NCBI GenBank assembly: GCA_007695295.1
Contig: REEB01000129.1
Coordinates: 1-64,000, forward strand
DNA: 64,000 bases
Direction: 5' to 3'
Source: Puniceicoccaceae bacterium
GTDB taxonomy: Bacteria; Verrucomicrobiota; Verrucomicrobiia; Opitutales; Opitutaceae
Part shown: one piece after another, positions 1-64,000 of the stretch
Layout of the letters: each line of letters opens with the position of its first letter
Position numbering within the stretch: position 1 is the stretch's first letter
Position numbers and translations under genes: made by a program
Notes under the pieces: generated by a model
Seen by the model: the letters and a program-made list of their open reading frames with translations, nothing else
Database searches by the model: none
Told to the model about the DNA's origin: nothing

Positions 1-1
1 G

Positions 2-427
2 CTCGTTGCCCATGACGAAACCACTACGATCCACGGCTTTGAATGCCGCCTTTACACGATGCGGGTGGACCATGTCCATGAACTGCAGCTTTGGCTGACC
101 GATTCTCCGCAGTATCCTCCCTTCTTCCTTCTCACGACCGAAAGTCCACTTCGATTTCACATTTCCGATCCGGTTCGTGATTGGCCTCACACGGTTCGGA
201 GCGAGGGGCTCTTTCCCCTGCTCGTTGAATTGCGAACCTCGGATCCTGAAGGTGTTTTCGGGGCCAGCCGGGAGGATACAGAATTTGCCCGGCACTCCAG
301 AGGCGACTCAGGCGCTCAGCCCGTGATTCGCGCTCGTTGGGAAGTCCATGCCATCGAGCATGCGGCCCCCGATCCCGAACTCTTTGAGATTCCCGGAATT
401 TATCTGCAGATCACCTCACGCTACTGA
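2..427 (+). CDS. Hypothetical protein, C-terminal part (5' end outside window)
   Basis: The frame is open from the left edge to a TAG-free stretch ending in TGA, so the gene begins upstream of the window. About 141 residues are visible. I do not recognise a family. The visible part is rich in short beta-strand-like stretches with hydrophobic and aromatic residues (for example HELQLWLTDSPQYPPFFLL) and ends ITSRY, with no membrane segment. Base composition is clearly less GC-rich than the leftward sugar genes that follow, which may indicate a different origin. It converges on the isomerase-like gene, with 80 bases between the two stops. The internal ATG at 59 is a possible start, but the reading frame continues upstream of it. 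Confidence 0.55.
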   Translation, partial: LVAHDETTTIHGFECRLYTMRVDHVHELQLWLTDSPQYPPFFLLTTESPLRFHISDPVRDWPHTVRSEGLFPLLVELRTSDPEGVFGASREDTEFARHSRGDSGAQPVIRARWEVHAIEHAAPDPELFEIPGIYLQITSRY

Positions 428-507
428 GCAGCTTGCCTGCAGTGGAGGAATGGTCATTCGCCCTCTTTTGTGGCACAGTGGAAGAGGAGGATTAGATGGG
501 GAGAACA

Positions 508-2133
508 TCAGAACGGTGAGCCGTCCTTTTTCCGGCCGCAGAGGCTGACTTCGAGGCCGAGTTCGCGGGCGAGGGCGGCTTTGGCATAGAGGGCGAGGTC
601 GGCGTCCTTGGCAGAGTTGGCGTAGGCGACCTGGATGTGGTTGGCCTTGTGGCGGGCCATCATCTGATCGCGGGTGACGCCGGAGGTGACGGCGTGCATG
701 ATGGGCCATTGCGGGGTGGTGGCCTCCCACCGGCGCTCAGTCTCCTCGCGGGGTAGCTCGATGACCTCGGCCCGGCCCAGGTCCATCTTGAGCCGGCCAT
801 CTTCGATGAAGACGCGCGACCAGACGATCTCACCCGGTTTGGCGATGCCGCGGAGAGTGCCGCCGCCAAGCCGAAAATACATCGGCGGCTGCCGGAGGGA
901 TTCGCTGCCGCGAAAGCCATCGATGTGATGGGCGGGCGGAGCGGAGCCGGAGATGAGGAAAACCCAGACGTAATCGTCGGTGGATCCGGAGCGGTCGAGG
1001 TCCCCCCAGCGGAGGTCGTGGAGGGTGGTTTCGACGGGCTGGCGGAGGGCGGTGTGTATCCGGTTGGTCATGACCGCGTCGAGCCCGGCGCATTCGTCGA
1101 CCTCATTGAAGTGGGGCAGGGGGCGTCCCTCGTTGATGACCTCGCCGCGGGCGTTTTTGACCGGCGGGCGTTCGCTGTTGTTGAGGAGGCCCTCGACGAG
1201 GTCGGAGGCGGGGGCGAGATCCTTGAGGCCCTGCTGGTACTGGATGCCGATGCTTTCGCAGCCGAACTCGTCGGCGATGCGGAGGGCGGCGATGTACATT
1301 TTGCACTGCTCGAGGACTTGGCGTTCGGTGAGGTCGGTTTCCTCGTTTTTGCCGAGGTGAAATTTGAGGCCGGCCTTGCGCAGCCAGTTGTAGACCGCGC
1401 GGGCCTCCTTGTCGGGCACCTGGGTCATGCCGTAGTAGAGCGCGGACTGGCTGAGACGCTCCTTGTAGACGCCGGTGGGGAAAAGCAGTTCGTCCGGGAT
1501 GATGGCGTTGTACATGCCCATGCAGCCCTCGTCGAAAACGCCCATGATCGACTTGCGGCGGCGGAGGTCATCGGCGATGCGCCGGGCGATGGTTTGCGCC
1601 CGGGCGGGCACCTTGACGCGGGTAAACGATTTGACGTGCGGGGTGGGGTGGCGCAGGCGGCCGGTGCGCAGCCAAGCCTCCAGACCCTTGAGGAAAAAGG
1701 CGTCGGTGAAATCCTCGCTCCAGAGGGTGGAGTAGGCGACGCCGGCTTTGGTGAGGCTGCCGTTGAGGTTGAGCATGCCGACGAGCCCCGGCCAAGTGCC
1801 GGACCAGTTGGCGACGGTGAGGATGGGGCCGCGGTGGGAGATGAGTCCGTGGAGCAGATGATGACTGTATTGCCAGACCGCTTCGGCGACGATGAGGGGA
1901 ACGGTGGGGTCGATTTTGGCGAAGACCTCCATGCCCTCCTTCTGGCTGCCGATGAAGCCGTGGCCTTCGTCCTTTTTGAACGGGTGGGCGCGCACGAGTC
2001 GGTAACTGAAGCGTTTGAGGGCCTTTTTCAGGTTGTCCTCCATCTCGGCCTGGGCGGCCCAGCAGGCCTGGTTGGCGGATTGGCGGAGGTCGCCGTTGGC
2101 GACAAGATAGACGGTGCGGGTTTGTTTCTTCAT
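508..2133 (-). CDS. L-fucose/L-arabinose isomerase-family protein
   Basis: A 541-residue cytoplasmic protein. Its size and the early [18 protein letters not shown] stretch fit the large fucose/arabinose isomerase-type fold, whose members interconvert aldoses and ketoses using a divalent metal. The middle region ([19 protein letters not shown]) contains conserved-looking acidic residues. The true substrate cannot be read from sequence. The start at 2133 was chosen because upstream codons in the same frame are an arginine/proline-rich shadow of the neighbouring phosphatase gene. It is the last of three leftward sugar-related genes, 92 bases after the PHP gene, so co-transcription is likely. The family assignment is moderate and the physiological substrate unknown. 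Confidence 0.72.
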
Positions 2134-2225
2134 GGACGGGACTCTTGGGTGTGGGATGACGGAACCACCGCCAAGCTTCCAGCCTCCGGGGCTGAAGGCA
2201 AAACGAAAACCGCCGAGCGGCCGCC

Positions 2226-3065
2226 TCAGGCCACCGGAGCAAGCGAGGCGCGTGCCCGGGAAATCGATACAAAGGACCGCTGGCGGCCAAAGACGCGGGC
2301 CACCTCGCGGAAGCCGCACTCCTCGAGCAGGTCGAGCGCTTCGACAAAGCCATCCCCGACCCGATCCGGGACATGGGCATCCGCGCCGATGACCACGGGG
2401 ATGCCGCGACCGGCCATCTCGCCCAGGATGACGGGGCCGGGGTTGACCTCGGGGAGGGCCTTGTTGAGGCCGGAGGTATTCAGCTCCATGGCCACCCCGG
2501 TGGCCGCGATGCGGTCGAGGGCGCGGCGGATGACGTCGAGGACGCGGCCCACCTCCCAGTGGTCGGGGTTTTCGTTTTTGATCAAGTCCGGATGGGAAAG
2601 GGTGTCGAAGAGGCCGGTCTCCGCGGCGGCCGCGAGGAGGTCGAAATAGGTGGCGACGTAGGCGTCCCAATCGCCCTTCCAATAGGTCTGCCGGTAGGGC
2701 TGCATCTGGGGGTGGACGGAGCCGAGGACGTGGTCGAGCGGGGCGCGGGCGTGCAGTTTTTCGAGGTAGGGCTCGAGGCCGGGCAGAAAGTCGCTTTCCA
2801 GCCCGACGCCGACCTGGAGTTTCCCCGCCCAGGCTTCGCGCGCGCGCGCCACCATGTCGCGATAAACAGGATACTCGTCCAGCGCCATCCGCACTTGGGG
2901 GGAGAGACCGTCGGGCAGCGGGCTGTGGCAGGTGAAGATGACGCCCCGCAGGCCCCGCTCCCAGGCGGTCCGGGCATACTCCTCCGGTTCCCCGAAAGCG
3001 TGTTTGCAGAGGGGAGTGTGGCAGTGGGATTCGTAGAGGAGGCGGTGGTCGGGATCGTGGGACAT
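2226..3065 (-). CDS. PHP-domain phosphatase, histidinol-phosphatase (HisK) type
   Basis: A 279-residue PHP-domain metallophosphoesterase. The metal-binding motifs are visible: [12 protein letters not shown] near the N-terminus, [10 protein letters not shown] and GSVHPQ in the middle, [10 protein letters not shown], and [12 protein letters not shown] near the C-terminus. This order is typical of HisK-type histidinol-phosphatases, which dephosphorylate L-histidinol phosphate; related PHP proteins act on other small phosphates. No other his gene is nearby, and the gene sits between a hexose-phosphate mutarotase and an isomerase-like gene, so a sugar-phosphate substrate is also possible. The start at 3065 gives a natural N-terminus 43 bases after the mutarotase stop. 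Longer in-frame extensions overlap the mutarotase gene and are not credible. Confidence 0.85.
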
Positions 3066-3108
3066 GAAAAGGTGGCGGCAGGCAAGGCAACCCGCGCGGC
3101 GGGCCGGG

Positions 3109-4014
3109 TCAAGGCGAGGGCCGAAGTTCGCAGCGGAGGACTTGGCGGAAGGATTCTCCCGGCCCGAGGCGGAGCGCGGCCGGCCCGAGGTTGCCGGTTT
3201 CGAGGCAGAGCATCTGTTTCCATTCGTCGTCGCCGAAGTCCGGCATGCGGCTGGCTTTGGCGATCCAAGGATTCCAGACCACCGCGGAGCAGCTGCCCTC
3301 GGCGGTGAGGAGGAACTCACGGGCTCCGGCTTCATCGCGGATGGCGAAGGGCCCGGGTGCGTCCGTGTAGACCCGGTCGGTTTCCTCCTCGATCCGGAGC
3401 GGCGCGGCGGGCTCGCGGCGCACCTGCCGGGAGCGGGTTTTGTCGGCGAACTCCCGCTCTTCGAGGCCGAGGATGGAAACGGCGCGGACATCCGCGACCG
3501 CGAAGTAGGTGTGGAAAGCAGTCTCGATTTCAACCGGAAGGTCGGTGGGGTTGCGGCCTTCGAAGGCAATTTCGAGCGAGTCTCCGAGCGTAAAGGTGAC
3601 GGCCAAGTCGCAGGGGAGGTCGGGCTGGCCGGGTAGAGTGGCGGGGGACTCGAAGCGGAGGACGGTGGGCCGGTTCTGCTCGACCGAGCCGGAGACCCAT
3701 TGCCAAGGTCGGATGCGGGCGAGGCCGTGGAGGGGGAGGTCGGGCTGGCCGGTATTTTCGGCGAACCACGGAAAGACCAGCGGGACGCCGCCGCGGATGG
3801 GCTTGCCGGGGGCGAAGGCGGAGTTCCGGCTGAGGAAGAGCCATGGGGGCCCGCCGGGCGTCGCAAACTCAGCCAAGTGGGCGCCCTGGAGGAAAATCCG
3901 GGCGGTGCAGAGGCCGTTGTCGAGATGCAGACCTTCGAGGCCGTCGGGCGAAAAGACGCGCTCGAGCAGACCCGGTCGAAGCAGTGCATCCGGAGAGGGG
4001 GGCGGAGGTGCCAT
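3109..4014 (-). CDS. D-hexose-6-phosphate mutarotase (YeaD-type aldose 1-epimerase)
   Basis: A 301-residue member of the aldose 1-epimerase superfamily, closest in pattern to D-hexose-6-phosphate mutarotases, which interconvert alpha and beta anomers of hexose 6-phosphates. Diagnostic stretches are GAHLAEF, PIRGGVPLVFPWFAE and LPLHGLARIRPWQW near the N-terminus (the His and Arg are typical of the active site), ETAFHTYF in the middle, and VVWNPWIAKASRMPDF followed by CLETGN near the C-terminus. The start at 4014 was preferred to an upstream ATG because it gives the usual family length. It is the first gene of a leftward group and is divergent from the DUF6973 gene at 4143, so a divergent promoter pair should lie between 4015 and 4142. 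Confidence 0.9.
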   Translation of the reverse strand: MAPPPPSPDALLRPGLLERVFSPDGLEGLHLDNGLCTARIFLQGAHLAEFATPGGPPWLFLSRNSAFAPGKPIRGGVPLVFPWFAENTGQPDLPLHGLARIRPWQWVSGSVEQNRPTVLRFESPATLPGQPDLPCDLAVTFTLGDSLEIAFEGRNPTDLPVEIETAFHTYFAVADVRAVSILGLEEREFADKTRSRQVRREPAAPLRIEEETDRVYTDAPGPFAIRDEAGAREFLLTAEGSCSAVVWNPWIAKASRMPDFGDDEWKQMLCLETGNLGPAALRLGPGESFRQVLRCELRPSP

Positions 4015-4142
4015 GGCGAGGGTGTTAGGTCGGCGAGGAAAGTACGGCCAGAACATTCCGGACGCGGAGCATGATTTTACGAAAGTGTTGCCGTGGCCTT
4101 CATCCGCCTGCACCTGTAGCGGGTTTTGAGGCAACCTTGCCC

Positions 4143-5204
4143 ATGGTGCGAACAGCTTTAAAAGCCCTCCTCAGCCTGATGCTGGCGGTGCTCCTTCTCG
4201 GGGGCGCTCTTTGGTGGTGGGCGGATCGCAGCATCGATCGCCACGTGCAGGCGGCGGCCCGGCAACTCGTGACGGACCCGGAGGTTTTCGGTCTGGAGCT
4301 CCAGCGACTGAATGTGGGACGCGCCGGCCTTTCCCCACTGGGTCGGCTGACCATCAGGGACATCTCCGCCCGGGCGGCCATCCTGGAGGGTCCCTTGGGC
4401 GGGAAGTCGGTTGTGCTGGAAGTGGAGCTGGCCGAAGCGGAGATTGCGCTGACGGGCTGGCTGCGCCGCCGGCCGGTGCTGCAGGGCGGACCTGGCGCAG
4501 CTTGGCTGATCGACATGGAGTTACCGGACCGGCGGATGGAGGCAGTGAACGGCCCGCAGGTAATCGAACTGCAGGAGCGCATCGAGGTGGATCGCTTCAG
4601 CATCGCCCTTCCCCGGGAGGATGTCCCTCCGCGCGTCCTCTTGGCGCAGCTGGGCCGTCAACTCGGCGCATTCATCACCGAGGGCCGGACCCCGCTGGAG
4701 ATCCGGTTGGCGGGTCGCGGTTATTTCTACTTTGCCGGGCGTCTCCACCTGGTCGGCATTGCCACTGAGCAAACACCGGATGGAACCGCCCTCCGGCTGG
4801 ACTCTGCCGATGTGGCGGAGCTGGCCGGTCATTACGAGCGGCCGCTGACCGCGGCGGAGATCGAGCTGCTCGCCCGCAATCCCCTCAAAGCCCCGCTTCT
4901 GCTGAGGATCAAAGCGGAAGCAGAGGCTTTTGGCATCCATTCCCACCGGGCCGACCCGCGCATCCGGGCCGATGTTTACCGGCATGTTTATTGGAGTTAC
5001 CTCCTGACCGACGCCTTCGGCCCCGAGTTCGCGGAGAAAGTGACCGATGCCCACGAATTCGGGCTCACCGGCAACACGCCCGAGAAGAGCCGGATGGATC
5101 TGCACAACAACGCCGTCGGCAGGGACTACGCCCTCCGCGGTGTGCCCCGTGATGAAGTGGTTCAGCGGATACGAACCGACCCTTGGGTTCGGCGTGAGCC
5201 GTGA
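4143..5204 (+). CDS. Membrane-anchored DUF6973-containing protein
   Basis: A 353-residue protein with one N-terminal membrane segment (roughly residues 6-27, LKALLSLMLAVLLLGGALWWW) followed by an extracytoplasmic region. Residues ~290-340 contain ADVYRHVYWSYLLTDAFG, KVTDAHEF and RMDLHNNAVGRDYA; the AHE...DLHNN..G pattern is that of DUF6973, a small domain of unknown function found in exported bacterial proteins. The part between anchor and domain (~30-270) is unrecognised and beta-rich. The start at 4143 puts the hydrophobic segment at the N-terminus. It ends 8 bases before the kinase-like gene, so the two are probably co-transcribed. The function is unknown. Confidence 0.7.
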   Translation: MVRTALKALLSLMLAVLLLGGALWWWADRSIDRHVQAAARQLVTDPEVFGLELQRLNVGRAGLSPLGRLTIRDISARAAILEGPLGGKSVVLEVELAEAEIALTGWLRRRPVLQGGPGAAWLIDMELPDRRMEAVNGPQVIELQERIEVDRFSIALPREDVPPRVLLAQLGRQLGAFITEGRTPLEIRLAGRGYFYFAGRLHLVGIATEQTPDGTALRLDSADVAELAGHYERPLTAAEIELLARNPLKAPLLLRIKAEAEAFGIHSHRADPRIRADVYRHVYWSYLLTDAFGPEFAEKVTDAHEFGLTGNTPEKSRMDLHNNAVGRDYALRGVPRDEVVQRIRTDPWVRREP

Positions 5205-5212
5205 GTTGAGCC

Positions 5213-6037
5213 ATGGCGCACCATCCTGAAGCGGCCGATTGGGAGGCGGTCTTGGCGGCGGCGACCCCGATCCACGACGGCGTTCACCGCGGCGTGTGGC
5301 GCGGAGAAAGAGTCTGGATCAAGCGCCCCCGGTCGGCCAAGTCGAACCGCTGGCTTTTCCTCCAGGCTTCGGCGGCGCGCCTGCTCCCGCTGGGCTTGCT
5401 GCGTCCCTCGGTCAATCCCGGGGGTGGAGCGGGGCTCGTATTGGAGGCGAACCGGCTGCACTCCTTTGCCCGCCAAGGCATTGCCGTGCCCGAAGTCCTC
5501 CACGCGACTCCGGCAATGCTGGTTACACGGGATGCCGGCGACAACCTGCGGCGGATACTGGAGGCAAGCCCCGATTCGGTGGTTCGATTGGGTCTGCTGT
5601 CGAAGGCGGTGCGGTTGCTGGGGCGGGTCCATGCAGCCGGGCTAAGCCATGGGAGACCGTTTGCGAAGGACTTCGCCTTCCGTGAGGGCGAGCCGGTTTT
5701 GCTGGACCTGGAGGAAGATCCCGCCGCCGCCATGCCGCTGGCGACGGCCCAGGCGCGGGATCTATTCCTGTTGCTGAGCTCGGCGGCGCGATTTCTGCCA
5801 GCGGAGGTGGACTTGGCCGCCCTCCTCCAGGCCTATCCCGAGTCGGGTCCGCCGCAGGTTTGCCGGGATACCGTCCGGCTCGCCCGCCGGATCGGACCGC
5901 TGGCGGTTTTTCTGGAGCGGTTGCCCGGACGATGGCTCGGCCGGGATGTCCGCGTGAGCCTGCGGGCACTGCGGGCGCTGCGGCGGTTGGAGAGGGTGGT
6001 GGAAGCGGTGGAGGCCCGGCGGATTCCACCGGCCTGA
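5213..6037 (+). CDS. Small kinase-like protein (Kdo/InaA-type kinase fold)
   Basis: A 274-residue cytoplasmic protein with a reduced protein-kinase-like layout: an N-terminal VWIKRPRSAKSN with a candidate ATP-binding lysine, then ANRLHSFARQGIAVPEVL, the middle AVRLLGRVHAAGLSHGRPFAKDF (a catalytic-loop-like stretch) and EPVLLDLEED in the position of the metal-binding DFG. This resembles lipopolysaccharide-core kinases of the Kdo/WaaP/InaA group, which phosphorylate sugars of the outer membrane, but the canonical HxD is replaced by HGRP, so activity is uncertain. It starts 8 bases after the DUF6973 gene, and fabD follows 54 bases downstream. Confidence 0.62.
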   Translation: MAHHPEAADWEAVLAAATPIHDGVHRGVWRGERVWIKRPRSAKSNRWLFLQASAARLLPLGLLRPSVNPGGGAGLVLEANRLHSFARQGIAVPEVLHATPAMLVTRDAGDNLRRILEASPDSVVRLGLLSKAVRLLGRVHAAGLSHGRPFAKDFAFREGEPVLLDLEEDPAAAMPLATAQARDLFLLLSSAARFLPAEVDLAALLQAYPESGPPQVCRDTVRLARRIGPLAVFLERLPGRWLGRDVRVSLRALRALRRLERVVEAVEARRIPPA

Positions 6038-6091
6038 GAAGTCCTTTTACGGCTGGACGGCGGGGGAGGGCGTGTGCAAGGTTCATCCTTT

Positions 6092-6996
6092 ATGTCGATT
6101 GCCTTGATGTTTTCCGGGCAGGGTGCCCAGACCGTGGGGATGGGGCGCTCGCTCTACGAGAATTCCCCGTTGGTGCGCGGTTTTTACCAGCAGGCCGGGG
6201 AAATCCTCGGCTGGGATCTGGCCAAAGCCAGTTTCGAAGGTCCGGAGGAGTTTCTCACCCTCACCAAAGTGTGCCAGCCCGCGCTCTATGTACACGGCTA
6301 TGGCATGTTCAGCCTGCTGCGGGAGGACAACCGGCTCGTACAGGTCAAGGCCATGCTCGGATTGAGCCTGGGGGAAATCACCGCCCTCGCGGCCGCCGGG
6401 GCGCTGGACTTCGTCAATGGCCTGCGGGTGGTGGCGGAGCGGGGGCGCCTCATGCAGGAGGCCTGCGACCAGACCCGCGGCACCATGGCCAGCATCATCG
6501 GCGAGTCCCGTGAGACGGTTTCCGAACTGTGCCGTGAGTTCGACATCGAGCTGGCCAACCTCAACTGCCCGGGCCAGATCGTCGTTTCGGGCGCGACCGA
6601 AAAGGTGAATGCCGCGGTCGAAGCGGCCAAGGCGAAGGGCATGCGCCGGGTCATTCCCCTCAAAGTCGCCGGGGCCTATCACAGCCGGCTGATGGAGCCG
6701 GCGCGGGCCGCCTTTGCGGAGTTTCTCGAATCGATTCCCTTCAAGGCGCCGACCGTGCCGGTACTCACCAACACCACCGGCCGCACCTTCGCCGATCCCA
6801 CCGCCATTCGCGAAGCTTTGGTCCGGCAGGTCGTTTCGCCGGTTTTGTGGGAAGACTGCATGCAGACGGCGGTGCGGGAGTGTGGCGTGACTCATTTCTG
6901 GGAGATCGGCCCGGGTGGCGTCCTCGCCGGGCTGGCCCGGCGGATCAACAAGGAGTGGCCCTGCCGCTCCTTCGCCGAGTATGGCGATCTTGACGG

Positions 6997-7000
<4 letters not shown>
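6092..7000 (+). CDS. fabD: Malonyl-CoA:ACP transacylase
   Basis: A 302-residue FabD, which transfers malonyl from CoA to acyl carrier protein for fatty acid synthesis. Visible marks are the N-terminal FSGQGAQTVGMG, the nucleophile motif GLSLGEITALAAAG (active serine at about residue 90), the conserved GQIVVSG, the AYHSRLM histidine near residue 195, and the C-terminal WEIGPGGVLAGL. An in-frame GTG at 6074 has a GGGGAGGG stretch just upstream and could be the start, adding six residues. ATG 6092 gives the usual family N-terminus and was preferred. The stop overlaps the lepA start by four bases (ATGA). Confidence 0.95.
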
Positions 7001-8844
<1,844 letters not shown>

Positions 8845-8852
8845 CCCCATCC

Positions 8853-10175
8853 ATGTTCGGCCTCCTTATTTCCGAGACCCGCCGGGCCCGCAAAAACGCG
8901 GCCAACTGGCTCCACCTCGCCCACAAGGTTTACCACTACCGGCGCGATCTCATGACCGAGAAGGACCGCAACCAGCTCCTTTCCGGGATCGAGGAGTTGC
9001 GTTCCCTCTTGAAGAGCAAGGCAGACGCCACCCGGCTGAAGTTTGCCATCGAGGGACTCCAGAAAACCCTCGGCCGGCATGGCGGCACGTTTTACCCCAA
9101 GTCTTCGCTGGTCGAAAACGTGGAGTTTTTCCTCGTCGCCCTGATCCTCTTCCTCGGCATCCGGACGTACTTCATCCAGCCCTTCAAGATCCCTACCAAC
9201 TCGATGTGGCCGACCTACTACGGGATGACGGCCGAGATCTTCGAAAACCCGGCCGCTGAGCCCTCCGCCCTCAGCCGGCCCTTCCGCTTTCTCCTCCTCG
9301 GCGCCACCCGCCGCACCATCGATGCACCGGTGGACGGCCCCGTCTGGCTCCCGCTGCTGCTCGATCCGGCCGGAACCCCCCAGATTCCGCAGATGCGCGT
9401 GCCCGCCCGCAAGTGGCTGGTCTTTCCCTCCGTGGCGGACCACTACGTCTTCTACGTCGGAGACAATCCTCAACCCGTCAGCGTGACGGTGCCGGCGGAG
9501 TTTGAAATGACCTCGGTCATCGGCCAGGCCTTCTTCGGGGTGGAGCGGCCCCATGAGCTGACCCTGGCCATCCGCGAGCGGCGCAACCAGAACCGCGTCC
9601 GCGAGATGCCGATAGATCCGGAGGTGTTTGGTCGGGTCCGCCCGGGCTGGACGCTGCTGCTCATCGACACCGGCACCGCTGCCACGGCCGGGGAGCGGAT
9701 CCTGAGCTTCGACGTGCTCACCGGCGACCAGCTCTTTGTCGACCGCATGTCCTACCACTTCACACCGCCGAAAGTGGGGCATGGGTTTGTCTTCCGCACC
9801 CGCAACATCCCGGGTCTGGCGGTGGCCAACGTGCCTGACGACAAGTACTACATCAAGCGCCTCGTCGGCGGGCCGGGCGACGAACTGGAGATCCGCGAAC
9901 CCGTGCTCTACCGCAACGGGGCGCCGATCGAAGGTTCGCCGATTTTCGAAAAGATGGCCACCCGCGAAGGGCGGTTCACTGGCTATGTCGCCACCGATTC
10001 CCTCGCCCCCGGGCGCACCGTCACGCTCCCGGAAGGCAGCTTTTACGTCCTCGGTGACAACTCCCCCAACAGCCTCGACAGCCGCCGCTGGGGCCTGGTG
10101 CCCGAGCAGGACGTGGTGGGCCGGCCGTTGTGGATCTATTATCCCTTTTCGAAGCGCTGGGGCCCGGCCCGCTAA
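8853..10175 (+). CDS. lepB: Signal peptidase I
   Basis: A 440-residue membrane serine protease that removes signal peptides from exported proteins. One membrane segment lies at residues ~90-110 (VEFFLVALILFLGIRTYFI). It is followed by the catalytic serine in FKIPTNSMWPTYYG, the catalytic lysine in DDKYYIKRLVGGPGDELE, and the box E motif LGDNSPNSLDSRRWG near the C-terminus. The protein is longer than E. coli LepB (324 residues). It has a cytoplasmic N-terminal extension rich in charged residues, and about 220 residues lie between the serine and lysine motifs. The gene begins 8 bases after lepA. Confidence 0.95.
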   Translation: MFGLLISETRRARKNAANWLHLAHKVYHYRRDLMTEKDRNQLLSGIEELRSLLKSKADATRLKFAIEGLQKTLGRHGGTFYPKSSLVENVEFFLVALILFLGIRTYFIQPFKIPTNSMWPTYYGMTAEIFENPAAEPSALSRPFRFLLLGATRRTIDAPVDGPVWLPLLLDPAGTPQIPQMRVPARKWLVFPSVADHYVFYVGDNPQPVSVTVPAEFEMTSVIGQAFFGVERPHELTLAIRERRNQNRVREMPIDPEVFGRVRPGWTLLLIDTGTAATAGERILSFDVLTGDQLFVDRMSYHFTPPKVGHGFVFRTRNIPGLAVANVPDDKYYIKRLVGGPGDELEIREPVLYRNGAPIEGSPIFEKMATREGRFTGYVATDSLAPGRTVTLPEGSFYVLGDNSPNSLDSRRWGLVPEQDVVGRPLWIYYPFSKRWGPAR

Positions 10176-10274
10176 GCCGCCGCTTCCGCGCCGGCAAGCC
10201 GAAGCGAAGCGTGGAAACTACGCCGCTTGAGGCTTGACCCGGACCGGGGCGAGTCGAATTCTCGGCCCTTTCCC

Positions 10275-10349
10275 GCACCCATAGTTCAATGGATAGAACA
10301 ACGGCCTCCGGAGCCGTCGATCTGGGTTCGACTCCCGGTGGGTGCACCA
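10275..10349 (+). tRNA. tRNA-Arg (anticodon CCG)
   Basis: A complete cloverleaf can be drawn. The acceptor stem is GCACCCA/TGGGTGC, the D arm GTTC/GAAC, the anticodon stem ACGGC/GCCGT with loop CTCCGGA (anticodon CCG, reading CGG), and the T arm CTGGG/CCCGG with loop TTCGACT. Discriminator A and an encoded CCA follow. It lies 99 bases after lepB and 11 bases before vsr. tRNA genes are frequent insertion points for mobile DNA, and the genes immediately downstream are defence-related remnants. Confidence 0.95.
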
Positions 10350-10360
10350 CTTTCCGAGCG

Positions 10361-10900
10361 ATGAGCGATGTGTTCGACCGAGCGACGCGGAGCCGGGTGA
10401 TGGCCTGCATCCGGTCGAAAAACACCAAGCCCGAGCGCCTCATCCGTTCCCTGCTGCACCGCCTCGGCTACCGATTCACGGTCAACGGCCCACGCAACCG
10501 CCGACTCCCGGGAAAGCCCGACATCGTGCTGCCGAAACACCGTGCCATCGTCTTTGTCCACGGATGTTTCTGGCACGGCCACGAGGGCTGCCGGCATTTC
10601 CGCATCCCCGCCACCCGCACGGCCTGGTGGAAAGCGAAGATCGAGGGCAACCGAAAGCGCGACGCCGCCTCCATCGTCGCCCTTGAAGCGGCCGGATGGA
10701 GGGTGATTGTGCTTTGGTCCTGCGAATTCGACACGATCACGAAACGGCAGGCCCTGGTGGAGTCCCTGCCGGAAATGATCGAGGGGGCGGCGGCAACCGA
10801 ACCCGAACGCCTCGCCGCGGAGGACGCCGCAGCCTATGGCGCTTCGCATCAGCCAAGCCCGATTCGCGCTCGACAAAATAGGAAGGGGCGGCATCGATAA
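10361..10900 (+). CDS. vsr: Very short patch repair (Vsr-type) DNA mismatch endonuclease
   Basis: A 179-residue Vsr endonuclease, which nicks beside T:G mismatches arising from deamination of 5-methylcytosine. The family pattern is clear: an N-terminal MSDVFDRATRSRVMACIRSKNTKPE, then GYRFTVN, LPGKPDIVLPKHRAIVFVHGCFWHGHEGC with the catalytic aspartate and the His/Cys zinc-site residues, a tryptophan-rich stretch around TAWWKAKIEGN, and VIVLWSCEF. Vsr is normally encoded beside a cytosine-5 DNA methyltransferase. None is present here; the neighbour is a truncated DUF4928 protein, so it looks like an orphan left from a decayed restriction-modification locus. The C-terminal 40 residues extend past the conserved part. 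Confidence 0.93.
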   Translation: MSDVFDRATRSRVMACIRSKNTKPERLIRSLLHRLGYRFTVNGPRNRRLPGKPDIVLPKHRAIVFVHGCFWHGHEGCRHFRIPATRTAWWKAKIEGNRKRDAASIVALEAAGWRVIVLWSCEFDTITKRQALVESLPEMIEGAAATEPERLAAEDAAAYGASHQPSPIRARQNRKGRHR

Positions 10901-10921
10901 GACAGGTCCGGCCACCACCCG

Positions 10922-11488
10922 ATGATGAATCGACCCTTGCGCATACAGATGGATGCCTCGCAAACGGTGCAATCTGTTGTAGCCGAACTCATCAAAGTTG
11001 CTGAATCACGGCAGCGGGAATCTGGCGGAGCCATGGTTGCGGACGTGGTTTTGCAGCATTTGGTCGGAGCGAAAATCCAACTTGCGCTCCCCGGTGTTGA
11101 ACTCAATTACCGAGGTTTCTCGGTCGCGGACGGCCCATCAGGATCCCAAGGCGACTTTCTCGTCAAGGACACTGTGGTTCACGTGACGACGGCTCCAAGC
11201 GAAGCCTTGATTCGGAAGTGTGTGCGAAACCTGGAGAGCAACCTTCGACCTCTCATCATCACCACGGAGTCCGGCTTGGTGGGCGCGAAGTTCATCGCGG
11301 GGATCCAGGAAGCCGCACGCCGCATCGAGGTGCTGGAAGTCGGTCAGTTTATTGCCACCACTGTATTTAGATCGAACGGTTTCGACCTAACCAAAAGCCA
11401 AGCATATCTGCGACAGTTGATCGACACCTACAACGGCATCATCGAGCGCTGCGAATCCGACCACAGCCTGCGGATCGAGCTGGATTGA
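10922..11488 (+). CDS. DUF4928-family protein, probably N-terminally truncated
   Basis: A 188-residue protein matching, from my memory of the family, the C-terminal part of DUF4928, a family often encoded beside cytosine methyltransferases and Vsr and suspected of being a restriction enzyme. Recognisable stretches are ADVVLQHLVGAKIQLAL, ADGPSGSQGDFLVKDTVVHVTTAP (candidate nuclease-like D...E/V..K region), ECVRNL-like KCVRNLESNLRPLIITTESG and EVGQFIATTVF. The family members I recall are about 300 residues, so the N-terminal ~100 residues appear to be missing. Base composition is lower in GC than in flanking genes. The stop codon lies at the beginning of a repeat copy (11484-11600), suggesting the locus has been rearranged at its right edge too. 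Confidence 0.65.
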   Translation: MMNRPLRIQMDASQTVQSVVAELIKVAESRQRESGGAMVADVVLQHLVGAKIQLALPGVELNYRGFSVADGPSGSQGDFLVKDTVVHVTTAPSEALIRKCVRNLESNLRPLIITTESGLVGAKFIAGIQEAARRIEVLEVGQFIATTVFRSNGFDLTKSQAYLRQLIDTYNGIIERCESDHSLRIELD

Positions 11489-11600
11489 GGCAGGTGGGCG
11501 AGGCGGGGTCCGAGCGCCCTGACCGGCCTTGGCCTGTGCCGGGATTTCCGAGCCACGGGTATCCGTCCGAGTATGACGGGTTGGTCGGATTCGCTGGGGA
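11484..11600 (+). repeat. Direct repeat R2, copy a
   Basis: About 117 bases that recur, imperfectly and in the same orientation, at 11863-11980. Shared stretches include TTGAGGC, GGGTATCCGTCCGAG and ATGACGGGTTGGTCGGATTC. It starts at the stop codon of the DUF4928 fragment. The pair brackets one copy of the GATTAC-ended repeat. Confidence 0.8.
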
Positions 11601-11623
11601 CCACCTGACTTCAACATTGGGAG

Positions 11624-11806
11624 AACCTTTCAAAGCCCGTAATCAAAATCCCACTCGTAATCCTAGTCGTCATCCCGCTGCCCGTTCATCCGCAGGTCCT
11701 GCGCCGCACCCAGATGATTCTGTATCGATGCGGCTGGCTGAAGAGCACTCGATCCGTCGATTATGATTACGAGCAGGATTACAATTACGATGGGCCGCGG
11801 GACACC
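11624..11806 (-). repeat. GATTAC-ended interspersed repeat, copy A
   Basis: Read on the minus strand, this segment aligns with the two copies at 53431-53804. It begins with GTGTCCCGCGG, then a tract of (T/G)TAATC units, a core containing CGACGGATCGAGTGCT, AGCCGCATC, AATCATCTGGGTGCGGCGC and AGGACCTG, and finally a GATTACG-type tract in the opposite sense ending GATTACGGG. The two tracts are inverted relative to each other, so a transcript could fold into a long hairpin with the core as the loop. No gene is credible inside it. Confidence 0.8.
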
Positions 11807-11862
11807 CAATCCCGCAATCTTTCCATAGGTAATCAACGGCTTATGCACGCAATGGGAGGTGC

Positions 11863-11980
11863 TTTGAGGCGGGGTGGGCGATGCGGTCTGCGAGCGCCTT
11901 GGCCGACCTGCGCCTGTTCCGGGATTACAGAGCCGCGGGTATCCGTCCGAGCATGACGGGTTGGTCGGATTCGGTGGGGA
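11863..11980 (+). repeat. Direct repeat R2, copy b
   Basis: The second copy of the repeat at 11484-11600, with the same orientation and similar length. Its right half overlaps the 3' end of apbE, so the last ~19 codons of that gene are written in repeat sequence. Confidence 0.8.
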
Positions 11981-12782
11981 GGAGAATTGCTCCCAGATGG
12001 GGTGACCTGCGGCAAATGTCAGCGATGGTTGCCGAGCGGAGGCAATAGAAGGCGGTGCTGAGGGCGTCGGCGGTGACGGCATCGGGTGCGAAGGCCCAGG
12101 TGCGGCGCCAATGGGTTGGTGCGGTGTCGCCATCGGGATTGATGAGGTGTGCGCCTTGGACGGCGGTGCCGGAGGCACCGACGGCGGTGTTGCGGAGAGC
12201 CAGGCGGCCGGCGGTGTTTCCTTCGCCGACGCCGATGGACCAGTCGTCGCCTTCGAGGGCCAGGATGCTGCTGCCGCCCGCGGAGAGCAGGGCCTCGTCG
12301 AGATCCCATTCGCGGAGGGTTTCCGCCATTCGGTCGAGCGCGTAGCCCTTGCCGATGCCGCCCAGATCGAGGGCGACGCGGCCGTCGAGCACTTGGGCAC
12401 AGCGGTCCTTGGTGTCGAGAAGGAGCTGGCCTCCGGCGGCGGGTTCTCCGAAGGTCGGACCTTCACCGCGGCGGACATCGAGGTGGTGGCCGAGCGTCGG
12501 GTTGAACGCTCCGGCAGTGAGGGCATGAAGCTCAATGGCCCGGCTCAGGCAAACCACGGTTTCCAGGCTGAGCGGCAGGATATGCCCGGGATCGAGGCGG
12601 GAGAGGGCCGCGATTTCGCTGGCGGGATCGTAGCGATTGAGGAGGGCTTCGATGCGGTCGAGGAGTTGAAAGGCGGCCAGAGCGCCCTGGCCGGCGTAGC
12701 GCGCATCCGGGTGGACGAGTCTGATCTCAAAGCGGGTCGCCATGGCCTCGTGGGTGAAGCTATGCAGACCGGCCGACTTCAT
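11925..12782 (-). CDS. apbE: FAD:protein FMN transferase (ApbE)
   Basis: A 285-residue ApbE family protein, which covalently attaches FMN to threonine residues of flavoproteins. Visible motifs are the N-terminal FTHEAMATRFEI, NRYDPASEIAALSR, the central VALDLGGIGKGYALDRMAETL, the nucleotide-binding ALLSAGGSSILALEG, and the C-terminal metal-site region TWAFAPDAVTADALSTAFYC. The start overlaps the Agl23 stop by four bases (ATGA), so it is the last gene of the long leftward cluster. No signal peptide is obvious. Its last ~19 codons lie in repeat R2 copy b, so the C-terminus may have been altered by the repeat; the catalytic core is intact. Its flavoprotein target is not evident here. Confidence 0.92.
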   Translation of the reverse strand: MKSAGLHSFTHEAMATRFEIRLVHPDARYAGQGALAAFQLLDRIEALLNRYDPASEIAALSRLDPGHILPLSLETVVCLSRAIELHALTAGAFNPTLGHHLDVRRGEGPTFGEPAAGGQLLLDTKDRCAQVLDGRVALDLGGIGKGYALDRMAETLREWDLDEALLSAGGSSILALEGDDWSIGVGEGNTAGRLALRNTAVGASGTAVQGAHLINPDGDTAPTHWRRTWAFAPDAVTADALSTAFYCLRSATIADICRRSPHLGAILLPTESDQPVMLGRIPAAL

Positions 12783-14287
12783 CGTCCCTCCCGATGGAAG
12801 AGCAGGATGATGACCTCGGCCCGCAAACCGAAAAACTCCCAGCGCCACTCCGGCCCGAGCCGGTCTGCCATGCCGCCGAGGGCGTCGCCGGTGGCGATGA
12901 TGAGGTCACCGGCGGCGGGATCGTCCGCGAGATTCTCCCAGTATCCGACATTGGGATACGTCCTAAGGTACCAAGGCAGCGGCCAGTAGTCGTCGCCGAT
13001 CACCCGGATGACGGTCTGATCCGGATCCCTGGCGGCGAGGAGAGCTTCGAGCCGGGGCGGAAGGCGCTCGAGGTCGGTCGTGGTGGGTGCGTAGGCGAGG
13101 GGGTTGGTTGGATCGACGGGAAACCGGAAGCAGAGCGCTCGGGTTTCGGCCAGCAGAAGGAAGGCGAGGGCGGCTCCGGCGGCAGCGAGCAGCAGACCCG
13201 ACCGACTCCGGGTTGGGAGCGAGCAGAGAGCGGCCAGGCCGATCCCCGCCACAAGGGCGGCGGGAGCGGCGAAGTTGAGCAGCAGCCAAGGTGTTTTGTA
13301 AGGAACACATGAATACACGGCGGTAACTGCCACGGTGTAGAGGACCAGAAGCCAGCCCAGAGGTCGGGTGCGCCGCGTGCGCCAGGCCGCCACCGTTCCG
13401 GCCGCGAAGCCGGCCGCCAGCGTCCATCCGAACCAAGGCAGAGAGCGGACATTCGATCCGAGCAACCAACCCGCATACGTGTCCCAAGGTTTTTCGTGTC
13501 CCTGGCCACCGGCGCGGTAGAGGGCTTGGATCCAGCCGCGGACGGCATCGATGAGACCCGAGGGATGCCGGCCGAAGTCGGTGAAGAGGGAGGCGGCCGC
13601 GGCCAGGCCCACCAGTGCGGCGAGGGCGAGATGGGGGGTGCGGAAATTGGCGAGAGTACGTTGGAGGGTTTTTTGGGGAATGGAAACAAGCCATCCGAGG
13701 AAGGCGAGGAGCAGGGCAAGGCCTGTGACAAGGATGGTTTCCTTGGTGGCGATGAGCAGGCCGAAGAAGGCTCCGGCCATCAGTGCCCAGGCCAATCGCC
13801 CGGAGACCAGCCAGCGCCAGAGCGCGGCACCCATGGATGCGGACAGGAGGATGAAGAGCGGTTCATGGATGAAGGTGCCGCCAAAGTAAACAAAGGGCGC
13901 GCCAGCGGCGAGCCACGGCATGGCGGCCGCGGTCTCGCGGCGACCGAGGCCGTCGGCTAGCAACGGAAGGACCAGCAGCAAAAGCGCGGCGCAGACCGCC
14001 GCAACGAGGCGGAGATCAAATGCGGTCAACTCGGCATGGGAGGTGCGGCCGAGCAGTGCGGCGGGGATCCGGGCGATTCTGGCGAGGAGCGGACCATGCC
14101 GGTCTTCCGGGTCATAGTGTGCCTGGCGACCTTCGAGGTGATCGCCCAGAATGCGTGCGTTGACGGCCTCGTCGGTATGCATCGGCCGATCCTCCGCGGC
14201 CGCGAGCGCCAGCAGCAGGGCGGCGACCGCGCAGAGACCGGCAAACAGCCAGAGGCCGGTGGGTTCAGGGAAGGCCGTAGACTTCAA
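12779..14287 (-). CDS. Agl23-like polytopic membrane glycosyltransferase (TIGR03663 type)
   Basis: A 502-residue membrane protein with about ten hydrophobic segments. The early loop PMHTDEAVNARILGDHLEG, with its acidic pair just after the first membrane segment, and the large second half fit the GT39-like family named 'flippase activity-associated protein Agl23' (TIGR03663), related to lipid-linked sugar glycosyltransferases. EKPWDTYAGW and YKTPWLLLNFAAP are also typical. Its substrate is unknown. It overlaps the discoidin-like gene by 23 bases and apbE by 4 bases, so all three are probably translated from one message. In the cluster it may transfer a sugar from a lipid carrier made by the GT2 encoded at 20530-21297. 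Confidence 0.78.
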   Translation of the reverse strand: MKSTAFPEPTGLWLFAGLCAVAALLLALAAAEDRPMHTDEAVNARILGDHLEGRQAHYDPEDRHGPLLARIARIPAALLGRTSHAELTAFDLRLVAAVCAALLLLVLPLLADGLGRRETAAAMPWLAAGAPFVYFGGTFIHEPLFILLSASMGAALWRWLVSGRLAWALMAGAFFGLLIATKETILVTGLALLLAFLGWLVSIPQKTLQRTLANFRTPHLALAALVGLAAAASLFTDFGRHPSGLIDAVRGWIQALYRAGGQGHEKPWDTYAGWLLGSNVRSLPWFGWTLAAGFAAGTVAAWRTRRTRPLGWLLVLYTVAVTAVYSCVPYKTPWLLLNFAAPAALVAGIGLAALCSLPTRSRSGLLLAAAGAALAFLLLAETRALCFRFPVDPTNPLAYAPTTTDLERLPPRLEALLAARDPDQTVIRVIGDDYWPLPWYLRTYPNVGYWENLADDPAAGDLIIATGDALGGMADRLGPEWRWEFFGLRAEVIILLFHREGR

Positions 14288-14930
14288 CCTCGATATAGTG
14301 GTTCATGGCCGAGGTGGTGTTGCCGGAGCTGTAGAGGCGGACGTATCGGGCCTTGATCCCCCGGGCGTCCATGATACGGCCTTCGCTGGTCTCGACGTAG
14401 GCGGGATCCTTGCCAGCGCCGAAGCCGAGTTCGTTGTGGAGATCATTGTTGAAGATGATGGAAACATCCTCTTGGAACTCAGGATCATCGGACAGCTTCA
14501 CGACCACGTTGCGGTAGACGCGTGCCTGGGAGTGGAAGTGCCAAACCACGACCGCGTAGAGCGGGTGGGAGGCTCCGAGGTCGATCTGGACCCATTGCTT
14601 GCCCGGCCCGAGTTCGACATAGAAGCCCTCCTCGCCGTCCTTCTCGCCGTCGGTGATCTGCTCGAGCTCGCCGAGCAGCGGCCAATCATCGGAGGAAGTG
14701 ACGGGCCGGTGGAGCGCGAGATTGGTCACTCCGGCGGTGACAAAAAACGGTGGCCGCGGGCCGGTACGGGGCGGCTCGAGGTGGGGCAGCTGGACGGGAA
14801 CGGGCGTGCCGACGAAAAGCGGGCGCGGCAGTTCGAGACGGAGCGGCACCTGTTCGGGCGGTTCATGCGTTTCGGCCCGGGTTGGAACGGTGGCGGCAAA
14901 GAGGAGCGCGAGGAGGAGGAAATGCTTCAT
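14265..14930 (-). CDS. Secreted discoidin-like (F5/8 type C) domain protein
   Basis: A 221-residue exported protein. It has a signal peptide at residues 1-19 (KHFLLLALLFAATVPTRA) and, after a Pro-rich linker, a domain from about residue 70 that reads like F5/8 type C or discoidin repeats: TNLALHRPVTSSD, FYVELGPGKQWVQIDLGASHPLYAVVVWHFHSQ, VKLSDDPEFQED, and ARYVRLYSSGNT with a final HYIEVEVYG. Such domains bind carbohydrates or serve as beta-sandwich modules in secreted enzymes. No catalytic domain is attached. It begins 14 bases after the Gfo/Idh stop. A glycan-binding accessory role is inferred from the context. Confidence 0.8.
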   Translation of the reverse strand: MKHFLLLALLFAATVPTRAETHEPPEQVPLRLELPRPLFVGTPVPVQLPHLEPPRTGPRPPFFVTAGVTNLALHRPVTSSDDWPLLGELEQITDGEKDGEEGFYVELGPGKQWVQIDLGASHPLYAVVVWHFHSQARVYRNVVVKLSDDPEFQEDVSIIFNNDLHNELGFGAGKDPAYVETSEGRIMDARGIKARYVRLYSSGNTTSAMNHYIEVEVYGLP

Positions 14931-14944
14931 GGAAGAGGGAGCGT

Positions 14945-16312
14945 TCAGACGTCGAAATCGGAGGGCTGGAAGGTGATGAGCCTGCGTTGCTCGACGGCCT
15001 CGATGGCGCGGTAGATGACGACCTCGCTGCGGAAGGCTTCGTCGGCCGGGCAGGTGAGGCGGGCCTCGCCGCGGACAGCCTGGAAGAAATTCTCCAAGTG
15101 CGGCTGGTGGATCGGTTTGTTCAGCACCACGGGCAAGTTGTAGGCGGCGAGGGCGGCCGTCTCCCGGGCATCGATGGTGGCGGAAGACCCGGCCGCGACG
15201 GGCGGAGGCGTGGGCTGGGGCGCGAGGATGCGGCGGCGGACCCACTCCTCCCAGGAAGGAGCGGTTGCTTCGCGGTAGAGAGCGGTGTAGCGGGGGTTTT
15301 CAGAAAGCTTCATCGTGCCCTCGTCGCCCATGAACTGCTCCCAATAACCGCCGCCGGAGCTGGTCGTGGTCTGGACTTGGTAAAAGGCGCGGGCGATGCC
15401 CTCGTCCATGGGGTATTCGTAGATGACCATGGCGTTGTCCATCCACTCGTGATGGTTGTAGTAGTCGGTGCCGCCGCTGCCGAAGACGGTGGCGGGCGAG
15501 CGGTTGAGAAACCAGTTGAAGATATCGATTTGGTGGGCGCCGAGATCGGAGAGCGGGCCACCGCCGTGGTCCTTGAACCAGCGCCAATTACGGAACTGGT
15601 GCATGCTGGTGAAGCCGTACCGGCGCAGCACCTCGCCTGGGATGACGGCGCGCTGCGGCCAGCCGAGATCCGGACTGACGCCGCGGTTCCACTGTGCCTG
15701 GGCGGCGGTGATGCGGCCGAGGAGCCTGGCATCATGGAGGAGGCGATTGCGGGCCAGCAGGTAGCGGGGATTGGAGCGGCGCTGGTGGCCGATCTGGAGG
15801 AGCCGGCCGGTTTCGCGCATGGCGGCGACCATGGAGCGGGCGGCGTCCTCGGTGTGGGCCATCATCTTCTCGCAGTAGACATGTTTGCCGGCGCGGAGGG
15901 CATCGTTGGTGACGGGGGCGTGCCAACTGTCCGTGGTGGCGACGATGACGGCGTCGATCGACGGCACCTTGTCCAGCATGTCCTGGTGATTTTCGAAGGC
16001 GGCCACTTCGCTGAAACCGCTGCGCTGGAGGTAGCGCTGGCCGTAGGTGCGGGCGTATTCCCAGATGTCGCAGACCGCGACAAAACGAACACCTGGGATG
16101 TTGAGCAGAGCCTCCATGAGGATGCGGCCCTGGAGGCCGATGCCGACGAGGGCGATATTGATGGTGGAAGAAGGAGGAGACGAGGCCGCGGCCTGTGCCA
16201 AGAGCGAGCCGGGGCGGGCGAAGGCCATGGCGAGGCTGGCTCCGGCGGCGGTCTTGAGAAAGCGGCGGCGGCCGAGCTCCGGTGGGGGAGCGTCCGGTGA
16301 AGCGGTGTTCAT
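14945..16312 (-). CDS. Tat-exported Gfo/Idh/MocA-family oxidoreductase
   Basis: A 455-residue NAD(P)-dependent oxidoreductase carrying a twin-arginine signal at residues ~14-42 (GRRRFLKTAAGASLAMAFA), so it is predicted to be exported folded with its cofactor. The Rossmann part shows INIALVGIGLQGRILMEALL and AVCDIWEYA; the family lysine lies in VYCEKMMAHT (EKM rather than the common EKP); the second domain has GHQRRSNPRYL and the GGGPLSDLGAHQIDIFNWFL metal/substrate region with His and Asp. Members oxidise sugars, often at C3 of a glucoside. The stop-start overlap (ATGA) with the DoxX-like gene shows tight coupling. Presumably a glycoside dehydrogenase of the cluster's pathway; the substrate is not known. 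Confidence 0.88.
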   Translation of the reverse strand: MNTASPDAPPPELGRRRFLKTAAGASLAMAFARPGSLLAQAAASSPPSSTINIALVGIGLQGRILMEALLNIPGVRFVAVCDIWEYARTYGQRYLQRSGFSEVAAFENHQDMLDKVPSIDAVIVATTDSWHAPVTNDALRAGKHVYCEKMMAHTEDAARSMVAAMRETGRLLQIGHQRRSNPRYLLARNRLLHDARLLGRITAAQAQWNRGVSPDLGWPQRAVIPGEVLRRYGFTSMHQFRNWRWFKDHGGGPLSDLGAHQIDIFNWFLNRSPATVFGSGGTDYYNHHEWMDNAMVIYEYPMDEGIARAFYQVQTTTSSGGGYWEQFMGDEGTMKLSENPRYTALYREATAPSWEEWVRRRILAPQPTPPPVAAGSSATIDARETAALAAYNLPVVLNKPIHQPHLENFFQAVRGEARLTCPADEAFRSEVVIYRAIEAVEQRRLITFQPSDFDV

Positions 16313-16842
16313 GTGCGGGTGATGGAAAAGCGTTGGTGCGGCGTCAGAACGAGGGCGAAACCGATCAGCGCTATATGCACGCCGAGCCAGGCGACGCCGG
16401 CATCCTGGCCAAGCAGAACCAGTCCCATGGTGAGGGCCGTGTAGAGCAGGCCCAGCAAGACCAAGCTCCAGCGGGTGAAAATGCCTGCGATGAGGGTGAG
16501 GCCGAGCAGGAGCAGGATCGGGCCGAGGAGGGCCAGAAAGGGCGCCATGAGAATCCCGGGCAGCAGCGGCTCGGCCAAGAGCTGGGTCTCCATGGTTTCC
16601 GGAAGGGCGCGGTAGTTGCCAAGGGCGTAGAACTTTTCCCGCACTTCAATCATGAGGCCGCTGATGTCCGGCTCGCCGTCGGCGTCGAGCAACGGCATCT
16701 GCACGGTGCGTGTGCCGGCGTATTTTTCGATGCCGGCGACCAAGGCGCGGCCACCCAGCCAGAGACGCAGCACGGCGAGGGCGAGCCCGCGGGTGAGGTC
16801 GGGCCTGGACTCGCCATGGACGGGGGTGGGGAGGTCGCTCAC
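16309..16842 (-). CDS. DoxX-like small integral membrane protein
   Basis: A 177-residue membrane protein with four hydrophobic segments, the first around GLALAVLRLWLGGRALVAGIEKY and the last VAWLGVHIALIGFALVL. The segment count, the size and the LRLWLGG...GIEKY pattern suit the DoxX/DoxD group, which includes quinone- or respiratory-linked proteins. About 50 residues between segments 1 and 2 are soluble (VQMPLLDADGEPDISG). The start is a GTG that overlaps the upstream TGA (GTGA at 16839-16842); longer extensions enter the previous gene and are rejected. Between two exported oxidoreductase-type genes, it might pass reducing equivalents to the respiratory chain, which is only inference. Confidence 0.68.
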   Translation of the reverse strand: MSDLPTPVHGESRPDLTRGLALAVLRLWLGGRALVAGIEKYAGTRTVQMPLLDADGEPDISGLMIEVREKFYALGNYRALPETMETQLLAEPLLPGILMAPFLALLGPILLLLGLTLIAGIFTRWSLVLLGLLYTALTMGLVLLGQDAGVAWLGVHIALIGFALVLTPHQRFSITRT

Positions 16843-18377
16843 AGAGGTTCGATGAAAAGGTTGCGGAAGGCGATGGCGGAGCCGTGGTCCTGGAGGCCGA
16901 TGCGACCTTCCCGGGCCATGTCGCGGTAGGCGTGGCGGAATTTGTTGGGCGTGCCGTCCGGATTGCGGCCGGCTTCGGTCCAGTGGTCGAGATTGGCGTC
17001 GACGATCCATTCGCCGTCGAGCTGCACGCGGATGCGCGGACCCTCGGCGCGAATGACGAAGCGATGCCACTGGCCGGGAACGACGGGGAGCACCCGGCTC
17101 GGCTCGGCGATGTCGTAGATGGCTCCGACGACATGCTTGGGATTGCCGGCTCCACCCTGGAGAATCTGAATTTCGATGGCGTGGTGGAGCCAGTCGACGG
17201 TGTCGCTGACACGGATGAAAACGCCACTGTTGCCCCGCTCCACGGTTTTGAACTCAAGGCTGAGGACGAAGTCTCCGTAGCTCTCGGACGTCCAGAGGTC
17301 GCCTCTGCCGCGGGCGACGAGCACATCGTCCTCCCACTCCCAGGCGCCGGAGCGAAACTCCGCGTTGGAGAGGTCGGGCCGGAGCAGCGGCTGGGCTCCA
17401 GGCCAGCGGGCCTCCTCGCCGGAGACCGGTTCCGCCCAGAGTTCGGCCGCTTCGAAAGTAAAGCCGCGAGGCGGCACCCGGCCGGCGACGAGGTCATCGA
17501 GGTCGGCGGCGAGGGCGCGGCGGAAAAACTCGGCCGAGGCGGCAATCTCCTCGAGGAGGCGGTCGGACTGGTATTCGTATTCAAGATACACGACGCCGGA
17601 GAAGCCTTGGCGGCGGAGTTCCGCAATCATGCCGGCGGCATCGCCCACACCGGTGCCCCAAGGGACATCGCGGGCTTGCCGGGTAAACTCGTCGAGATCT
17701 TTGAAGTGCAGCTCGATGATGCGGCCTTCGGCGAGGCGCAGGGCTTCGACGGGGTCGTGGCCCCCGCGCATCCAGTGGCCGGTGTCGGCGCAGATGCCGA
17801 CGTGCGGGCCGAGATCGGCGACAGCGGCGAGGGCGGTCTCGGGATCGGCATAGCGGGTGGGCGGCGGGTGATTGTGGACGGCCACCTGAATCCCGGCTTC
17901 CGCGGCGAGCTCGGCAATCCAAGGCAGGTCGGAGGTCGGCGGCTCAGAGGCGACCGCCTGCATGCCGAAGGCGACGGCGAAATCGAAAATGCGGCGCCAC
18001 TCCTCGGCATCGCGCCCTCCGACCACGCCGTAACTGGCGGCGGTCATGTTCCGCTCCTCGAGCCAGGCACGGACGGTGTCGCGCAGCTCCGCCGACATGG
18101 TGTGGTGGAGCCGCCCCTCGAGCCCTCCCCCGAGATTCTGCCCGGGGTAGAGCTGCACGGTGCGAAAGCCGAGCTCGCGGGCGGTGTCGAGAGCCGCGAG
18201 CAGCGGCATTTCGCGCAGCGTCCAGAGCTGGATGCCCAGCTCCATGGCCGGGGTATCAGCGGTGGCGGGCCTTGTATCCGGATCTTGGTTGCATCCGGCA
18301 AAGATAAGCAGGCCGGCGGTGGCCAAGACCAGCGTTAGCCGGGACCGGCGTTTCGAAGTGGGGGTGGTGGGGAGCAT
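16839..18377 (-). CDS. Lipoprotein fusing a sugar-epimerase-like TIM barrel to a DUF1080 domain
   Basis: A 512-residue protein with a lipoprotein signal (LATAGLLIFAGC, Cys at about residue 28). Residues ~45-300 form an AP-endonuclease-2/IolE-type TIM barrel (MELGIQLWTLREMPLL, VHNHPPPTRY, GICADTGHWMRGG, IELHFKDLDEF, VYLEYEYQ), the fold of sugar isomerases and epimerases with His, Asp and Glu metal ligands. Residues ~330-512 form a DUF1080 domain, now called 3-keto-disaccharide hydrolase (LVARGRGDLWTSESYGDFVLSLEFK, RGNSGVFIRV, AIEIQILQ, WHRFVIRAEGPRIRVQLDG, GRIGLQDHG, FRNLFIEPL). The fusion joins two activities that are usually separate in glycoside-oxidation loci. The stop and start codons around 18377 overlap with the upstream Gfo/Idh gene. 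Confidence 0.85.
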   Translation of the reverse strand: MLPTTPTSKRRSRLTLVLATAGLLIFAGCNQDPDTRPATADTPAMELGIQLWTLREMPLLAALDTARELGFRTVQLYPGQNLGGGLEGRLHHTMSAELRDTVRAWLEERNMTAASYGVVGGRDAEEWRRIFDFAVAFGMQAVASEPPTSDLPWIAELAAEAGIQVAVHNHPPPTRYADPETALAAVADLGPHVGICADTGHWMRGGHDPVEALRLAEGRIIELHFKDLDEFTRQARDVPWGTGVGDAAGMIAELRRQGFSGVVYLEYEYQSDRLLEEIAASAEFFRRALAADLDDLVAGRVPPRGFTFEAAELWAEPVSGEEARWPGAQPLLRPDLSNAEFRSGAWEWEDDVLVARGRGDLWTSESYGDFVLSLEFKTVERGNSGVFIRVSDTVDWLHHAIEIQILQGGAGNPKHVVGAIYDIAEPSRVLPVVPGQWHRFVIRAEGPRIRVQLDGEWIVDANLDHWTEAGRNPDGTPNKFRHAYRDMAREGRIGLQDHGSAIAFRNLFIEPL

Positions 18378-19714
18378 CAGAAGAGGCGGTAGGATTTGTG
18401 AATGAGGCGGTCGGCTTCGGGCAGCCCCCGGCAGACGCCGGCTTCGCCATCCCAGTCGATCTCGGTGTCGAAGCGGATGGCGAGATTGCCGAGCAGGCAG
18501 AACTCGGTGAGGTCGGCGGAGTGGGTCACGATGTCGGATCCGGCCGGTTCGCCGCCTTTGATGGCATTGATCCACTCGTGGTGGGCATTGGCCCGAGGCA
18601 CGCGCGGGAGGGTGGGGGCAGGGCGTTCGAAGGAGCGCATGCGTTCCTCCGGGAGCAGGCGTGGGGACGTGCTCTGGTCGCCCGGCGAGTAGAGCACGCC
18701 ATCATCACCGAGATAGTAGGAGCCCGAATTCGGCAGCTCCGCGCCCTCGGCGAATCCCGGCGGAAGAGGCGGTTTCTCCCCGCCGTCGTACCAATAGTAG
18801 TCGAGCGCGGGCCGGCCGTCGCGTTCCGGAAAACGGTAACGTACGACCGAGGAGCGGGGAGCGCAGACGGCTGAGTTTCCGCTGCTCCGGGCGGTGATTT
18901 TCACCGAACCACGCAGGTCGAGGGCCCAGAACGGGGCATCCATCAAGTGGCAACCCATGTCGCCGAGGGCGCCACAGCCGTAGTCCCAGAATCCTCTCCA
19001 GCGGAAGGGGGCGATTCCGTGGGCGAAGGCGCGGTCCGGAGCGACGCCGAGCCAGAGATTCCAGTCGAGGGTTTCGGGCGGGTGGTCGCTGGACCGGGGC
19101 AGTTCAATGCCCTGGGGCCAGATGGGGCGGTCCGACCAAGAGTGGACTTCCCGAACCGTTCCGATGGCTCCGGCCGCGATCCACTCCTTGACCCGGCGGG
19201 TGCCTTCGTTGGCGTGGCCTTGGTTGCCCATTTGGGAGACGATGCCGGCCTTGGCGGCGGCGGCTTTGAGGGCCCGGGCTTCCCCGACGGTGTGGGTGAG
19301 GGGCTTTTCGATGTAAACATGTTTGCCCCGCTCGATCGCCATGAGGGCGGGCGGGTAGTGCATGTGATCCGGCGTGGAGATGACGACCGCGTCGATCTGC
19401 TCATCCATCTCGTCGAGCATCGCGCGGAAGTCCCTGTAGCGCGGCACGTGGAGGAACTCCTGGAAGGCGCGCCGGGCCTGGCGGAAGTCGACGTCGCAGA
19501 GGGCGACGATGTCCTCGCCGGCCACGCCATGGAGATTGCCGTGGCCCCGGCCGCCGGCTCCGATGACGGCGATGCGGACCTTGCGGTCGCGCACGAGGTG
19601 GCGGTAGTGCGTTTCCGCGGTGGTGTTGCCGCGGGCCCAGGGAATCACCGCGGTGGCGGCCACGGCGAGGGCGGAGCGCCGGATGAAATTCCGACGAGTC
19701 AGGGAGTCATTCAT
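18377..19714 (-). CDS. Tat-exported Gfo/Idh/MocA-family oxidoreductase (second copy)
   Basis: A 445-residue oxidoreductase with a twin-arginine signal at its start (LTRRNFIRRSALAVAATAVIPWA). The Rossmann motif is VRIAVIGAGGRGHGNL, followed by CDVDFRQARRAF, VVISTPDHMHYP, the classical VYIEKPLTHTVGEA with the family lysine, GNQGHANEGTRRVKEWI, and GALGDMGCHLMDAPFWAL. It differs considerably from the other exported family member at 14945-16312, so the two likely act on different substrates or positions. By family it is an NAD(P)-dependent sugar or sugar-acid dehydrogenase, here predicted periplasmic. It lies 35 bases after the DUF1080 gene and overlaps the fusion gene. No clear Shine-Dalgarno site precedes it. 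Confidence 0.9.
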   Translation of the reverse strand: MNDSLTRRNFIRRSALAVAATAVIPWARGNTTAETHYRHLVRDRKVRIAVIGAGGRGHGNLHGVAGEDIVALCDVDFRQARRAFQEFLHVPRYRDFRAMLDEMDEQIDAVVISTPDHMHYPPALMAIERGKHVYIEKPLTHTVGEARALKAAAAKAGIVSQMGNQGHANEGTRRVKEWIAAGAIGTVREVHSWSDRPIWPQGIELPRSSDHPPETLDWNLWLGVAPDRAFAHGIAPFRWRGFWDYGCGALGDMGCHLMDAPFWALDLRGSVKITARSSGNSAVCAPRSSVVRYRFPERDGRPALDYYWYDGGEKPPLPPGFAEGAELPNSGSYYLGDDGVLYSPGDQSTSPRLLPEERMRSFERPAPTLPRVPRANAHHEWINAIKGGEPAGSDIVTHSADLTEFCLLGNLAIRFDTEIDWDGEAGVCRGLPEADRLIHKSYRLF

Positions 19715-19749
19715 GGGAATGCTGGTGGGGGGAGTTGGGGGAGGGCGGA

Positions 19750-20496
19750 TCAGTCTTCGAGAGGGACGATCCAAATGTTGCGAAACTGGACGCGGTCGCG
19801 GTGGTCCTGAAGCATAAGCGGGGCGGCGTCGGGATGCGGCCTGTACGTCGCGCGGCGGCCGTGGGTGGTCAGCCCCTCAAAGGCGACGTTGTTGTGGACG
19901 ACATGGCCGTTGAAGAGGACCGTGATCTTCGCCGGGCGGAGAAGATCGCCCTCGGGACCGAAGCGGGGGGCGCGGAAGATGATCTCGTAACGATTCCATT
20001 CGCCGGGCGGGCGGGCGGGATCGACGCGGGGCGGGTGCTGGCCGTAGAGGGCTCCGGCCATGCCGTCCGCATAGGTTTCATTGTCCACATTGTCGAGGAT
20101 CTGGACCTCGTAGCGGCCCATGAGGAAAACGCCGCTGTTGCCGCGACCCTGGCCGTGACCCTGCACGGGCTCGGCCACGATCCACTCGAGGTGCAGGTGG
20201 CAGGAGCCGAACGATTCGAGCGTAACCAGATTTCCGCTACGCGGCGTGATTTCGAGGATGCCGTCCTTCACCTTCCACTCCGAAGGCCGCCAATGGTGGA
20301 GACTGTCGCCGTCGAAGAGGACGATCGCGCCCGGCGGGGGAGGGAGCGATGGAAGCTCGCCGGCGGGGAGCGGCTCGACCCGGGGTGGGCGCGGCCGCTC
20401 CGGGTCGTGAACATCCCACAGGGGTTCGGCGTCGGCGAAACAGAGGGTGGCAGAGAGAACTGCGATGGGCAGGGTGGGGAAAAGTCGGGGTATCAC
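19750..20496 (-). CDS. Exported DUF1080 protein (3-keto-disaccharide hydrolase family)
   Basis: A 248-residue protein with a signal peptide (residues 1-21, LFPTLPIAVLSATLCFA) and a DUF1080 domain from residue ~55: AIVLFDGDSLHHWR, EWKVKDGILEITPRSGNLVTLESFGSCHLHLEW, RGNSGVFLMGRYEVQILDN, PGEWNRYEIIFRAPRF, KITVLFNGHVVHNN and LMLQDHRDRVQFRNIWI. The laminin-G-like fold is shared with enzymes that cleave 3-keto-glycosides. It stands alone here, whereas the neighbouring lipoprotein carries a second DUF1080 domain fused to a TIM barrel. It starts 33 bases after the GT2 gene. The presumed substrate is a 3-keto-glycoside produced by one of the Gfo/Idh oxidoreductases. Confidence 0.88.
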   Translation of the reverse strand: MIPRLFPTLPIAVLSATLCFADAEPLWDVHDPERPRPPRVEPLPAGELPSLPPPPGAIVLFDGDSLHHWRPSEWKVKDGILEITPRSGNLVTLESFGSCHLHLEWIVAEPVQGHGQGRGNSGVFLMGRYEVQILDNVDNETYADGMAGALYGQHPPRVDPARPPGEWNRYEIIFRAPRFGPEGDLLRPAKITVLFNGHVVHNNVAFEGLTTHGRRATYRPHPDAAPLMLQDHRDRVQFRNIWIVPLED

Positions 20497-20529
20497 AGAC
20501 TTGAAGGTCTAGAATGCCGGACTGCCGGG

Positions 20530-21297
20530 TCAACCCTCTTGGCGACCCGATGGCTGCAATTTCAGGCGTTCCCGCAGCCGCCACAATTCCCAGAGCATGC
20601 CGGGACCATGGCGGAGCAGGCCGACATGACCGCCGGACTGCTCCGACCACTCGATGGGAACTTCCCGAACCGGGCAGTCCATCTGGTGCAGCCGGGCCAG
20701 CAATTCCACATCGAAGCAAAACCCGGATCCCTCGAGGAGCGGCTCCAGATGTTTCCAGACCGGGCCCGGGATGATTTTGAAACCGCACTGGGAGTCGCGG
20801 ATCCGGCAGCCGGCGATGCGGCCGGCCCAGTAGGAAAACCAGCGGCTGCCGATCCGGCGCAAGCGGTCGCGCCGAACCGGGGGCCCCGCCAACCGCTCCC
20901 GCACCGCGAGCAAAGCACGGTCTTCCGGTCCGGAAACGGCATCAGCGAGCACTCGGCACACTTCGCCCGGCGGCACGGCGCCGTCGGCATCGACAAAGGC
21001 CATCCAACGGGCCGAGCCGCGGTGCCAGCCCGCGAGGATGGCTCCGCCCTTGCGGGTGTTTGAGGGCAGGAGAATCGGGGCCTGGATCCGGCAGTTGCGA
21101 TCCTCCGAGGGGAGAACGGCCCGGATGAGCGCGGCTTGGTCCTGTGGCGGCGAACCATCGTCAACGACTTGGACGACGGTGGAGAACGAGGCCTCGGCGA
21201 GCGACAGCCGCAGCGGGTTGAGGAAAGCGGGCAGCCGGGTGGTTTCCCGGAAGGCAGGAATGACCAGCCAGACGTCCGGGGGGCGGTCGGGGTTCAT
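20530..21297 (-). CDS. Family 2 glycosyltransferase (polyprenyl-phosphate sugar synthase type)
   Basis: A 255-residue cytoplasmic GT-A glycosyltransferase. The N-terminal VWLVIPAFRETTRLPAFL, VQVVDDGSPPQDQ, LLPSNTRKGGAILAGWHRG and MAFVDADGAVPP (the metal-binding DxD region) are typical of GT2 enzymes that make dolichyl- or undecaprenyl-phosphate sugars. RIRDSQCGFKIIPGPVWKHL and GFCFDVELLARLHQMDCPVREVPIEWSEQ match the C-terminal part of that subgroup. There are no membrane helices. It overlaps the solute-binding protein gene by four bases (ATGA). Its product could serve the Agl23-like enzyme encoded later in the cluster. Confidence 0.9.
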   Translation of the reverse strand: MNPDRPPDVWLVIPAFRETTRLPAFLNPLRLSLAEASFSTVVQVVDDGSPPQDQAALIRAVLPSEDRNCRIQAPILLPSNTRKGGAILAGWHRGSARWMAFVDADGAVPPGEVCRVLADAVSGPEDRALLAVRERLAGPPVRRDRLRRIGSRWFSYWAGRIAGCRIRDSQCGFKIIPGPVWKHLEPLLEGSGFCFDVELLARLHQMDCPVREVPIEWSEQSGGHVGLLRHGPGMLWELWRLRERLKLQPSGRQEG

Positions 21298-22988
21298 TCC
21301 CTGCTCCGGCGCAGGATACGCTGGAGTTCGGCTTGAAAGAAGAGGGTGTTGGCTTCGTTGGGGTGGCTGGAGTCCACCAGCAGGCCGAGTTTTTCCGAGC
21401 CGTCAAAAGCGTGGTCGGGGTGGCGCGTTGCAAGCCACCAGGCGGCTCCGATGAGGGTGTCCTGCTGGTTGGTGGCGGTGAGGGCGTTGCGGTGCGCGCT
21501 CTGCATCGAAGGGACGATCTCCTCGAGGAAGGCGGGTTCAAAGCTTTCGATAAAGCGTTCCAGGCCATCCTGGGGTGCGGTCAGGAGGTGCAGGCGGGTG
21601 AGAAACACCCTGCGGTGATCCGGTGAGATCTCGTGAAGCCGGGGTCCGAGAGGGTAACCCTCGAGCCGGGGCATGAACGCCTCCGTGCCGGGAGCGGGAT
21701 CGACTTCGCTGATGGCGGGCAGCCAGCCGCTCTGGCGGACAAAGGTGGTCTGGCCGGGATGGGACGTGAGGTAGCGGAGGAAATCGAGGGCGCGTTCGAC
21801 GCGCTCGTGGGAGTGGATGTTGACGAGGCCGAAGACGCCGCTCGGAAACACTCCCAGCTCGGTCGGCGGACCGTAGGAGAAGGGGGCCCGGGGATGGCCC
21901 GGCTCCGGGGTGGGGATGGGGAAGACAACCACGTCGAAACGCTCGCCCATGATGGAGCGGAAGCTGGCCGCATCCCAGACGGAGGCCGCGATCATGAAGG
22001 CCCTCTCCTGGGTGAAGAGGAAAGTGGCGTCTTCGCGGCGTTGCTGGATGAACCCCGGCTGCATCTGGCGGCCGACTTCACGGGCAAGTTGCAGGCCGGC
22101 ACGGTACAGCTCATCCACGACCAGCCGTTCGCCAGTCAGCATGTCGAGGCGGAGCTGATCGTTGCTGACACGGAAATCAAAGAGCGGCTGCTCATGGACG
22201 AGCATGCGTGAGGTCTGGTTGCCGACGAGGGTATCGATGATGAGGGCGGCGTTGGTGTCGGAGCCGGCGATCGGGATGATGACCCGGCCGGTGGATTCCC
22301 CGAGGCGGCGGGCGGCCTCGCAGAGCTCAAGGAAGGCGTCGTAGGAGGAAGGAATACCCTCCGGACCCAAGCGCTCGGCGAGGCGGGCATTGGCGGGATC
22401 GGCGAGGATTTCGTCAAGGATGCGGCGGTTGGCGAAAATGCGGGTGGTGGAGGCGGAGACGGGGATGCCATGGTGCTCGGCGAGTTCGAAGACGAAGCCG
22501 CCGTACTCCATGCCGTCGAAAAATGTGTCCCGCCAGCGCAGGCCTTCCAGAGGAGTGCCCTCATTGTAGGGGTTGACCTCGGTGATGCGGTCGGAGACGG
22601 GGACGAGGTAGCGGGCCACCATGGAAGTGCTGAGGTTGGCCTGGTTCATCACGATCTCGGGGGCGGTGCCGCCGACGAGCTGGGTGCGCAGCCACTGCTG
22701 GTAGGTGCGGTCGGGCACGGCGAGTTGCTCGACCCGCACGGGGGTGCCGCGGGCCTCCATGAGCGCCTCGTAATCGCGGGCGACCGCGTCGAGGGCTTCA
22801 CGGAGACCGCCGTGCAGAAGTGTATGCGCGAAACGGATACGAGGAATGCCGTCGTCGGGCAAGGTCTCGCGGAAGGCGACCTGGAGAAAGGCGCCTCCGA
22901 GCATGAAAACGATAATGCCGACGCCGAGGCGGCGGGACCACTTGCCGGAATCCGGCGGGCCGGGAATGGGGCGGGCGTCGGGTTTCAC
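21294..22988 (-). CDS. Membrane-anchored extracellular solute-binding protein
   Basis: A 564-residue protein with an N-terminal membrane segment at residues ~20-39 (LGVGIIVFMLGGAFLQVAF), not followed by an obvious cleavage site or lipobox, so it may stay anchored. The rest resembles family 1 ABC-transporter solute-binding proteins for sugars: PRIRFAHTLLHGGLREALDAVARDYEAL, GGTAPEIVMNQ, ASTTRIFANRRILDEI, IPSSYDAFLELCEAAR, and the late VNIHSHERVERALDFLRYLTS and VRQSGWLPAISEV. No permease or ATPase gene is in the cluster. It overlaps the TPR-like gene by four bases upstream and the GT2 gene by four bases downstream. The ligand is presumably a sugar or oligosaccharide. Confidence 0.82.
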   Translation of the reverse strand: MKPDARPIPGPPDSGKWSRRLGVGIIVFMLGGAFLQVAFRETLPDDGIPRIRFAHTLLHGGLREALDAVARDYEALMEARGTPVRVEQLAVPDRTYQQWLRTQLVGGTAPEIVMNQANLSTSMVARYLVPVSDRITEVNPYNEGTPLEGLRWRDTFFDGMEYGGFVFELAEHHGIPVSASTTRIFANRRILDEILADPANARLAERLGPEGIPSSYDAFLELCEAARRLGESTGRVIIPIAGSDTNAALIIDTLVGNQTSRMLVHEQPLFDFRVSNDQLRLDMLTGERLVVDELYRAGLQLAREVGRQMQPGFIQQRREDATFLFTQERAFMIAASVWDAASFRSIMGERFDVVVFPIPTPEPGHPRAPFSYGPPTELGVFPSGVFGLVNIHSHERVERALDFLRYLTSHPGQTTFVRQSGWLPAISEVDPAPGTEAFMPRLEGYPLGPRLHEISPDHRRVFLTRLHLLTAPQDGLERFIESFEPAFLEEIVPSMQSAHRNALTATNQQDTLIGAAWWLATRHPDHAFDGSEKLGLLVDSSHPNEANTLFFQAELQRILRRSRE

Positions 22989-23827
22989 AGCTGGGAGCGC
23001 TCCTCTTCAGTGGCAGCCAGTTCCCTGAGGCGGTCGCGGAAGAATTGCACGATGGTGGAGCGGCTGTGTTCATCAATGTAGCGTTGGGCGGCTTCGATGG
23101 CGAGGTCGGTGCGGCCGAGTTCGTAGGCGAGATTGTGGATGCGCACGATCATGAGGGCGCGGATGTCGAAGCGGGAGTAGCCGATGGCTTCGCCTTTTTG
23201 GTAGATTTCCAAGGCGCGTTCGAGGCTGCCGCCGTGCCGGATGACGGCGTCGCCCATGGTCCAGCAAAAGTTGCGAAGCAGGACGGGGTCGGTGATGGAC
23301 TCACCGCGGCGAAGCCAGTAGTCGACCCGCTCGACGCCGGGTTTTGAGCGGTCGGCCCGGTTGAGTTCGAGGGAGGCGAGTTTGAGGATGGCAAACTGGC
23401 CGAACCAGTTATCGGGATGGCTGTTGGCGAGTTGCTCGAAGCGACGCGCGGCTTCGTCGAGATTGGGAGGGCTGCGGTGGGTCTGCTCGATCCGGGCGAG
23501 GTAAAAAAGAGCCGCGATCCCGAGGTCGTCGGCGGGGTCGGCCTCGCGAACCCGCTGGAAAAGGGCGGCGGCCTCGTTGGTGCGCCCTGGGGTGATGGGC
23601 GGGGCGCTGAGGAGGACGAGGGCAAGGCAAAAGTCCCGCTCCCGGATCACGGGAGGTGAATCGGACTCGACCGACCGGATGAGCTGGAGGGCGGCGGGAA
23701 AGTCCTGAAGCGCGGCTGCATGCATGGCCTGCGCGAGGGGGTCGGGCAATTCGTGGGGCGGACCGGGCGGGAGGACGGCGCCGGTCGAGGCAAGCGTCAG
23801 CAGGGAGGCAAGAAGCAGTGGGAGCAT
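22985..23827 (-). CDS. Secreted TPR-like repeat protein
   Basis: A 280-residue protein with a signal peptide (LPLLLASLLTLASTGAVL) and an all-helical mature part. Helix pairs resembling tetratricopeptide repeats include HAAALQDFPAALQLIRSV, NEAAALFQRVREADP, LDEAARRFEQLANSHPDNWFGQFAILKLASLEL and SLERALEIYQKGEAIGYS. No catalytic motif is present. It is the first gene of the co-directional cluster if GH3, 220 bases upstream, is transcribed separately. It overlaps the solute-binding protein gene (ATGA), so it likely scaffolds or assists that protein; its partner cannot be deduced. Confidence 0.75.
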   Translation of the reverse strand: MLPLLLASLLTLASTGAVLPPGPPHELPDPLAQAMHAAALQDFPAALQLIRSVESDSPPVIRERDFCLALVLLSAPPITPGRTNEAAALFQRVREADPADDLGIAALFYLARIEQTHRSPPNLDEAARRFEQLANSHPDNWFGQFAILKLASLELNRADRSKPGVERVDYWLRRGESITDPVLLRNFCWTMGDAVIRHGGSLERALEIYQKGEAIGYSRFDIRALMIVRIHNLAYELGRTDLAIEAAQRYIDEHSRSTIVQFFRDRLRELAATEEERSQL

Positions 23828-24047
23828 AAGTCTGGGGGTGGCTCACGGTGCGCAAAGTCTTCCATGGCCGCAAACCCATTTCTGGAGGCCGGGATCCATT
23901 GGCGCCCAGCAGTGGCACTGGAGAGGATGGCTCCCCAAGCTCCGCACTCGGCAGAGCGGAATCGCAGTCTCCAGAGTTGGGAGTATCGATCCAACTGATA
24001 CAAATAGGGCCCGAGGCCGGGCCGGAGCACCGGAGGATGACGGGAGG

Positions 24048-25391
24048 TCAGGACTCGTCTTCCTGGTGAAACTTGGCGCGTTCGCGGAGGCGATCGGCGA
24101 GGGATGTATCCGGCAGGGAAGGACAGTGAAACGGCCGCCCGGGCGAAAGCTCGGCAAAGGTTCCCGGGGTCAGGAGGCAGACCCAGGGCGGGGCCAGCGC
24201 GCCCTTGGTCCGGGCGCGGTCGTAGGTGGGCACGGCTTGGCGGAGATGGTGGTCGAGTTCGGCGGCGATGGTTTTGGAAATCGGGGTTTCGCGGCAGGCG
24301 GGATCGAGCTCGATCCACCACTCGTGGCGGAGCGTCCGTTGCGGCCGGTCGACCGAAGGCGGCCGCAGGTGGGGGGCGACATGAAACTGCTGGAGCCGCC
24401 AGTGGTGCCGCTGACAGAGCAGGGCCACGGCGTCTTCAAGGTCGCGGGGCCAGACCGCTTCCCCGGCGGCATGGAGCCGGGCGGAGAGCCGTCCGAGCGG
24501 GAGCAGGCGGGGTGGATGGTGTGAAAGCCAGCGGACCCCGTAGGGCCAAACGGTACGCACGGCGCCGTTGAGTGTTGTGACCACCGGGAGGTAGTCGCGT
24601 CCGGGCTCGGTGGCATCGGAGGAGCGAAGAGCCTTGCGGGCCGCATTCCAGTCGGGACTGCCGGCGCGATCGACAGGCAGCCACTCGAAGTAGAGCCCGG
24701 TGTCCGTAAAGAGGGTGATGCCAGGGCCGGCCCAGAGGCCGCCGGCGCCGATGACCCAGCCACCGAGAACCAAGATCTCAAGCAGGCGAAGCGGACCGCC
24801 GAGGTTCTCGGCCCAGTGGGACCGCAGCAGATTCGGAGCCCAGCCCGAGACCATGGCGAGCCGTCGCTCGTGCTCGGCAAGACCAAGCGACTGCCACTGG
24901 GCGAGAGTGAGTCCGTCGGCCGCGACGACCGGAGTCGCGGGGATCGGGCCGGGCGGGATGCCTTGGTCATCGAAGAGAGCGGCCGCGGGCCAAAGCCGGC
25001 CTGCGTTCCGGCCCAGCACCGACCGCAGCGAGCCGCTGCGCAGGGGAGATTCCCATGGGGGAAAGAGCCAGCAGACGTCTTTCCCGACCGTTGGGAGATC
25101 CGGGCAGACGGCTCGGGCATGGACTTGCAGGCGTCTGGCTGTGCGATTCAGTGATGAGGCCAAGGCGGGAGGGCAGGCCGGGCTGGCCAGGGACGCCTGT
25201 TTGGCGGAGGCCTGCAGGATGGTGAGGGGGACTTCGGAGGCAAATTTCCCGCCGGTGGCGAGATCCCGGCCCAGACCGGCGGCGGTCAGACAATCCCTCA
25301 GGGTTTGGGCCTGGTGCTGAGCCACCGCGGTGAGACGGCTATAGCGCCAGCGGGCGACGGCTTCCCTGAGAGACTGAGTCAAACCGGTCAT
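24048..25391 (-). CDS. GH3-family protein (acyl-adenylate-forming superfamily)
   Basis: A 447-residue protein resembling the GH3 auxin-responsive family, whose plant members conjugate amino acids to acyl-adenylates; bacterial members are largely uncharacterised. Family-like stretches are GKFASEVPLTILQASAKQAS (early), VSGWAPNLLRSHWAENLGGPLRLL, GLYFEWLP, GRDYLPVVTTLNGAVRTVWPYGVRWLSH (the loop expected near the ligand) and the C-terminal ELDHHLRQAVPTYDRARTKGALAPPWVCLLTPGTFAEL. The length is a little short of the usual ~500. The start at 25391 is the first methionine giving a helical MTGLTQSLREAVARW; codons upstream are not protein-like. It is separated from its neighbours by 220 and 308 bases, so it may be a single-gene unit. 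Confidence 0.75.
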   Translation of the reverse strand: MTGLTQSLREAVARWRYSRLTAVAQHQAQTLRDCLTAAGLGRDLATGGKFASEVPLTILQASAKQASLASPACPPALASSLNRTARRLQVHARAVCPDLPTVGKDVCWLFPPWESPLRSGSLRSVLGRNAGRLWPAAALFDDQGIPPGPIPATPVVAADGLTLAQWQSLGLAEHERRLAMVSGWAPNLLRSHWAENLGGPLRLLEILVLGGWVIGAGGLWAGPGITLFTDTGLYFEWLPVDRAGSPDWNAARKALRSSDATEPGRDYLPVVTTLNGAVRTVWPYGVRWLSHHPPRLLPLGRLSARLHAAGEAVWPRDLEDAVALLCQRHHWRLQQFHVAPHLRPPSVDRPQRTLRHEWWIELDPACRETPISKTIAAELDHHLRQAVPTYDRARTKGALAPPWVCLLTPGTFAELSPGRPFHCPSLPDTSLADRLRERAKFHQEDES

Positions 25392-25635
25392 CTGACCGAC
25401 AGATTGGTCATTGGCTCCGTATGCGCAAAGCCTAACCGAACGAGTCGGAAGCATCCGGCGGGTGTCAGCTGAAACGACCGCGTCGGAGGGGCTGCATCTG
25501 AAACACGGGCCATGCCAGCACTCATCGGCCGGAATCACCGTTAAATTGACCCCGAACCCCAAGATTCGCAAAAGGTTGCGCTCCGCAGGGGTATCCCGAA
25601 GTGGGAATGGGCGTCCGGCCACGCACGGTGGCAGC

Positions 25636-25666
25636 AAAAAGCCCCCTTCCCCGAAAGGAAGAGGGC
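25636..25666 (-). terminator. Rho-independent terminator after the PEP-CTERM gene
   Basis: On the minus strand a 10-pair stem, GCCCTCTTCC with GGAAGGGGGC (one G-T pair), closes a 6-base loop and is followed by five T residues. It lies 34 bases after the stop of the PEP-CTERM gene. Between it and the GH3 start, 25392-25635 holds no gene that I can support and should contain the GH3 promoter. Confidence 0.85.
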
Positions 25667-25699
25667 CATTTGTGGCGGGAGGAGAATGGAACGGAAGGG

Positions 25700-26413
25700 T
25701 CAGCGGGTCTTCTGGCGGAGACGTCGGTTGGCGATCAGACCCACGAGCAGAAGGGCGCCGATAAGGCCATAGGTGGAAGGCTCGGGGACCGGATGGGCGC
25801 CTTCCTTCAGGCCTATGATTTCGAGACCGCCGACAAGCACCGCGGCGGGGTTGTCGGTGTCCCCCGCGTTAATGGCGGTGACTTGGAGGGAGTTGAGACC
25901 GGAGTTCAGGTTGGTAGGAGCAAAGGGAGTAAAGGTCTTAAAGGTCGCGGTGTCTCCTCCTTGGGGTGTGGCGAGCGAACTGAAGGTTACGCCGTTAAGC
26001 TGAATGAAGCCTGCATTGTCCACCCCCCAGAACCCAGCCAGGCTTGCTCCGCTGACGTCATATCCGGTGAGGTCGAAGGTCAGCTCAAAAACCACAGCCC
26101 GGTTTGCAGGGATGCTGCCGGATGCGCCCGTGTCCCAGATCCATCCCGCATCGGTGGGGGTGTTGTTATAGTTGCCATTCTGAATCGCGAACTTCGCGCT
26201 GAAGGGCTGCGCCAAGGGAGTGACGGTGGCCGAGGGGACAGTCACGTTGCCGGTGCCTTCGGCAATGACCATCCAGTGGGCGTCGTCCTGGCCGGCGGTG
26301 GTCAGCTTGTTGCCGAGGCTGTCGAGGCCGGTATTGTAGACGATCTGGGAGTGCGCGGTGGCAGCGGCGAAGGCCAAGGTGCCGGCGAAGATGAGGGGAA
26401 TCGCTTTGTTCAT
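25700..26413 (-). CDS. PEP-CTERM sorting-domain protein
   Basis: A 237-residue exported protein. It has a signal peptide (residues 1-22, KAIPLIFAGTLAFAAATAHS), a beta-rich, low-charge mature region with many Thr, Asn and Gly, and a classical PEP-CTERM tail (VPEPSTYGLIGALLLVGLIANRR): PEP motif, membrane segment, basic end. The tail is a recognition signal for an exosortase, which is encoded elsewhere. Such proteins are usually surface or matrix proteins co-produced with exopolysaccharide. The gene has its own promoter (26449-26477) and terminator (25636-25666), so it is monocistronic. The function beyond surface sorting is unknown. Confidence 0.9.
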   Translation of the reverse strand: MNKAIPLIFAGTLAFAAATAHSQIVYNTGLDSLGNKLTTAGQDDAHWMVIAEGTGNVTVPSATVTPLAQPFSAKFAIQNGNYNNTPTDAGWIWDTGASGSIPANRAVVFELTFDLTGYDVSGASLAGFWGVDNAGFIQLNGVTFSSLATPQGGDTATFKTFTPFAPTNLNSGLNSLQVTAINAGDTDNPAAVLVGGLEIIGLKEGAHPVPEPSTYGLIGALLLVGLIANRRLRQKTR

Positions 26414-26448
26414 ATGCTTTGTAGAGGGAGTGCGGGAGTGCTGGCTGG

Positions 26449-26477
26449 ATTAAACCATTTTTTTACGAGTCTGACAA
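26449..26477 (-). promoter_or_regulatory. Sigma-70-type promoter of the PEP-CTERM gene
   Basis: On the minus strand, TTGTCA (-35) is followed by a 17-base spacer and TTTAAT (-10), about 35 bases before the start codon. This is the best-matching promoter that I can see in the window. A short AT-rich stretch with seven A residues sits in the spacer. Confidence 0.7.
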
Positions 26478-26513
26478 TCGGGCGCGGAGCTGAACAAACC
26501 TTGGGATTTGCCC

Positions 26514-26527
26514 GTAGGAAGACCTAC
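26514..26527. promoter_or_regulatory. Inverted repeat GTAGG-AAGA-CCTAC upstream of the PEP-CTERM promoter
   Basis: A perfect 5+5 base inverted repeat with a 4-base centre, 36 bases upstream of the -35 box. Its position suits an activator-binding site, possibly one controlling matrix or surface genes. It might be coincidence; only one copy was noticed. Confidence 0.35.
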
Positions 26528-26669
26528 CTATTGAGGAGTCCGGGCCCGTGCGGGAAGAGGAAGCCGCTCTCCGGCCGGTGCCGGTGAAAGCCCAACGGAC
26601 CGGACTTCGGTCGCTCAAAGGGTCCGCGGATCAGGTGAAGGGGCGGGGGTGCGCCCGGGGCCGGCCGAA

Positions 26670-27659
26670 TTAGCCGGGAAAACCGTCGGGGTGGGTGCTG
26701 TGCCAGGCCCAGGCGGTTTCGACGATCGGCTTGGCCTGCCCGAACTTCGGCTTCCATCCGAGTTCGGCGGCGGCGAGCGAGGAATCGGCGTAGAGGGCCG
26801 GCGGATCGCCCGCGCGGCGCGGGCCGAAACGGTGGGGAACCTTGAGTCCGCTGACTTCCTCGACGGCGTTGATGATCTCGAGGACGGAGAAGGGATGGCC
26901 GGTGCCGAGGTTGTAGAAGAGTGCGCGCCCGGGGCGCCCGAGCCGGTCGAAGACGGCGATGTGGGCACGGCTGAGGTCGTCGACATGCACGTAGTCGCGC
27001 AGGCAGGTGCCGTCCGGGGTGGGGTAGTCGTTGCCGAAGACAGTCAGCTCGGGGCCCTTGCCTTGGGCGGCGGTGATGGCGAGCGGGATGAGATGGGTTT
27101 CGGGGTCGTGGTGTTCGCCGATGGCGCCGTCTTCGGAGGCGCCGGCGGCATTGAAGTACCGGAAAGCCGCGAAACTCAGTTCACCCGCCGCGGCGAGGGC
27201 GCGGAGGGCGTGCTCGATGTCGAGCTTGGTCCGGCCGTAGGGATTGATGGGGTGCTGCGGGGTGGTTTCGACGATCGGGAGCGTTTCGGGAACGCCGAAA
27301 GTGGCACAGGTGGACGAAAAAACAAAGCGGCGGACGTCTGCATCGACCATGGCCTTGAGCAGGTGAAGGGTGGCGGCGACGTTGTTGAGGTAGTATTTGA
27401 GCGGATCCTGGACCGACTCGCCGACATAGGCGAAGGCGGCGAAGTGCATGACCAGCTCGATCTTTTCCTCCTTCAGCACCCGCCCGACGAATCCCTCGTC
27501 GCCGAGGTCGCCTTCGTAAAACGGCGTCTTCGGCAGGAGCGCGGCGCGGTGGCCGAAGACGAGGTTGTCGAGCACCACCGGCTCATGGCCGGCGGAGATC
27601 AGTTGGCGAACACAGTGACTGCCGATGTAGCCGGCGCCGCCCACGACGAGGACCTTCAT
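26670..27659 (-). CDS. galE: UDP-glucose 4-epimerase
   Basis: A 329-residue short-chain dehydrogenase-type epimerase that interconverts UDP-glucose and UDP-galactose. It shows VVGGAGYIGSHCVRQL (NAD binding), LDNLVFGHRAAL, VMHFAAFAYVGESVQDPLKYY, SSTCATFG in the place of the usual SSSAT(V/Y)YG, NPYGRTKLDIEHAL with the YxxxK catalytic pair, FRYFNAAGASEDGAIGEHHDPETHLIPL, and DYPTPDGTCLRDYVHVDDLSRAH. All key residues are present. It is divergent from the ketosynthase gene, the two starts being 83 bases apart. UDP-galactose is needed for exopolysaccharide or envelope glycans, which fits the nearby PEP-CTERM gene, but no linkage is proven. Confidence 0.96.
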   Translation of the reverse strand: MKVLVVGGAGYIGSHCVRQLISAGHEPVVLDNLVFGHRAALLPKTPFYEGDLGDEGFVGRVLKEEKIELVMHFAAFAYVGESVQDPLKYYLNNVAATLHLLKAMVDADVRRFVFSSTCATFGVPETLPIVETTPQHPINPYGRTKLDIEHALRALAAAGELSFAAFRYFNAAGASEDGAIGEHHDPETHLIPLAITAAQGKGPELTVFGNDYPTPDGTCLRDYVHVDDLSRAHIAVFDRLGRPGRALFYNLGTGHPFSVLEIINAVEEVSGLKVPHRFGPRRAGDPPALYADSSLAAAELGWKPKFGQAKPIVETAWAWHSTHPDGFPG

Positions 27660-27742
27660 GGATGGTTTGTATTGGTTTGACCTGCGAACTGGCTAGGCAA
27701 AAGTTTGCCGGCTTGCACGCAGCACAGGACAACACCGCCACC

Positions 27743-28978
27743 ATGCAGACCAGCAGGATCGTCATCACCGGCGCCGGGCTGACCTCGCCGATCGGCAACA
27801 ACCTGGCCGAGATGCGGGCCAGCCTACTGGCCGGGCGCTCGGGGATCGAATTCATCGAGCTGCGCTACGTCGGCCAAGTGCCCGCCGGCGTCTGTCGCTT
27901 TGATCCGCTCAAGTATCAGAAGCGCAAGGACGTCCGCGTCGGCACGCGCGCGGGCAGTATTTCGATATACTGCGCCAACGAAGCCATTGCCGACGCCGGC
28001 GTGGACCTCGACGGGCTCGATCGCGAACGGGTCGGCATCTATGTTGGCACGACCGAGCACGGCAACGTCGAAACGGAAAACGAGATCTACAACCTCTCGC
28101 AGTTCAATTACGATACCAAGTTCTGGTCGCACCACCACAACCCGCGCACGGTGGCGAACAACCCGGCCGGGGAAGCCTCGCTCAACCTTGGCATCACCGG
28201 GCCCGCCTACGCCATCGGCGCGGCCTGTGCGGCGGGCAACGCCGGCATCATCCAGGCCGCGCAGATGCTGCGGCTCGGCGAAGTCGACGTGGCGATCGCG
28301 GGGGGCGTTTCAGAAAGCATCCACACCTTCGGAATCTTCGCGGCCTTCCGCAGCCAAGGGGCGCTCGCCAGCCACGAGGATCCGACCAAGGCGAGCCGGC
28401 CCTTTGACCGCAAGCGCAACGGCATCGTGGTCAGTGAGGGCGGCTGCCTCTACGTGCTCGAGCGGCTCGAAGACGCCCTCGCCCGGGGCGCGCGCATCTA
28501 CGGCGAAGTTGCCTCCTACCACATCAACTCGGACGCCACCGACTACGTGCTGCCCAACGCCACCCGTCAGGCCGCCTGCATGCGGCAGGCTTTGAAAAAA
28601 GGAGGCTTCGCGCCGGGGGACATCCAGATCGTCAACATGCACGCCACGTCCACGCCACAGGGCGACATCCAGGAGTGCCAAGCGGTCAAGGAAATCTTCG
28701 GTGAATCGCCCGAAACCTGGGTCAATAACACGAAAAGCTTCATCGGCCATGCCATGGGGGCGGCCGGCGCCCTCGAGCTGGCCGGCAATCTGCCTGCGTT
28801 CGAGGACCACCTGGTACACCCCACCATCAACGTGGAGGATCTTGATCCGGATTGCTCCGTTCCGAACCTCGTCCTTGACAAACCGCGCCGGGTAAATCGG
28901 GTTGACGCTCTCTTGAACAACTCCTTTGGTATGCTCGGCATCAATTCCACTCTCATCATCACCCGGTATACCGACTGA
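27743..28978 (+). CDS. Beta-ketoacyl-ACP synthase (KAS II/FabF-like)
   Basis: A 411-residue condensing enzyme that extends acyl-ACP with malonyl-ACP. The catalytic triad is visible: cysteine in YAIGAACAAGNAGI, histidines in NMHATSTPQGD and NNTKSFIGHAMGAAGALE. The C-terminal NNSFGMLGINSTLI is typical. It is less like housekeeping FabF in its N-terminal half (EFIELRYVGQVPAGVC, FWSHHHNPRTVANNPAGEAS), so a specialised role is possible. The start at 27743 was chosen because it gives the family N-terminus RIVITGAGLTSPIG; an earlier TTG/GTG extension is unlikely. An acyl carrier protein gene follows 22 bases after it and a terminator after that, defining a two-gene operon. Confidence 0.92.
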   Translation: MQTSRIVITGAGLTSPIGNNLAEMRASLLAGRSGIEFIELRYVGQVPAGVCRFDPLKYQKRKDVRVGTRAGSISIYCANEAIADAGVDLDGLDRERVGIYVGTTEHGNVETENEIYNLSQFNYDTKFWSHHHNPRTVANNPAGEASLNLGITGPAYAIGAACAAGNAGIIQAAQMLRLGEVDVAIAGGVSESIHTFGIFAAFRSQGALASHEDPTKASRPFDRKRNGIVVSEGGCLYVLERLEDALARGARIYGEVASYHINSDATDYVLPNATRQAACMRQALKKGGFAPGDIQIVNMHATSTPQGDIQECQAVKEIFGESPETWVNNTKSFIGHAMGAAGALELAGNLPAFEDHLVHPTINVEDLDPDCSVPNLVLDKPRRVNRVDALLNNSFGMLGINSTLIITRYTD

Positions 28979-29000
28979 CCAAACCCATCGCTCCCACCTT

Positions 29001-29261
29001 ATGACGAAAGAAGAATGCAAGAAACTGGTTCTCGACATCATCGCCGACATTGCGCCGGATGAGGACCTGTCGGACATCAAGCCGGACGTCCGGCTCCGAG
29101 ACCAGCTTCAGCTCGATTCGATGGATTTCCTCGATATCGTGATGGAGTTGCGCAAACGCCACGGGATCGAAGTTCCGGAAGCCGACTACATCCACTTGGC
29201 CTCGCTCGACAGTTGCGCCGATTACCTGACGCCCAAGTTCCAGGCTCTGGCCAGCAAATAA
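29001..29261 (+). CDS. Acyl carrier protein
   Basis: An 86-residue acidic carrier protein. The phosphopantetheine attachment serine is in LQLDSMDFLDIVMELRKRHGIEVPEADY, the expected helix II context. The N-terminal helix is KEECKKLVLDIIADIAPDED. This is not the usual AcpP sequence (which reads DSLD), so it is probably dedicated to the ketosynthase encoded 22 bases upstream. The operon could make a specialised fatty acyl chain, for example for a membrane lipid or surface pigment. Confidence 0.92.
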   Translation: MTKEECKKLVLDIIADIAPDEDLSDIKPDVRLRDQLQLDSMDFLDIVMELRKRHGIEVPEADYIHLASLDSCADYLTPKFQALASK

Positions 29262-29294
29262 CCACCCGCCGGCAACGGCGAGCCAGCATTTCAG

Positions 29295-29318
29295 GCGGTC
29301 CCGCGGGGCCGCTTTTTT
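29295..29318 (+). terminator. Rho-independent terminator after the ACP gene
   Basis: A GCGGTCC/GGGCCGC stem (one G-T pair) closes a CGCG loop and is followed by six T residues. It lies 33 bases after the ACP stop. Confidence 0.85.
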
Positions 29319-29482
29319 CATGCCCGGACGCGACCGCCGATCGCCGCGCATCGATGGCGGCGGCGTGGTGGTGAGGCAATGCAGGCCCAGTGAAAGCCCG
29401 TCCGGTGAATCGCCCGCTTTTTCGAAAAGATAGAACAGACCGGTAATAAATCGGTAACAAGGATTCCGTAAGCTGGGGGCCT

Positions 29483-29893
29483 ATGAAGACGACTTCCAAC
29501 CCACTTACTGCGGCGCCCACCCGCTTTCGGACCCTTTTGACCTGGGCCGTGCTCCTGCTGCTGCTGGTGGCAATCACGACCTGGCTGCTGGCCATGGCGG
29601 AAGGAACCATGGCGGCGGGGTTTTTGGTGCTGGGGACGGCCATGGCGCTGCTCGGTGCGCTGCTCATCCAGGAGGCCAGGGGCCAGCGACCTTCCTATAT
29701 CCACCGCGGCAGGGCGAACGTGCGGGCGCGGCGCAATCCCATCGAAGAAACCACCGACCTTCTTCCTGATCTCCCCACGGGCCTGGTCCTGCCCTATGCC
29801 GTGCAGCGGCGTTTGGCGATGCGCGGGCTGGTGGTGCGGGCCCGGCGTCCCGGACGTGCCAAACGGAGCCTGGAAACCACTTTGTCGGCCTGA
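29483..29893 (+). CDS. Small two-segment membrane protein, unknown
   Basis: A 136-residue protein with two adjacent membrane segments at residues ~16-37 (RTLLTWAVLLLLLVAITTWLL) and ~42-62, then a basic, arginine-rich cytoplasmic tail (RRNPIEETTDLLPDLPTGLVLPYAVQRRLAMRG). No family is recognised. It is preceded by a relatively AT-rich stretch (29430-29470) that may carry its promoter, and followed after 80 bases by a strong hairpin, so it is probably a single-gene unit. Confidence 0.6.
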   Translation: MKTTSNPLTAAPTRFRTLLTWAVLLLLLVAITTWLLAMAEGTMAAGFLVLGTAMALLGALLIQEARGQRPSYIHRGRANVRARRNPIEETTDLLPDLPTGLVLPYAVQRRLAMRGLVVRARRPGRAKRSLETTLSA

Positions 29894-29973
29894 ACGCCAT
29901 GCCCTCATCGGCAGCTTTGTTTTCGCCCGGACCAGCAGCGTCCGGAGCGTCAGGCAAGGACACCATCGAGCGG

Positions 29974-30003
29974 CCGCCGCCGGCTTCGCGCCGGCGGCGG
30001 TTT
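29974..30003 (+). terminator. GC-rich hairpin, probable terminator
   Basis: An 11-pair all-GC stem, CCGCCGCCGGC with GCCGGCGGCGG and loop TTCGC, followed by only three T residues. It lies 80 bases after the small membrane protein gene and 80 bases before the next start. The short T-tract makes termination less certain. Confidence 0.55.
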
Positions 30004-30084
30004 GCCGGGGCCGCGGCGGGAGGTCACCCGGAGCGACCTTACTCCCCGATTGCACCCGGACGGAAAGTCGGTCAGCCTTCCCTC

Positions 30085-31557
30085 GTGATTCGTCTCACCA
30101 GGCTTTTCCTGATGCTTTTGGCTGGGGGAGTGAGCGCCGTCGCTCACTCGGCCATCGAGGCTTTCGAAGACGGACTTCTGGCCCTGGAAACGGAAGGCGA
30201 TGCCGTCGGAGCGATCCGGCACTTCGAGCGTGCCTTGCAGGACCCACGGTTGGAGCCGGGAGAACGGGCCGAGACCCTCTACCGCCTCGGAGCCTCCCGG
30301 CTGCTGGCCGGCGACGCGGCCGGCGCAGGTGAAACCTGGGGCCGTTTGCGGCGTGAGTTCGGAGCCGCAAATCCGTGGGCGGCGTTGGCGGCGCTGCATC
30401 CCGCCGGGGTCGGGGATCCCCGGTTTTCGCCCGCCGATTGGCACCATGGGCGCCACGACATTTACCGCATCCTCGTGGGGCAGGGCGAGGAGCTGGGGTA
30501 TTTTCTGATTCATTGGATGCTGCCCGATCCGCAGGAGGCCGAGAACTGGCGGGTGACCACCATCACCAGCTTGGGATGGGGCAGCAGCCGGCGGATCAGC
30601 CAGACCGACTCCCTCATCAATCGGGAAACAATGCTCCCGTCGCGGATTTCCAGCCACTCCATCCTGGGAGAATTTGAGATCCTCGCCACCGATGCCGGCA
30701 CCGCTGAATTGCGCCGGGCCGGCACCGAGGAAGTCCAGACCCAGTTTGCCAGTGAAACACCGCTCTATGACTTCGCCTCCCACTATTACATGCTTGAACG
30801 CCTGCCGCTGGCCGAGGACTACCGGGCCGGATTCTCCATGCTGGCGACGATGTTCATGCTCCCGCTGGAAGTGCGTTTGCGGACGGAGGGGAGGGAAACC
30901 CTTGCTTGGCGTGATCGGTCCGTGGACACGTGGCGCGTCCGCATGGAGTTCCAACACGGCGGCCAACAGATGATGAACGGCGTCTACTGGGTCGAAACCG
31001 AGCCGCCCAACCGACTCATCAGGTCCGACCAAGGCACCATGCTGATCGAACTGGCCGAGCAACGAACCCTGCCGCCGCACCGCCCTTCGCAATTGACATT
31101 TCATCAGGGCCGGCTCGGTTTCACCCTGCCCGCGGGTCATGCTTGGGTTCGGCGGGAACCCCGGGGACGCTTCGACGAAGCCCACGACATTATCTCTCTT
31201 GATGGCCGCGTTTTCGCGACCTTGGCGGTTGGCATGATGGACGAACAGGAGAACTCCTCCCCGGGAGCCATCGTCGACGAGGATCTGGTCGTGCTCGAGC
31301 GTTCCCTGCGCAACTACACGAAACGACCCGATTCCCGGCGCGAAGTCCGGCAGGGCCGCTGGACGCGGATCGATCTGCGGGGCGATTATGAGGACGACGG
31401 CGTGCCGCGCACGGAAGCCCGCGTTTACTGGGTGGCGGATCGTACGGTGGTTCTCTTTGTCATGGTCGGAGAGCGCAAGGCCGGCAACCGCATCAACGAG
31501 ACCTTTGAAAGCATTCTGGGCAGCTTTGGCGAGGCGGACGAAAGGGGTGAAGGATGA
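30085..31557 (+). CDS. Exported protein with TPR-like N-terminus, co-transcribed with a two-component system
   Basis: A 490-residue protein starting with GTG and an immediate signal peptide (RLTRLFLMLLAGGVSAVAHS). Residues ~25-85 form TPR-like helices (LETEGDAVGAIRHFERALQDP, AETLYRLGASRLLAGDAAGAGETWGRL). The remaining ~400 residues are beta-rich and unrecognised, with two long regions that look repetitive in secondary structure. An in-frame upstream ATG at 29899 would place a GC hairpin and low-complexity residues in the protein, so it was rejected. The stop overlaps the histidine kinase start by four bases (ATGA), which suggests the protein is linked to signal sensing by that kinase. Confidence 0.7.
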   Translation: MIRLTRLFLMLLAGGVSAVAHSAIEAFEDGLLALETEGDAVGAIRHFERALQDPRLEPGERAETLYRLGASRLLAGDAAGAGETWGRLRREFGAANPWAALAALHPAGVGDPRFSPADWHHGRHDIYRILVGQGEELGYFLIHWMLPDPQEAENWRVTTITSLGWGSSRRISQTDSLINRETMLPSRISSHSILGEFEILATDAGTAELRRAGTEEVQTQFASETPLYDFASHYYMLERLPLAEDYRAGFSMLATMFMLPLEVRLRTEGRETLAWRDRSVDTWRVRMEFQHGGQQMMNGVYWVETEPPNRLIRSDQGTMLIELAEQRTLPPHRPSQLTFHQGRLGFTLPAGHAWVRREPRGRFDEAHDIISLDGRVFATLAVGMMDEQENSSPGAIVDEDLVVLERSLRNYTKRPDSRREVRQGRWTRIDLRGDYEDDGVPRTEARVYWVADRTVVLFVMVGERKAGNRINETFESILGSFGEADERGEG

Positions 31558-33611
31558 GACGCCGGAGGTTTCTCTCCGACCAGGCCCCTGATCCTCTCCG
31601 GCCACTCCTTTTTTGGGTGGGTGGAGCGGTCGGGATTCCGGTCATTCTTCTGATCTGGTTCATGGCCCGGGCGGCCCAGAATGAAAGCGCCGTGCTCGAA
31701 CAGCAGGTGGTGAGCGCCCACCGGGAAGTGCTCCGTGGGCTCACGAAGAGTTTTCAGGAATCCGTCATGGGGATCCCGGGCCAGATCGAGAACTCCACGG
31801 ACTGGAGCCGGCGGGCGGCGACTTGGGGCATCGAGTCGACCGTCGACCTGGTCTTGGAGACGGACAATGACGGGCAGGCGCGTTTTCCCGTGCCCGCGGC
31901 GGAAGAGAGCACTCCGGATCCCGCGCTGGCGGATTTTCTCCTCGCCCTGGAAGCCTTGCCGGACCCGGCCCGGGCCGAGCAGGCGAAAGCCCTGCTGGAG
32001 ACGGTCCGCGCCACCGCCGCCACCGCCGGCCTGCGCTGGAAAGCCCGCCACCACCTGCTGGGGTTGGCCGAAGAGGACGAACGGGACCGGGAGGCCGTCG
32101 GCTTACGAGCCGACATTCGCGCTGCCCTGGAAAGTGGATCGCTCGATCCGCGGTCCTCCGGCGACGCGGTATCCGTTCTGCTGCGGCACTTGGCCGAAGG
32201 TTGGGCGGGGGAGGAGGAATGGCTGTTAACGGCCGATGTGGTCGAAGGCCGGTATCCGCCCGGGCTGCCGGTGGGGCTGCGGATTGCGGGAGCACGCCGC
32301 CTGCTGGAGAACCCGTCCCCCGGGATTTCGGCAGACCGGATAGCGCGCCTGGAGGCCCACTACAGCGTCTGGGAGCGTTCGGAGCGGCTGGCTTCCGCCG
32401 GTCTCAGCTACCTTTGGGAGCGCCACCATCCGCCGACCCGGATCGCCCAAGATGGGGAGGAGGTTTTCCTCAAATGGGTCAGGTCGGGCGACCGGCGCAT
32501 CGTGCTGGGCCGGACTTGGGAAAGCCTCGTCGCGGACCTCGAAGCACACTTTCCCCGCGAACCCGTCGAACACGCCCGCCTGCGTGTGACCGACGGAGCC
32601 GGCGCCACCCTGCACGGGGCCGAGCCGCCCGATCATGCCATGCGCGTGGTGAGCTTTCTCGACTTTTACGTGCCGGGCTGGAAAGCGGAGATTTGGACGG
32701 CCCGGGACTCGGGCATGCTCTCGAGAACCCGCTGGTCGGCCTGGATGGTTTACGGCACCGGGGTGGCCTTGGTGGGCTTCGTGCTCTTGGTGGGAGTGGC
32801 GGCGATGCGCGCCCTCAGTCAGCAGATCCGACTCAACTCGCTGAAAAACGACTTCATCGGGACCGTCTCCCATGAACTCAAGACGCCTCTGGCCTCGATG
32901 CGCCTGCTGGTGGACACCCTCCTGGAAGGCCGTTACCGCGACTCCACTCAAGTGCGCGAGTACCTCGAACTCATCTGCCGGGAAAACCAGCGGCTGACTC
33001 GCCTGGTGGACAATTTTCTCACTTTTTCGCGAATGGAGCGCCGCCACTACACCTTTCATCCCGAGGCCGTCGATCCCGCGGAAGTCGCCCGTTATGCCGC
33101 CGGTGCGCTGGGCGCCCGCCTCCAGCCACCCACCTGCGCCTTCACCCTGGACTGCCCCGAAAACCTTCCGCCGGTCCGCGCGGATTTCGATTCGCTCGTC
33201 ACCGTTCTCATCAACCTGCTCGACAATGCCTGCAAATACTCCTCCGAACCACGGGAAGTCCGGCTGTGGATCGAAGTCGAAAATGACGCCGTCGTTTTCG
33301 CGGTGCGCGACAACGGACACGGTATTTCCAAGAGGGATCAGAAGCGGATCTTCGAACGCTTTTTCCAAGCCGACCGGCGGCTGGCGCGCTCCGCCGAGGG
33401 GTGTGGCTTGGGTCTGAGCATCGTCAAATTCATCGTCGACGGTCACCGCGGCACCATCTCCGTCGAGAGCGAGCCCGGCAAAGGATCGACCTTTCGGGTC
33501 GTCATCCCGCTGGCGCGCTCCGCTGACGACGACCGCAACGGCCCGCGCCAGCGGGACGCCTCCTCCCCGGAAGTTTCCCTTTCCCCCGCCGGCCGCGCCG
33601 CCGGCTCCTGA
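31554..33611 (+). CDS. Membrane sensor histidine kinase
   Basis: A 685-residue kinase. Membrane segments at residues ~17-38 and ~395-420 enclose an extracytoplasmic region of about 360 residues of unrecognised, mostly helical sequence. The kinase core follows: IGTVSHELKTPLASMRLLVDTLLEGRY with the phosphorylated histidine at about residue 440, then INLLDNACKYSS (N box), VRDNGHGISKRDQKRIFERFF (G1/F boxes) and GCGLGLSIVKFIVDGHRG (G2). No HAMP or PAS domain is apparent. It overlaps the upstream secreted protein gene and is followed 14 bases later by its response regulator, so the three genes form an operon. The large periplasmic part presumably reads an envelope signal. Confidence 0.93.
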   Translation: MRRRRFLSDQAPDPLRPLLFWVGGAVGIPVILLIWFMARAAQNESAVLEQQVVSAHREVLRGLTKSFQESVMGIPGQIENSTDWSRRAATWGIESTVDLVLETDNDGQARFPVPAAEESTPDPALADFLLALEALPDPARAEQAKALLETVRATAATAGLRWKARHHLLGLAEEDERDREAVGLRADIRAALESGSLDPRSSGDAVSVLLRHLAEGWAGEEEWLLTADVVEGRYPPGLPVGLRIAGARRLLENPSPGISADRIARLEAHYSVWERSERLASAGLSYLWERHHPPTRIAQDGEEVFLKWVRSGDRRIVLGRTWESLVADLEAHFPREPVEHARLRVTDGAGATLHGAEPPDHAMRVVSFLDFYVPGWKAEIWTARDSGMLSRTRWSAWMVYGTGVALVGFVLLVGVAAMRALSQQIRLNSLKNDFIGTVSHELKTPLASMRLLVDTLLEGRYRDSTQVREYLELICRENQRLTRLVDNFLTFSRMERRHYTFHPEAVDPAEVARYAAGALGARLQPPTCAFTLDCPENLPPVRADFDSLVTVLINLLDNACKYSSEPREVRLWIEVENDAVVFAVRDNGHGISKRDQKRIFERFFQADRRLARSAEGCGLGLSIVKFIVDGHRGTISVESEPGKGSTFRVVIPLARSADDDRNGPRQRDASSPEVSLSPAGRAAGS

Positions 33612-33625
33612 GCCGACATTCCGAT

Positions 33626-34321
33626 ATGAAGCCCTCCGGCGAAACCATTCTCATAGTCGAAGATGATCCCACCATGCTGCGGGGGTTGAAGGACAACTTT
33701 GAGTTCAAGGGCTACTGCGTGCGCACGGCTGCAGATGGCGAGGCCGGTCTCCTCGCCGCCCTCGAAGTCCGGCCCGACCTCATCGTACTCGACCTCATGC
33801 TGCCGAAAATGAACGGCTACGAAGTCTGCCGTCAGCTCCGGGAGCGCGGCCAGTCCATGCCCGTGATCATGCTCACCGCGAAGAGCCAGGAGGACGACAA
33901 GCTGCTCGGCCTGCACCTCGGGGCGGATGACTACGTGACCAAGCCCTTCAGCATCCGCGAGCTTCTGGCCCGGGTGGAGGCTTTCCTGCGCCGCCGCCGC
34001 CAGGAGCGTCCTCCGGAACTCACCTTTGGCCGGTTTCGCCTCGATCTCGATTCGCACCAGCTCATGAACGGCGGCTCCGAAGTTCAGCTCTCACCCAAGG
34101 AGTTCAACCTGCTCCGCTTTTTTCTCGAAAATCCCCATCGCGCCCACAGCCGCGAAGCCATCCTCAACGCCGTCTGGGGTTACGACGTGAGCGTGACCGA
34201 GCGCACCGTCGACCGGTTCGTCACCACCCTGAGGACCAAAATCGAACCGAATCCCAAAAGCCCCGTCCACCTCCTCACGGTGCGGGAGCTCGGCTACAAA
34301 TTCCGCCCCGAGGGGGCGTGA
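33626..34321 (+). CDS. OmpR/PhoB-family response regulator
   Basis: A 231-residue two-domain regulator. The receiver domain (residues ~7-120) shows ILIVEDD, the phospho-acceptor Asp56 in DLIVLDLMLPKMNGYEV, the switch threonine in VIMLTAKS and the lysine in DDYVTKPFS. The winged-helix DNA-binding domain (residues ~132-228) shows SPKEFNLLRFFLENPHRAHSREAILNAVWGY, TVDRFVTTLRTKIEPNP and VRELGYKFRPEG. It is the cognate partner of the kinase encoded 14 bases upstream. Its targets are unknown. It converges with hemH; the intervening 71 bases contain a weak hairpin (GCCTCC/GGAGGC). Confidence 0.95.
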   Translation: MKPSGETILIVEDDPTMLRGLKDNFEFKGYCVRTAADGEAGLLAALEVRPDLIVLDLMLPKMNGYEVCRQLRERGQSMPVIMLTAKSQEDDKLLGLHLGADDYVTKPFSIRELLARVEAFLRRRRQERPPELTFGRFRLDLDSHQLMNGGSEVQLSPKEFNLLRFFLENPHRAHSREAILNAVWGYDVSVTERTVDRFVTTLRTKIEPNPKSPVHLLTVRELGYKFRPEGA

Positions 34322-34392
34322 GAGCGATGACGTCGGTTGAATTTCGGTGCCTCCATGAAAACCTCGGAGGCGGATGGGCGGCATGGTCCGAT

Positions 34393-35445
34393 TCAGGCCG
34401 TGGTCGCCGCAGAGGCCTGCTCCTGGAAACGGCGCTCCCAGGAGGCGATCTTGCCGGCGAGGAAGGCGATCCAGTCGGGGTGTTCGTTGAGGCAAGGCAC
34501 CTGCTCGAAAAACTCGCCGCCCGCCTCCTTGAAGATCTCGCTCCCGCCGATGGCGATTTCCTCGAGCGTCTCCAGGCAGTCGGAGACGAAAGCCGGGGTC
34601 ATTACCAGCAGGCGGCGCACCCTTTCCGCGGCCAGCCGCTTGAGTTCGAAATCCGTGTACGGCTGCAACCATGGCTCGCCGGCGAGGCGGGACTGAAAAG
34701 AGATCGACCACTTTCCATCCGGAATACCCGACCGCTTTACAAACTCATACGTAGTATGGACGCACTGGGCACGATAGCAGACCTCATGCACTGGACTGCA
34801 TCTCCGGCAGCAGTCCGGGACCTTGAGGCAGTGCGCCTTGGAGGGGTCGCCTTTGCGGAGGTGTCGCTCCGGCACCCCGTGATAGCTGAAAAGAACATAG
34901 TCGTGGGGCTTTTCCAGCCAAGGGCGGGCGCTGGCGACGAGTGCGTCGAGGTAGGCCGGGTCGTTGTAAAACGGCGGCAGGGTGTCGATGCGAGGCCGCG
35001 GGTCGAGACGGTCCGCCACTTCGTGGACCCTCGCGACGACGGTTTCGTAGCTCGACATCGCGTAGTGCGGATAGAGCGGCACGAGGAAAACCTCACGCAC
35101 ACCCTCACGGTGGAGTTGGTTCAGGACTTCGGGGATCGAAGGCCGGCCGTAGCGCATGGCCAGCTCAATGCGGGCGCCGGTGGCGCGCGCGACTTTTTCC
35201 CGGACCGCCCGGCTGATCAAGAGCAGGGGCGAGCCTTCCGGTTTCCAGATGGTCTCATAGGCCTCGGCCGAGCGCTTGGGGCGGAAAGGCAGGATGAAAA
35301 GCCGGAGTACAAACTGCTGCAAAGGCTTGGGCAGATCCAGAACCCGGTCGTCGGACAGAAACTCCTTCAAATAGCGGCGGACATCCGGCACCGAGGGGGA
35401 GTCGGGCGATCCAAGATTGACGAGCAGAACGGCACGGTCTTTCAT
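34393..35445 (-). CDS. hemH: Ferrochelatase
   Basis: A 350-residue ferrochelatase, which inserts iron into porphyrin at the end of heme (or coproheme) synthesis. Recognisable parts are AVLLVNLGSPDSPSVPDVRRYLKEFLSD, LRYGRPSI-like AMRYGRPSIPEVL, VFLVPLYPHYAMSSYETV, YVLFSYHGVPERHLRKGDP with the iron-binding histidine, WSISFQSRLAGEPWLQPYTD, and RLLVMTPAFVSDCLETLEEI with the catalytic glutamate. A cysteine-rich stretch CLKVPDCCRRCSPVHEVCYRAQC in the middle could mark an iron-sulfur site. The start is at 35445; upstream codons are not protein-like. It is transcribed divergently from the ECF sigma gene. Confidence 0.96.
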   Translation of the reverse strand: MKDRAVLLVNLGSPDSPSVPDVRRYLKEFLSDDRVLDLPKPLQQFVLRLFILPFRPKRSAEAYETIWKPEGSPLLLISRAVREKVARATGARIELAMRYGRPSIPEVLNQLHREGVREVFLVPLYPHYAMSSYETVVARVHEVADRLDPRPRIDTLPPFYNDPAYLDALVASARPWLEKPHDYVLFSYHGVPERHLRKGDPSKAHCLKVPDCCRRCSPVHEVCYRAQCVHTTYEFVKRSGIPDGKWSISFQSRLAGEPWLQPYTDFELKRLAAERVRRLLVMTPAFVSDCLETLEEIAIGGSEIFKEAGGEFFEQVPCLNEHPDWIAFLAGKIASWERRFQEQASAATTA

Positions 35446-35576
35446 GGACGGGAACAAGGGGACGGCAGCATCGCTTGTCAAACCGGCGCAGTCGCCCGCG
35501 GCCCGCACGATCCGGCCGGCCGCCCCCGGGCGCACACCGGCGCAAGTTGGTGATAATGAAGAAGGAGGACAATTGC

Positions 35577-36254
35577 GTGGCCAAAACAACGTCAGACCAA
35601 AGCGACGCGGGAACAATCCAGCGTTATGCGCGTCAGAGTGGGCACGATCGTATGACCACCAAAGCGCAGGAAGTAGCCATTGACCAAAACTTGGTTGCCC
35701 GCTTCAAGGCCGGCGACCAATCCGCCTTCGACGAGATGGTGGCCCGCTACTGGGGCCGCATCTACGCGATGGTCAACCAATTGCTCCGCAACAGCCAGGA
35801 TGCCGAGGAAGTCACTCAGGATGCCTTCATCCGCGCCCACCGGGGGCTGGAGAAGTTCCGCGGCGACTCTTCCTTTTCCACTTGGCTCTACCAGATTGCC
35901 ACCAACCTAGCCCGCAACCGCTACTGGTACTGGTGGCGCCGCAAGCGGGACAAATCCATTTCCTTCGACCAGCCCATTGGGTCCGACACCGAAACCACCC
36001 TCGCCGAGGTCTTCCCGGCCGAGGTCGAAACCCCGGAAGACGCCACCGTGACCCAAGAATTCGTCGACCGGGTCGCCGAGGCCATGGACCTGCTGACCGA
36101 GAAACACCGAGAAATCCTTATTCTCCGCAACGTCCAAAACCTAGCCTACGAGGAGATTGCGGAAATCCTTCAAATCAGTATTGGAACCGTGAAAAGCCGG
36201 ATTGCCCGGGCTCGCGAGAACCTTCGCGAAAAGCTTGGAGGTGAACTGCTATGA
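35577..36254 (+). CDS. ECF-type RNA polymerase sigma factor
   Basis: A 225-residue sigma-70 family protein with regions 2 and 4 only. Region 2 is SAFDEMVARYWGRIYAMVNQLLRNSQDAEEVTQDAFIRAHRGLEKFRGDSSFSTWLYQIATNLARN, region 4 LTEKHREILILRNVQNLAYEEIAEILQISIGTVKSRIARARENL. The GTG at 35577 was chosen because a strong AAGGAGGA lies 7 bases upstream of it. An ATG at 35556 lacks such a site, and an ATG at 35652 begins at the conserved part. An anti-sigma candidate overlaps the stop by four bases (ATGA), the usual arrangement for ECF sigma factors. Confidence 0.92.
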   Translation: MAKTTSDQSDAGTIQRYARQSGHDRMTTKAQEVAIDQNLVARFKAGDQSAFDEMVARYWGRIYAMVNQLLRNSQDAEEVTQDAFIRAHRGLEKFRGDSSFSTWLYQIATNLARNRYWYWWRRKRDKSISFDQPIGSDTETTLAEVFPAEVETPEDATVTQEFVDRVAEAMDLLTEKHREILILRNVQNLAYEEIAEILQISIGTVKSRIARARENLREKLGGELL

Positions 36255-36949
36255 CCCGTTCCCGCTTCATTGAACTGCTCAACCTCTACCTCGACGGGGA
36301 GCTGACCGCCGAGGAAGCCGCCTCCCTGGAGGAGGTGATCACCAGCCATCCCGAATATCGGCGCATCTACACCGACTATTGCCGCATCCATCGCGCCACC
36401 GTCCTCAACTACGAGCGTTTCCGCAACGCGGTCACCTCAATCCCCCAGGATCCCACCTTGGCTCCGCCATCGGCGGAACGCCGTTCCGGCAACCGTTGGA
36501 TCTCCGTCGCCGGCGGGACCGCCGCCGCTGCGGCCGTCTGTTTCCTCGCGCTCAACTTTTTCGTCTTTCCCGAGCCCCACTTCGGCGATGAAGCCGAGTT
36601 CGGCTCCTTCTCCACCGCGGACACCGTGCAGATGAACGCGACTTACGCGGCACCCATGACGGGTGGCTTTGGTGGAGCGTCCCTGGGCGTCCATTTCGTG
36701 CCGACCCGGGACGGGCATTTCGAGCCGGTTTCCTGGAACCTCGGGCACCGCCCCTCCGTCGAGACCAACCGTCCCAGTGGCGGCGAATCGCCCGCGTGGG
36801 TTTCAAGTCGGCCGGTTGGTCCACTCAATCTGGGCTGGGGCGGCCAGTCCCTGCCGGCCTCCCTGTCGGGCAGCGAACGTGTCTTCCAGCACCGCGCCCA
36901 TCCGGCCTCCAGTCAGCTTCAGCCGGTTTCCTTCCAGTTTCAACGCTGA
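36251..36949 (+). CDS. Probable anti-sigma factor (membrane-anchored)
   Basis: A 232-residue protein with an N-terminal helical part (FIELLNLYLDGELTAEEAASLEEVITSHPEYRRIYTDYCRIHRAT) typical of anti-sigma domains that bind ECF sigma factors, although the usual zinc-binding HxxxCxxC pattern is not clear. One membrane segment follows at residues ~88-104 (GTAAAAAVCFLALNFFVF), and then about 125 residues of extracytoplasmic, low-complexity sequence rich in Gly, Ser and Pro. It overlaps the sigma gene (ATGA), consistent with a sigma/anti-sigma pair. Its C-terminal part may sense the envelope. CoaD is transcribed in the opposite direction and converges on it. Confidence 0.8.
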   Translation: MTRSRFIELLNLYLDGELTAEEAASLEEVITSHPEYRRIYTDYCRIHRATVLNYERFRNAVTSIPQDPTLAPPSAERRSGNRWISVAGGTAAAAAVCFLALNFFVFPEPHFGDEAEFGSFSTADTVQMNATYAAPMTGGFGGASLGVHFVPTRDGHFEPVSWNLGHRPSVETNRPSGGESPAWVSSRPVGPLNLGWGGQSLPASLSGSERVFQHRAHPASSQLQPVSFQFQR

Positions 36950-36973
36950 GGAGTCGCCCGCTGGCGTGCCGCC

Positions 36974-37513
36974 TCAGGTTTCCCGCGGAGCCGCGGCCAA
37001 CTTGGCTTTAAGCGCCGCGGCCACGTTGGGGGGGACAAAATCCGAGATTTCCCCGCCGAGGCTGGCGATCTGCTTGATCATGGTCGAGCTGGTGTAGCTG
37101 AAGGTGTCCTTGGTCATGACGAAGATGGTCTCGATCCCGCCTTCGAGGTGCCGGTTCATGAGCGCCATTTGGAATTCGTACTCGAAGTCGGTCAGCGCCC
37201 GCAGCCCACGGACAATGGCGGCAGCCTGGTGCCTGCGGGCGAAGTCCACCAGCAATCCGTCAAACCGCACCGCCTCCACGTTGGCAAATCCCCCCAAGTT
37301 TTCCTGGACCAGCCTCAGGCGTTCCCCGGCATCGAAGAGCGGTCCTTTCCGGCGGTTGTTCGCCACCGCCAGCACGACCCGGTCAAAGAGCCGCGCCACT
37401 CGCCGGAGCACGTCCAAGTGGCCATAGGTCAAGGGATCAAAAGTACCGGGATAGATGCAGGTCGAGGGATGGGAGAGCTTTGGGGGTGCCGATTCGGCGT
37501 CAACAGGTGCCAT
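36974..37513 (-). CDS. coaD: Phosphopantetheine adenylyltransferase
   Basis: A 179-residue nucleotidyltransferase for coenzyme A synthesis. It has the TxGH motif region CIYPGTFDPLTYGHLDVLRRV, then VAVANNRRKGPLFDAGERLRLVQE, VDFARRHQAAAIVRGLRALTDFEYEFQMALMNRHL and TFSYTSSTMIKQIASLGGEISDFVPPNV. It carries an 18-residue N-terminal extension relative to typical CoaD. It is transcribed leftward, with convergent neighbour anti-sigma ending 24 bases away and pgsA divergent at 37608. The start at 37513 matches the available ATG. Confidence 0.96.
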   Translation of the reverse strand: MAPVDAESAPPKLSHPSTCIYPGTFDPLTYGHLDVLRRVARLFDRVVLAVANNRRKGPLFDAGERLRLVQENLGGFANVEAVRFDGLLVDFARRHQAAAIVRGLRALTDFEYEFQMALMNRHLEGGIETIFVMTKDTFSYTSSTMIKQIASLGGEISDFVPPNVAAALKAKLAAAPRET

Positions 37514-37607
37514 GGAGCGAAAAAATCCTTCCTCCTTGCGGCTGGCAACCCCGTTGACGGTTTGCCATCATTGACTTGAAGCGTTGGGTTAAACCCTTCC
37601 GGCCCGC

Positions 37608-38213
37608 ATGAACCTGCCCAATTTCCTCACCCTTTCCCGTATCCCGCTGATGTTCATCATCGTGGGGCTGATGTATGCCGGTTTCCCCTTCGCGGCCACG
37701 CTGGCGCTGGTCTGCTTCATCCTGGCCGGCATCACCGACTGGCTCGACGGGGCCATCGCGCGCAAACGGGGCCTCGTGTCCAACTTCGGCATCCTCATGG
37801 ATGCGCTGACCGACAAAATTCTCATTCTGGGCATCATGATCGCACTCGTCGATCTGGACAAAGTTCCGATCTGGCTGGTCCTGCTCATTCTCGGACGGGA
37901 GTTCATGGTCACCGGCATGCGCCTGGTCGCGGCGACCAAAGGCGTGGTCGTGTCGGCGGAAAAGGCGGGCAAGCAAAAGACCGTGACGCAGATCCTGGCG
38001 GTGGGGGCTTTTCTGCTCGCGGCCGCCCTTGCCTCCGACTTCGTCGACTTGGCAGGAGATGCGATGGTGCGACTGGCCGACCTGCTGGACTTGGCCGGCG
38101 TGGCGCTCATCGTGGTGGCGACGATTTTCACCCTCAGTTCGGGCATCCGCTACTTCGTCAAATACCGCCGCCTCGTCTTCGAGGAGTCCGGACCATCCGG
38201 CCGGACCGACTGA
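37608..38213 (+). CDS. pgsA: CDP-diacylglycerol--glycerol-3-phosphate 3-phosphatidyltransferase
   Basis: A 201-residue membrane enzyme that makes phosphatidylglycerol phosphate, with about five hydrophobic segments. The CDP-alcohol phosphatidyltransferase signature D-x2-DG-x2-AR-x8-G-x3-D-x3-D is seen in ITDWLDGAIARKRGLVSNFGILMDALTDK. The N-terminal NLPNFLTLSRIPLM is also typical. The next step enzyme, PgpA, is encoded 22 bases downstream, so the two form a phosphatidylglycerol-synthesis pair. Confidence 0.96.
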   Translation: MNLPNFLTLSRIPLMFIIVGLMYAGFPFAATLALVCFILAGITDWLDGAIARKRGLVSNFGILMDALTDKILILGIMIALVDLDKVPIWLVLLILGREFMVTGMRLVAATKGVVVSAEKAGKQKTVTQILAVGAFLLAAALASDFVDLAGDAMVRLADLLDLAGVALIVVATIFTLSSGIRYFVKYRRLVFEESGPSGRTD

Positions 38214-38235
38214 GGGGCGGTCGGATGCTGCAACC

Positions 38236-38742
38236 ATGATCAAGCAACCGGTCTGGCCCAAACTCCTGCCCAGTTCCGTAGTGGTGGGTGTGGCGACCCT
38301 TGGAGTGGTGGGGCGGCTCAAGGCTCCCGGCACTTGGGGAAGCCTCGCCGGCGTACTCTGGTACACGGTTTTTTTCATGCACCTGCATCCGATCGCGGTA
38401 ATGGTCGGTTCTCTGCTGCTGCTTTACCTCGGCGTGGCTTTCTGCGGCGAGGCGGAGGTTCGCTTGGCCAAGGTCGATCCGGGCGAAATCGTCCTGGATG
38501 AATTCGTGGCCATCCCCTGGTGCTTTTTCGGGCTCGAGTTGATTCTGGCCACCTCGAACGCATGGATGGTTTTTGTCGCCGGTTTCCTGCTTTTCCGGCT
38601 TTTCGACATTCTCAAGCCCTTTGGCATCAACCGGCTGCAGCGCTACCGGGGCGGGATTGGCGTGGTGGCGGATGATTTGGCCGCCGCCCTCGCCACCTGC
38701 GTGGTCCTGAATGTGGTCTTCCGGCTCGTGCCGCTGCCCTGA
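38236..38742 (+). CDS. pgpA: Phosphatidylglycerophosphatase A
   Basis: A 168-residue membrane phosphatase that converts phosphatidylglycerol phosphate to phosphatidylglycerol. It shows VATLGVVGRLKAPGTWGSLAG, EIVLDEFVAIPW (the conserved DEF.G.-like metal region), LFRLFDILKPFGINRLQRYRGGIGVVADDLAAAL and four hydrophobic segments. The start at 38236 was chosen because it lies 22 bases after pgsA and gives the family length; a longer extension would overlap pgsA. A decayed transposable element begins 12 bases after its stop. Confidence 0.94.
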   Translation: MIKQPVWPKLLPSSVVVGVATLGVVGRLKAPGTWGSLAGVLWYTVFFMHLHPIAVMVGSLLLLYLGVAFCGEAEVRLAKVDPGEIVLDEFVAIPWCFFGLELILATSNAWMVFVAGFLLFRLFDILKPFGINRLQRYRGGIGVVADDLAAALATCVVLNVVFRLVPLP

Positions 38743-38975
38743 GTGTCAGCAGCGAATGGCGCTGACTTATAAGCCCCAACGGGACTTCATCCAACAGCCC
38801 AGGGCAAGCCCTGCGCCGCCCTGGGTCTTGGGTAATGTATGTTTCTGCCCTGCAAAGGGCAGCATTAGAAAGCCGCGTTAAGTTAACGCCATTCGGGTCG
38901 CCCCCGACTTCCGGACCGCCAGGCCTCATCTTCGGGACCGCCCCTTCAGCCCCGGCAGGGGCGGTGAGAAACCAG

Positions 38976-39122
38976 CCGGTGGCGCCAGCCACCGGAACCT
39001 GGCCACCCCCAGCATCCGCCCCGGAGCGGCGGCGGATTACGGCGTTCGGAGAACACTGCATCTGTCGCTCGTGCCGGGGCGCGATCCGTTTGGACTCACA
39101 ATCCGGTGGCTGGCGCCACCGG
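38976..39122. repeat. Nested palindromic element with 20-base inverted repeats
   Basis: CCGGTGGCGCCAGCCACCGG at 38976-38995 is exactly complementary to CCGGTGGCTGGCGCCACCGG at 39103-39122, enclosing 107 bases with no gene. Each arm is itself close to a palindrome. It resembles a small non-autonomous repeat inserted in the left half of the IS relic. Confidence 0.65.
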
Positions 39123-39248
39123 CTCATGTCCGACGCGCCTCCGGCACTGGGGTGTAACCAAATATCACTGACCTTTTGGTTCCGTCGACCCCTTCAGCCC
39201 CGGCCGACCGCAAGAATAGGGGACTGACCCCTTCAGCCCCGACCCCTT

Positions 39249-40133
39249 CAGCCCCTGACCCCTTGGGTCCAGGCCACCTACGACCTGCTCGCCCAAAGCC
39301 TGGTCGACTTCTCCATCGACCCCTATTCCAAGAACGACCAGGCGGCGGCGCCCGAACTGCCCATCGAGCCGGGCGACCTGGTGCTGCGCGACCGCGGCTA
39401 CCTTCTTCCAAAGGAAATCCAAAGGCACGCCGAAGCGGGCGCCGACTGCATCCACCGGCACAAAACGGGCACCATCTACCTCGACCCCGAAACCGGCCGG
39501 GCCATCGATTTGCCCAAGATGCTGCGCTCAAACGCCAACCTCGACATCCTCGTGATGCTCAACAACGAGGAGCGCACGCCCGTGCGTTTGGTGAGTGCTC
39601 CCGTCGACGAGGAAACCGCCAACCTCAGGCGCATGAAGGCCAGGAAGGAAGCCCACGGCCACAATCCATCCAAAGCCGTCCTCGAACTCATGGACTGGAC
39701 CATCATGATAACCACCATCGCCCCGCGCAAGGCCGACTTCCGCACGCTGCTTGCCATCTACGGGCTGCGCTGGCGCATTGAGGTGATCTTCAAGGCGTGG
39801 AAGAGCCACCTGAGGTTCGGCAACCTGCACCGCGTCTCAAAAACCCAAATGCTCATCCTGCTCAAAGCCAGGCTCTTTTTGATCACCTGTTCGACCAACC
39901 TGCTGCACCGTGCGCTGGAGAGCTGCCTGTGGCGAAGACACCGACGGCGCATCAGCCTGCTCAAACTGATCGGCTTCCTCGCCGCGGCCCCGGCCAACAT
40001 ATTGCGCGCCTTGGCTTCGTTGAGCCTGGCGGACGCCGACAACCTCGATTTCCACCAGGCCCTCCTGCGCTACTGCTGTTATGACCGCCGCAAACGCAAG
40101 AATTTCTCCGATCTGTGGGAGCAGTTGGCTTAA
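39249..40133 (+). pseudogene. IS4-family transposase, 5' part missing
   Basis: The frame runs from CAGCCCCTGACCCCTTGG to TAA, with about 291 residues of protein-like sequence from residue PWVQATYDLLAQ onward. The DDE second aspartate region is present (LPIEPGDLVLRDRGYLLPKEI), as is the YREK-type signature YGLRWRIEVIFKAWKSHLRFG with the catalytic glutamate. The first catalytic aspartate and the N-terminal half are absent; the coding sequence begins abruptly at a tandem CCCCTTCAGCCCC junction. A GTG at 39381 could give a 250-residue product. The remains indicate an inactive transposase. The intact C-terminus reads WEQLA. Confidence 0.85.
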
Positions 40134-40194
40134 CTTGACGCACATGCCTGTAGGGGCTGCATCCCAAAACCGCCTTAAGTCAGCACCATTCGGG

Positions 40195-40530
40195 TCAGCA
40201 AGGCACTTCGAGCGTGAGCAGCGGCGCATGCTGCTGGGCGCCGTACACATCGCGGTCCCCGGGATGGCCCGAAACCACCGTGCGAGCCAGCACGACCTTG
40301 ACCGCCGAGGCGGGCGCGAACCAGTGGATCGCCTTCACCAGTCCTGTATCCAAGCCGTAATGACGGGCAATGACTTGGGCGGTCAGCCCGCCGCCGGCCC
40401 GCACCCGCTCGAAGGTACCGCGGTCCTGGAAGATGACATCCAGGGTCAGCTCGAAAGGCCCGGAGTTTTTGGAGCGGATGACCCGGGCCAGCGCCCGGAG
40501 CGGCGCGGTGGATGGACTGAAAGCACTCAC
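40195..40530 (-). CDS. DUF4387 protein, partner of the AtuA-like protein
   Basis: A 111-residue protein whose sequence (LRALARVIRSKNSGPFELTLDVIFQDRGTFERV, VKAIHWFAPASAVKVVLAR, SGDPGD-like SGHPGDRDVYGAQQHAPLL) matches DUF4387, the small subunit-like protein found next to DUF1446/AtuA proteins. The start is a GTG overlapping the AtuA stop (GTGA at 40527-40530); the longer alternative starting at 40614 overlaps AtuA too much. The stop codon is at 40195, four bases from the right terminal repeat of the IS relic, so the last residue or two may have been changed by the insertion. The core is intact. Confidence 0.82.
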   Translation of the reverse strand: MSAFSPSTAPLRALARVIRSKNSGPFELTLDVIFQDRGTFERVRAGGGLTAQVIARHYGLDTGLVKAIHWFAPASAVKVVLARTVVSGHPGDRDVYGAQQHAPLLTLEVPC

Positions 40531-41936
40531 CGGGTGGAGACTGCCGGAGAAGGGGCGGTTTGTCCGGTACACTGGAGGATGCGCACCGGAAAGAGCACGA
40601 CGGGGTCGCCGCACTGCCAGAGATGGTAGATGGAAAAGGCGTACACTTCGCCCGCCGGGATGTCCGAAGGTGAGAAGGGGAACGCCAAGTTGCCCGCGGT
40701 CGAAAGCCGGCCGGGGTAGCCGTGGTGGAGCAGGGTGGAGCGAGTCAGGGAGCAGACTGTGTCGGCGGTCGCGCGGTCATCCGCAACCGCCTCAATGAGG
40801 ATGCCCAGCTCGTGGGCGGGAGCATGCCGCAGCGGCTCCGGGTGACCCATGACGCCGTCTTTTCCGTAGACGCGGAAATAGAGCTCGGCGCGAAGGTTCT
40901 CGCGTCTCAAAAAATCGGATACGTGATCCCTGACGATGGCGAGGATGGCGTCGATGCCTTTGATCATGACCGGATCGCGGCATCCGGCGATCGTGATTGT
41001 GCGGCAGCCGATCCGGCGCGCACCCTCCAACTTCAGCCGGTAGGGCGGACCTGCTTGGAAACGGCTGCCGCGGACTTCGACCCGGCCGTCGCCGGTCTCG
41101 GTGAAGGAACAGTCCCGGAGATCGAGCCTGCCGCCCGGGCCGGGCAGCAGAGCGGGATCGGATTTCTCGTACAGCGTGTGGGCGGCGGTTGACTCGGCGG
41201 TAAAGATCCGGTCGGGAGAGAGTGCCGCGACGGTAAAACCGTCCCGCCGGAGGGTCCCGAGCACGCAGTCCGCCCCGGATCCCGGAGTGGCGGCGATGGC
41301 CGCGCATTCGAGGATTTTGCCGAGGTGGAGGGCAGGTCCGGGATCGAAGCCGCGCAGCAGCGGCAGGGCGGCGAAAACCCCCGGGTCGTAAGCGCGCCCG
41401 GCCAGGACCACGCCGCAGCCTTGGCGAAAGGCCGCCTGCAAGGGCTCGGGGCCGAGCTGGGCCACGATCGCGGTCGAGGCCTCGACGGCTTCGGCGGTCA
41501 GCTCGGGCGCGCCGTCGAGCCGCTCAATCCGGCCCGTTTCCAGCGCATTCAGAACGGTTGCTCGTGGCACATCGGCCGCGACCACGCCCAGCCGGAACGC
41601 CAGGTTTTCCTCCCGCGCCACTTCGTGAACGATGGCCTCGCACCAAGCCAGGTGAGGTGCGGCTCCCGCGCCCCCCGCGCTGCCGATGGCGACGGGGATG
41701 CCCCGCGGAACGGCTTCGCGCAGGATGATGCGCAAGTCGCGTTTGACGGCCGCCCGGTCGGTGAAGGATTTGCCGGATCCCAAATAATAGGGCCCCGGAT
41801 CGGTGGAGCCGGCATCGACTGCGATCAGATCCGGCTTTGCTGCCAGTCCGCGCTCAAACGAGGTTTCGGGAAATCCGTACCCGAGGATGGCGGTGGGGGA
41901 GAGGATGGTGAAAGCGGGCTCTTGCGGATCGATCAT
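40527..41936 (-). CDS. AtuA-like (DUF1446) protein
   Basis: A 469-residue cytoplasmic protein of the acyclic terpene utilisation AtuA/DUF1446 family: ILSPTAILGYGFPETSFERGLAAKPDLIAVDAGSTDPGPYYLG, IPVAIGSAGGAGAAPHLAWCEAIV, VVLAGRAYDPGVFAALPLLRGFDPGPALHLGKILECAA, and later IAGCRDPVMIKGID. In Pseudomonas atu loci AtuA accompanies citronellol degradation, but in other phyla these proteins appear with DUF4387 in organic-acid catabolism and their chemistry is not settled. The start at 41936 is the only ATG giving the family N-terminus. With DUF4387 it forms a two-gene translationally coupled operon, divergent from the ABC cluster. Confidence 0.85.
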   Translation of the reverse strand: MIDPQEPAFTILSPTAILGYGFPETSFERGLAAKPDLIAVDAGSTDPGPYYLGSGKSFTDRAAVKRDLRIILREAVPRGIPVAIGSAGGAGAAPHLAWCEAIVHEVAREENLAFRLGVVAADVPRATVLNALETGRIERLDGAPELTAEAVEASTAIVAQLGPEPLQAAFRQGCGVVLAGRAYDPGVFAALPLLRGFDPGPALHLGKILECAAIAATPGSGADCVLGTLRRDGFTVAALSPDRIFTAESTAAHTLYEKSDPALLPGPGGRLDLRDCSFTETGDGRVEVRGSRFQAGPPYRLKLEGARRIGCRTITIAGCRDPVMIKGIDAILAIVRDHVSDFLRRENLRAELYFRVYGKDGVMGHPEPLRHAPAHELGILIEAVADDRATADTVCSLTRSTLLHHGYPGRLSTAGNLAFPFSPSDIPAGEVYAFSIYHLWQCGDPVVLFPVRILQCTGQTAPSPAVSTR

Positions 41937-42049
41937 GGAAGGGGGGTGGCAGCGGCATGCTGGCAGGTCCTCCGGCAGGCACAAGACCCGGGGTGATTTT
42001 GCGTTGACCCGGGCAGGATTTTCAAACGGCCTTCGGAAAGGCGGGCGAC

Positions 42050-42826
42050 TTGCCTGCGTGTCCTCTGAACCCCCAACAGACTGCCTTTGTGAATCGCCTC
42101 TCCGGTGAGGTCCTGATCGATGCCCGGAACGTCGAGCGGCTCTATCGCGCGCGCGGCGAAAACGTCTATGCCCTCAAAAGCGTCACTCTGACCATCCGCC
42201 GGGGTGAATACGTCTCCTTGATGGGGCCCTCAGGATCGGGCAAAACCACGTTTTTCAACATGATCGGGGCACTCGATCTGCCCACGGGCGGCTCCATCAC
42301 CATCGGTGGGCGCAACCTGCGCGATCTGAGCCCGCCGGAGCTGGCCTACCTGCGTTGCGTCAACATCGGGTATATCTTTCAGAACTACAACCTGATCGAG
42401 GTTCTCAGCGCCCTCCAGAACGTCGTCCTGCCAATGGAGTTTCTCGGCCTTTCCAAAAAGGAGGCGGAGGCACGGGCGGCGCGCCTGCTTGAGCGGGTCG
42501 GACTCGCGGAGCGCATGCACCACCTGCCCGGCGAGCTTTCAGGCGGCCAGCAGCAGCGGGTGGCGATCGCCCGTGCTCTCGCCAACGACCCCAGCCTCAT
42601 CCTTGCCGACGAGCCGACCGGCAACCTCGACTCCAACACGGCGGTGACCATCGTCGAGCTGCTCAGCGGCCTCAGCCGCGAACGGGGCGTGACGGTGGTC
42701 TCCGCCACCCATGACCACCGCATGCTCGATGTTTCCGACCGGGTCGTTTACCTGCGCGACGGGCGGGTCGAAAAAATTGTTTCCCGGGCGGAGCTGGAAA
42801 TCTCCGTGGGAACCATCGCGGACTGA
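42050..42826 (+). CDS. ABC transporter ATP-binding protein (MacB/LolD/FtsE type)
   Basis: A 258-residue ATPase with Walker A GPSGSGKTTFFNMIG, Q-loop YIFQNYNLIEVLSALQNV, signature LSGGQQQRVAIARAL, Walker B LILADEPTGNLD and H-loop VSATHDHRML. The family resembles LolD, MacB and FtsE, which power FtsX-type permeases rather than ordinary importers. The start is taken as TTG 42050 because GGAAAGG lies 8 bases upstream; a GTG at 42089 is an alternative and would lose 13 residues. It is followed 6 bases later by a DUF6785 protein and then by the FtsX-like giant, so it probably energises that permease. Confidence 0.93.
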   Translation: MPACPLNPQQTAFVNRLSGEVLIDARNVERLYRARGENVYALKSVTLTIRRGEYVSLMGPSGSGKTTFFNMIGALDLPTGGSITIGGRNLRDLSPPELAYLRCVNIGYIFQNYNLIEVLSALQNVVLPMEFLGLSKKEAEARAARLLERVGLAERMHHLPGELSGGQQQRVAIARALANDPSLILADEPTGNLDSNTAVTIVELLSGLSRERGVTVVSATHDHRMLDVSDRVVYLRDGRVEKIVSRAELEISVGTIAD

Positions 42827-42832
42827 AGCCCC

Positions 42833-45730
42833 ATGCCCGCAACCATCGCCACCCTTGCGCTCGGGATTCTTCTCATCCTGGTCCTGACGCCCCTGGCGCA
42901 ATTTCTGACGGTGATGACGGTCAATGCGGATATCGAGACCGGCACTCCGGTAGGTTGGGCGGTGGGCCTGATTTTCAGCCTCGTCCTGGTGATGGCCGCA
43001 TTGCGGGCGTTGGCCCGGTGGGCGCCACTGGGGCCCGGCCGGCTCGTCGTGCTCTATGCTATGCTGACCCTGGCAGTGCCGCTGATGAATCTCGGACTCG
43101 TGCGGCCTTTTTACAATGCCTCCATGGCGGTGGTGGAGACTTACCTTCACTTTTCGGTCAACACCTACCGCATTGCCTACAACTCCCTTCATCCCGACTG
43201 GTTTCCGAAGATTCCAACCCTCGATGGTCTCGCCTGGCACCAGGCTGAGCGGACGCTCGAGCTGCTGGACGACTCCGCAGCCGGCCGCGAACGGGAGGAA
43301 GCCGGGGCGTTGCTGGCCCGGGCGCTCCGGGAAGCCGAAAGTGGATTGAAGTTGCTTGGCGAGGCCGAGGACGCGGCGATCGTCCGCACGCTCGCTGATG
43401 TCCGTGACCGCTACGGGCGCGCGGCCCTCCGTGGCGCGGTCGGCCGGCTCGGGCCGGACCAGATCCTCAGGATCGATGATCTCGGCGCCGGGGACGTCTT
43501 GGCTGCTTGGGGTCTGGCGGCCCCCTTGGCGGAGCGGCGGGCCAAGGTGATGGAGGCCAGCCGGCGGGCCGCGGCGGAGCTGCCCGCGCTTCTCAATGGC
43601 ATCAGCGAGCTGGAGCTGAGCCTGGTGCCGGAGGTGCGTTCCGCCATCGACCGCAGTTCCCAGGACCGCCTCGAAGCGGAGCTGCGGCGGCTGGCTCCGG
43701 AGGAGCACGACGCTCTGGAAAGCCGGGTCGCGACCGTGGTTGCTCCCCGCTTCGATGCGCTCCGGGAGCGGGTGGCGGCCTTGGGGCGGGCGGACCACGC
43801 GCTCGTCCGCCGCATGTTGCAGGAACGCGCCCGCGAACGGCTCGCGGCCATGGAGCGCTCCGCCTATGAGGCCGAACTGGCGGGTTTCGTCTACCGCGCC
43901 AACCGCAACGACCGCCTCGCGATGGCCCGACAGGATGGGACCGATGGTAGTCCGAATATGAATACCTACGGCTTCCGCCACACTCTCTGGCAGGATCCGG
44001 CGGCGCGCCAGGCCCGGGAGCGCCAGTCTTGGAGTGAGAACCTCTCCGATCTCGTCGCAGGCATCCCCTGGCAATTGTGGAGCGGTCCGCTCCTGCGCTG
44101 GGGCACGCTTTTTCTCTGCATCTTCCTGTTTCTCATGTGCCTGGCGGAGTGGCTGCGGCGCAAGTGGGTGGAACGGGAAAACCTGCCCTTCCCGCTGGTG
44201 GAAATCGCCGATCATCTCCTCCGGCCGGACCGAAAGCTGGAAAACGCGGAAGATCCCCGCGAGCCGGAGCCTCGCGACCGGCCCTTCAGCCCGGCCCTGC
44301 TCTCCGGCCTCGCCCTCGGTTTTCTCATTCTCTCCCTGGAAGCGATGGGACACTACAACCTCACCGGCGGAGAGTGGACCCTTTTCTTCGATGTATCCAA
44401 AAACTTGTTCACCACCGGTGCCCTCGCCGAGATTGACAAGGTGTTTTTTGTCATCTCCCCCATCGTGCTGGGGATCGCCTTTCTCGTCAGTCTCGAGGTC
44501 AGTTTTTCCATCTGGGTCAGTTTTGTGATCTACACGGCGGTGTTCTGGATCATCGGACTGCATCCAACGGCGATCCGCGACAGCGTCTATACCGGCTGGG
44601 CGGACGGGCGGTTTTATCCCTTCCCCATGGAGCAGATGATGGGCGCCTGTTTATGCTACACTCTCATCGTGCTATATAAATCCTGGAGTGCGGCCCGGGC
44701 ACCGGCACCGCCCGGTCCCGAGGGAGTCCTGGTGGCCTCGCCATTGATGAAAGCGGGCTTGGTCGGGCTGCCCCTGGTGGTGGCGGGGTTGCTTTGGAAC
44801 CTGGGCGTGCAAAGCATTCTGCTGCTGGTCCTCTTCGGGCTGGCGGTGCTGGCACAGACCATCGCGGTGGCCCGCGTGCGGGCGGAGACCGGCCTGCCCA
44901 CGCACCACATTTCCTACGAATTCACCAAGTTTCCCATGGTGCTCGGACTGACCGGGATGACCGGATCAAAGGTCTATGTCTCGTTTATATCAGTGGTGTT
45001 TCTCCCGGTGACGTTGCTTTTCCGGACCCTGCCGCAGATGTTGGAAAACCTCGAACTGGCCCGGCGGACGAAGGTGGCTTACGGCACCCTCGCCGTCGCT
45101 TCGATCCTGGCGGTGGTGACGGCCATTGGCGCCGGGTTGGTGAGTTTCCTCCTCTACTCCTACTATCTCGGCGAAAGCTTTCAGGGTGCCAGCGTGCATG
45201 CCGGCCAGGGGCCGGCGGGGGCGACCCAGTTGGCTTCCTATCCGCTCTGGGTTTCCCACTTTCGCGGGGAAGCGGGACTCGACCAATATACTTCGGTGCA
45301 CTGGGTGCGGATTGTCTTCGCGGTGGTGGGCTTCGGTGTGGTGGCGGCGCTGGCCTGGCTGCGGGGTCGGTTTCTTCGTTTTCCCATCCATCCGGTTGGT
45401 TACATGGTCGTGCTGCTGACGATTTATTACGGCTGGGCTTCCCCCTACTTCAAGGGGGATGCCGGAACCGGTGGGGCGACCTGGGTCTGGGGCAGCGTGC
45501 TCGTGGCCTGGATCCTGAAAAAGCTCATCATCAAATACGGCGGCATGAACACCTACAAGGCGGCCAAGCCCTTCTTCATCGGCCTGGTGGTTGGATCGGT
45601 CCTGGCGATCTTTGCCTGGAACGTGCTCGACCTGACCGCGACCCTGCTCGCCGAGCACTGGCTGGAAAGCCCCGGAGACTTCATCCGCGCTTTTCTCGAC
45701 ACCCGGCCGTATTCACCCAGGTATTACTGA
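42833..45730 (+). CDS. Large DUF6785-type integral membrane protein
   Basis: A 965-residue polytopic protein. Three N-terminal membrane segments (residues ~5-105) are followed by ~280 mainly helical, charged residues, perhaps extracytoplasmic (e.g. ELPALLNGISELELSLVPE, RRMLQERARERLAAMERSAYEAEL), and then ~10 membrane segments to the C-terminus. WQLWSGPLLRWGTLFLCIFLFLMCLAEWLRRKWVERENLPFPLVEIADHLL matches DUF6785, found in transporter-like proteins of Planctomycetota and Verrucomicrobiota and resembling OPT/YSL transporters. Function is unknown. It is 6 bases downstream of the ABC ATPase gene and 4 bases upstream of the FtsX-like gene. The helical insert is unusual for a transporter. Confidence 0.75.
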   Translation: MPATIATLALGILLILVLTPLAQFLTVMTVNADIETGTPVGWAVGLIFSLVLVMAALRALARWAPLGPGRLVVLYAMLTLAVPLMNLGLVRPFYNASMAVVETYLHFSVNTYRIAYNSLHPDWFPKIPTLDGLAWHQAERTLELLDDSAAGREREEAGALLARALREAESGLKLLGEAEDAAIVRTLADVRDRYGRAALRGAVGRLGPDQILRIDDLGAGDVLAAWGLAAPLAERRAKVMEASRRAAAELPALLNGISELELSLVPEVRSAIDRSSQDRLEAELRRLAPEEHDALESRVATVVAPRFDALRERVAALGRADHALVRRMLQERARERLAAMERSAYEAELAGFVYRANRNDRLAMARQDGTDGSPNMNTYGFRHTLWQDPAARQARERQSWSENLSDLVAGIPWQLWSGPLLRWGTLFLCIFLFLMCLAEWLRRKWVERENLPFPLVEIADHLLRPDRKLENAEDPREPEPRDRPFSPALLSGLALGFLILSLEAMGHYNLTGGEWTLFFDVSKNLFTTGALAEIDKVFFVISPIVLGIAFLVSLEVSFSIWVSFVIYTAVFWIIGLHPTAIRDSVYTGWADGRFYPFPMEQMMGACLCYTLIVLYKSWSAARAPAPPGPEGVLVASPLMKAGLVGLPLVVAGLLWNLGVQSILLLVLFGLAVLAQTIAVARVRAETGLPTHHISYEFTKFPMVLGLTGMTGSKVYVSFISVVFLPVTLLFRTLPQMLENLELARRTKVAYGTLAVASILAVVTAIGAGLVSFLLYSYYLGESFQGASVHAGQGPAGATQLASYPLWVSHFRGEAGLDQYTSVHWVRIVFAVVGFGVVAALAWLRGRFLRFPIHPVGYMVVLLTIYYGWASPYFKGDAGTGGATWVWGSVLVAWILKKLIIKYGGMNTYKAAKPFFIGLVVGSVLAIFAWNVLDLTATLLAEHWLESPGDFIRAFLDTRPYSPRYY

Positions 45731-45734
45731 CGCC

Positions 45735-48700
45735 ATGACGACCAACCGGAGCAACGGGCGGATCAATGGCCGCGGACAGGGTGGGGCGGGCTCCCCGGCC
45801 CGGGATGGGTCGTCGCCGGCCCGGTGGATCCGGCTTGCCATGGCCTTGATCCCGGCTCTCTCGGCGGCGGCGGCGGCCGGCATCGCGGGGGACCTCAACC
45901 GTACCTTGGTTTCCCAGCTCGCACCCGGCGAACGGCATCGGTTGGAGTCGCTGGCTGCGCTTTCCCCTTCGTTTCTGGAAAGCCTCGAGGCCTTGGCCGC
46001 GCCTTCGGAAGTCGAAGTGCGCACCCGCGCCCTGCTGGAGGTGGACACACTTTTCATCGGCCATCGCTCCACCGATGAAGAAGGACGCGCCCGCATTCAC
46101 CACCACTTGGAGGCCGTTGCCCGGGAGCTGGAGCCGTATGGCGTCGAACATCTCGGTGTCCTCCGCGCCGAAGCGACAGTCCCCGTGGAACTTGACCGAC
46201 GGGTCGATCCCGCCGACCGCGAACCGCCCTCGCGGATCGAAGCCGGCGGACAGTCCTGGCGAATCCATCCGGTCTGGCCCAACGGAGCCATGCCCTCCCT
46301 GGCACCGGCGGAGGGGTTGAGCGGCCCGCTCATCGACACGGGGCACGCCAGCTGGGAGGCGATTGAAGGGCTGCCGCTCGATGGGGCGATTGCCTTGATG
46401 GATTTCGCCGGAGGACGGAACTTCGAGCGGCTCTTCGCCCACGGAGTCAGGGCGGTGATCGTATTGGAATCGCCTTCGATGAGCCGCCACCAGGCCGAGA
46501 ATCTTTTCTTCAACACTCCGGCGGCCTTTCCCAGATTCTACGCGGAAGCCGCGGAGGCCCGCGAACTGCGCGCCCTGGCCGCCACTCCGGGCACGCGAGT
46601 GACGGTCCACGGTGGCGCCATCTATGAAAACCGGATCGTTGAGACCCATTTCCTCTACCTGCCGCCCTCACCCGAGCGCACGTTTCAGCTCAAGGAGGGC
46701 GACCTGCTCGAACTCATCGCCGCTCACTATGGCCTGCGCAGCCGGGAGCTGATCGACGCCAACCAGCTCGAGTCGCCGGTTCTCCGCCCGGGGCAGCAAC
46801 TCCTCATTCCGGGCCGGGGCGCCACCCACACGGTTCGCGCCGGCGAGTGGGCGGACCGGCTGGCGGCCTTTCATGGACTGGACCCGCGGCGTCTGCTGGA
46901 GCACAATGGGCTCGGCGCCGAAGAGTTGGAGCCGGGGGTGGAACTACGCATCCCCGTGGCGGAGGAGCCGATCACGTTTTTCATTCCCATCGACAGCGTC
47001 TCCACGGTGCCCGGGGTGGCCCATGGCGCGAAGGTGGCGGGCAATTTAACGGCTGGTCTGATGCTCTTGGAACACTTTGCGCGCTCGCCCTTTCTTCACC
47101 GCAGCAAAGGGATCCTCTTTGTCTTTACGGATGGAGACTCCGTCGGCGGACTCGCCAGCCGCACCTTCGGCGAATACGCCATGCTGCGGGACGGGACCTT
47201 CGCATCGCGGGCGCAGCCGGCCGCAATGGGTGTGTCGCTGGAACGGTTGCGCGAAGCGGAGGCTTGGTTCGAGGGTGGGGCGGCGCCCGAGGCTGCCGCC
47301 CGCTGGCTGGTCGAGGAGTGGCTCCACGTACGCCTGGAGGATGTGAGGGTGGCGCTGGCGGAAGAGCGGATCGAGCACTTGGTGAAGCTTCCCACGCTCG
47401 AACCCTCGTCGGCCGCCCATGCCGCCACCGCCGCGGTCGTCGCTGACCTCGACAACCGCCTCGCCGAGCTCCTGGCGCTGAGGCGGCGTTCGGTGCTGGA
47501 CCGCAGCTTGGGCCAGGCCCAGCGCCTGGAGCGGCTGGCGGCGGAGCTGGCCCGTCCGGAGACGGCCGCCCGCTTCGGCCCGCTCGGGCTCGACCGCTCC
47601 ACTCTAGCGGTCCGTTTCCGGGCCGAATTGGAGGAAGTCCGGCGGCGGGAGGCCTACCATCGTAACAACCTCGAGGTCGTCGCCACCGTGCTCGACCGGC
47701 TGCAGGGGGCGGGTGGGGGCATCCGCCTCGGCTGGGCCATTGATCTCTCGTCCGGTTCTCCGCACCTCGGCATCACCGAGGGCAATGCCAGCCAGTTTCG
47801 TGTGCCCTATCCCGTCGCCTCCGGCCCGCTCGTGCGCGCCATCGGCACGCGTTTCCGCTCGGTCCTGGCTTTGGCCGCGGAACGGGCGGGCTGGCCGGAG
47901 GAGCGGGCCTTTGTCACCGACGAGGACCGGCGGGATTTCCCCGTGCTGCCGCACTTCGCGCCAGCCGCTTATCCGGAGTTTTGGACGCTCGGCAACCTCG
48001 CGGTGCTGCCCCTCGGAACGCTCAACGATCGTCTCGAATTGCTGGATACACCCCATGATGTGCCCGACCGCTTTGATTTCACCAACCTCGCCCTGCAGAT
48101 CCGCGGCCTGCTCGTGCTTGCCGCCCTCCAGGTCGAAAGCCCGCTCGACTCGCCGGCCCCTTCCCGGTTGACCCGGCGCCGCTTCGGCACCCTTGAGGGC
48201 CGCACCCTCCAGTTCAACCTCCGCTCCGGCATCGACGCCCAGGATCCGGTCCCGGGAGCCATCGTGTACTATCCCGCCACCAAAGCCTGGGAAGGAGAGA
48301 TCTCCGCGCACAACTCCATGGTCTACCGGGGCGTGCGCAAGGGGCTAGTCCGGATTGCCGGGCTCGACGGCCGCTACCGGATCCCCCTCGAAGCGGTTGA
48401 CCTGCCTTCCTGGCGGTATTCGGTTTTTGCCTACGGACTGAACCGCGAGAAGGCCCTCTTCGACCACGTCCACACTTTCGGCCAGGTCGGCACGGCCAAG
48501 CAATCGCCGGTCTTCCGCCTGCTTGACAGCCGGGTGGCGGAGAAGAACCTGGTCATGGCCGAGCTGCATCCGCTGGCCTTGGTGACCGGCCCGGATCCGG
48601 CCGACTACAGCACCATCGGAGGCGGGCAGTATGCGGAGCAAAATTACCAGGTGGTCGATGCGGTTCTGCGCGGCGAGCCGCGGCACTATGCCCTCGACAA

Positions 48701-51329
48701 TCCCCGCCTGCACTACGGGGAGCACCAGCCGCAGACCACCATCCTCTACCTCCCGGAAGGCTCCCGGGGGTCGCTGCTCTTCCAGTCGGGCGGCCGCTAC
48801 CGGCTCATGCTCGTGGGGGAGATGGATGCGGGCGGACGCGGCCGCGGCTGGAGGATCGGTCCGCTGCCGGACGGTGACCCCAATCGCGTGCTCCGGCTGG
48901 CCCCGTTGGCAATCGCCCGGCAGATGCAGGCGCTGGCGGAACACCGGCGCGATGAGTTCGCCCGCTTCGGGATCGCCTCGGAAACGGTCGACGCCGCCCT
49001 CCGCCGGAGCGCGGAGCAGGCCGCCCTCGCCACCGAGGCCGCCGCGGAGCACCGCTGGCGGGAAGCCGAGGGCGCCGCCCGGGAGGCCTGGGGCATCCTG
49101 CTGCGTACCTACCCGCGCGTCCTCCAAATGGGCCGGGAGGCCGTCTTCTCGGTCATCCTCCTGATGGCGCTGCTCGTGCCGGCGGCTTTCTTTCTTGAGC
49201 GACTGTTGGTCGGCGCCCGCCACATCGTCGCCCGCCTCGCGGGTACAGCGGGGTTCTTTGCGCTCGGCGTCCTGTTTCTCAACACCTTTCATCCCGCCTT
49301 CCAAATCGCGATTTCCCCCGTGATCGTGGTTGTCGCCTTCATCATGATCCTGATGTCGGTGATCGTGCTGGTGCTGGCCTATGGCCGCTTCGAAACCCTG
49401 CTGCGGCGGGCCCGAATCGAAGGCGGGGAGATCGAGAGCGAAGAGATCGCCCTCGCCAGTTCGCTGGCCACCGCCCTCTCCCTCGGGGTCTCCAACCTCC
49501 GGAAACGGCCCTCCCGGACTTTTCTGACCACCCTCACTGTCACCGTGCTGACCTTTTCGATCGTGGCCTTCGTCTCCGTCTCGGGCAGCGACGCCATCGC
49601 CAAGCGTAGTGTGGAGCTGGATACGGAAGTGGACGGACGCACGATCGTACCCGAGCCGCCGGTTTATGACGGAGTTCTCTTCCGCGCCTTTTACTGGCAG
49701 TCCCTGAGCGAGGCTTTTCTCTCCGCCATCGCAAGCGAGTTCGGCTCCCGGCACGAGACCGCCGTGCGCGCCCACTACATCGAGGTGGAAGGCGGCAACA
49801 ACGCCGACCGCGAGGGCGTCAACCAGATCGAAATCCGCCGGGGCGCCGCCACCACCATTGTCACCGGCCTCATGGCTTTCGAGCCCGCGGAAACGCGCTT
49901 CACGGGGCTGCACCGGGCGGTCGGCGGGGAGCAGTGGTTTCGCGCCCGGGATCCGGACACGGGCCGGGAGGCGGACCGCTTCACCGTCATCCTTCCCGAG
50001 ACCGCCGCCCACGATCTCGGGATCACCGGCGACGAAATCCTCGATGCCGACGGCAACCGCCGGCCGGAGGATGAACTGCCGCGGGTTTCCATGATGGGGC
50101 AGTCTTGGCGGGTGATCGGGATTCTGGATACAGAACGGGCGGACCGGATTCGCGATGTGAACGGCCGCAGCCCCGCCATGGTCGACTACCTGCGCAGCGC
50201 CATGACCCCGGGAGCGACCGGGGATCTGATCAACGAACCCACCATGGCCTACCACCTGAGCTGGCGCGAGCTGGCCCTGGTGCCGTGGGAGGCGCGGCGC
50301 GACGTGGGCGCGCGGCCGCGCTCGGTGGCGGTGAAATTCGCACCCGGGGATGACGGGGCGGCGTTTTTCGAAGGCATCGCGCTCCGGCTCAATCAGCCCG
50401 TCTTCGCCCATGTCGGCGGCGAACTGAGTTTCGTCACCACCCGCGTGCAGCGCACGGTGGGCGGCCTCGCGATGATCATTGTGCCCGTGCTCCTCTGCAT
50501 TCTGATCGTGCTCAACACCATGCTCGGGACCGTGGAGGAGCGGCGGGGTGAGGTCGGCATGCTCGGGGCCATCGGCCTTTCGCCCAACCAGATCTCGTTT
50601 TTGCTCCTCTCGGAATCAACCGTCTATTCTGTGCTCGGGATCGTGCTGGGTATCTTCGGCGGACTGTTTTTCGCCAATGCGATCAACTGGCTCGCGGCGG
50701 CGGGCATCCCGGTCTTCAGCACCCTTTCCTTCAATTTCACCTCGGTGACGGCGATGGCGCTCGCCCTTGCCACGGGCGGGGTCGTTTTGCTGGCCACCCT
50801 CATTCCGGCCCGCAAGGCCGCCGCGCTGGCCGCTCCCAGCGGGATGGCGCGGTGGGTGCTGCCGCCGCCGGCGGAGGACCGCACCATTGTCTTCGACCTG
50901 CCCTTCACCCTCACCCGCGGCAACGCCCTCGGGATGGTGGTGTTTTTCCGCCAGTTTCTTTCCAACCACCTCGAAAGCACCAGCGCCGACTTCAACTGCC
51001 GGCAGATCCGCGCCGGGCTGGCCGTCGATCCGGAAAACCGGCCCGCCCTCGAGCTGAGCGCCTCGATCTGGCTCACGCCCTACGACCTCGATGTGGCCCA
51101 GGAATTCCGGATGCAGGTCCAGGCCTCCGGCACGGAGGGCGTCTTCGCGGTCCGGATCATCCTGCGGCGGGTTTCCGGGGCGGAGGAAGCGTGGTTGAGG
51201 ACCAACTACGGCTTTCTCGATCTCGTGCGTCGGCAGTTCCTCTTCTGGCGCAATCTTCCCCCGGAGCGCCGCGAAGCCTACCTGAAGGAAGGCCGCCGGC
51301 TTCTTGAAACCACCGCCAGCCATGCCTGA
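45735..51329 (+). CDS. Giant FtsX-type permease with PA-like, LysM and pseudo-M28 extracytoplasmic regions
   Basis: An 1864-residue membrane protein. TM1 is near residues 30-52. A PA-like region spans ~205-310 (GAIALMDFAGGRNFERLFAHGVRAVIVL). Two LysM-like repeats lie at ~314-357 (FQLKEGDLLELIAAHYGLRSRELIDANQL) and ~363-408 (HTVRAGEWADRLAAFHGLDPRRLLEHNGL). An M28-like segment at ~413-470 (KVAGNLTAGLMLLEHFARSP, GILFVFTDGDSVGGLASRTFGE) lacks obvious metal ligands. TMs resume at ~1136; the FtsX/MacB core follows (NLRKRPSRTFLTTLTVTVLTFSIVAF at ~1255; VPVLLCILIVLNTMLGTVEERRGEVGMLGAIGLS at ~1580), then a soluble C-terminus of ~150 residues. It is a likely partner of the ATPase encoded upstream. Role inferred: ATP-driven envelope remodelling or sensing. 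Confidence 0.82.
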   Translation: MTTNRSNGRINGRGQGGAGSPARDGSSPARWIRLAMALIPALSAAAAAGIAGDLNRTLVSQLAPGERHRLESLAALSPSFLESLEALAAPSEVEVRTRALLEVDTLFIGHRSTDEEGRARIHHHLEAVARELEPYGVEHLGVLRAEATVPVELDRRVDPADREPPSRIEAGGQSWRIHPVWPNGAMPSLAPAEGLSGPLIDTGHASWEAIEGLPLDGAIALMDFAGGRNFERLFAHGVRAVIVLESPSMSRHQAENLFFNTPAAFPRFYAEAAEARELRALAATPGTRVTVHGGAIYENRIVETHFLYLPPSPERTFQLKEGDLLELIAAHYGLRSRELIDANQLESPVLRPGQQLLIPGRGATHTVRAGEWADRLAAFHGLDPRRLLEHNGLGAEELEPGVELRIPVAEEPITFFIPIDSVSTVPGVAHGAKVAGNLTAGLMLLEHFARSPFLHRSKGILFVFTDGDSVGGLASRTFGEYAMLRDGTFASRAQPAAMGVSLERLREAEAWFEGGAAPEAAARWLVEEWLHVRLEDVRVALAEERIEHLVKLPTLEPSSAAHAATAAVVADLDNRLAELLALRRRSVLDRSLGQAQRLERLAAELARPETAARFGPLGLDRSTLAVRFRAELEEVRRREAYHRNNLEVVATVLDRLQGAGGGIRLGWAIDLSSGSPHLGITEGNASQFRVPYPVASGPLVRAIGTRFRSVLALAAERAGWPEERAFVTDEDRRDFPVLPHFAPAAYPEFWTLGNLAVLPLGTLNDRLELLDTPHDVPDRFDFTNLALQIRGLLVLAALQVESPLDSPAPSRLTRRRFGTLEGRTLQFNLRSGIDAQDPVPGAIVYYPATKAWEGEISAHNSMVYRGVRKGLVRIAGLDGRYRIPLEAVDLPSWRYSVFAYGLNREKALFDHVHTFGQVGTAKQSPVFRLLDSRVAEKNLVMAELHPLALVTGPDPADYSTIGGGQYAEQNYQVVDAVLRGEPRHYALDNPRLHYGEHQPQTTILYLPEGSRGSLLFQSGGRYRLMLVGEMDAGGRGRGWRIGPLPDGDPNRVLRLAPLAIARQMQALAEHRRDEFARFGIASETVDAALRRSAEQAALATEAAAEHRWREAEGAAREAWGILLRTYPRVLQMGREAVFSVILLMALLVPAAFFLERLLVGARHIVARLAGTAGFFALGVLFLNTFHPAFQIAISPVIVVVAFIMILMSVIVLVLAYGRFETLLRRARIEGGEIESEEIALASSLATALSLGVSNLRKRPSRTFLTTLTVTVLTFSIVAFVSVSGSDAIAKRSVELDTEVDGRTIVPEPPVYDGVLFRAFYWQSLSEAFLSAIASEFGSRHETAVRAHYIEVEGGNNADREGVNQIEIRRGAATTIVTGLMAFEPAETRFTGLHRAVGGEQWFRARDPDTGREADRFTVILPETAAHDLGITGDEILDADGNRRPEDELPRVSMMGQSWRVIGILDTERADRIRDVNGRSPAMVDYLRSAMTPGATGDLINEPTMAYHLSWRELALVPWEARRDVGARPRSVAVKFAPGDDGAAFFEGIALRLNQPVFAHVGGELSFVTTRVQRTVGGLAMIIVPVLLCILIVLNTMLGTVEERRGEVGMLGAIGLSPNQISFLLLSESTVYSVLGIVLGIFGGLFFANAINWLAAAGIPVFSTLSFNFTSVTAMALALATGGVVLLATLIPARKAAALAAPSGMARWVLPPPAEDRTIVFDLPFTLTRGNALGMVVFFRQFLSNHLESTSADFNCRQIRAGLAVDPENRPALELSASIWLTPYDLDVAQEFRMQVQASGTEGVFAVRIILRRVSGAEEAWLRTNYGFLDLVRRQFLFWRNLPPERREAYLKEGRRLLETTASHA

Positions 51330-53373
51330 GGACGCTTCCAGCCCCGCCAAACCGCCGGCCAAGGGCGGGGACCGTTTTTTCGATGCCCGCTTCTCCATCG
51401 AAGCGATCCAGCACGAACCCTACGAAAACGGCTTCACCTGGCGCACGGTGCTGGGGGCGTTCTTCATCGCCTTTGTCATGCTGCCGGGACTCATCTTCAT
51501 GGGTCTCATGATCGGGCAGGACATGGGCACGGCGGCGGAGTGGGTCACGATCATCCTTTTTGTCGAGATCGCGCGGCGGTCCTTCATGACGCTGCGCAAG
51601 CAGGAGCTTTACATGCTCAAGTACACCGCCGCGCAACTCACCCATGTGGCCGGCGGCCTCGCGCTGGGCGGGGGCATGTTCGGCATGCTGGTCTGGAACC
51701 GCTACCTGCGCCACAGCGAGCCTTTTCACAGCTTCGGCATCGCCCACCAGGTTCCCGACTGGGTCTCCCCCTACGGAGACGCCGCCTTCACCGAGCCCTT
51801 CACCTCCCCGATCTGGCTGCCGGTCATCACCGTGACGCTGCTTTCGATGGTGCTCTCCAAGCTGACGCAGCTCGCGCTCGGCTTCATGGCCTACAAGGCG
51901 ACCGCGGACATGGAGAAGCTGCCGTTCCCGCTCGCGCCGATCAACGCCGAGGGGGCGATCGCCCTGGCCGAGACCAGCCAGGAAAAAAACAAGCGCGGCT
52001 ACCGGCAGTACTGCTTTGCCATCGGCGTGATCCTCGGGGCGGCTTTCGGCGCCTTTTATGTCGCCGTGCCGACCTTGACGGGCGCCTTTTTGGAGCGGCC
52101 GCTGCAGCTCATCCCGATCCCTTTCCTGGATTTGACGACCTCCTTCGAATCTTGGCTGCCGGCCGCGCCCATCGGGATCAGCCTCAACCTCGGCCTTCTC
52201 TTCATCGGCTTCGTGCTGCCCTGGCGGATCGTGGTCGGGATGGTGGCCAGCACGCTGCTTTTTCAACTCGTCCTCAACCCGCTGTTTCAGCGCGCGGGTT
52301 GGCTGCCGACTTGGGCGCCGGGGAAAGGCGCGATCGAAACAAATCTCTCCAACAGCGTCGATCTCTACCTCTCGATCGGGATCGGAGTGGCCTTTGCGAT
52401 TCTCTTTGTCGGCTTGTTCGGGATTGCCCGGGCCCTCCTCAATCACCGGCGCAATCGAGACCCCGGGGAGGGTGGATTCGACCTGCGCAAACTCTGGGAA
52501 CGGGACCGGGAGCGCGGGGATCCCCCTATCTGGGTGCCGCTGCTGGTCTGGATTTCGGCTTCCATCGGCTACGTGGTTTTTTCCAATCACCTCGTCAACT
52601 CCGGTCTGCCCGCGGAAGAGCGCTTCAGCATCTGGTGGCTGATCGGGTTCGCGTTTTTCTGGACGCCGATGAACACCTACATCAACGCCCGCATGTCGGG
52701 CATTGCCGGCCAGCACGCCGGGGTGCCGTTCGTCAGCGAAGGCGCGATTTTTCTGTCCCAGCACCGCGGGGTGGCGATCTGGTTCGCGCCTCTGCCCATC
52801 GCCAACTACGGCTACATGGCCGACCTGCTGCGGGAGACCCAGCTCACCCGCACCCGCTTCACCTCGATCCTCAAGGCGGAGCTGCTGGTCTTTCCGCTCC
52901 TCCTCTTTGCGTCGTTTCTCTACTGGAGCTTCATCGTGGGTTTGGCCCCCATCCCGTCGGACAACTATCCCTACGTGCAGCAGTTCTGGCCGCAGTTTGC
53001 GACCATGCAGGCGCTCTGGGCCTCATCGATGCAGGAAGGGCAGACCCTGCTCCTCGATGCGCTCAAGCCGGAAGTCATCCTCGGCAGCCTGGCCGGTTCG
53101 CTGGCGCTCTTCTCCGGCTTCGGAGTGGCCGGGATCAGCGCCCAATACCTCTACGGCGGCATTACCACCCTCACGCAGCTGCCCCACATGGCCGTCCCGA
53201 TTTTCATCGGAGCGCTGCTCGGCCGCTACGTCTTTGCCCGCCGCTTCGGCGTCGAAAAATGGACGAATTATACCCCCATCCTCGCGGTCGGCTTTGCCGC
53301 CGGCATCGGCCTGATCGGGATGTTCAGCATTGCGATCAACTTCCTCTGGTCGTCGATCGGAACGGGGTATTGA
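51322..53373 (+). CDS. OPT/DUF6785-like integral membrane transporter-type protein
   Basis: A 683-residue protein with about 14 hydrophobic segments after a ~35-residue soluble N-terminus. YKATADMEKLPFPLAPINAEGAIALAET and the central WWLIGFAFFWTPMNTYINARMSGIAGQHAGVPFV are typical of OPT-like transporter proteins, in the DUF6784/DUF6785 group. It differs from the 965-residue protein upstream in lacking the large helical insert, so the two may form a pair. The ATG at 51322 overlaps the preceding stop by 8 bases and gives a plausible N-terminus. It ends the operon; after it comes a repeat-containing, gene-free region to 54062. The transported substrate is unknown. Confidence 0.78.
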   Translation: MPEDASSPAKPPAKGGDRFFDARFSIEAIQHEPYENGFTWRTVLGAFFIAFVMLPGLIFMGLMIGQDMGTAAEWVTIILFVEIARRSFMTLRKQELYMLKYTAAQLTHVAGGLALGGGMFGMLVWNRYLRHSEPFHSFGIAHQVPDWVSPYGDAAFTEPFTSPIWLPVITVTLLSMVLSKLTQLALGFMAYKATADMEKLPFPLAPINAEGAIALAETSQEKNKRGYRQYCFAIGVILGAAFGAFYVAVPTLTGAFLERPLQLIPIPFLDLTTSFESWLPAAPIGISLNLGLLFIGFVLPWRIVVGMVASTLLFQLVLNPLFQRAGWLPTWAPGKGAIETNLSNSVDLYLSIGIGVAFAILFVGLFGIARALLNHRRNRDPGEGGFDLRKLWERDRERGDPPIWVPLLVWISASIGYVVFSNHLVNSGLPAEERFSIWWLIGFAFFWTPMNTYINARMSGIAGQHAGVPFVSEGAIFLSQHRGVAIWFAPLPIANYGYMADLLRETQLTRTRFTSILKAELLVFPLLLFASFLYWSFIVGLAPIPSDNYPYVQQFWPQFATMQALWASSMQEGQTLLLDALKPEVILGSLAGSLALFSGFGVAGISAQYLYGGITTLTQLPHMAVPIFIGALLGRYVFARRFGVEKWTNYTPILAVGFAAGIGLIGMFSIAINFLWSSIGTGY

Positions 53374-53430
53374 AACCAACCCCGAAAGCTCACGGCGCCC
53401 CCGGTTGCGGGTCTTGGTTGGCCCCCGGCC

Positions 53431-53622
53431 GATCTTAATCGTAATCCTACTCGTAATCCTAATCGATTTAACGAGTGCCAATGACTGCTCATCCGCAGCA
53501 CCTCTGCCAGTAGCATCCATGAAGAATCTTCGGGGGGTAGGACGCAGGATCTGAAGAAGAACGGGAAGAGGGATTATGATTACGATTACGAGTAAGATTA
53601 CGGGATTGGACAGAGGTGTCCC
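53431..53622 (+). repeat. GATTAC-ended interspersed repeat, copy B
   Basis: About 190 bases: left tract AATCGTAATCCTACTCGTAATCCTAATCG, a core with the relics ACGAGTGCC, CTGCC and AAGAATCT, AAGAAGAACGGGAA, and a right tract with GATTATGATTACGATTACGAG. The tracts are inverted relative to each other. It overlaps by a few bases with copy C, sharing GGTGTCCC. The copy is more diverged in its core than copies A and C. Confidence 0.8.
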
Positions 53623-53804
53623 GCGGGCTCATCTTAATCGTAATCCTACTCCTAATCATAATCGACGGATCGAGTGCTGTTCTGCCAGCCGCATCCCTGA
53701 AGAACCATCTGGGTACGGCGCAGGACCTGAAGAAGAACGGGAATTGGGATTATGATTACGATCATGATTACGATTATGATTACGGGTTTGGACAGGGGTG
53801 TCCC
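53615..53804 (+). repeat. GATTAC-ended interspersed repeat, copy C
   Basis: About 190 bases in the same orientation as copy B. From GTGTCCCGCGGG, then AATCGTAATCCTACTCCTAATCATAATCGACGG, a core with ATCGAGTGCTGTTCTGCCAGCCGCATCCCTGAAGAACCATCTGGGTACGGCGCAGGACCTGAAG (positions 53668-53732 approx.), and a right tract of GATTATGATTACGATCATGATTACG units ending GATTACGGGTTTGGACAGGGGTGTCCC. Copy A at 11624-11806 is its closest relative. In this orientation a hydrophobic ILIVILLLIII-D-G-S-S stretch can be read, but this seems to be a by-product of the repeat. Confidence 0.85.
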
Positions 53805-53827
53805 ATTGGTGACCCAAGCCAGAATAG

Positions 53828-53876
53828 GGGGAGCATCTTGCTCCCCTTCCTCCCAACATGGGAGCAGGATGCTCCC
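53828..53876. repeat. Two small palindromes around GGGAGCA
   Basis: GGGGAGC-ATCTT-GCTCCCC (53828-53846) and GGGAGCA-GGA-TGCTCCC (53860-53876) are both perfect stems of seven pairs. They lie after copy C of the long repeat and before the unknown gene at 54063-54695. They could form RNA hairpins in either direction. The rest of 53374-54062 contains no gene that I can support. Confidence 0.55.
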
Positions 53877-54062
53877 GCTAATTTCCTGAGTTCAACAGCA
53901 CCTCCAGGTGCGGACCTTGATCCGGCAAGAGAGCCGGTAGTCGTAGGCAGGGCCGATGCCGGGATCGTCGTGGTAACGGCTGTTTCCCATCTCGGTAACC
54001 TCTGTCGAGTGCAAAGGCACGGAAGTGTCCCCTTGGCAACCTTCTCTCCGCCCGGCCTGGCT

Positions 54063-54695
54063 CTATTGGGGCCTTGGTTCTGGCATCGTCCAGCACCGGG
54101 TGTATGCACTTCCCCTTACCGGCTGAGTGAATTTGCGCCTTTCGTAGTATCCCTCCATAAATGACCGAAACACTTGATATTCCTCATGCAAACCCGGCAA
54201 GGGATGCCCAGCAACGATGTATGCTGTCACGCGATCTTCTTTTTGAGCGAATAAGGCCCACCCTGTTTTTATTGCTAAAAGAGTGAGCTCGTCACCTTCA
54301 TTTATTGCCAATCCCGGATTCCACCAACTGGTTGACCCCCACCCCCTAATGTAGTGAACATCCCGAAAGGCTGCCCATTCGATATTCGTTTCCTCCGAAC
54401 CAGCGAACAAGTCTCCTTTGAGCAAAGTGGCCATTCCTTGCACCGGCAGATCAACTCGGATGTTGGTTATTCCACTTGTGGGGTAGTCGAATTGGAGCAA
54501 CACGCAAATCCGTTCTATCCCAGGCGGGATTGGAGTCATTCCAAGGCCAGCGAACATCAGCTCTGATTGCTCGTGGGTGAGTTGCGCCGGCGGACGTGGC
54601 GATACCCAAGGCCTGGCCAACAGGCCCAAAAGGATCAGGACGGCCAGAACAATCATGCCGATCCCCAAACCCAATCTCCTCTTTTTCTTATTCAT
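54063..54695 (-). CDS. Membrane-anchored protein of unknown function
   Basis: A 210-residue protein with a lysine-rich start and one membrane segment at residues ~9-27 (LGIGMIVLAVLILLGLLAR), then about 180 extracytoplasmic residues with no recognised motif. Notable stretches are ELMFAGLGMTPIPPGIERI and SEETNIEWAAFRDVHYIRGWGSTSWWNPGLAINEGDE. Its base composition is markedly less GC-rich than the genes on either side, a sign of possible transfer. The start overlaps the TGA of a frame on the same strand upstream (ATGA at 54692-54695). The C-terminal codons run into repeat-like DNA near 54063. Confidence 0.6.
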   Translation of the reverse strand: MNKKKRRLGLGIGMIVLAVLILLGLLARPWVSPRPPAQLTHEQSELMFAGLGMTPIPPGIERICVLLQFDYPTSGITNIRVDLPVQGMATLLKGDLFAGSEETNIEWAAFRDVHYIRGWGSTSWWNPGLAINEGDELTLLAIKTGWALFAQKEDRVTAYIVAGHPLPGLHEEYQVFRSFMEGYYERRKFTQPVRGSAYTRCWTMPEPRPQ

Positions 54696-55072
54696 TCATG
54701 CCTTTTCCTGCTTGGGCTGTTTTCCCAGCGTCGGTCGGAAAGCCGGTTTCCGTCCAAGTCGTGGACGCCTGTCCCGGCCTGGACTGGGAAAACCTCGGAC
54801 GTCTCCGGCAGGAAGGCCTGGCGGGTTTCATCGACGGGCTGACTGTCGAAGACGGCTTTCACTTCGACTGGACTGTAGGCCGGCGCGGCGGATCCGGCCA
54901 GCGCGACCTCACGGTGAAATTCCCGCCCGGCGCCCTGGGTGGACTGGTTGATTGGGTTTACGGTGCAGGTGGACGAGCAGTTGTTGCGTATGGCGCTGGC
55001 CCGGTTGCCCTTGCCATCGATGCAGTAGCCGAAGCCGCAGCCGGGCAGGGCGCGTCCAGTTTTCCGGGCATG
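54692..55072 (-). pseudogene. Possible gene remnant translationally coupled to the unknown membrane protein
   Basis: A minus-strand frame of about 126 codons, open from a TGA at 55073-55075, reads as protein-like sequence (PGCGFGYCIDGKGNRASAIRNNCSSTCTVNP with four cysteines, then AREFHREVALAGSAAPAYSPVEVKAVFDSQ). Its TGA overlaps the next ATG (ATGA), the pattern of real operons in this genome. No ATG, GTG or TTG start is available in it, so it may be the 3' end of a broken gene. The overlapping plus-strand frame is also long, so the call is uncertain. No other feature is supported between 54696 and 55213. Confidence 0.35.
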
Positions 55073-55213
55073 TCAGCAGAAACGACTCCGTCGTTCCGCC
55101 ACGGAGAGACGGGATTGCGTTTTGTTGAGGCGGCCGGCCCCGTCAGAATCAAGCAGCCTCGTATGGGACCACGGCAGTCGGTGTTTTGGAAGGTCCCCGT
55201 GGTTGGGAGAGCG

Positions 55214-55852
55214 TCAGTGTTGGGCAGGCCGGGTGCGGTCAATCGGCTGAGTGGGATCCTCCAGCCAGCGCTCGTAGTCGGCCCGTGGCACGAAGCGCAG
55301 CGAGGCGGAGTTGATGCAATACCGCAGGCCGGCGGGGCGGGGACCGTCGGGAAAGACATGCCCAAGGTGGCTGCCACAGATGATGCAGTGCACTTCGGTG
55401 CGGACCATGCCGTGGCTGCGGTCGATCTCCTCGCCGATGAAGCGGGCCTCCGCCGGTTGGGTGAACGACGGCCAGCCGGTGCGGGAGTCGTACTTGTGCC
55501 GGCTGTCAAAGAGCGGAGTGTCGCAGCCGACGCAGAAGTAAACCCCGTCCCCACGATGGTTCCAGAAGGCATTATGGAATGGCCGTTCCGTTCCGTGCTG
55601 CCGGGCGACGCGGTATTGCTCCTCGGTGAGAAGGGTGCGCCACTCGGCATCGCTGCGCTGCACCCGCCGCTGGCTGTGGTCGAGCACGACCGAAGAGGGG
55701 AGCCCGCAGGCCGAAAGCTCGTCCCCGGGGCAGACCACTTCTTTGGAGGCCGGTGCCAAAGGCTGGAGGCGGAAGCCGTTGCCGGCGATTGCGATACCGG
55801 CGAGGAGCAGCACGGCGCTGCCAAAAATGGCGGAGAGGACGGGGGCTTTCAC
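55214..55852 (-). CDS. msrB: Peptide-methionine (R)-S-oxide reductase, membrane-anchored
   Basis: A 212-residue MsrB, which reduces the R-form of oxidised methionine. The C-terminal ~140 residues carry the family pattern: SDAEWRTLLTEEQYRVARQHGTERPF, DGVYFCVGCDTPLFDSRHKYDSRTGWPSFTQP with the zinc Cys pair, VHCIICGSHLGHVFPDGPRPAGLRYCINSASLRF, with the catalytic Cys in RYCINS. The N-terminal part is a membrane segment (LSAIFGSAVLLLAGIAIAG), so the protein probably faces the periplasm. The start is taken as GTG 55852 because the frame further upstream is not protein-like; support for it is limited. Confidence 0.93.
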   Translation of the reverse strand: MKAPVLSAIFGSAVLLLAGIAIAGNGFRLQPLAPASKEVVCPGDELSACGLPSSVVLDHSQRRVQRSDAEWRTLLTEEQYRVARQHGTERPFHNAFWNHRGDGVYFCVGCDTPLFDSRHKYDSRTGWPSFTQPAEARFIGEEIDRSHGMVRTEVHCIICGSHLGHVFPDGPRPAGLRYCINSASLRFVPRADYERWLEDPTQPIDRTRPAQH

Positions 55853-56051
55853 GACGGCAGCAAACGACGACTCCCCCCGGCGCGCAAGTGGGAGGCCATG
55901 ATTGTTGGCAAGGAGTAATGTGTGATGAGTAATGAGTGACCCCGCGGTCGCGGGGCAGGCCGGGCGCGGAGCGAACCGGACTAATGCTGAAAATAGGGCG
56001 GGGGACCCCGCGGTCGTAGGCGCCAAGGTGACAAGGCGGGTGGTGGGAAGC

Positions 56052-56072
56052 AAGGGACCTGGAAGGTCCCTC
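56052..56072 (-). terminator. Hairpin after prfC, possible terminator
   Basis: A perfect seven-pair stem GGGACCT/AGGTCCC with a 3-base loop, read on the minus strand, 19-38 bases after the prfC stop. Only TT-GCTT follows, so termination is uncertain. The rest of 55853-56090 contains a duplicated GACCCCGCGGTCG (55938 and 56013) and a GAGTAATG tandem near 55912, and no gene that I can support. Confidence 0.45.
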
Positions 56073-56090
56073 AACTCTGGCGGGGGGCTG

Positions 56091-57716
56091 CTAAACCCGG
56101 GCCGCTTGCGCCGAGGGAGGGCGGAGGAAGAGCTTCAGTCCGGGGTTTTTCTCAAGGATGAAGTCCACATGCCAGCCGCTGGGAAAGAGGAGGACAAACC
56201 GACCTTCGCGGTCGAGGGCGCGTGCCGCGCCGGTCGGCAACGGCAGGGCGCCGAAGGCCTCTTCGGAAAAGTCCGCCGGCAACCAGCGGGCCGCTTTCCA
56301 GGCCGTCGGCTCAAGGCGGGCGGTGACCCGGTACTCGGCTTCGAGCCGAAAGAGCACGACATCGAACTGGAGCGGACCGACCGCCCCGAGCAGCGCGATG
56401 GCCGCGGGGTTGCGCCACAGGGAGAAGCCCTGCACGACTTTTTCCTGGAGGAGTTGTTCGAGGCCGGAGCGGAAACGCTTGAAGGCACCGGTATCCGGAT
56501 TGTGGAGAAAGGCGAAGGACTCCGGGGAGAAGGCCGGGATGCCTTCATACTCGATCCGCGGATCTTCTGTAAGTGTATCGCCGATACCGAATTCCGCATG
56601 GCCGGCCAGGCCAAGGATGTCGCCGGGCCAGGCTTCGTCGGCGGTTTCCCGGTCCTGGCCGAAGAGTTTTTGGGAAAACGAAAGCCGCACGGTGCGGCCG
56701 CTCTGGGCGTGACGGACCGTCATGTCCCGCGAAAAGCGGCCGGAGCAGACGCGGAGGAAAGCGACTTTGTCCCGATGACTCGGATCCATGTTGGCCTGGA
56801 TTTTGAAAATGAAGCCGGAGAAGGCGGACTGGAGGGGATCGACGGGGCCCTCCCGGCCGGTCTTGGGACCGGGGGCGGGAGCGTGGCGGAGAAAGCCGTC
56901 GAGGAGCAGCTCGATGCCGAAGTTGTTGATCGCACTGCCGAAGTAAACCGGGGTGGTGTCGCCGCCGAGGACCGCCTCGGGGTTGAGCGAGGCACCCGCG
57001 CCTTCGAGCAACTCCAGCTCATCCTTGGCGGTATCGAGCACTTCCGGATCGAGGAGGTTGTGCAGCTTGGGGTCGGTGGGGTCGGCAACCGAGAGCGGAG
57101 CGCGGAATTTGCCCCCCGGCGTGCGTTCGAAGAGGTGGAGCTGGTTTTCGAGCCGGTCGAAGAGGCCGCGGAAGGTGGGTCCCATGCCGAGCGGCCAGGT
57201 GACCGGAAAGGCATGGAGCTGGAGTGACTCCTCGATCTCGTCGAGCAGGGCGAGCGGCTCCTTGCCGGGGCGGTCGCACTTGTTGATGAAGGTGACGATG
57301 GGCACGCTGCGTTCGCGGCAGACCTCGAAGAGCTTGCGGGTCTGGCTTTCGATGCCCTTGGCGCCGTCGAGGACCATGATGACGGCATCGACCGCGGTGA
57401 GCACGCGGTAGGTGTCTTCGGAGAAGTCGCGGTGACCGGGGGTGTCGAGCAGGTTGACCGCGAAGCCCTTGTATTCAAAATTCAATACCGTGGAGGAGAC
57501 GGAGATGCCGCGCTGTTTTTCCAGCTCCATCCAGTCGGAGGCGGTGGAACGCTGGTTTTTGCGTGCCTTGACGGAGCCGGCCAATTGGAGAGCGCCCCCG
57601 TAGAGGAGGAATTTCTCGGTCAGGGTGGTTTTCCCGGCATCCGGGTGGGAGATGATGGCGAAGGTGCGGCGGCGGGCGTGCTCGCGGCGGATGGCCTCTA
57701 TGGAAACGGTCGTCAT
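56091..57716 (-). CDS. prfC: Peptide chain release factor 3
   Basis: A 541-residue translational GTPase that removes release factors 1 and 2 from the ribosome after termination. GTPase motifs: AIISHPDAGKTTLTEK, EKQRGISVSST, LLDTPGHRDFSEDTYR, TFINKCDRPGKEPL. RF3-specific features include SVKARKNQRSTASDWMELE and the second-domain PVYFGSAINNFGIELLLDGF. The C-terminal part (GPLQFDVVLFRLEAEYRVTARLE) is intact. The length is normal for the family. It is divergently placed from the large repeat protein at 57865, with 148 bases between the starts. Confidence 0.97.
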   Translation of the reverse strand: MTTVSIEAIRREHARRRTFAIISHPDAGKTTLTEKFLLYGGALQLAGSVKARKNQRSTASDWMELEKQRGISVSSTVLNFEYKGFAVNLLDTPGHRDFSEDTYRVLTAVDAVIMVLDGAKGIESQTRKLFEVCRERSVPIVTFINKCDRPGKEPLALLDEIEESLQLHAFPVTWPLGMGPTFRGLFDRLENQLHLFERTPGGKFRAPLSVADPTDPKLHNLLDPEVLDTAKDELELLEGAGASLNPEAVLGGDTTPVYFGSAINNFGIELLLDGFLRHAPAPGPKTGREGPVDPLQSAFSGFIFKIQANMDPSHRDKVAFLRVCSGRFSRDMTVRHAQSGRTVRLSFSQKLFGQDRETADEAWPGDILGLAGHAEFGIGDTLTEDPRIEYEGIPAFSPESFAFLHNPDTGAFKRFRSGLEQLLQEKVVQGFSLWRNPAAIALLGAVGPLQFDVVLFRLEAEYRVTARLEPTAWKAARWLPADFSEEAFGALPLPTGAARALDREGRFVLLFPSGWHVDFILEKNPGLKLFLRPPSAQAARV

Positions 57717-57799
57717 GCAGGTCTGGAATCAGCCCCCGGCGCGGGGTTTGTCGATGGAAAAGCGACCGCGCTGTTGGAGGTGGAATGGGGTGGTTGGTT

Positions 57800-57829
57800 T
57801 TGGATTGATAATCAAAGAAAATCTTATAG
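57800..57829 (+). promoter_or_regulatory. Candidate promoter of the large secreted protein, overlapping an inverted repeat
   Basis: TTGGAT (57800-57805), an 18-base spacer and TTATAG (57824-57829) lie 35 bases before the ATG at 57865. The AT-rich patch here stands out in a GC-rich region. It contains the 11-base palindrome TTGATAATCAA (57805-57815), which may be an operator. The match to consensus is moderate. Confidence 0.4.
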
Positions 57830-57864
57830 CACTATTAGCCCTCCGTTTCCCAGCCACTCCTCCG

Positions 57865-60800
57865 ATGCTATATTTCCCGGCCTCTTCCCCGCGCGCTCGC
57901 GGAGCGTGCCTCATCCTGCTCTTTTGGTTTCTCTTCGCTTCCCTGGGGATGGCGAGCCCTGCGACGTGGACCGGCCTGGCTGGCGACGGTCTCTGGGAGA
58001 CGCCCGGCAACTGGTTGGGCGGAGCGTCGCCCGGCTCCGGAGAGGACGTCCTGCTGCCGGGAGGGGCGGGTGAAATCACGCTAAGTGGGTCGCATTCCGT
58101 GCGAAACTTGGAGCTGGAGGCTGGGTCGGTGCTGCGAATCCTTGGGACAAGCAACCTCACCGCCACGCTGTCGGTTTCGGAACAACTCCTCAACCACGGC
58201 ACCGTCATCCTGGATTCGGATGCCAATCGCACCGCCCAGATCAGCCTGAGCGCGAGCGCTGCTCTCATTAATGAAGGGCTGGTGGAGGCGCGGCCCGGAG
58301 AAGGAGGCAACCGCACTCTCAACGGCACGATCCTCAACCGTGGCATCCTCCGGGCGGCCCCGGGGCTGAGCTGGAGCCTCGGCCAGAACAGCCGCACCAT
58401 CACCCTGGAGTCCGGGGCAGTCGAGGGCGATGTCTTCATCGACAATGGGGATTTGGCGATCGAGGCCGGATTTGCGGCACAGATGGTGGCAGTGCGCTCC
58501 ACGGTCACGCTCACGCAACTCGATCAACCCGGCGCCACCGTCTGGGTGCAGGGGCAGTCGGGAACGACGACCCGCCTGACCTTGCCGGAAGGCATGGTCA
58601 ACCGCGGGACGCTGCTGCTGGAGGCAATCGCCGGCAGCGCCACCACCCGGCTCACCCCCCTGGGCAACGGCTTCATCAATGAAGGCACGGTCGTCGCCTC
58701 CGAGGGCACGGGTGGAGCGCGGTGGATCGAAGGCGGAGTGACCAACCGCGGTGTGATCGTGGCCGAGCCCGAGGTGGTGCTGTCGATCGGCAACAACACC
58801 AGCCATGTGCTGACCCAGGAGGAGGGGGCGGTGCTGGAAGGCCTGGGCACCATCCGCATCAACCAAGGGCTGCTGGATCTCCAGGGCGGCGAAGTGCACG
58901 GGAATGTGTTCGTCGATGGAGTGGAGCTGCGGGTGGGGGAGGGGCTTTCGCCCCAAACCATCGGCACGCGCGGCACGACTTTGCTGCACGAAAACCTCAG
59001 TCCGGCAGTGACCGTTTGGGTGCAGGGGCAGTCGGGAACGACGACCCGCCTGACCTTGCCGGAGGACATGATCAACCGCGGCACGCTGCTGTTGGAGGCG
59101 AATGCCGGCAGCGGCACCACCCGGCTGAACCCCCAGGGCAGCGGCTTCATCAATGAAGGAACGGTCGTCGCCCGCGAGGGCACCGGTGGAGCGCGTTGGA
59201 TCGATGGAGGCGTGGTCAACCGCGGTGTTATCGTGGCCGACTCCGGCGTCACCCTCAGCATCGGCACCAGTTTTTCGGATGTTCTGCTCCAAGAAGCCGG
59301 TGGTGTCCTCGAAGCGTTGGGTGCGATCCGCATTAGCCAGGGTTTGCTGGACCTCCAGGGCGGCGAAGTGCACGGGGAGGTGTTCGTCGATGGGGCGGAG
59401 CTGCGGGTGGGGGAGGGGCTTTCGCCCCAAACCATCGGCACGCGTGGCACGACTTGGCTGCATGAAAACCTCAGTCCGGAAGTGACGGTCTGGGTGCAGG
59501 GGCAGTCCGGAACGACCACCCGCCTGACGCTCCCGGAAGGCATGGTCAACCGCGGCACGCTGTTGCTGGAGGCGTTTTCCGGCAGCGGCACGACCCGGCT
59601 CACTCCCCAGGGCAGCGGCTTCATCAATGAAGGAACGGTCGTCGCCCGCGAGGGCACCGGTGGAGCGCGTTGGATCGATGGAGGCGTGGTCAACCGCGGT
59701 GTGATCGTGGCCGACTCCGGGGTGACCCTCGCCATCGGCACCAGTTTTTCCGATGTCCTGCTCCAGGAGGCGGGCGGCGTTCTCGAAGCCTTGGGCACCA
59801 TCAGCATCAACCAGGGGTTGCTGGACCTCCAGGGCGGCGAAGTGCACGGGGAGGTGTTTGTCAGTGGGGCGGAGCTGCGGGTGGGGGAGGGGCTTTCGCC
59901 CCAAACCGTCGGCACCCGCGGCGCAACTTTTTTGCATGGAAACCTCAGTCCGGAAGTGACGGTCTGGGTGCAGGGGCAGTCGGGTATGATCACGCGCCTG
60001 ACCCTTCCGGAAGGCATGATCAACCGCGGCACCCTGCTGCTGGAGGCGATCGCCGGCAGCGGCACGACCCGGCTCACCCCCCAGGGCAGCGGCTTCATCA
60101 ATGACGGCACCGTCGTCATCCGCGAGGGTACGGGGGGTTCGCGCTGGATCGATGGCGGGGTGGTCAACCAAGGGCTCATCCGGATCGAACCCGGTCTTGT
60201 CCTGATCCTGACCGGCAGTGGATCGGCGTTTTTTAATGCGGGGGTGTTCGAACTCTCCTCGTCCACCTTTTCCTTCAATGGTAGTCGGATCGTGAATACG
60301 GAATCCGGAACCCTGCGCGGCACCGGGCTGTTGAACCTCGGCGGCATTGTGCTTGAGCAGGCCGGGGTGCTCGAGCCCGGCCTCGGGGGAGAGCCCGGGG
60401 AATTGGCTGTGACAGGCTCGGCGGTTTTTGCCCCCACCGCTGTTTATCGCAGTGCGCTCGGAGGTTCTGAAGCGGAACCGACGGCCTCCCGGGTACATTT
60501 CTCCGGGACTGTCGAACTCGATGGCACTCTCGAACTCGACGCGGGAGAACTCTTTCCCGCCATCGGCGCAAATGTGGATGTGCTCGGTTACGACAGCCAC
60601 ACCGGCAACTTCGCCTTGCTGGTCGGAACCGTGCTGCCCGGTGGACTCGCCTTTGCGCTCGACTACCAAGCCGATCGGCTTCGCCTCACCGCCGAGACGG
60701 CGGATGACACCGGCCCGGTCGTCAGTGCCGCGGCCTTTGCCGGCGATGCCGTCCTGCTTCGCTGGGTGGACGCCTTCGGCCTTGATGCCGCCTCGGTGTC

Positions 60801-63800
60801 GGACACCGGCAATTACATTCTCCTGCGCGATGAAGAGCCCGTGGCCGGCGGCGTGGTCGGGGTCGACTACAATCCCGGAACCCGCTGGGCGACGGTTTCA
60901 GTGTCGGCCGGCCTCCCGCCCGGATCCTACGCCCTGGTCGTTTCCGGGGTGGTCAATCTGCTTGCCACCCCGATGGCGGAGCCGCACCGGACCAACTTCG
61001 AGCCGGCGGACCTCCTGGCCGATACCCGGATCTGGCGCGGCCTCGGCGCACCCGGCGATTGGCAGGATCCCGAAAACTGGTTCGGGCGCCGCCTTCCCGG
61101 ACCGGACGACGCCGTCGTCTTGCCGGCCGGATCCGGATTGGTGACCATCGGTTCCGATGCCGTCATCCGTCGGCTGACCGCGGATGCGCCGCTCTTGCTC
61201 GAGGACGGCATCCTGGCCGTGACCGAGGGGAACTCCACGCTCAACGCCGACCTCTCGATCAGCCGCCGCGCCGCCCTCCACGCCATCGGGCCGGGCACGA
61301 TCCTGACCGCCGCCGGGGCCGCGGATTTCGAAGGCGGCGAACTGGCCGCGATCGACGGCGCGGTTCTTCGTATTCTAAATTTGGAGACATTGGCGGCCTC
61401 CACCCCGGGAGGTTCATCTCGCAATCGCATCGAAGCAATCGGCTTCGGCAGCCGGGTGGAGCTGCCCGCCGCGACACAGTTGACGGGTGCCTCGGCGCGC
61501 TTCGAAGTGCGTGCGATCAATGGCGGGGTGGTCGATCTGCCCGTGCTGCAGAGCGTGACGGAGCGGGTTCGCATGGAAGCCTCGGGTGCGGATGCGCTGC
61601 TGAGGCTTCCGCGCCTGAAGTCCTGGGACAGCCAGTCCAGGAACTCCGACCTGTGGTTGTTCGACCAAGGTCGCGCCGACCTCGGCATCGACATTAGCGA
61701 AACCGTCCTGCATCGCGTCGGCGTTGCGCTCCGTGACGAAGGTTTGCTGCATACCGCCAACCTTCTCCTCGGCTCCGGCGACAGCCTGCGCGGCCGCGGA
61801 ACAGTGACCGGCAACCTGACCCTGACCCGGCTCCGGCTGGAGCGCGACTCCGCCGGCGACGCCCCGGATCGCCTTGCGGTGGCGGGCAATCTCACCCTCA
61901 CGCCGGATGCCCAAACCGTCTTTCGCGGTTATGTGACCGGTCTGCCCCGGGTGGAAGTCACCGGCCTGGCCCACCTCCGGGGTTTCTTCCAGTTGCTGAC
62001 CAGCGGCCTCTCCCCTTCGGTCGGAGACGACCACACCCTCGTCACCGCCGCCGTCCTCGCCGGCGCTTTCAGCGAGTGGTCCGGCCTCGATCTCGCCCCC
62101 GGGGTGAGTTATGAACCCGTGGCCACCGCGACGGAGCTGCGCCTCCTCGGGGTGGGGCCGGTGCCTCCGGAAGTGGTGGCGGTGGCGCCCACCGGGCCGG
62201 TCGAACGCTTTGCCTCGCTTGTCGTCACCTTCAACAAACCCATCGCCAACAACTCCGTCGACCGCGACGATTTCGAACTGACCTCGCCGGCAGGGGTGTT
62301 CACCGCCACCACGGTGGTGCGGATCGCTCCGGATGCCTTCCGCCTGACCTTTCCCGAGCAGGAGATCCCCGGAACCCACACCCTGCGGGTTGGACCCGGG
62401 TTGACGGATCTCACCGGCAACGCGATGGCGGCGGCCTCCGAGCATGACATCGAAATAGTCCAACCCCCGCTTCCCGACCTGGTGGTCCCGAGCGTGAGCG
62501 CGCCCGCGGTGGTGCAGGCCGGCCAGCCCGTGACCCTGCAGTGGACCGTGGCCAACGCCGGCACGGCCCCGTTGACCGGCTCCTGGGTGGAGACGGTTTA
62601 TCTGGAGACATCCACCGGCCTCGATGCCGTCTTCCTGCACGCCCATGCGATCACGGATGCGACGCTCGCGCCCTCGGCTGAAGCAGTCCGCAGTGTCACC
62701 TTCGACCTGCCCCGGGCCGTTCCGCATGGCTCGGTGCGTTTTCGGGTCGAAGCCGACGAAGCCCGCACCCTCCATGAGGCGCGGGTGTCGAACAATCGCG
62801 GCCATTCCGCCGTGGTGCAACTTCCGCCCGCGCTCTTCTTCGAACCCGCTTCCGGAACGGCCGATGAAAACGCCGGCGAGGCCGCCCTGCGGCCCCGGCT
62901 CCTCCGCACCGGGTCGCTCGGTTCGCCGCTCACCGTGACCATCGCTTCGGACGCTCCCGCCACCGCGCAGGCACCCGCTTCGGTCGTCATTCCGAAAGGA
63001 CAACGCAGTATCCGGATTCCAGTGACACCCGTGGCGGATGGTCAACCGGCCGGTGACCGCACGGCAGTGCTGACCGCTTCGGCGACGGGTTATAACTCCT
63101 CCGACTTTCAACTCCTCGTCCGGGACACCGACCGGCCGGCCCTCGCCCTTGTCACCGGCGCCTCGGCCTTGCTCGAGGGGGAGGTCACCTCTCTGCAAGT
63201 GACGGTTCCGGTGGCTCCGGCCGCCGACCTGCGGGTGAGCCTTTCCGTCTCCCAGCCGGGCCGCCTCCACCTGCCGCCGGTGGTGGTCATCCCGGCCGGT
63301 GAGACCAGCGCAACCGTCGAAATCCGCGCCGCCCGGACTCCCTTGCCGAGCGGAGAGGCGGTGCTCGTGCTGCGGGCCGCCGCTCCGTCCCACGCCGCGG
63401 CGGAGATCGATCTTCTTGTCGTCGACCCCGACGTCCCCCAGCTCAGCCTGCACCTCCGCGACACCCTCATCCGCGCCGGAAGCGATGCCGGGGGCACGGT
63501 CCTGACCGTGCGCCGCAGCGGAGCGGATCTGGTGCCGCAGGAAATCCGGCTGGAAAACTCCCGACCCGACCTCATCCCGCTCGCCGAGACGGTGGTCTTC
63601 GACACCGGCCAAGCGGTCGTGCACCTGCCCCTCTCGGCCCGGGGGGCCTTCCTGGTGAGCGCGGCCGACGAAGTCGTTTTCCGTGCCCGACTCGGCCCTG
63701 AAAGCCAACCCATTGCCGTCTCCCCCAGTATCGTCCTCACCGTCGTCGACGACACCACCCCGCACCTCAACGTCCGCTTCGAGCCCCCGTCGGTGGCGGC

Positions 63801-64000
63801 CGGCGTGGCGGCCGCGGCCACCGCCGTCATCACCCGTCGTCCCGCGGCGGATACACCTTTGGCGCTGACGCTCGGGAGCAACAATGCCTCCGCGGTCGCC
63901 CATGTTTCCGCGGCCGTCATTCCGGCCCATGAAGCCTCCGTCTCGGTGCCGGTGGACACCCTGCCGGCAGTGGTGCCGGACCAGCCGGCGGTGGTGCTTT
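57865..64000 (+). CDS. Very large secreted multi-domain protein, 3' end outside window
   Basis: At least 2045 residues, open to the window edge. A signal peptide (residues 1-31) is followed by a beta-helix-like region (TWTGLAGDGLWETPGNWLGG at ~33) and 158-residue repeats (~225-772). A second TW-like start (RIWRGLGAPGDWQDPENWFG) occurs at ~1055. Then come a Big_5/SbsA-like Ig domain (~1433-1530), a CARDB-like domain (~1535-1655, PDLVVPSVSAPAVVQAGQPVTLQWTVANAGTAPL) and repeated Calx-beta-like modules from ~1658 (FFEPASGTADENAGE). No catalytic site is seen. It is a candidate surface adhesin or autotransporter-like protein; the C-terminal export or sorting signal lies outside the window. Long antisense frames exist but lack protein features. 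Confidence 0.85.
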   Translation, partial: MLYFPASSPRARGACLILLFWFLFASLGMASPATWTGLAGDGLWETPGNWLGGASPGSGEDVLLPGGAGEITLSGSHSVRNLELEAGSVLRILGTSNLTATLSVSEQLLNHGTVILDSDANRTAQISLSASAALINEGLVEARPGEGGNRTLNGTILNRGILRAAPGLSWSLGQNSRTITLESGAVEGDVFIDNGDLAIEAGFAAQMVAVRSTVTLTQLDQPGATVWVQGQSGTTTRLTLPEGMVNRGTLLLEAIAGSATTRLTPLGNGFINEGTVVASEGTGGARWIEGGVTNRGVIVAEPEVVLSIGNNTSHVLTQEEGAVLEGLGTIRINQGLLDLQGGEVHGNVFVDGVELRVGEGLSPQTIGTRGTTLLHENLSPAVTVWVQGQSGTTTRLTLPEDMINRGTLLLEANAGSGTTRLNPQGSGFINEGTVVAREGTGGARWIDGGVVNRGVIVADSGVTLSIGTSFSDVLLQEAGGVLEALGAIRISQGLLDLQGGEVHGEVFVDGAELRVGEGLSPQTIGTRGTTWLHENLSPEVTVWVQGQSGTTTRLTLPEGMVNRGTLLLEAFSGSGTTRLTPQGSGFINEGTVVAREGTGGARWIDGGVVNRGVIVADSGVTLAIGTSFSDVLLQEAGGVLEALGTISINQGLLDLQGGEVHGEVFVSGAELRVGEGLSPQTVGTRGATFLHGNLSPEVTVWVQGQSGMITRLTLPEGMINRGTLLLEAIAGSGTTRLTPQGSGFINDGTVVIREGTGGSRWIDGGVVNQGLIRIEPGLVLILTGSGSAFFNAGVFELSSSTFSFNGSRIVNTESGTLRGTGLLNLGGIVLEQAGVLEPGLGGEPGELAVTGSAVFAPTAVYRSALGGSEAEPTASRVHFSGTVELDGTLELDAGELFPAIGANVDVLGYDSHTGNFALLVGTVLPGGLAFALDYQADRLRLTAETADDTGPVVSAAAFAGDAVLLRWVDAFGLDAASVSDTGNYILLRDEEPVAGGVVGVDYNPGTRWATVSVSAGLPPGSYALVVSGVVNLLATPMAEPHRTNFEPADLLADTRIWRGLGAPGDWQDPENWFGRRLPGPDDAVVLPAGSGLVTIGSDAVIRRLTADAPLLLEDGILAVTEGNSTLNADLSISRRAALHAIGPGTILTAAGAADFEGGELAAIDGAVLRILNLETLAASTPGGSSRNRIEAIGFGSRVELPAATQLTGASARFEVRAINGGVVDLPVLQSVTERVRMEASGADALLRLPRLKSWDSQSRNSDLWLFDQGRADLGIDISETVLHRVGVALRDEGLLHTANLLLGSGDSLRGRGTVTGNLTLTRLRLERDSAGDAPDRLAVAGNLTLTPDAQTVFRGYVTGLPRVEVTGLAHLRGFFQLLTSGLSPSVGDDHTLVTAAVLAGAFSEWSGLDLAPGVSYEPVATATELRLLGVGPVPPEVVAVAPTGPVERFASLVVTFNKPIANNSVDRDDFELTSPAGVFTATTVVRIAPDAFRLTFPEQEIPGTHTLRVGPGLTDLTGNAMAAASEHDIEIVQPPLPDLVVPSVSAPAVVQAGQPVTLQWTVANAGTAPLTGSWVETVYLETSTGLDAVFLHAHAITDATLAPSAEAVRSVTFDLPRAVPHGSVRFRVEADEARTLHEARVSNNRGHSAVVQLPPALFFEPASGTADENAGEAALRPRLLRTGSLGSPLTVTIASDAPATAQAPASVVIPKGQRSIRIPVTPVADGQPAGDRTAVLTASATGYNSSDFQLLVRDTDRPALALVTGASALLEGEVTSLQVTVPVAPAADLRVSLSVSQPGRLHLPPVVVIPAGETSATVEIRAARTPLPSGEAVLVLRAAAPSHAAAEIDLLVVDPDVPQLSLHLRDTLIRAGSDAGGTVLTVRRSGADLVPQEIRLENSRPDLIPLAETVVFDTGQAVVHLPLSARGAFLVSAADEVVFRARLGPESQPIAVSPSIVLTVVDDTTPHLNVRFEPPSVAAGVAAAATAVITRRPAADTPLALTLGSNNASAVAHVSAAVIPAHEASVSVPVDTLPAVVPDQPAVVL
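58537..60180 (+). repeat. Tandem 474-bp coding repeats (158 residues each)
   Basis: Units start at 58537, 59011, 59485 and 59959 with TVWVQGQSG-type sequence; three are complete and the fourth stops after about 74 residues. Each encodes TRLTLPEGM.NRGTLLLEA, GFINEGTVV.REGTGG.RWI, GVIVA, VL..LGTI.I.QGLLDLQGGEVHG.VFV.G.ELRVGEGLSPQT and a linker. The DNA is nearly identical between neighbours, indicating recent duplication or gene conversion; the copy number may vary among strains. Confidence 0.95.

Follow-up and report, generated by a model that had tools for sequence, protein, structure and literature searches.

The eleven genes that run leftward through part of the window (the whole stretch of DNA analyzed, 64,000 nucleotides) form a mosaic of three units: a pair encoding a TPR protein and a solute-binding protein (SBP); g04-g06, a module for 3-keto-glycosides; and g07-g11, a core of five genes encoding a DoxX-like protein, a Gfo/Idh oxidoreductase (Gfo2), a CBM32-like lectin, Agl23, and ApbE. 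No description of this core turned up in the literature searched and it looks new, and the near-constant pairing of a flavin-attaching enzyme with an exported sugar dehydrogenase hints at a new flavin-linked sugar oxidation.

The preliminary description of a tight eleven-gene leftward cluster is borne out, as the frames from 23827 to 11925 contain zero internal stops and are separated by gaps of at most 35 bases, mostly with 1-4 base overlaps. Its domain content is also supported by Pfam and NCBIfam, with two PF06439 domains, an AP_endonuc_2 TIM barrel, two Gfo/Idh proteins, SBP_bac_8, GT2, ApbE, and Agl23. The genes are as follows:
g01, 22985..23827, minus strand: TPR protein, first gene (weak TPR_6 and TPR_16 matches)
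g02, 21294..22988, minus strand: membrane-anchored solute-binding protein (SBP_bac_8, 57 bits)
g03, 20530..21297, minus strand: GT2 protein, probably polyprenyl-phosphate-hexose-synthase-like (PF00535, 38 bits)
g04, 19750..20496, minus strand: secreted single-domain DUF1080 protein of the 3-keto-glycoside cleavage family (PF06439, 143 bits)
g05, 18377..19714, minus strand: Tat Gfo/Idh protein, BT_2158-like glycoside 3-dehydrogenase (NF058561)
g06, 16839..18377, minus strand: lipoprotein, TIM barrel-DUF1080 fusion (AP_endonuc_2 and PF06439 above cut-off; lipobox by sequence reading)
g07, 16309..16842, minus strand: DoxX/MauE-like membrane protein (profile matches)
g08 (Gfo2), 14945..16312, minus strand: Tat-exported NAD-type Gfo/Idh oxidoreductase
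g09, 14265..14930, minus strand: secreted CBM32-like (discoidin) lectin
g10, 12779..14287, minus strand: Agl23-type polyprenyl-phosphate-sugar GT-C/flippase
g11, 11925..12782, minus strand: ApbE without signal peptide (PF02424, 121 bits)

Three starts were corrected (g06 to ATG 18377, g07 to GTG 16842, and g11 to ATG 12782), each giving a 1-4 base overlap with the preceding stop, and Agl23 has two candidate starts, TTG 14287 (23-base overlap) and ATG 14182 (gap of about 80 bases). A promoter scan returned 0 sites against 1.4 expected and the terminator scan 15 against 10.7, near chance, so that the operon borders are not proven.

Since gene order is kept across genera and phyla, the operon is more than a chance arrangement. 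Conserved clustering in relatives holds for g05-g11, whose order is identical in L057, L083, and L085, which rejects the idea that no such clustering exists; the whole eleven-gene order was absent from all loci examined, using SBP, TIM-DUF1080, Agl23, and lectin as anchors. The initial reading of the eleven genes as a periplasmic 3-keto-glycoside pathway is supported in part: the family matches of g05 and of both DUF1080 proteins agree with it for g04-g06, but the cluster as a whole is not a single conserved pathway. The combination of GT2, Agl23, and ApbE, first flagged as unrecognized, is partly accounted for, Agl23 and ApbE belonging to the separate conserved core with DoxX, Gfo2, and the lectin. 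The order of this core was found again at 34 of the 63 loci examined, which include members of both Verrucomicrobiota and Acidobacteria, and the cultured bacteria Granulicella sp. L60 and Terracidiphilus gabretensis (loci L068 and L071) are among its hosts. As for the first three genes, TPR adjoins SBP in 10 of 19 SBP regions compared, with the core present in none of them, g02 has a match in 18 of 95 genomes, and g03 also matches ArnC/AglJ/PpgS-type models, weakly.

Within the 3-keto-glycoside module, residues 38-426 of g05 align full-length to the solved dehydrogenases 8tdf and 8tdh (8tdf E 4.3e-82). The PF06439 domains score 119 and 143 bits against a cut-off of 26.8, and the search of the 4.6 Mb genome turned up no DUF1080 domain besides these two. 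These sequence matches fit a route in which g05 would oxidize C3 of a glucoside and the DUF1080 domains of g04 and g06 would cleave the product. Both Gfo/Idh proteins had been proposed for C3 oxidation, which suits g05 by family, whereas g08 is far from the BT_2158 and BT_2159 models. A similar arrangement is the Bacteroides BT2157/BT2158/BT2159 system, described in the portions available of PMC11300592 and PMC9007349 as a periplasmic Gfo/Idh glycoside 3-dehydrogenase combined with DUF1080 cleavage, g05 being of the BT_2158 type over its full length. In contrast to that system, g05 scores 397.7 bits with the BT_2158 "glycoside 3-dehydrogenase" model, under the 750-bit equivalog cut-off, g06 is a TIM-DUF1080 fusion, a BT_2159-like disaccharide 3-dehydrogenase is not among the Gfo/Idh proteins of the operon (29.1 bits for g08 and 21.3 bits for g05, against 650), and the operon adds the Gfo2/ApbE/Agl23/lectin/DoxX core. 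LacABC of Caulobacter is a GMC flavoprotein with a cytochrome. In the Caulobacter lactose route, as outlined in the accessible part of PMC9007349, periplasmic C3 oxidation also feeds a DUF1080 hydrolase, LacABC taking the place that Gfo/Idh enzymes have here. ThuA, DUF1080, or TIM-DUF1080 lies next to the core in 32 of 63 loci, and the other 31 have no ThuA/DUF1080 neighbor within the stretch examined; because about half of the core loci lack such a neighbor, the 3-keto link of the core is not obligatory.

The core itself was followed through a 286-genome class sample. Gfo2 (E<=1e-60) occurs in 62 genomes, core-type ApbE in 66 (with a score cut-off chosen by eye after viewing the list, matches weaker than 2.1e-26 being dropped except the split G136 match), and both in 61. 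The lectin occurs in 84 genomes, 83 of which have Agl23; the weak lectin matches G141, G190, G254, G280, and G317 were removed before counting. The duplicate loci L129 and L088 were also left out of the counts. The Gfo2 genomes span 20 sampled families, every one of which also has core-type ApbE, and in the 20 genomes that have the lectin but no core-type ApbE, Gfo2 is absent throughout at the same threshold. Fisher values for these co-occurrences overstate their significance because related genomes are not independent. Linkage within the core is pairwise: the lectin goes with Agl23, and Gfo2 with signal-less ApbE. The former pair stands alone, as adjacent genes with neither Gfo2 nor ApbE, in 14 of 14 loci examined, and ten of these pairs inspected by eye share no neighbor gene. 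By their coordinates, Agl23 and ApbE remain adjacent even when the lectin is elsewhere.

The Tat motif RRxF/L is present in 55 of 55 Gfo2 family members, and the dehydrogenase residues K149, D256, and H260 are intact and invariant in the alignment. The structure model has a Gfo/Idh fold (pLDDT 87, with low confidence at residues 1-6 and 23-46), and its top fold matches include Zymomonas GFOR and Caulobacter aldose-aldose oxidoreductase, enzymes of the Gfo/Idh fold with a tightly bound nicotinamide. The sequence match to these enzymes covers the N-terminal part only and, unlike them, Gfo2 is linked with ApbE and with a partner in the membrane. A loose scan for a D-x-x-[ST]-G-A-[ST]-like motif gave 0/55 for Gfo2, 0/47 for DoxX, and 0/54 for Agl23, and a flavinylation-motif regex over eight core and neighbor families gave stray matches only (lectin 1/63, chance-like). 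One candidate flavinylation site is a nearly invariant Thr-Thr-Thr hairpin at Gfo2 residues 315-317, a Thr-rich region where 54 of 56 paralogous ORFs fail to align.

The sole ApbE found in the source genome (G000) is g11. Its family, matched by PF02424, conserves the motifs DLG.IGKG, G.H...P, and DALSTA (alignment of 55), which we take to be catalytic. For the motif His, this reading also comes from the ApbE literature (PMC12052999, in part). No hydrophobic stretch occurs upstream of the FAD-binding motif in 52 of 55 members, and the remaining three have one only by read-through far upstream, with hydrophobicity limits of our own choice; the core ApbE is thus predicted to be cytoplasmic. FMN_bind proteins are present in 4 of 26 core-positive genomes and none was found in G000, which makes an NqrC/RnfG-type client unlikely there. 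In the ApbE systems covered by the portions available of PMC8238504, PMC11334425, and PMC12052999 (NQR/RNF, DUF2271, DUF3570, and DUF4405), apbE likewise lies next to genes for a redox protein that is exported and for an electron carrier in the membrane, whereas here ApbE appears cytosolic, and an FMN_bind partner and an SGAT-type motif were not found. The eLife ApbE survey, among these sources, excluded genes without a signal peptide according to the part available. A signal-less ApbE dedicated to one oxidoreductase is also seen in Klebsiella, with a soluble fumarate reductase (PMC12052999, in part), whereas the presumed client here is Tat-exported.

The DoxX label given earlier to g07 is weak, the best match being MauE at E 0.0085 (16.8 bits, below the cut-off of 27), and at E<=0.01 MauE is matched by 13 and DoxX by 7 of 46 family members. 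DoxX-like profile matches (E<=1e-15) occur in 56 of 286 genomes and are missing from 10 of the 62 Gfo2 genomes, including L156, where a divergent DoxX-like gene adjoins Gfo2. One genus (L143, L149, L169, and L170) has no DoxX profile match and carries a cytochrome c (seven CxxCH) and a four-helix membrane protein between Gfo2 and ApbE. In genus g96 (L140 and L142), a YceI protein adjoins ApbE, and neither DoxX nor a cytochrome was matched. The discoidin label of g09 falls just below the Pfam cut-off, yet F5_F8_type_C_2 is matched by 63 of 63 lectin family members, and the model of g09 (pLDDT 92) has a galactose-binding-like fold with CBM32-type matches (E 3e-8, TM by target about 0.7). With 141.1 bits, g10 passes the TIGR03663 cut-off of 126.25, and it is a putative flippase or transferase of a polyprenyl-linked sugar, by analogy with an archaeal member, the only one with reported activity.

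The explanation that we favor, if tentatively, is a periplasmic NAD-loaded sugar dehydrogenase that would pass electrons to the membrane via an ApbE-fixed flavin, serving 3-keto-glycoside breakdown in this operon; here we infer the flavinylation, Gfo2 as the client, the electron direction, the substrate, and the link of the core to 3-keto cleavage. Gfo2 would take up NAD, receive a covalent flavin from the signal-less ApbE prior to export, and cross the membrane folded via Tat. It would then oxidize a sugar that the CBM32-like protein holds and, because its NAD cannot leave, would be re-oxidized by electron transfer to the membrane. The usual route would lead via the DoxX-like protein to quinone; in one genus, the seven-heme cytochrome c and the four-helix membrane protein would serve instead. 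GT2 and Agl23 may provide a lipid-linked or protein-linked sugar needed by the lectin. The co-inheritance of Gfo2 with ApbE and of the lectin with Agl23, the lack of an export signal in ApbE, the single ApbE and missing FMN_bind protein of G000, the cytochrome in the place of DoxX, the ThuA/DUF1080 neighbors, and the g05-g11 order shared with three other loci speak for this explanation. Against it, no standard flavinylation motif was found in the Gfo2, DoxX, and Agl23 sequences, about half of the core loci show no ThuA/DUF1080 neighbor, DoxX is unmatched in 10 of the 62 Gfo2 genomes, genus g96 has a match to neither DoxX nor the cytochrome, and the redox model does not explain what Agl23 and the lectin do. 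In a bolder form of this reading, which we consider unlikely, Gfo2 would be a covalently flavinylated Gfo/Idh/MocA enzyme, a Tat-exported sugar dehydrogenase with both NAD and FMN, served by a cytosolic ApbE through a new recognition site and by interchangeable outlets (DoxX or multiheme cytochrome) to respire periplasmic sugars.

A role in envelope glycosylation is possible, if rather doubtful. GT2 would make a polyprenyl-phosphate-hexose, Agl23 would flip or transfer it, Gfo2 (with a flavin from ApbE and with DoxX as the outlet for electrons) would oxidize or epimerize the lipid-linked sugar in the periplasm, and the lectin would be its acceptor or reader, presumably much as DprE1/DprE2 serve arabinosyltransferases. 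The near-inseparable lectin-Agl23 pair, also at the stand-alone loci, and the Agl23-ApbE adjacency that persists away from the lectin agree with this role, as do the GT2-like ORFs in 15 of 68 core regions (this operon and 14 others, in most of which the ORF lies near Agl23/ApbE; two distant low-score matches, L061 and L070, are left out) and the Haloarcula Agl23, a putative hexose-P-dolichol flippase that moved a lipid-linked glycan in liposomes (PMC11182771, in the part available). However, the recurring neighbors are catabolic (ThuA, DUF1080, TIM barrel, and, by eye, MFS), no recurring envelope-polymer genes were seen, and most core loci lack GT2.

A plain periplasmic 3-keto-glycoside operon, in which both Gfo/Idh proteins would act on glycosides in a redox-neutral way, oxidizing and then re-reducing them, with ApbE, Agl23, and DoxX as loose passengers, is quite improbable. 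It agrees with the known families of g05 and of the DUF1080 domains, all those found in the genome being here, but co-occurrences of 61/62 and 83/84 are not expected of passengers, and the core persists at loci without 3-keto genes. Least probable is that ApbE serves DoxX or an unlinked cytosolic flavoprotein, the Gfo2-ApbE linkage arising from shared regulation, as the lack of a known flavinylation motif in Gfo2 might suggest, since DoxX is absent or replaced in several genomes that have both Gfo2 and ApbE and is hence the less constant partner.

If the proposed flavin-linked periplasmic dehydrogenase is true, it would explain how exported NAD-dependent sugar dehydrogenases dispose of their electrons, and it would assign a client to one set of ApbE proteins that the earlier survey filtered out. 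Several "hypothetical" genes would become a testable set, and a widespread unnamed sugar-oxidation core, with Gfo2 in 62 of the 286 genomes sampled from the class and also in Acidobacteria, would join soil and water carbon cycling.

The interval 23827-11925 is occupied by eleven genes. The operon and the gene labels given in the preliminary description were borne out, with gene starts slightly corrected.

Genes of the operon, in transcription order
g01, leftward: TPR protein (first gene)
g02, leftward: membrane-anchored solute-binding protein (SBP)
g03, leftward: GT2
g04, leftward: DUF1080
g05, leftward: Tat Gfo/Idh
g06, leftward: TIM barrel fused to DUF1080, lipoprotein
g07, leftward: DoxX-like
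g08, leftward: second Tat Gfo/Idh (Gfo2)
g09, leftward: discoidin-like (lectin)
g10, leftward: Agl23
g11, leftward: ApbE (last gene)

The operon comprises three units, g01-g02, g04-g06 and g07-g11. Its reading as a 3-keto-glycoside pathway fits g04-g06; the surprising element is g07-g11, which the preliminary description could not name. A GH3_C-like (auxin-conjugase-like) ORF (24048-25637, leftward) lies next upstream, about 220 bases off, and was excluded from the operon. The gap 3' of g11 holds 54-base direct repeats (11493-11546 and 11873-11926, 81% alike) and a 32-base inverted repeat.

For the first unit, we compared 19 SBP regions, one from the window's own genome and the others from relatives. 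A TPR gene adjoins the SBP gene in 10 of the 19, and g03, g04, g06, g07, g09, g10 and g11 were found in none. Another TPR/SBP pair lies in the window's own genome (L033, contig C88, 7969-14233), followed by a large ORF that by eye resembles a TonB-dependent receptor and by a Gfo/Idh-like ORF. One relative (G005, contig C1) shows an unusual SBP expansion, with 12 matches.

In the second unit, g05 is a full-length relative of the solved dehydrogenases 8tdf and 8tdh, scoring 397.7 bits with the BT_2158 model, under the 750-bit cut-off. Published work describes BT2158 as a periplasmic glycoside 3-dehydrogenase required for disaccharide growth (PMC11300592) and BT2157 (DUF1080) as a 3-ketotrehalose hydrolase (PMC9007349). 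Only two DUF1080 domains were detected in the window's genome, in g04 and g06. ThuA, DUF1080 or TIM-DUF1080 ORFs are present in 32/63 core loci (window included), so the core lies often, not always, within such islands. Since TIM-barrel and DUF1080 relatives of g06 are common in the class (138/236 genomes), this neighbourhood link is supportive only.

The third unit, g07-g11, is a conserved core. An Agl23 scan, with one genome per species, gave 26 loci from Verrucomicrobia, Acidobacteria (including Granulicella and Terracidiphilus) and a single record from Lentisphaerae. In 17 of the 26, the gene order is DoxX-Gfo2-lectin-Agl23-ApbE, all on the same strand. This full order recurs in 15/39 lectin-anchored loci (DoxX-Gfo2-lectin in 28/39) and in 34/63 lectin-bearing loci (window excluded); several loci are truncated by contig ends. 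The order g05-g11 is repeated in three further genomes (L057, L083, L085). Our search, with subscription journals mostly outside it, found no literature naming both ApbE and DoxX, and among the matches for pairings of DoxX, MocA, ApbE or discoidin the listed titles (12 of 37) were unrelated; the novelty of the core is provisional.

We searched one 286-genome class sample for each core gene. The lectin occurs in 84 genomes, Agl23 in 123 (including 83 of the 84), Gfo2 in 62, core-type ApbE in 66 (including 61 of the 62) and DoxX in 56 (52 of the 62). The core genes thus form two linked pairs, lectin/Agl23 and Gfo2/core-type ApbE. All five occur in 50 genomes, four without DoxX in 10, lectin and Agl23 alone in 19, Agl23 alone in 38, lectin, Agl23 and ApbE in three and DoxX alone in three; five remaining patterns have one genome apiece. 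The exceptions G153 and G192 are an incomplete assembly (75% complete) and a split one, with Gfo2 and ApbE on separate short contigs. Core-type ApbE occurs without detected Gfo2 in G221, G285, G290, G295 and G331, the last being the weakest ApbE match retained. The Gfo2 genomes span 20 sampled families, each also having core-type ApbE; Fisher tests of co-occurrence treat genomes as independent, ignoring relatedness. Re-searching lectin genomes lacking core-type ApbE with the Gfo2 profile gave 0/20 at E<=1e-60, and in 14/14 fetched stand-alone lectin loci the next core gene is Agl23.

These features may suit a redox system in which exported Gfo2, flavinylated by ApbE, would pass electrons to the membrane via the DoxX-like protein. 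All 55 Gfo2 family members have RRxF/L near the N-terminus, and invariant residues include G57, G59, K149, D256 and H260, which we interpret as Rossmann and catalytic positions of the Gfo/Idh fold. The Gfo2 model (pLDDT 87) matches DgpA2, GFOR and related enzymes. T315, T316 and T317, between two strands of the model, are Thr in 52, 54 and 55 of the 55 members, and we would guess that they are a candidate flavin site. ApbE retains its conserved motifs and lacks an export signal, with no hydrophobic stretch in 52/55 members even from the furthest possible start; the other three have one far upstream, by read-through only. The window's genome has a single ApbE and no FMN_bind protein was found in it; among 26 core-positive genomes, just one ApbE match was found in 14, and no FMN_bind in 22. 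A review gives D-x-x-[ST]-G-A-[ST] as the ApbE recognition motif and mentions cytosolic ApbEs, as in Klebsiella (PMC12052999). A scan found this motif in none of Gfo2, DoxX and Agl23. The eLife flavinylation survey kept only genes that encode a signal peptide, and some genomes with orphan ApbE stayed unexplained in it (PMC8238504).

Gfo2 and ApbE are separated by genes for a cytochrome c and a four-helix membrane protein in four genomes, all from a single genus.

Cytochrome c plus four-helix protein
L143, 12483-14777
L149, 12063-14351
L169, 3697-5991
L170, 5212-7500

The cytochrome has 7 CxxCH in L143 and L149, the two counted, and the DoxX profile found no match in the four genomes; cytochrome c in DoxX's place is one event in one genus. 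A YceI-like gene adjoins ApbE in L142 (6581-7273) and L140 (4445-5032), whose genus gave no DoxX match, and a divergent DoxX-like gene adjoins Gfo2 in L156.

The lectin model is CBM32-like (pLDDT 92). Archaeal Agl23 is a putative hexose-P-dolichol flippase that moved a lipid-linked glycan in liposomes (PMC11182771). GT2-like ORFs occur in 15/68 regions including the window, two distant matches being excluded; in L141 the gene at 12123-12818, immediately behind Agl23, is a GT2 from another subfamily. The lectin/Agl23 role is the weakest part of the redox model and leaves room for an alternative, envelope glycosylation, in which GT2 and Agl23 would deliver a polyprenyl-linked sugar that Gfo2 oxidises or epimerises.

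Follow-up and report, generated by a model that had tools for sequence, protein, structure and literature searches.

ECF transporters combine a shared energising module with many specificity subunits, and OPT proteins are found elsewhere as secondary transporters. Type VII ABC systems act by mechanotransmission, ATP being used to move periplasmic parts, and it is their partner proteins that define their function (PMC12646458). For the barley OPT-type protein Yellow Stripe 1 (HvYS1), an elevator-like mechanism has been discussed (PMC9691689). The operon described here lies in a 64,000-nucleotide stretch of a Puniceicoccaceae genome (the window). It shares a MacB-type ATPase, an FtsX-core permease and a large periplasmic loop with FtsEX-EnvC, LolCDE, MacAB-TolC, BceAB and YbbAP-TesA, and function-defining partner proteins with Type VII ABC systems in general (PMC12646458). 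Unlike the known Type VII systems, it has two OPT-fold membrane proteins as partners and an M28/PA pseudo-peptidase fused to one of the permeases. Our best reading is that of a hitherto undescribed Type VII (FtsX/MacB-like) ABC system whose partners are without precedent; it carries no name in Pfam, NCBIfam or the literature searched.

Gene content and conservation of the system

The window's copy consists of four rightward open reading frames separated by 6 nt and then 4 nt, the last two overlapping by 8 nt, just as the original prediction had placed them. The genes, here called A2, D, G and O, and the main features within them are:

42089-42826, + strand: A2, MacB/LolD/FtsE-type ABC ATPase (Pfam ABC_tran, 3.4e-33)
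42833-45730, + strand: D, DUF6785/DUF6784 membrane protein of 965 aa with an OPT-like fold (PF20581, 2.8e-43; PF20580, 1.1e-17)
43190-44050, + strand: insert of D (about residues 120-406), predicted all helical (AlphaFold2 pLDDT mostly >90 over about residues 130-410)
45735-51329, + strand: G, giant FtsX-type permease of 1864 aa (PF02687, 2e-13; hydropathy; family alignment)
46002-47219, + strand: first part of the M28/PA-like ectodomain of G (about residues 90-495; profile against PDB, AlphaFold2, Foldseek)
46680-46964, + strand: two LysM domains inserted in G (residues 316-410; Pfam LysM, 1.7e-13)
47967-48179, + strand: final part of the M28-like fold in G, with xDTPxD where true M28 enzymes have 'YHTPxD' (profile, alignment)
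50472-50822, + strand: Pfam FtsX domain of G (residues 1580-1696)
51322-53373, + strand: O, OPT-superfamily membrane protein of 683 aa from ATG (PF03169 matches of relatives; hhalign to D)

The frame of A2 is open from TTG 42050 (42050-42826), and GTG 42089 is the likelier start because the closest orthologue, in a relative, begins at residue 17 of the window frame. A2 of the window shares 73% identity with its counterpart in the complete cluster of L034. None of the four window proteins scores above cut-off in NCBIfam, and O of the window itself has no Pfam match. An AtuA-family gene (window 40530-41984, - strand) is divergent from the operon, and two open reading frames of 440 and 431 aa without Pfam match lie downstream of it (54596-57227, + strand).

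A search with G identified three further copies within the genome of the window and another in a related member of the order, and the neighbourhoods of these copies hold D, G, O and ATPases. When 85,000 species genomes were scanned for the O family, at least 563 relatives were found, the best 80 of which belong to Verrucomicrobiota (Opitutales), Planctomycetota, Armatimonadota, Abditibacteriota, Latescibacterota, Gemmatimonadota, Omnitrophota, Nitrospirota, Hydrogenedentota, Lentisphaerota, Desantisbacteria, Bacillota and others, these phylum names being those given by the submitters, in most cases for metagenome bins. With profile models made from the copies, G was located beside O at most loci; at 91 of 113 loci it immediately precedes O on the same strand, with a median of 15 nt between the two, and 16 of the 18 genomes without G near their O locus carry it elsewhere. 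D was likewise present in 19 of 20 genomes, most of them picked for an O locus showing no D. Among 145 genomes of the window's phylum, O occurs in 18 and G in the identical 18, while D occurs in 18, 17 of which are in common with the O/G genomes; the hypergeometric chance of such co-occurrence, kinship being ignored, is 2e-23 for O-G and 5e-20 with D. A second phylum, that of G206, which includes the genomes behind L106 and L110, both labelled Latescibacterota, has G in 59 and O in 58 of 64 genomes, O being likewise missing from the five that have no G. The pairwise-distance matrices show correlations of 0.85 (O-G), 0.92 (O-D) and 0.96 (G-D), and none of 2000 permutations reached values as high. 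Chance adjacency of the genes is ruled out by the co-occurrence, the synteny and the matrix correlations. At many Armatimonadota-type loci, no D, ATPase or small permease (s, below) adjoins G-O.

D, G, O and the ATPases very probably form one conserved functional unit, and the genomes place this unit, by submitters' labels, in more than 10 phyla. Conservation of the four-gene block, proposed as a check by the original prediction for Verrucomicrobiota or Planctomycetota, was found in both and far beyond them. Independent occurrence in related genomes and a different conserved permease partner for the ATPase had been named as refuting outcomes; G almost never occurs without O, and no other conserved permease displaces G.

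As a block the four genes hold together; as a count, four falls short. At fuller loci the system also has a small FtsX permease (s) and an additional ATPase (A1); both occur in most complete relatives and are absent from the window. Among 28 well-flanked loci from the window's phylum and its close PVC relatives, s is present in 21 and two ATPases in 16. A search of the window's genome with the s of a close relative gave a 58% match on G000:C160 (next best 45%), and the gene directly after this s encodes an ATPase with 78% identity to A1 of the relative. The pair on C160 (L157:6301-7691) apparently represents the displaced partners, the system seemingly being complete but split in the window's genome. 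The earlier interpretation is thus supported in part, for a system larger and far more widespread than it had stated.

The giant permease and its ATPases

The catalytic motifs of A2 are intact (Walker A GPSGSGKTT, signature LSGGQ, Walker B LILADEPT and the H-loop), as they are in every positional class of the system's ATPases. G is laid out as an N-terminal TM helix, an M28-PA-like ectodomain, extra TM helices, an FtsX core with a large loop and a conserved C-terminal cytoplasmic domain. PF02687 was found in 10 of 10 G proteins; the core TM helices lie near residues 1264-1282 and 1575-1690, with about 290 residues between. The features that define a Type VII system, namely a MacB-type ATPase with intact catalytic motifs, an FtsX-type permease domain and a large extracytoplasmic loop between core TM1 and TM2, are all present, and the small permeases match lolCE/MacB models. 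That the ATPases power the FtsX permeases is very probable, and the partner of the ATPase is an FtsX-type permease, as had been proposed.

The nearest NCBIfam models of A2 are LolD, DevA, MacB and FtsE, all sub-threshold. The window ATPase and permease differ from the named Type VII systems in scoring under every named cut-off, which agrees with the original placement of the system outside FtsEX, Lol and MacAB. Membership of FtsEX was rejected on an FtsE score of 206.8 (cut-off 264.85) and the lack of a recurrent peptidoglycan hydrolase or EnvC neighbour; of LolCDE on scores of 222 for LolD (cut-off 307.75) and 21 for lolCE (cut-off 362.45); of MacAB-TolC on the separate ATPase gene, a MacB score of 217.6 (cut-off 966) and the lack of a recurrent MacA-like neighbour; and of YbbAP-TesA on a YbbA score of 185.5 (cut-off 336), no esterase recurring among the neighbours.

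Extracytoplasmic modules had been recognized in the permease from the outset, while their nature as an M28-type pseudo-peptidase had been missed. A profile of 71 ectodomains compared with the PDB matched M28 aminopeptidases with a PA insert best (2ek8, 4.6e-28; YwaD, 3e-25), followed by transferrin receptor, nicastrin and nicalin, and Foldseek returned the same M28 enzymes (6hc6, 2.7e-11) for an AlphaFold2 model of the G ectodomain with pLDDT 92.4. G shares its M28 and PA fold with these aminopeptidases and with their relatives among pseudo-enzymes (transferrin receptor, nicastrin, nicalin). G differs from both in being fused to an FtsX permease, in the helical and LysM insertions of its ectodomain and in its active-site region, where H, EE and YHTP have mostly become Y, GH and DTP. 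In the alignment of 71 members, His is kept at the metal-binding position of the M28 site in one, most having Tyr instead; Gly-His stands in most members for the catalytic Glu pair, whose second position is E in two; and the YHTP of true M28 enzymes is mostly DTP, His having given way to Asp. The M28 fold is thus kept while the metal ligands and the catalytic Glu are lost, and on this ground an active peptidase was rejected; judged from the alignment, the G ectodomain is a conserved M28/PA pseudo-peptidase.

The LysM insertion is restricted to the window's clade (the window, L034/L047, L040-L046, L121 and L133). LysM or cell-wall binding was rejected as the core function because these domains are confined to that one clade, and the 'cell-wall-bound element' of the original prediction, which rests on LysM, does not extend to the system at large. 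Bins labelled Opitutales, Phycisphaeraceae and PVC group fall together in this one small clade (L034, L040-L047, L121, L133), pointing to transfer between phyla or to mislabelling of bins.

The OPT-fold pair

Profile searches of O and D against PDB sequences gave nothing useful, and fold comparison alone yielded matches. With an AlphaFold2 model of D (pLDDT 85.8), the sole significant PDB matches in Foldseek were structures of barley Yellow Stripe 1 (7wst, 4.4e-5; 7wsr, 9.7e-5; probability 1.0). The large helical insert that had been read from the sequence of D is confidently modelled by AlphaFold2; at the same site, about half of the relatives have 23-58 aa and the rest 154-374 aa. The description of O as OPT-like holds through its relatives, 7 of 46 of which match OPT PF03169 (best 7.2e-11). 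Alignment of O with D by hhalign covered only 82 columns with few sequences and 591 columns with more (probability 97.3, E 2.6e-11), and the LPFP motif is common to both. By the PF03169 matches of O relatives, the fold of D and the homology between the two, D and O belong to the OPT superfamily and are, as far as profiles and models tell, two diverged homologous OPT-type proteins. A D-O heterodimer is plausible by analogy because HvYS1 is a homodimer (PMC9691689). The pair resembles OPT/Yellow Stripe (YSL) transporters in the fold of D, close to 7wst/7wsr, and in the PF03169 matches of some O relatives; in contrast to those transporters, the system has two diverged partners linked to an ABC engine, and D has a variable insert and Pfam families of its own.

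D is the most duplicated part, with up to 44 PF20581 matches in one genome, G and O having about 2-12 each. Massive duplication of DUF6785 was observed in Armatimonadota-/Latescibacterota-type genomes (G272, G234, G206; L149:7323-12324), mostly away from G and O, and the domain is absent from all 14 well-known control genomes. In some genomes D is thus far more numerous than G and O, much like the S components of ECF transporters; in contrast to the latter, the engine is of FtsX type, there is no sequence relation, and modularity of the ECF kind is a possibility here. D probably sets substrate choice, since it carries the variable insert and is the most duplicated part. Given the frequent single, duplicated D genes, it may act alone as well.

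A candidate mechanism and its rivals

We consider it probable that the operon encodes one copy of a conserved inner-membrane machine of several subunits, in which a Type VII ABC engine is joined to an OPT-fold pair, the association of the parts being known here from genomes alone. A natural assembly would comprise two permeases (G and s), two ATPases (A1 and A2) and two OPT proteins (D and O). In this assembly, G and s would form a permease heterodimer powered by A2 of the window and A1 of contig C160, as LolD powers LolC-LolE, and ATP binding and hydrolysis would move the periplasmic arm of G by mechanotransmission. In the dead M28 pocket a ligand, probably derived from a peptide or a glycan, would be bound without being cleaved, and motion of the arm would load, gate or empty the D-O pair, which would provide a path across or out of the inner membrane. 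The chance that the ABC engine physically contacts D-O, as judged from the genomic association, is somewhat better than even, while ATP-coupled transport through D-O is doubtful. A new transport principle, in which a D-O heterodimer is driven or gated by an FtsX-type engine with a pseudo-peptidase arm and exchangeable D proteins share O-G-s-A in an ECF-like manner, is unlikely.

We know of no other ABC engine coupled to OPT-type transporters, and if the parts touch, this would be the first known case and would give DUF6785 and DUF6784 a role. In the literature searched, no paper was found on DUF6785 or DUF6784, none combining a pseudoenzyme, M28 and an ABC transporter, and none pairing PqqD with FtsX. 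The machine, nameless as it is, occurs in more than 10 phyla, one of which has it in 59 of 64 genomes, and a ready subunit list is provided by the way in which D, G, O, s and the ATPases are present or absent together.

O and D could be merely ordinary secondary transporters that share an operon with an ABC engine. There would then be two machines in one operon, a Type VII ABC system (G, s and the ATPases) that either remodels the envelope or pulls a molecule out of the membrane, and an OPT pair, D-O, that imports the product, coupled in function without contact. The secondary transport carried out by OPT proteins elsewhere would accord with such an arrangement, as would the occurrence of D alone in many copies, beside sulfatase genes in some genomes, and of G on another contig or far from O in others. 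The elevator-like mechanism discussed for HvYS1 points the same way (PMC9691689). However, G and O are near-inseparable across phyla, their ends usually touching or overlapping, which is tighter than is usual for separate machines, and the D-G distance correlation of 0.96 also speaks against them; two machines are a rather unlikely explanation, if the strongest of the alternatives.

Two further proteins accompany the system at other loci and are absent beside the window's copy:

L117:13212-13640, L111:13264-13692, L039:14787-15185 and about 28 others: p, PqqD-like protein
L117:12162-13142 and 23 others (24 loci): x, protein of about 310 residues with repeated W...P..W motifs

x is apparently a duplicated domain, and two x proteins tested against NCBIfam matched no model. 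The presence of p with G, s or ATPase genes in about 30 loci, together with its matches to PqqD chaperone models under cut-off and the derivation of the G ectodomain from an aminopeptidase fold, would suit a RiPP-like peptide maturation and export system in which p binds the leader, the ABC engine exports and the M28-like domain was once the leader peptidase. A RiPP system is recognized by a leader-binding protein, a maturase and a precursor; here, judged on the first two of these, p is present in many relatives but no radical SAM or other maturase recurs among the clustered neighbours, the M28 site is dead in nearly all members and p is missing from the window operon, which leaves this explanation improbable. 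A LysM-anchored FtsEX-like machine for cell division or peptidoglycan remodelling, to which an FtsX-type permease with two LysM domains and an FtsE-type ATPase would be suited, is highly improbable, as LysM is confined to one small clade, the ATPase is under the FtsE, LolD and MacB cut-offs, no peptidoglycan hydrolase recurs among the neighbours and the system occurs, unlike a division protein, in 18 of 145 genomes of the phylum with several copies per genome.

For the favoured machine, in which the ABC engine is joined to D and O, a peptide link is hinted at by the M28 and OPT folds, and a glycan link by the sulfatases beside D and the GH10 gene adjoining the cluster of a close relative. By Pfam, the neighbours of single D genes are mixed; sulfatases are the commonest at 5 of 88 proteins, a figure that, having no full background control, is only a lead. 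Examples are:

L183:3898-5346: sulfatase, with D at 5360
L193:3833-5347: sulfatase, with D at 5335
L185:7136-8569: sulfatase beside a single D

In two cases the sulfatase and D overlap or are separated by 11 nt. In close relatives (L042:12112-13554, L034 and L047), the cluster is followed by a glycosyl hydrolase of GH10 type and by a protein of 630 aa that has no Pfam match.

Follow-up and report, generated by a model that had tools for sequence, protein, structure and literature searches.

Several proteins with the M28 aminopeptidase fold, including the transferrin receptor, nicastrin and nicalin, are inactive and serve binding or assembly. A separate class of proteins, the type VII ABC systems, couples the use of ATP to the motion of external parts and is defined by its partners (PMC12646458). 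One of these, YbbAP, has 10 transmembrane helices and an external hydrolase (PMC12646458). The window analyzed here, a 64,000-nucleotide stretch of contig REEB01000129.1 from a Puniceicoccaceae bacterium, contains an operon in which a type VII permease carries a very large ectodomain of PA and M28 fold within its own chain. The features of the operon are as follows, with residue numbers referring to the permease unless stated.

42050..42826, + strand: LolD/MacB-type ABC ATPase (TIGR02211, E=6.7e-66, below the equivalog cutoff)
42833..45730, + strand: DUF6785/DUF6784 membrane protein (Pfam), distantly homologous to the OPT-like protein downstream
45735..51329, + strand: giant type VII ABC permease (open reading frame of 1864 amino acids, Pfam, collinear relative)
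45828..45896, + strand: N-terminal hydrophobic segment, signal peptide or anchor (residues 32-54, hydropathy)
45987..46259, + strand: N-terminal part of the M28-like domain (residues ~85-175; relatives align with 2EK8 and BSAP; model)
46260..46625, + strand: PA-like domain (residues ~176-297; PA Pfam matches in relatives, fold search)
46680..46811, + strand: LysM 1 (residues 316-359; Pfam, PDB profile match, model)
46821..46958, + strand: LysM 2 (residues 363-408; Pfam, PDB profile match, model)
46962..47201, + strand: first half of the degenerate M28 core (residues 410-489, with P418, D420, K433, D468 and S469)
47202..47714, + strand: helical hairpin inserted into the M28 domain (residues ~490-660; model secondary structure; short in compact relatives)
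47715..48149, + strand: second half of the M28 core (residues 661-805, with D670 and D771 at the former D179 and H256)
48150..49139, + strand: beta-rich and helical stalk toward the membrane (residues 806-1135; model)
49143..49379, + strand: three extra transmembrane helices (residues ~1137-1215; hydropathy)
49510..50822, + strand: MacB/FtsX-type core (transmembrane helix 1260-1283, second ectodomain 1284-1575, three C-terminal transmembrane helices)
50832..51326, + strand: C-terminal cytosolic domain, conserved, with no Pfam name (residues 1700-1864)
51304..53373, + strand: OPT/YSL-fold transporter-like partner (689 residues; predicted fold, Pfam matches of relatives)

The permease gene is intact. 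It is collinear with that of L041, which gives the best match over the full length in a sample of 95 genomes, is 48% identical and has LysM in the same place. Only LysM and FtsX exceed the Pfam thresholds in the 1864-residue protein, with one LysM-related model below threshold. The FtsX C-terminal domain (PF02687) covers residues 1580-1696 (50.9 bits against a cutoff of 25.5, E=2e-13), and the topology is of the MacB type as read from hydropathy only. Matches of the core to LolC and LolE are weak (21 bits against cutoffs of 362 and 473) and place it outside those equivalogs. The ATPase scores best as LolD, and its 206.8 bits against the FtsE model TIGR02673 lie under the cutoff of 264.85; judged from its sequence, this LolD-like gene probably supplies the cognate ATPase of a type VII system. 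The C-terminal domain is highly conserved, with many residues invariant throughout the family.

Neither PA nor M28 is matched by Pfam in the window protein, whether whole or as a fragment, and relatives were needed to recognize these domains. Peptidase_M28 is matched by all 25 compact relatives (best 2.7e-13) and PA by nine of them, as well as weakly by L041 and L057. There is a weak Pfam match to nicastrin in the family, and weak CarboxypepD_reg matches fall in the stalk region of two relatives. Searched against the PDB, a profile of the compact relatives matches PA-M28 aminopeptidases (2EK8, E=2.9e-19), nicalin and the transferrin receptor. An AlphaFold2 model of window residues 85-1137 (62 sequences; pLDDT 90.9, pTM 0.91) has 2EK8, BSAP of B. 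subtilis and PaAP of P. aeruginosa as its best PDB matches in Foldseek (1.2e-12 to 1e-10), followed by the transferrin receptor and glutamate carboxypeptidase II. The global TM-scores stay low (TMt 0.41-0.56 against the bacterial enzymes), which we attribute to the inserts and further domains that split the alignment. The fold predictions cover this ectodomain and the 51304-53373 protein, each alone.

In the model, the M28 domain extends from about residue 85 to about residue 805 and is interrupted twice, by the LysM pair (316-409), inserted between the M28 strands HFLYLPP and ITFFIPIDSVS, and by a helical hairpin (~490-660), about 170 residues long. The PA domain is inserted before the M28 core, and the fold matches are to enzymes that contain PA. 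A first-pass annotation of this DNA had described a LysM pair together with PA-like and M28-like regions at residues ~205-470, and had proposed structure prediction as a check. The LysM pair and the M28 fold are both present in the AlphaFold2 model, and relatives and model agree on the PA and M28 folds, but the M28 domain reaches beyond the limits given.

Alignment to 2EK8 places P418, D420, K433, D468, S469, D670 and D771 of the window at H97, D99, D117, E151, E152, D179 and H256, respectively, in Vibrio aminopeptidase numbering. Among the metal and catalytic positions, the sole one kept is D179 (D670), and by this alignment acidic residues remain at three positions of the old site (D468, D670 and D771). 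An intact M28 metal site is found in none of about 110 relatives inspected, among them 20 additional members from the phylum. Relatives in other phyla show Y, D, E/D, H, F, D and D at these positions, a strikingly constant pattern: His stands at the old catalytic Glu in 67 of 67 relatives scored, Asp at the last His position in 67 of 68, and Asp or Glu at the D179 position in all 68. Compact relatives from other phyla have near-invariant Y-x-D, PGAE, GHF, LDLS and DTP motifs in place of the M28 metal site. These motifs could form a new ligand or metal site, and the site in the family looks replaced and constrained rather than randomly decayed. Since its site positions are largely replaced and no relative inspected has an intact set, we call the M28 domain a pseudo-peptidase and infer from these residues that it is inactive. 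The possibility of an ordinary peptidase fusion is ruled out, as none of about 110 members has an intact site. The first-pass annotation had noted the lack of recognizable metal ligands, had suggested that the degenerate domain binds rather than catalyzes, and had proposed to look for the ligands in homologues; the residues in the window and in the relatives support it on both counts.

The LysM assignment is secure. PF01476 matches two stretches (50.7 bits against a cutoff of 20.9, E=1.7e-13 in the whole protein; E=6.5e-15 in the fragment alone), among solved structures the tandem LysM of a Thermus peptidoglycan endopeptidase of the NlpC/P60 type comes closest (4UZ2, E=1.8e-13), and two beta-alpha-alpha-beta units are visible in the ectodomain model. 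A chance match is ruled out by the E-value, the single insertion point in nine members and the model. These nine are the window, L041, L048, L049, L051, L052, L054, L055 and L057, with weak Pfam scores in L052 and L055. In a quick tree with some long branches, they and two truncated members make up one well-supported clade that spans Verrucomicrobiota and Phycisphaeraceae. The same tree places Poribacteria members, in which LysM lies elsewhere, within the PA region, in a separate clade; the different positions and different clades indicate that LysM was gained at least twice. Some Poribacteria proteins (L083, L087, L109 and others) reach 2,400-2,500 residues and carry, along with LysM, acidic repeats of the DNDGDGLIDE type in the PA region, which resemble calcium-binding repeats. 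Several records of the LysM clade (L050, L053, L055 and L057) come from bins named T3Sed10 or B1Sed10, presumably from soda-lake sediments.

Chitohexaose is contacted in the Thermus LysM by Gly24, Thr26, Leu27, Tyr28, Phe50, Leu52 and Gln53, in many cases through the main chain (PMC4356369). With the numbering of that paper mapped onto the 4UZ2 alignment, the residues of LysM 1 at these contacts are G, L, L, E, P, L and R. In place of the Gly-Asp-Thr loop that contacts GlcNAc in the Thermus structure, the window protein has Gly-Asp-Leu and Gly-Glu-Trp, and the clade mostly has xDLL; LysM 2 is among the least conserved segments of the ectodomain. Most of the family lacks LysM, as do all three paralogues encoded by this genome. 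The fold is certain, but sugar binding by the LysM domains of the window is less so, and is best called plausible. Because the paralogues lack LysM and the contact loop is altered, a grip on the cell wall is plausible but would not be the core job of the protein, and the pair may be regarded as a lineage add-on.

The family is large, with at least 540 matches confirmed by tblastn in a scan of public genomes. The best 80 of these fall in Verrucomicrobiota, Phycisphaeraceae (Planctomycetota), Armatimonadota (with Zipacnadia), Latescibacterota, Poribacteria, Gemmatimonadota, Omnitrophota, TA06, WS1 and others. In a phylum sample of Verrucomicrobiota, 42 of 241 genomes have a strong match. Most relatives come from metagenome bins; in one Verrucomicrobia bin (L056, 9923-17532), the giant gene and its OPT-like neighbor are split over several frames, probably through sequencing errors. 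The three paralogues (L009, L010 and L011) lie on contigs C195, C15 and C225. Each is part of an operon that also contains OPT-like and DUF6785 genes of its own as well as a small permease of the MacB type; an ATPase open reading frame is seen in the operon on C195.

The gene at 51304-53373 overlaps the permease gene by a few codons. Its product has no Pfam match in the window and no PDB match by sequence profile, so its link to OPT transporters comes from fold and from Pfam matches of relatives. Pfam OPT is matched by six of 44 relatives, and the model of the window protein (pLDDT 80.6) matches barley Yellow Stripe 1 (HvYS1, 7WST) at E=7e-9 and TM 0.61/0.69, well ahead of any other structure, the third match being at E=0.08. 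The upstream DUF6785/DUF6784 protein aligns with it by profile (hhalign 95.4%, E=1.9e-8); a literature search found no paper on DUF6785. Neighbors were surveyed with mechanically called open reading frames and BLAST against the genes of the window and its paralogues. An OPT-like gene is next downstream of the permease in 63 of the 73 loci with room for one, often overlapping it or within less than 100 bases; the other 10 have a different downstream neighbor, and several of them have an OPT-like gene elsewhere in the locus. This partner is better conserved than the permease ectodomain (71% against 42% to L048). In many relatives the cluster also encodes a second ATPase and a small permease of the MacB type; no such small permease was found near the operon described here. 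Among the recurrent neighbors looked for in the conserved neighborhood, there is no peptidoglycan hydrolase and no EnvC/PcsB-type activator.

Other features surround the operon. Upstream, an open reading frame at 39381-40133 (+ strand) reads like a fragment of an IS4-type transposase, and a divergent one at 40530-41984 (- strand) like an AtuA/DUF1446-type protein. Just past the operon, a 12-bp tandem repeat (GATTATGATTAC) at 53748-53784 encodes a DYDYD run in a small open reading frame. Farther downstream, a 474-bp tandem repeat (58537-60169; 3.4 copies, 86% match) lies within a long minus-strand open reading frame (58081-60669).

The best explanation as a whole, to which we assign a probability of roughly 45%, is that the operon encodes an ATP-moved pseudo-peptidase arm that works with OPT-fold transporters and, in one clade, is tethered by LysM. 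The permease would be a type VII ABC protein of the MacB/LolC/FtsX class whose large extracytoplasmic arm, of PA and M28 fold, has lost its peptidase site and may act as a receptor or handling domain. By analogy with other type VII systems, the use of ATP by the LolD-like ATPase would move this arm, and the moved arm might then act on the adjacent OPT-fold transporters, most likely by delivering peptide-like ligands to them or by gating such ligands. The LysM pair in the M28 loop would, in this clade, probably anchor the arm to peptidoglycan or hold it in position there. The domain anatomy, the family-wide loss of the M28 site, the conserved operon partners and the two separate gains of LysM are the observations on which this explanation is built, along with the predicted OPT fold of the downstream partner; from them we infer the mechanotransmission, the physical coupling to the OPT proteins, the peptide ligand and the binding of sugar by LysM. 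Several points count against it. The likeness to OPT consists of a fold match and weak profile matches, and the nearest relative of solved structure is a carrier of an iron chelate rather than of a peptide. The downstream neighbor is not OPT-like in 10 of the 73 loci, and the LysM contact loop is altered. The absence near the window of the small MacB-type permease seen in relatives also makes the complete complex uncertain. It may even be that the family is a new class of type VII machine, spread over many bacterial phyla: an aminopeptidase that has lost its activity would be moved by ATP and act as a receptor, passing peptides (perhaps cell-wall peptides in the LysM clade) to dedicated OPT-fold transporters. 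We regard this wider claim as doubtful. Among the papers searched, none linked FtsX to OPT transporters or to M28 peptidases.

Some alternatives concern single domains. The LysM pair could be a mere structural spacer that has lost sugar binding, which would be compatible with the other readings and would fit both the altered Gly-Asp-Thr loop of the window and clade and the poor conservation of LysM 2 relative to the rest of the ectodomain. However, many sugar contacts in the solved complex are made by the main chain, LysM-like sequence is retained in nine of the nine clade members read, and Poribacteria gained LysM separately, with one copy there retaining the Gly-Asp-Thr loop; we consider the spacer a possibility, but not the probable case. 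It is very unlikely that the M28 domain has retained metal binding, or that its site has been rewired for enzymatic activity. The near-invariance of the old ligand positions in other phyla (Y/H, D, E/D, H, F, D and D), including the His, Asp and Asp/Glu residues counted above, would suit such a site, but both canonical metal histidines are usually gone, and those relatives no longer have the catalytic Glu; in the window clade the new His is missing as well (D/E), and K, R or another residue occupies the bridging position.

Other alternatives concern the machine as a whole. A LolCDE- or YbbAP-like extractor would pass inner-membrane lipoproteins or lipids to the ectodomain, with LysM reaching toward the wall. 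The LolD-like ATPase and the LolC/LolE matches of the core point in this direction, and type VII systems often extract membrane molecules (PMC12646458); those matches are far under their cutoffs, however, and the constant OPT-fold partner is left unexplained, so that an extractor appears unlikely. The first-pass annotation had favored an analogy with FtsEX, in which LysM would grip the sacculus and the helical insert and ectodomain would activate or recruit a wall hydrolase on ATP use. The relation of the core to the FtsX/MacB mechanotransmission class stands, and the LysM pair, the long helical hairpin and the inactive enzyme domain are in keeping with the idea; inactive LytM-domain proteins do regulate autolysins (PMC10336132). 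The link to a hydrolase is not supported: none was seen among the recurrent neighbors looked for, the constant partners have the OPT fold, the ATPase is best described as LolD and falls below the FtsE cutoff, and LysM is missing from most members and from the paralogues of the same genome. As the main account of this protein, the FtsEX analogy is thus quite improbable, and the pseudo-peptidase arm working with OPT-fold transporters is preferred.

No E. coli system (FtsEX, LolCDE, MacAB or YbbAP-TesA) corresponds to this fusion of a pseudo-peptidase to a permease with constant OPT-fold neighbors. The analysis also supplies a likely fold for the unnamed Pfam families DUF6784 and DUF6785 and for a large family, so far without annotation, from phyla that are poorly studied, and the separate, repeated gains of LysM make wall contact approachable with small purified fragments. 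With MacB, LolCDE, FtsEX and YbbAP-TesA, the giant permease has in common the FtsX-type C-terminal core, a periplasmic domain between transmembrane helices and an adjoining LolD-like ATPase. YbbAP, which has an external hydrolase as partner, likewise has extra transmembrane helices; relative to type VII systems the giant permease adds OPT-fold partners and, in front, an ectodomain of about 1,080 residues (PA, inactive M28 and LysM). In profile and predicted structure, it has the domain order and fold of the PA-M28 aminopeptidases BSAP, 2EK8 and PaAP, but it lacks their intact metal site, contains LysM and helical inserts and has a permease fused behind. The downstream partner has the same predicted fold as the OPT/YSL transporter barley YS1 (7WST), but at 14% identity, in bacteria and tied to an ABC operon. 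The LysM pair has the two units and the spacing of the Thermus tandem (4UZ2/4XCM), here within a loop of a pseudo-peptidase and with the contact loop altered. The transferrin receptor, nicastrin and nicalin likewise have an M28 fold without a peptidase site but, unlike the giant permease, are eukaryotic and are not fused to an ABC permease.
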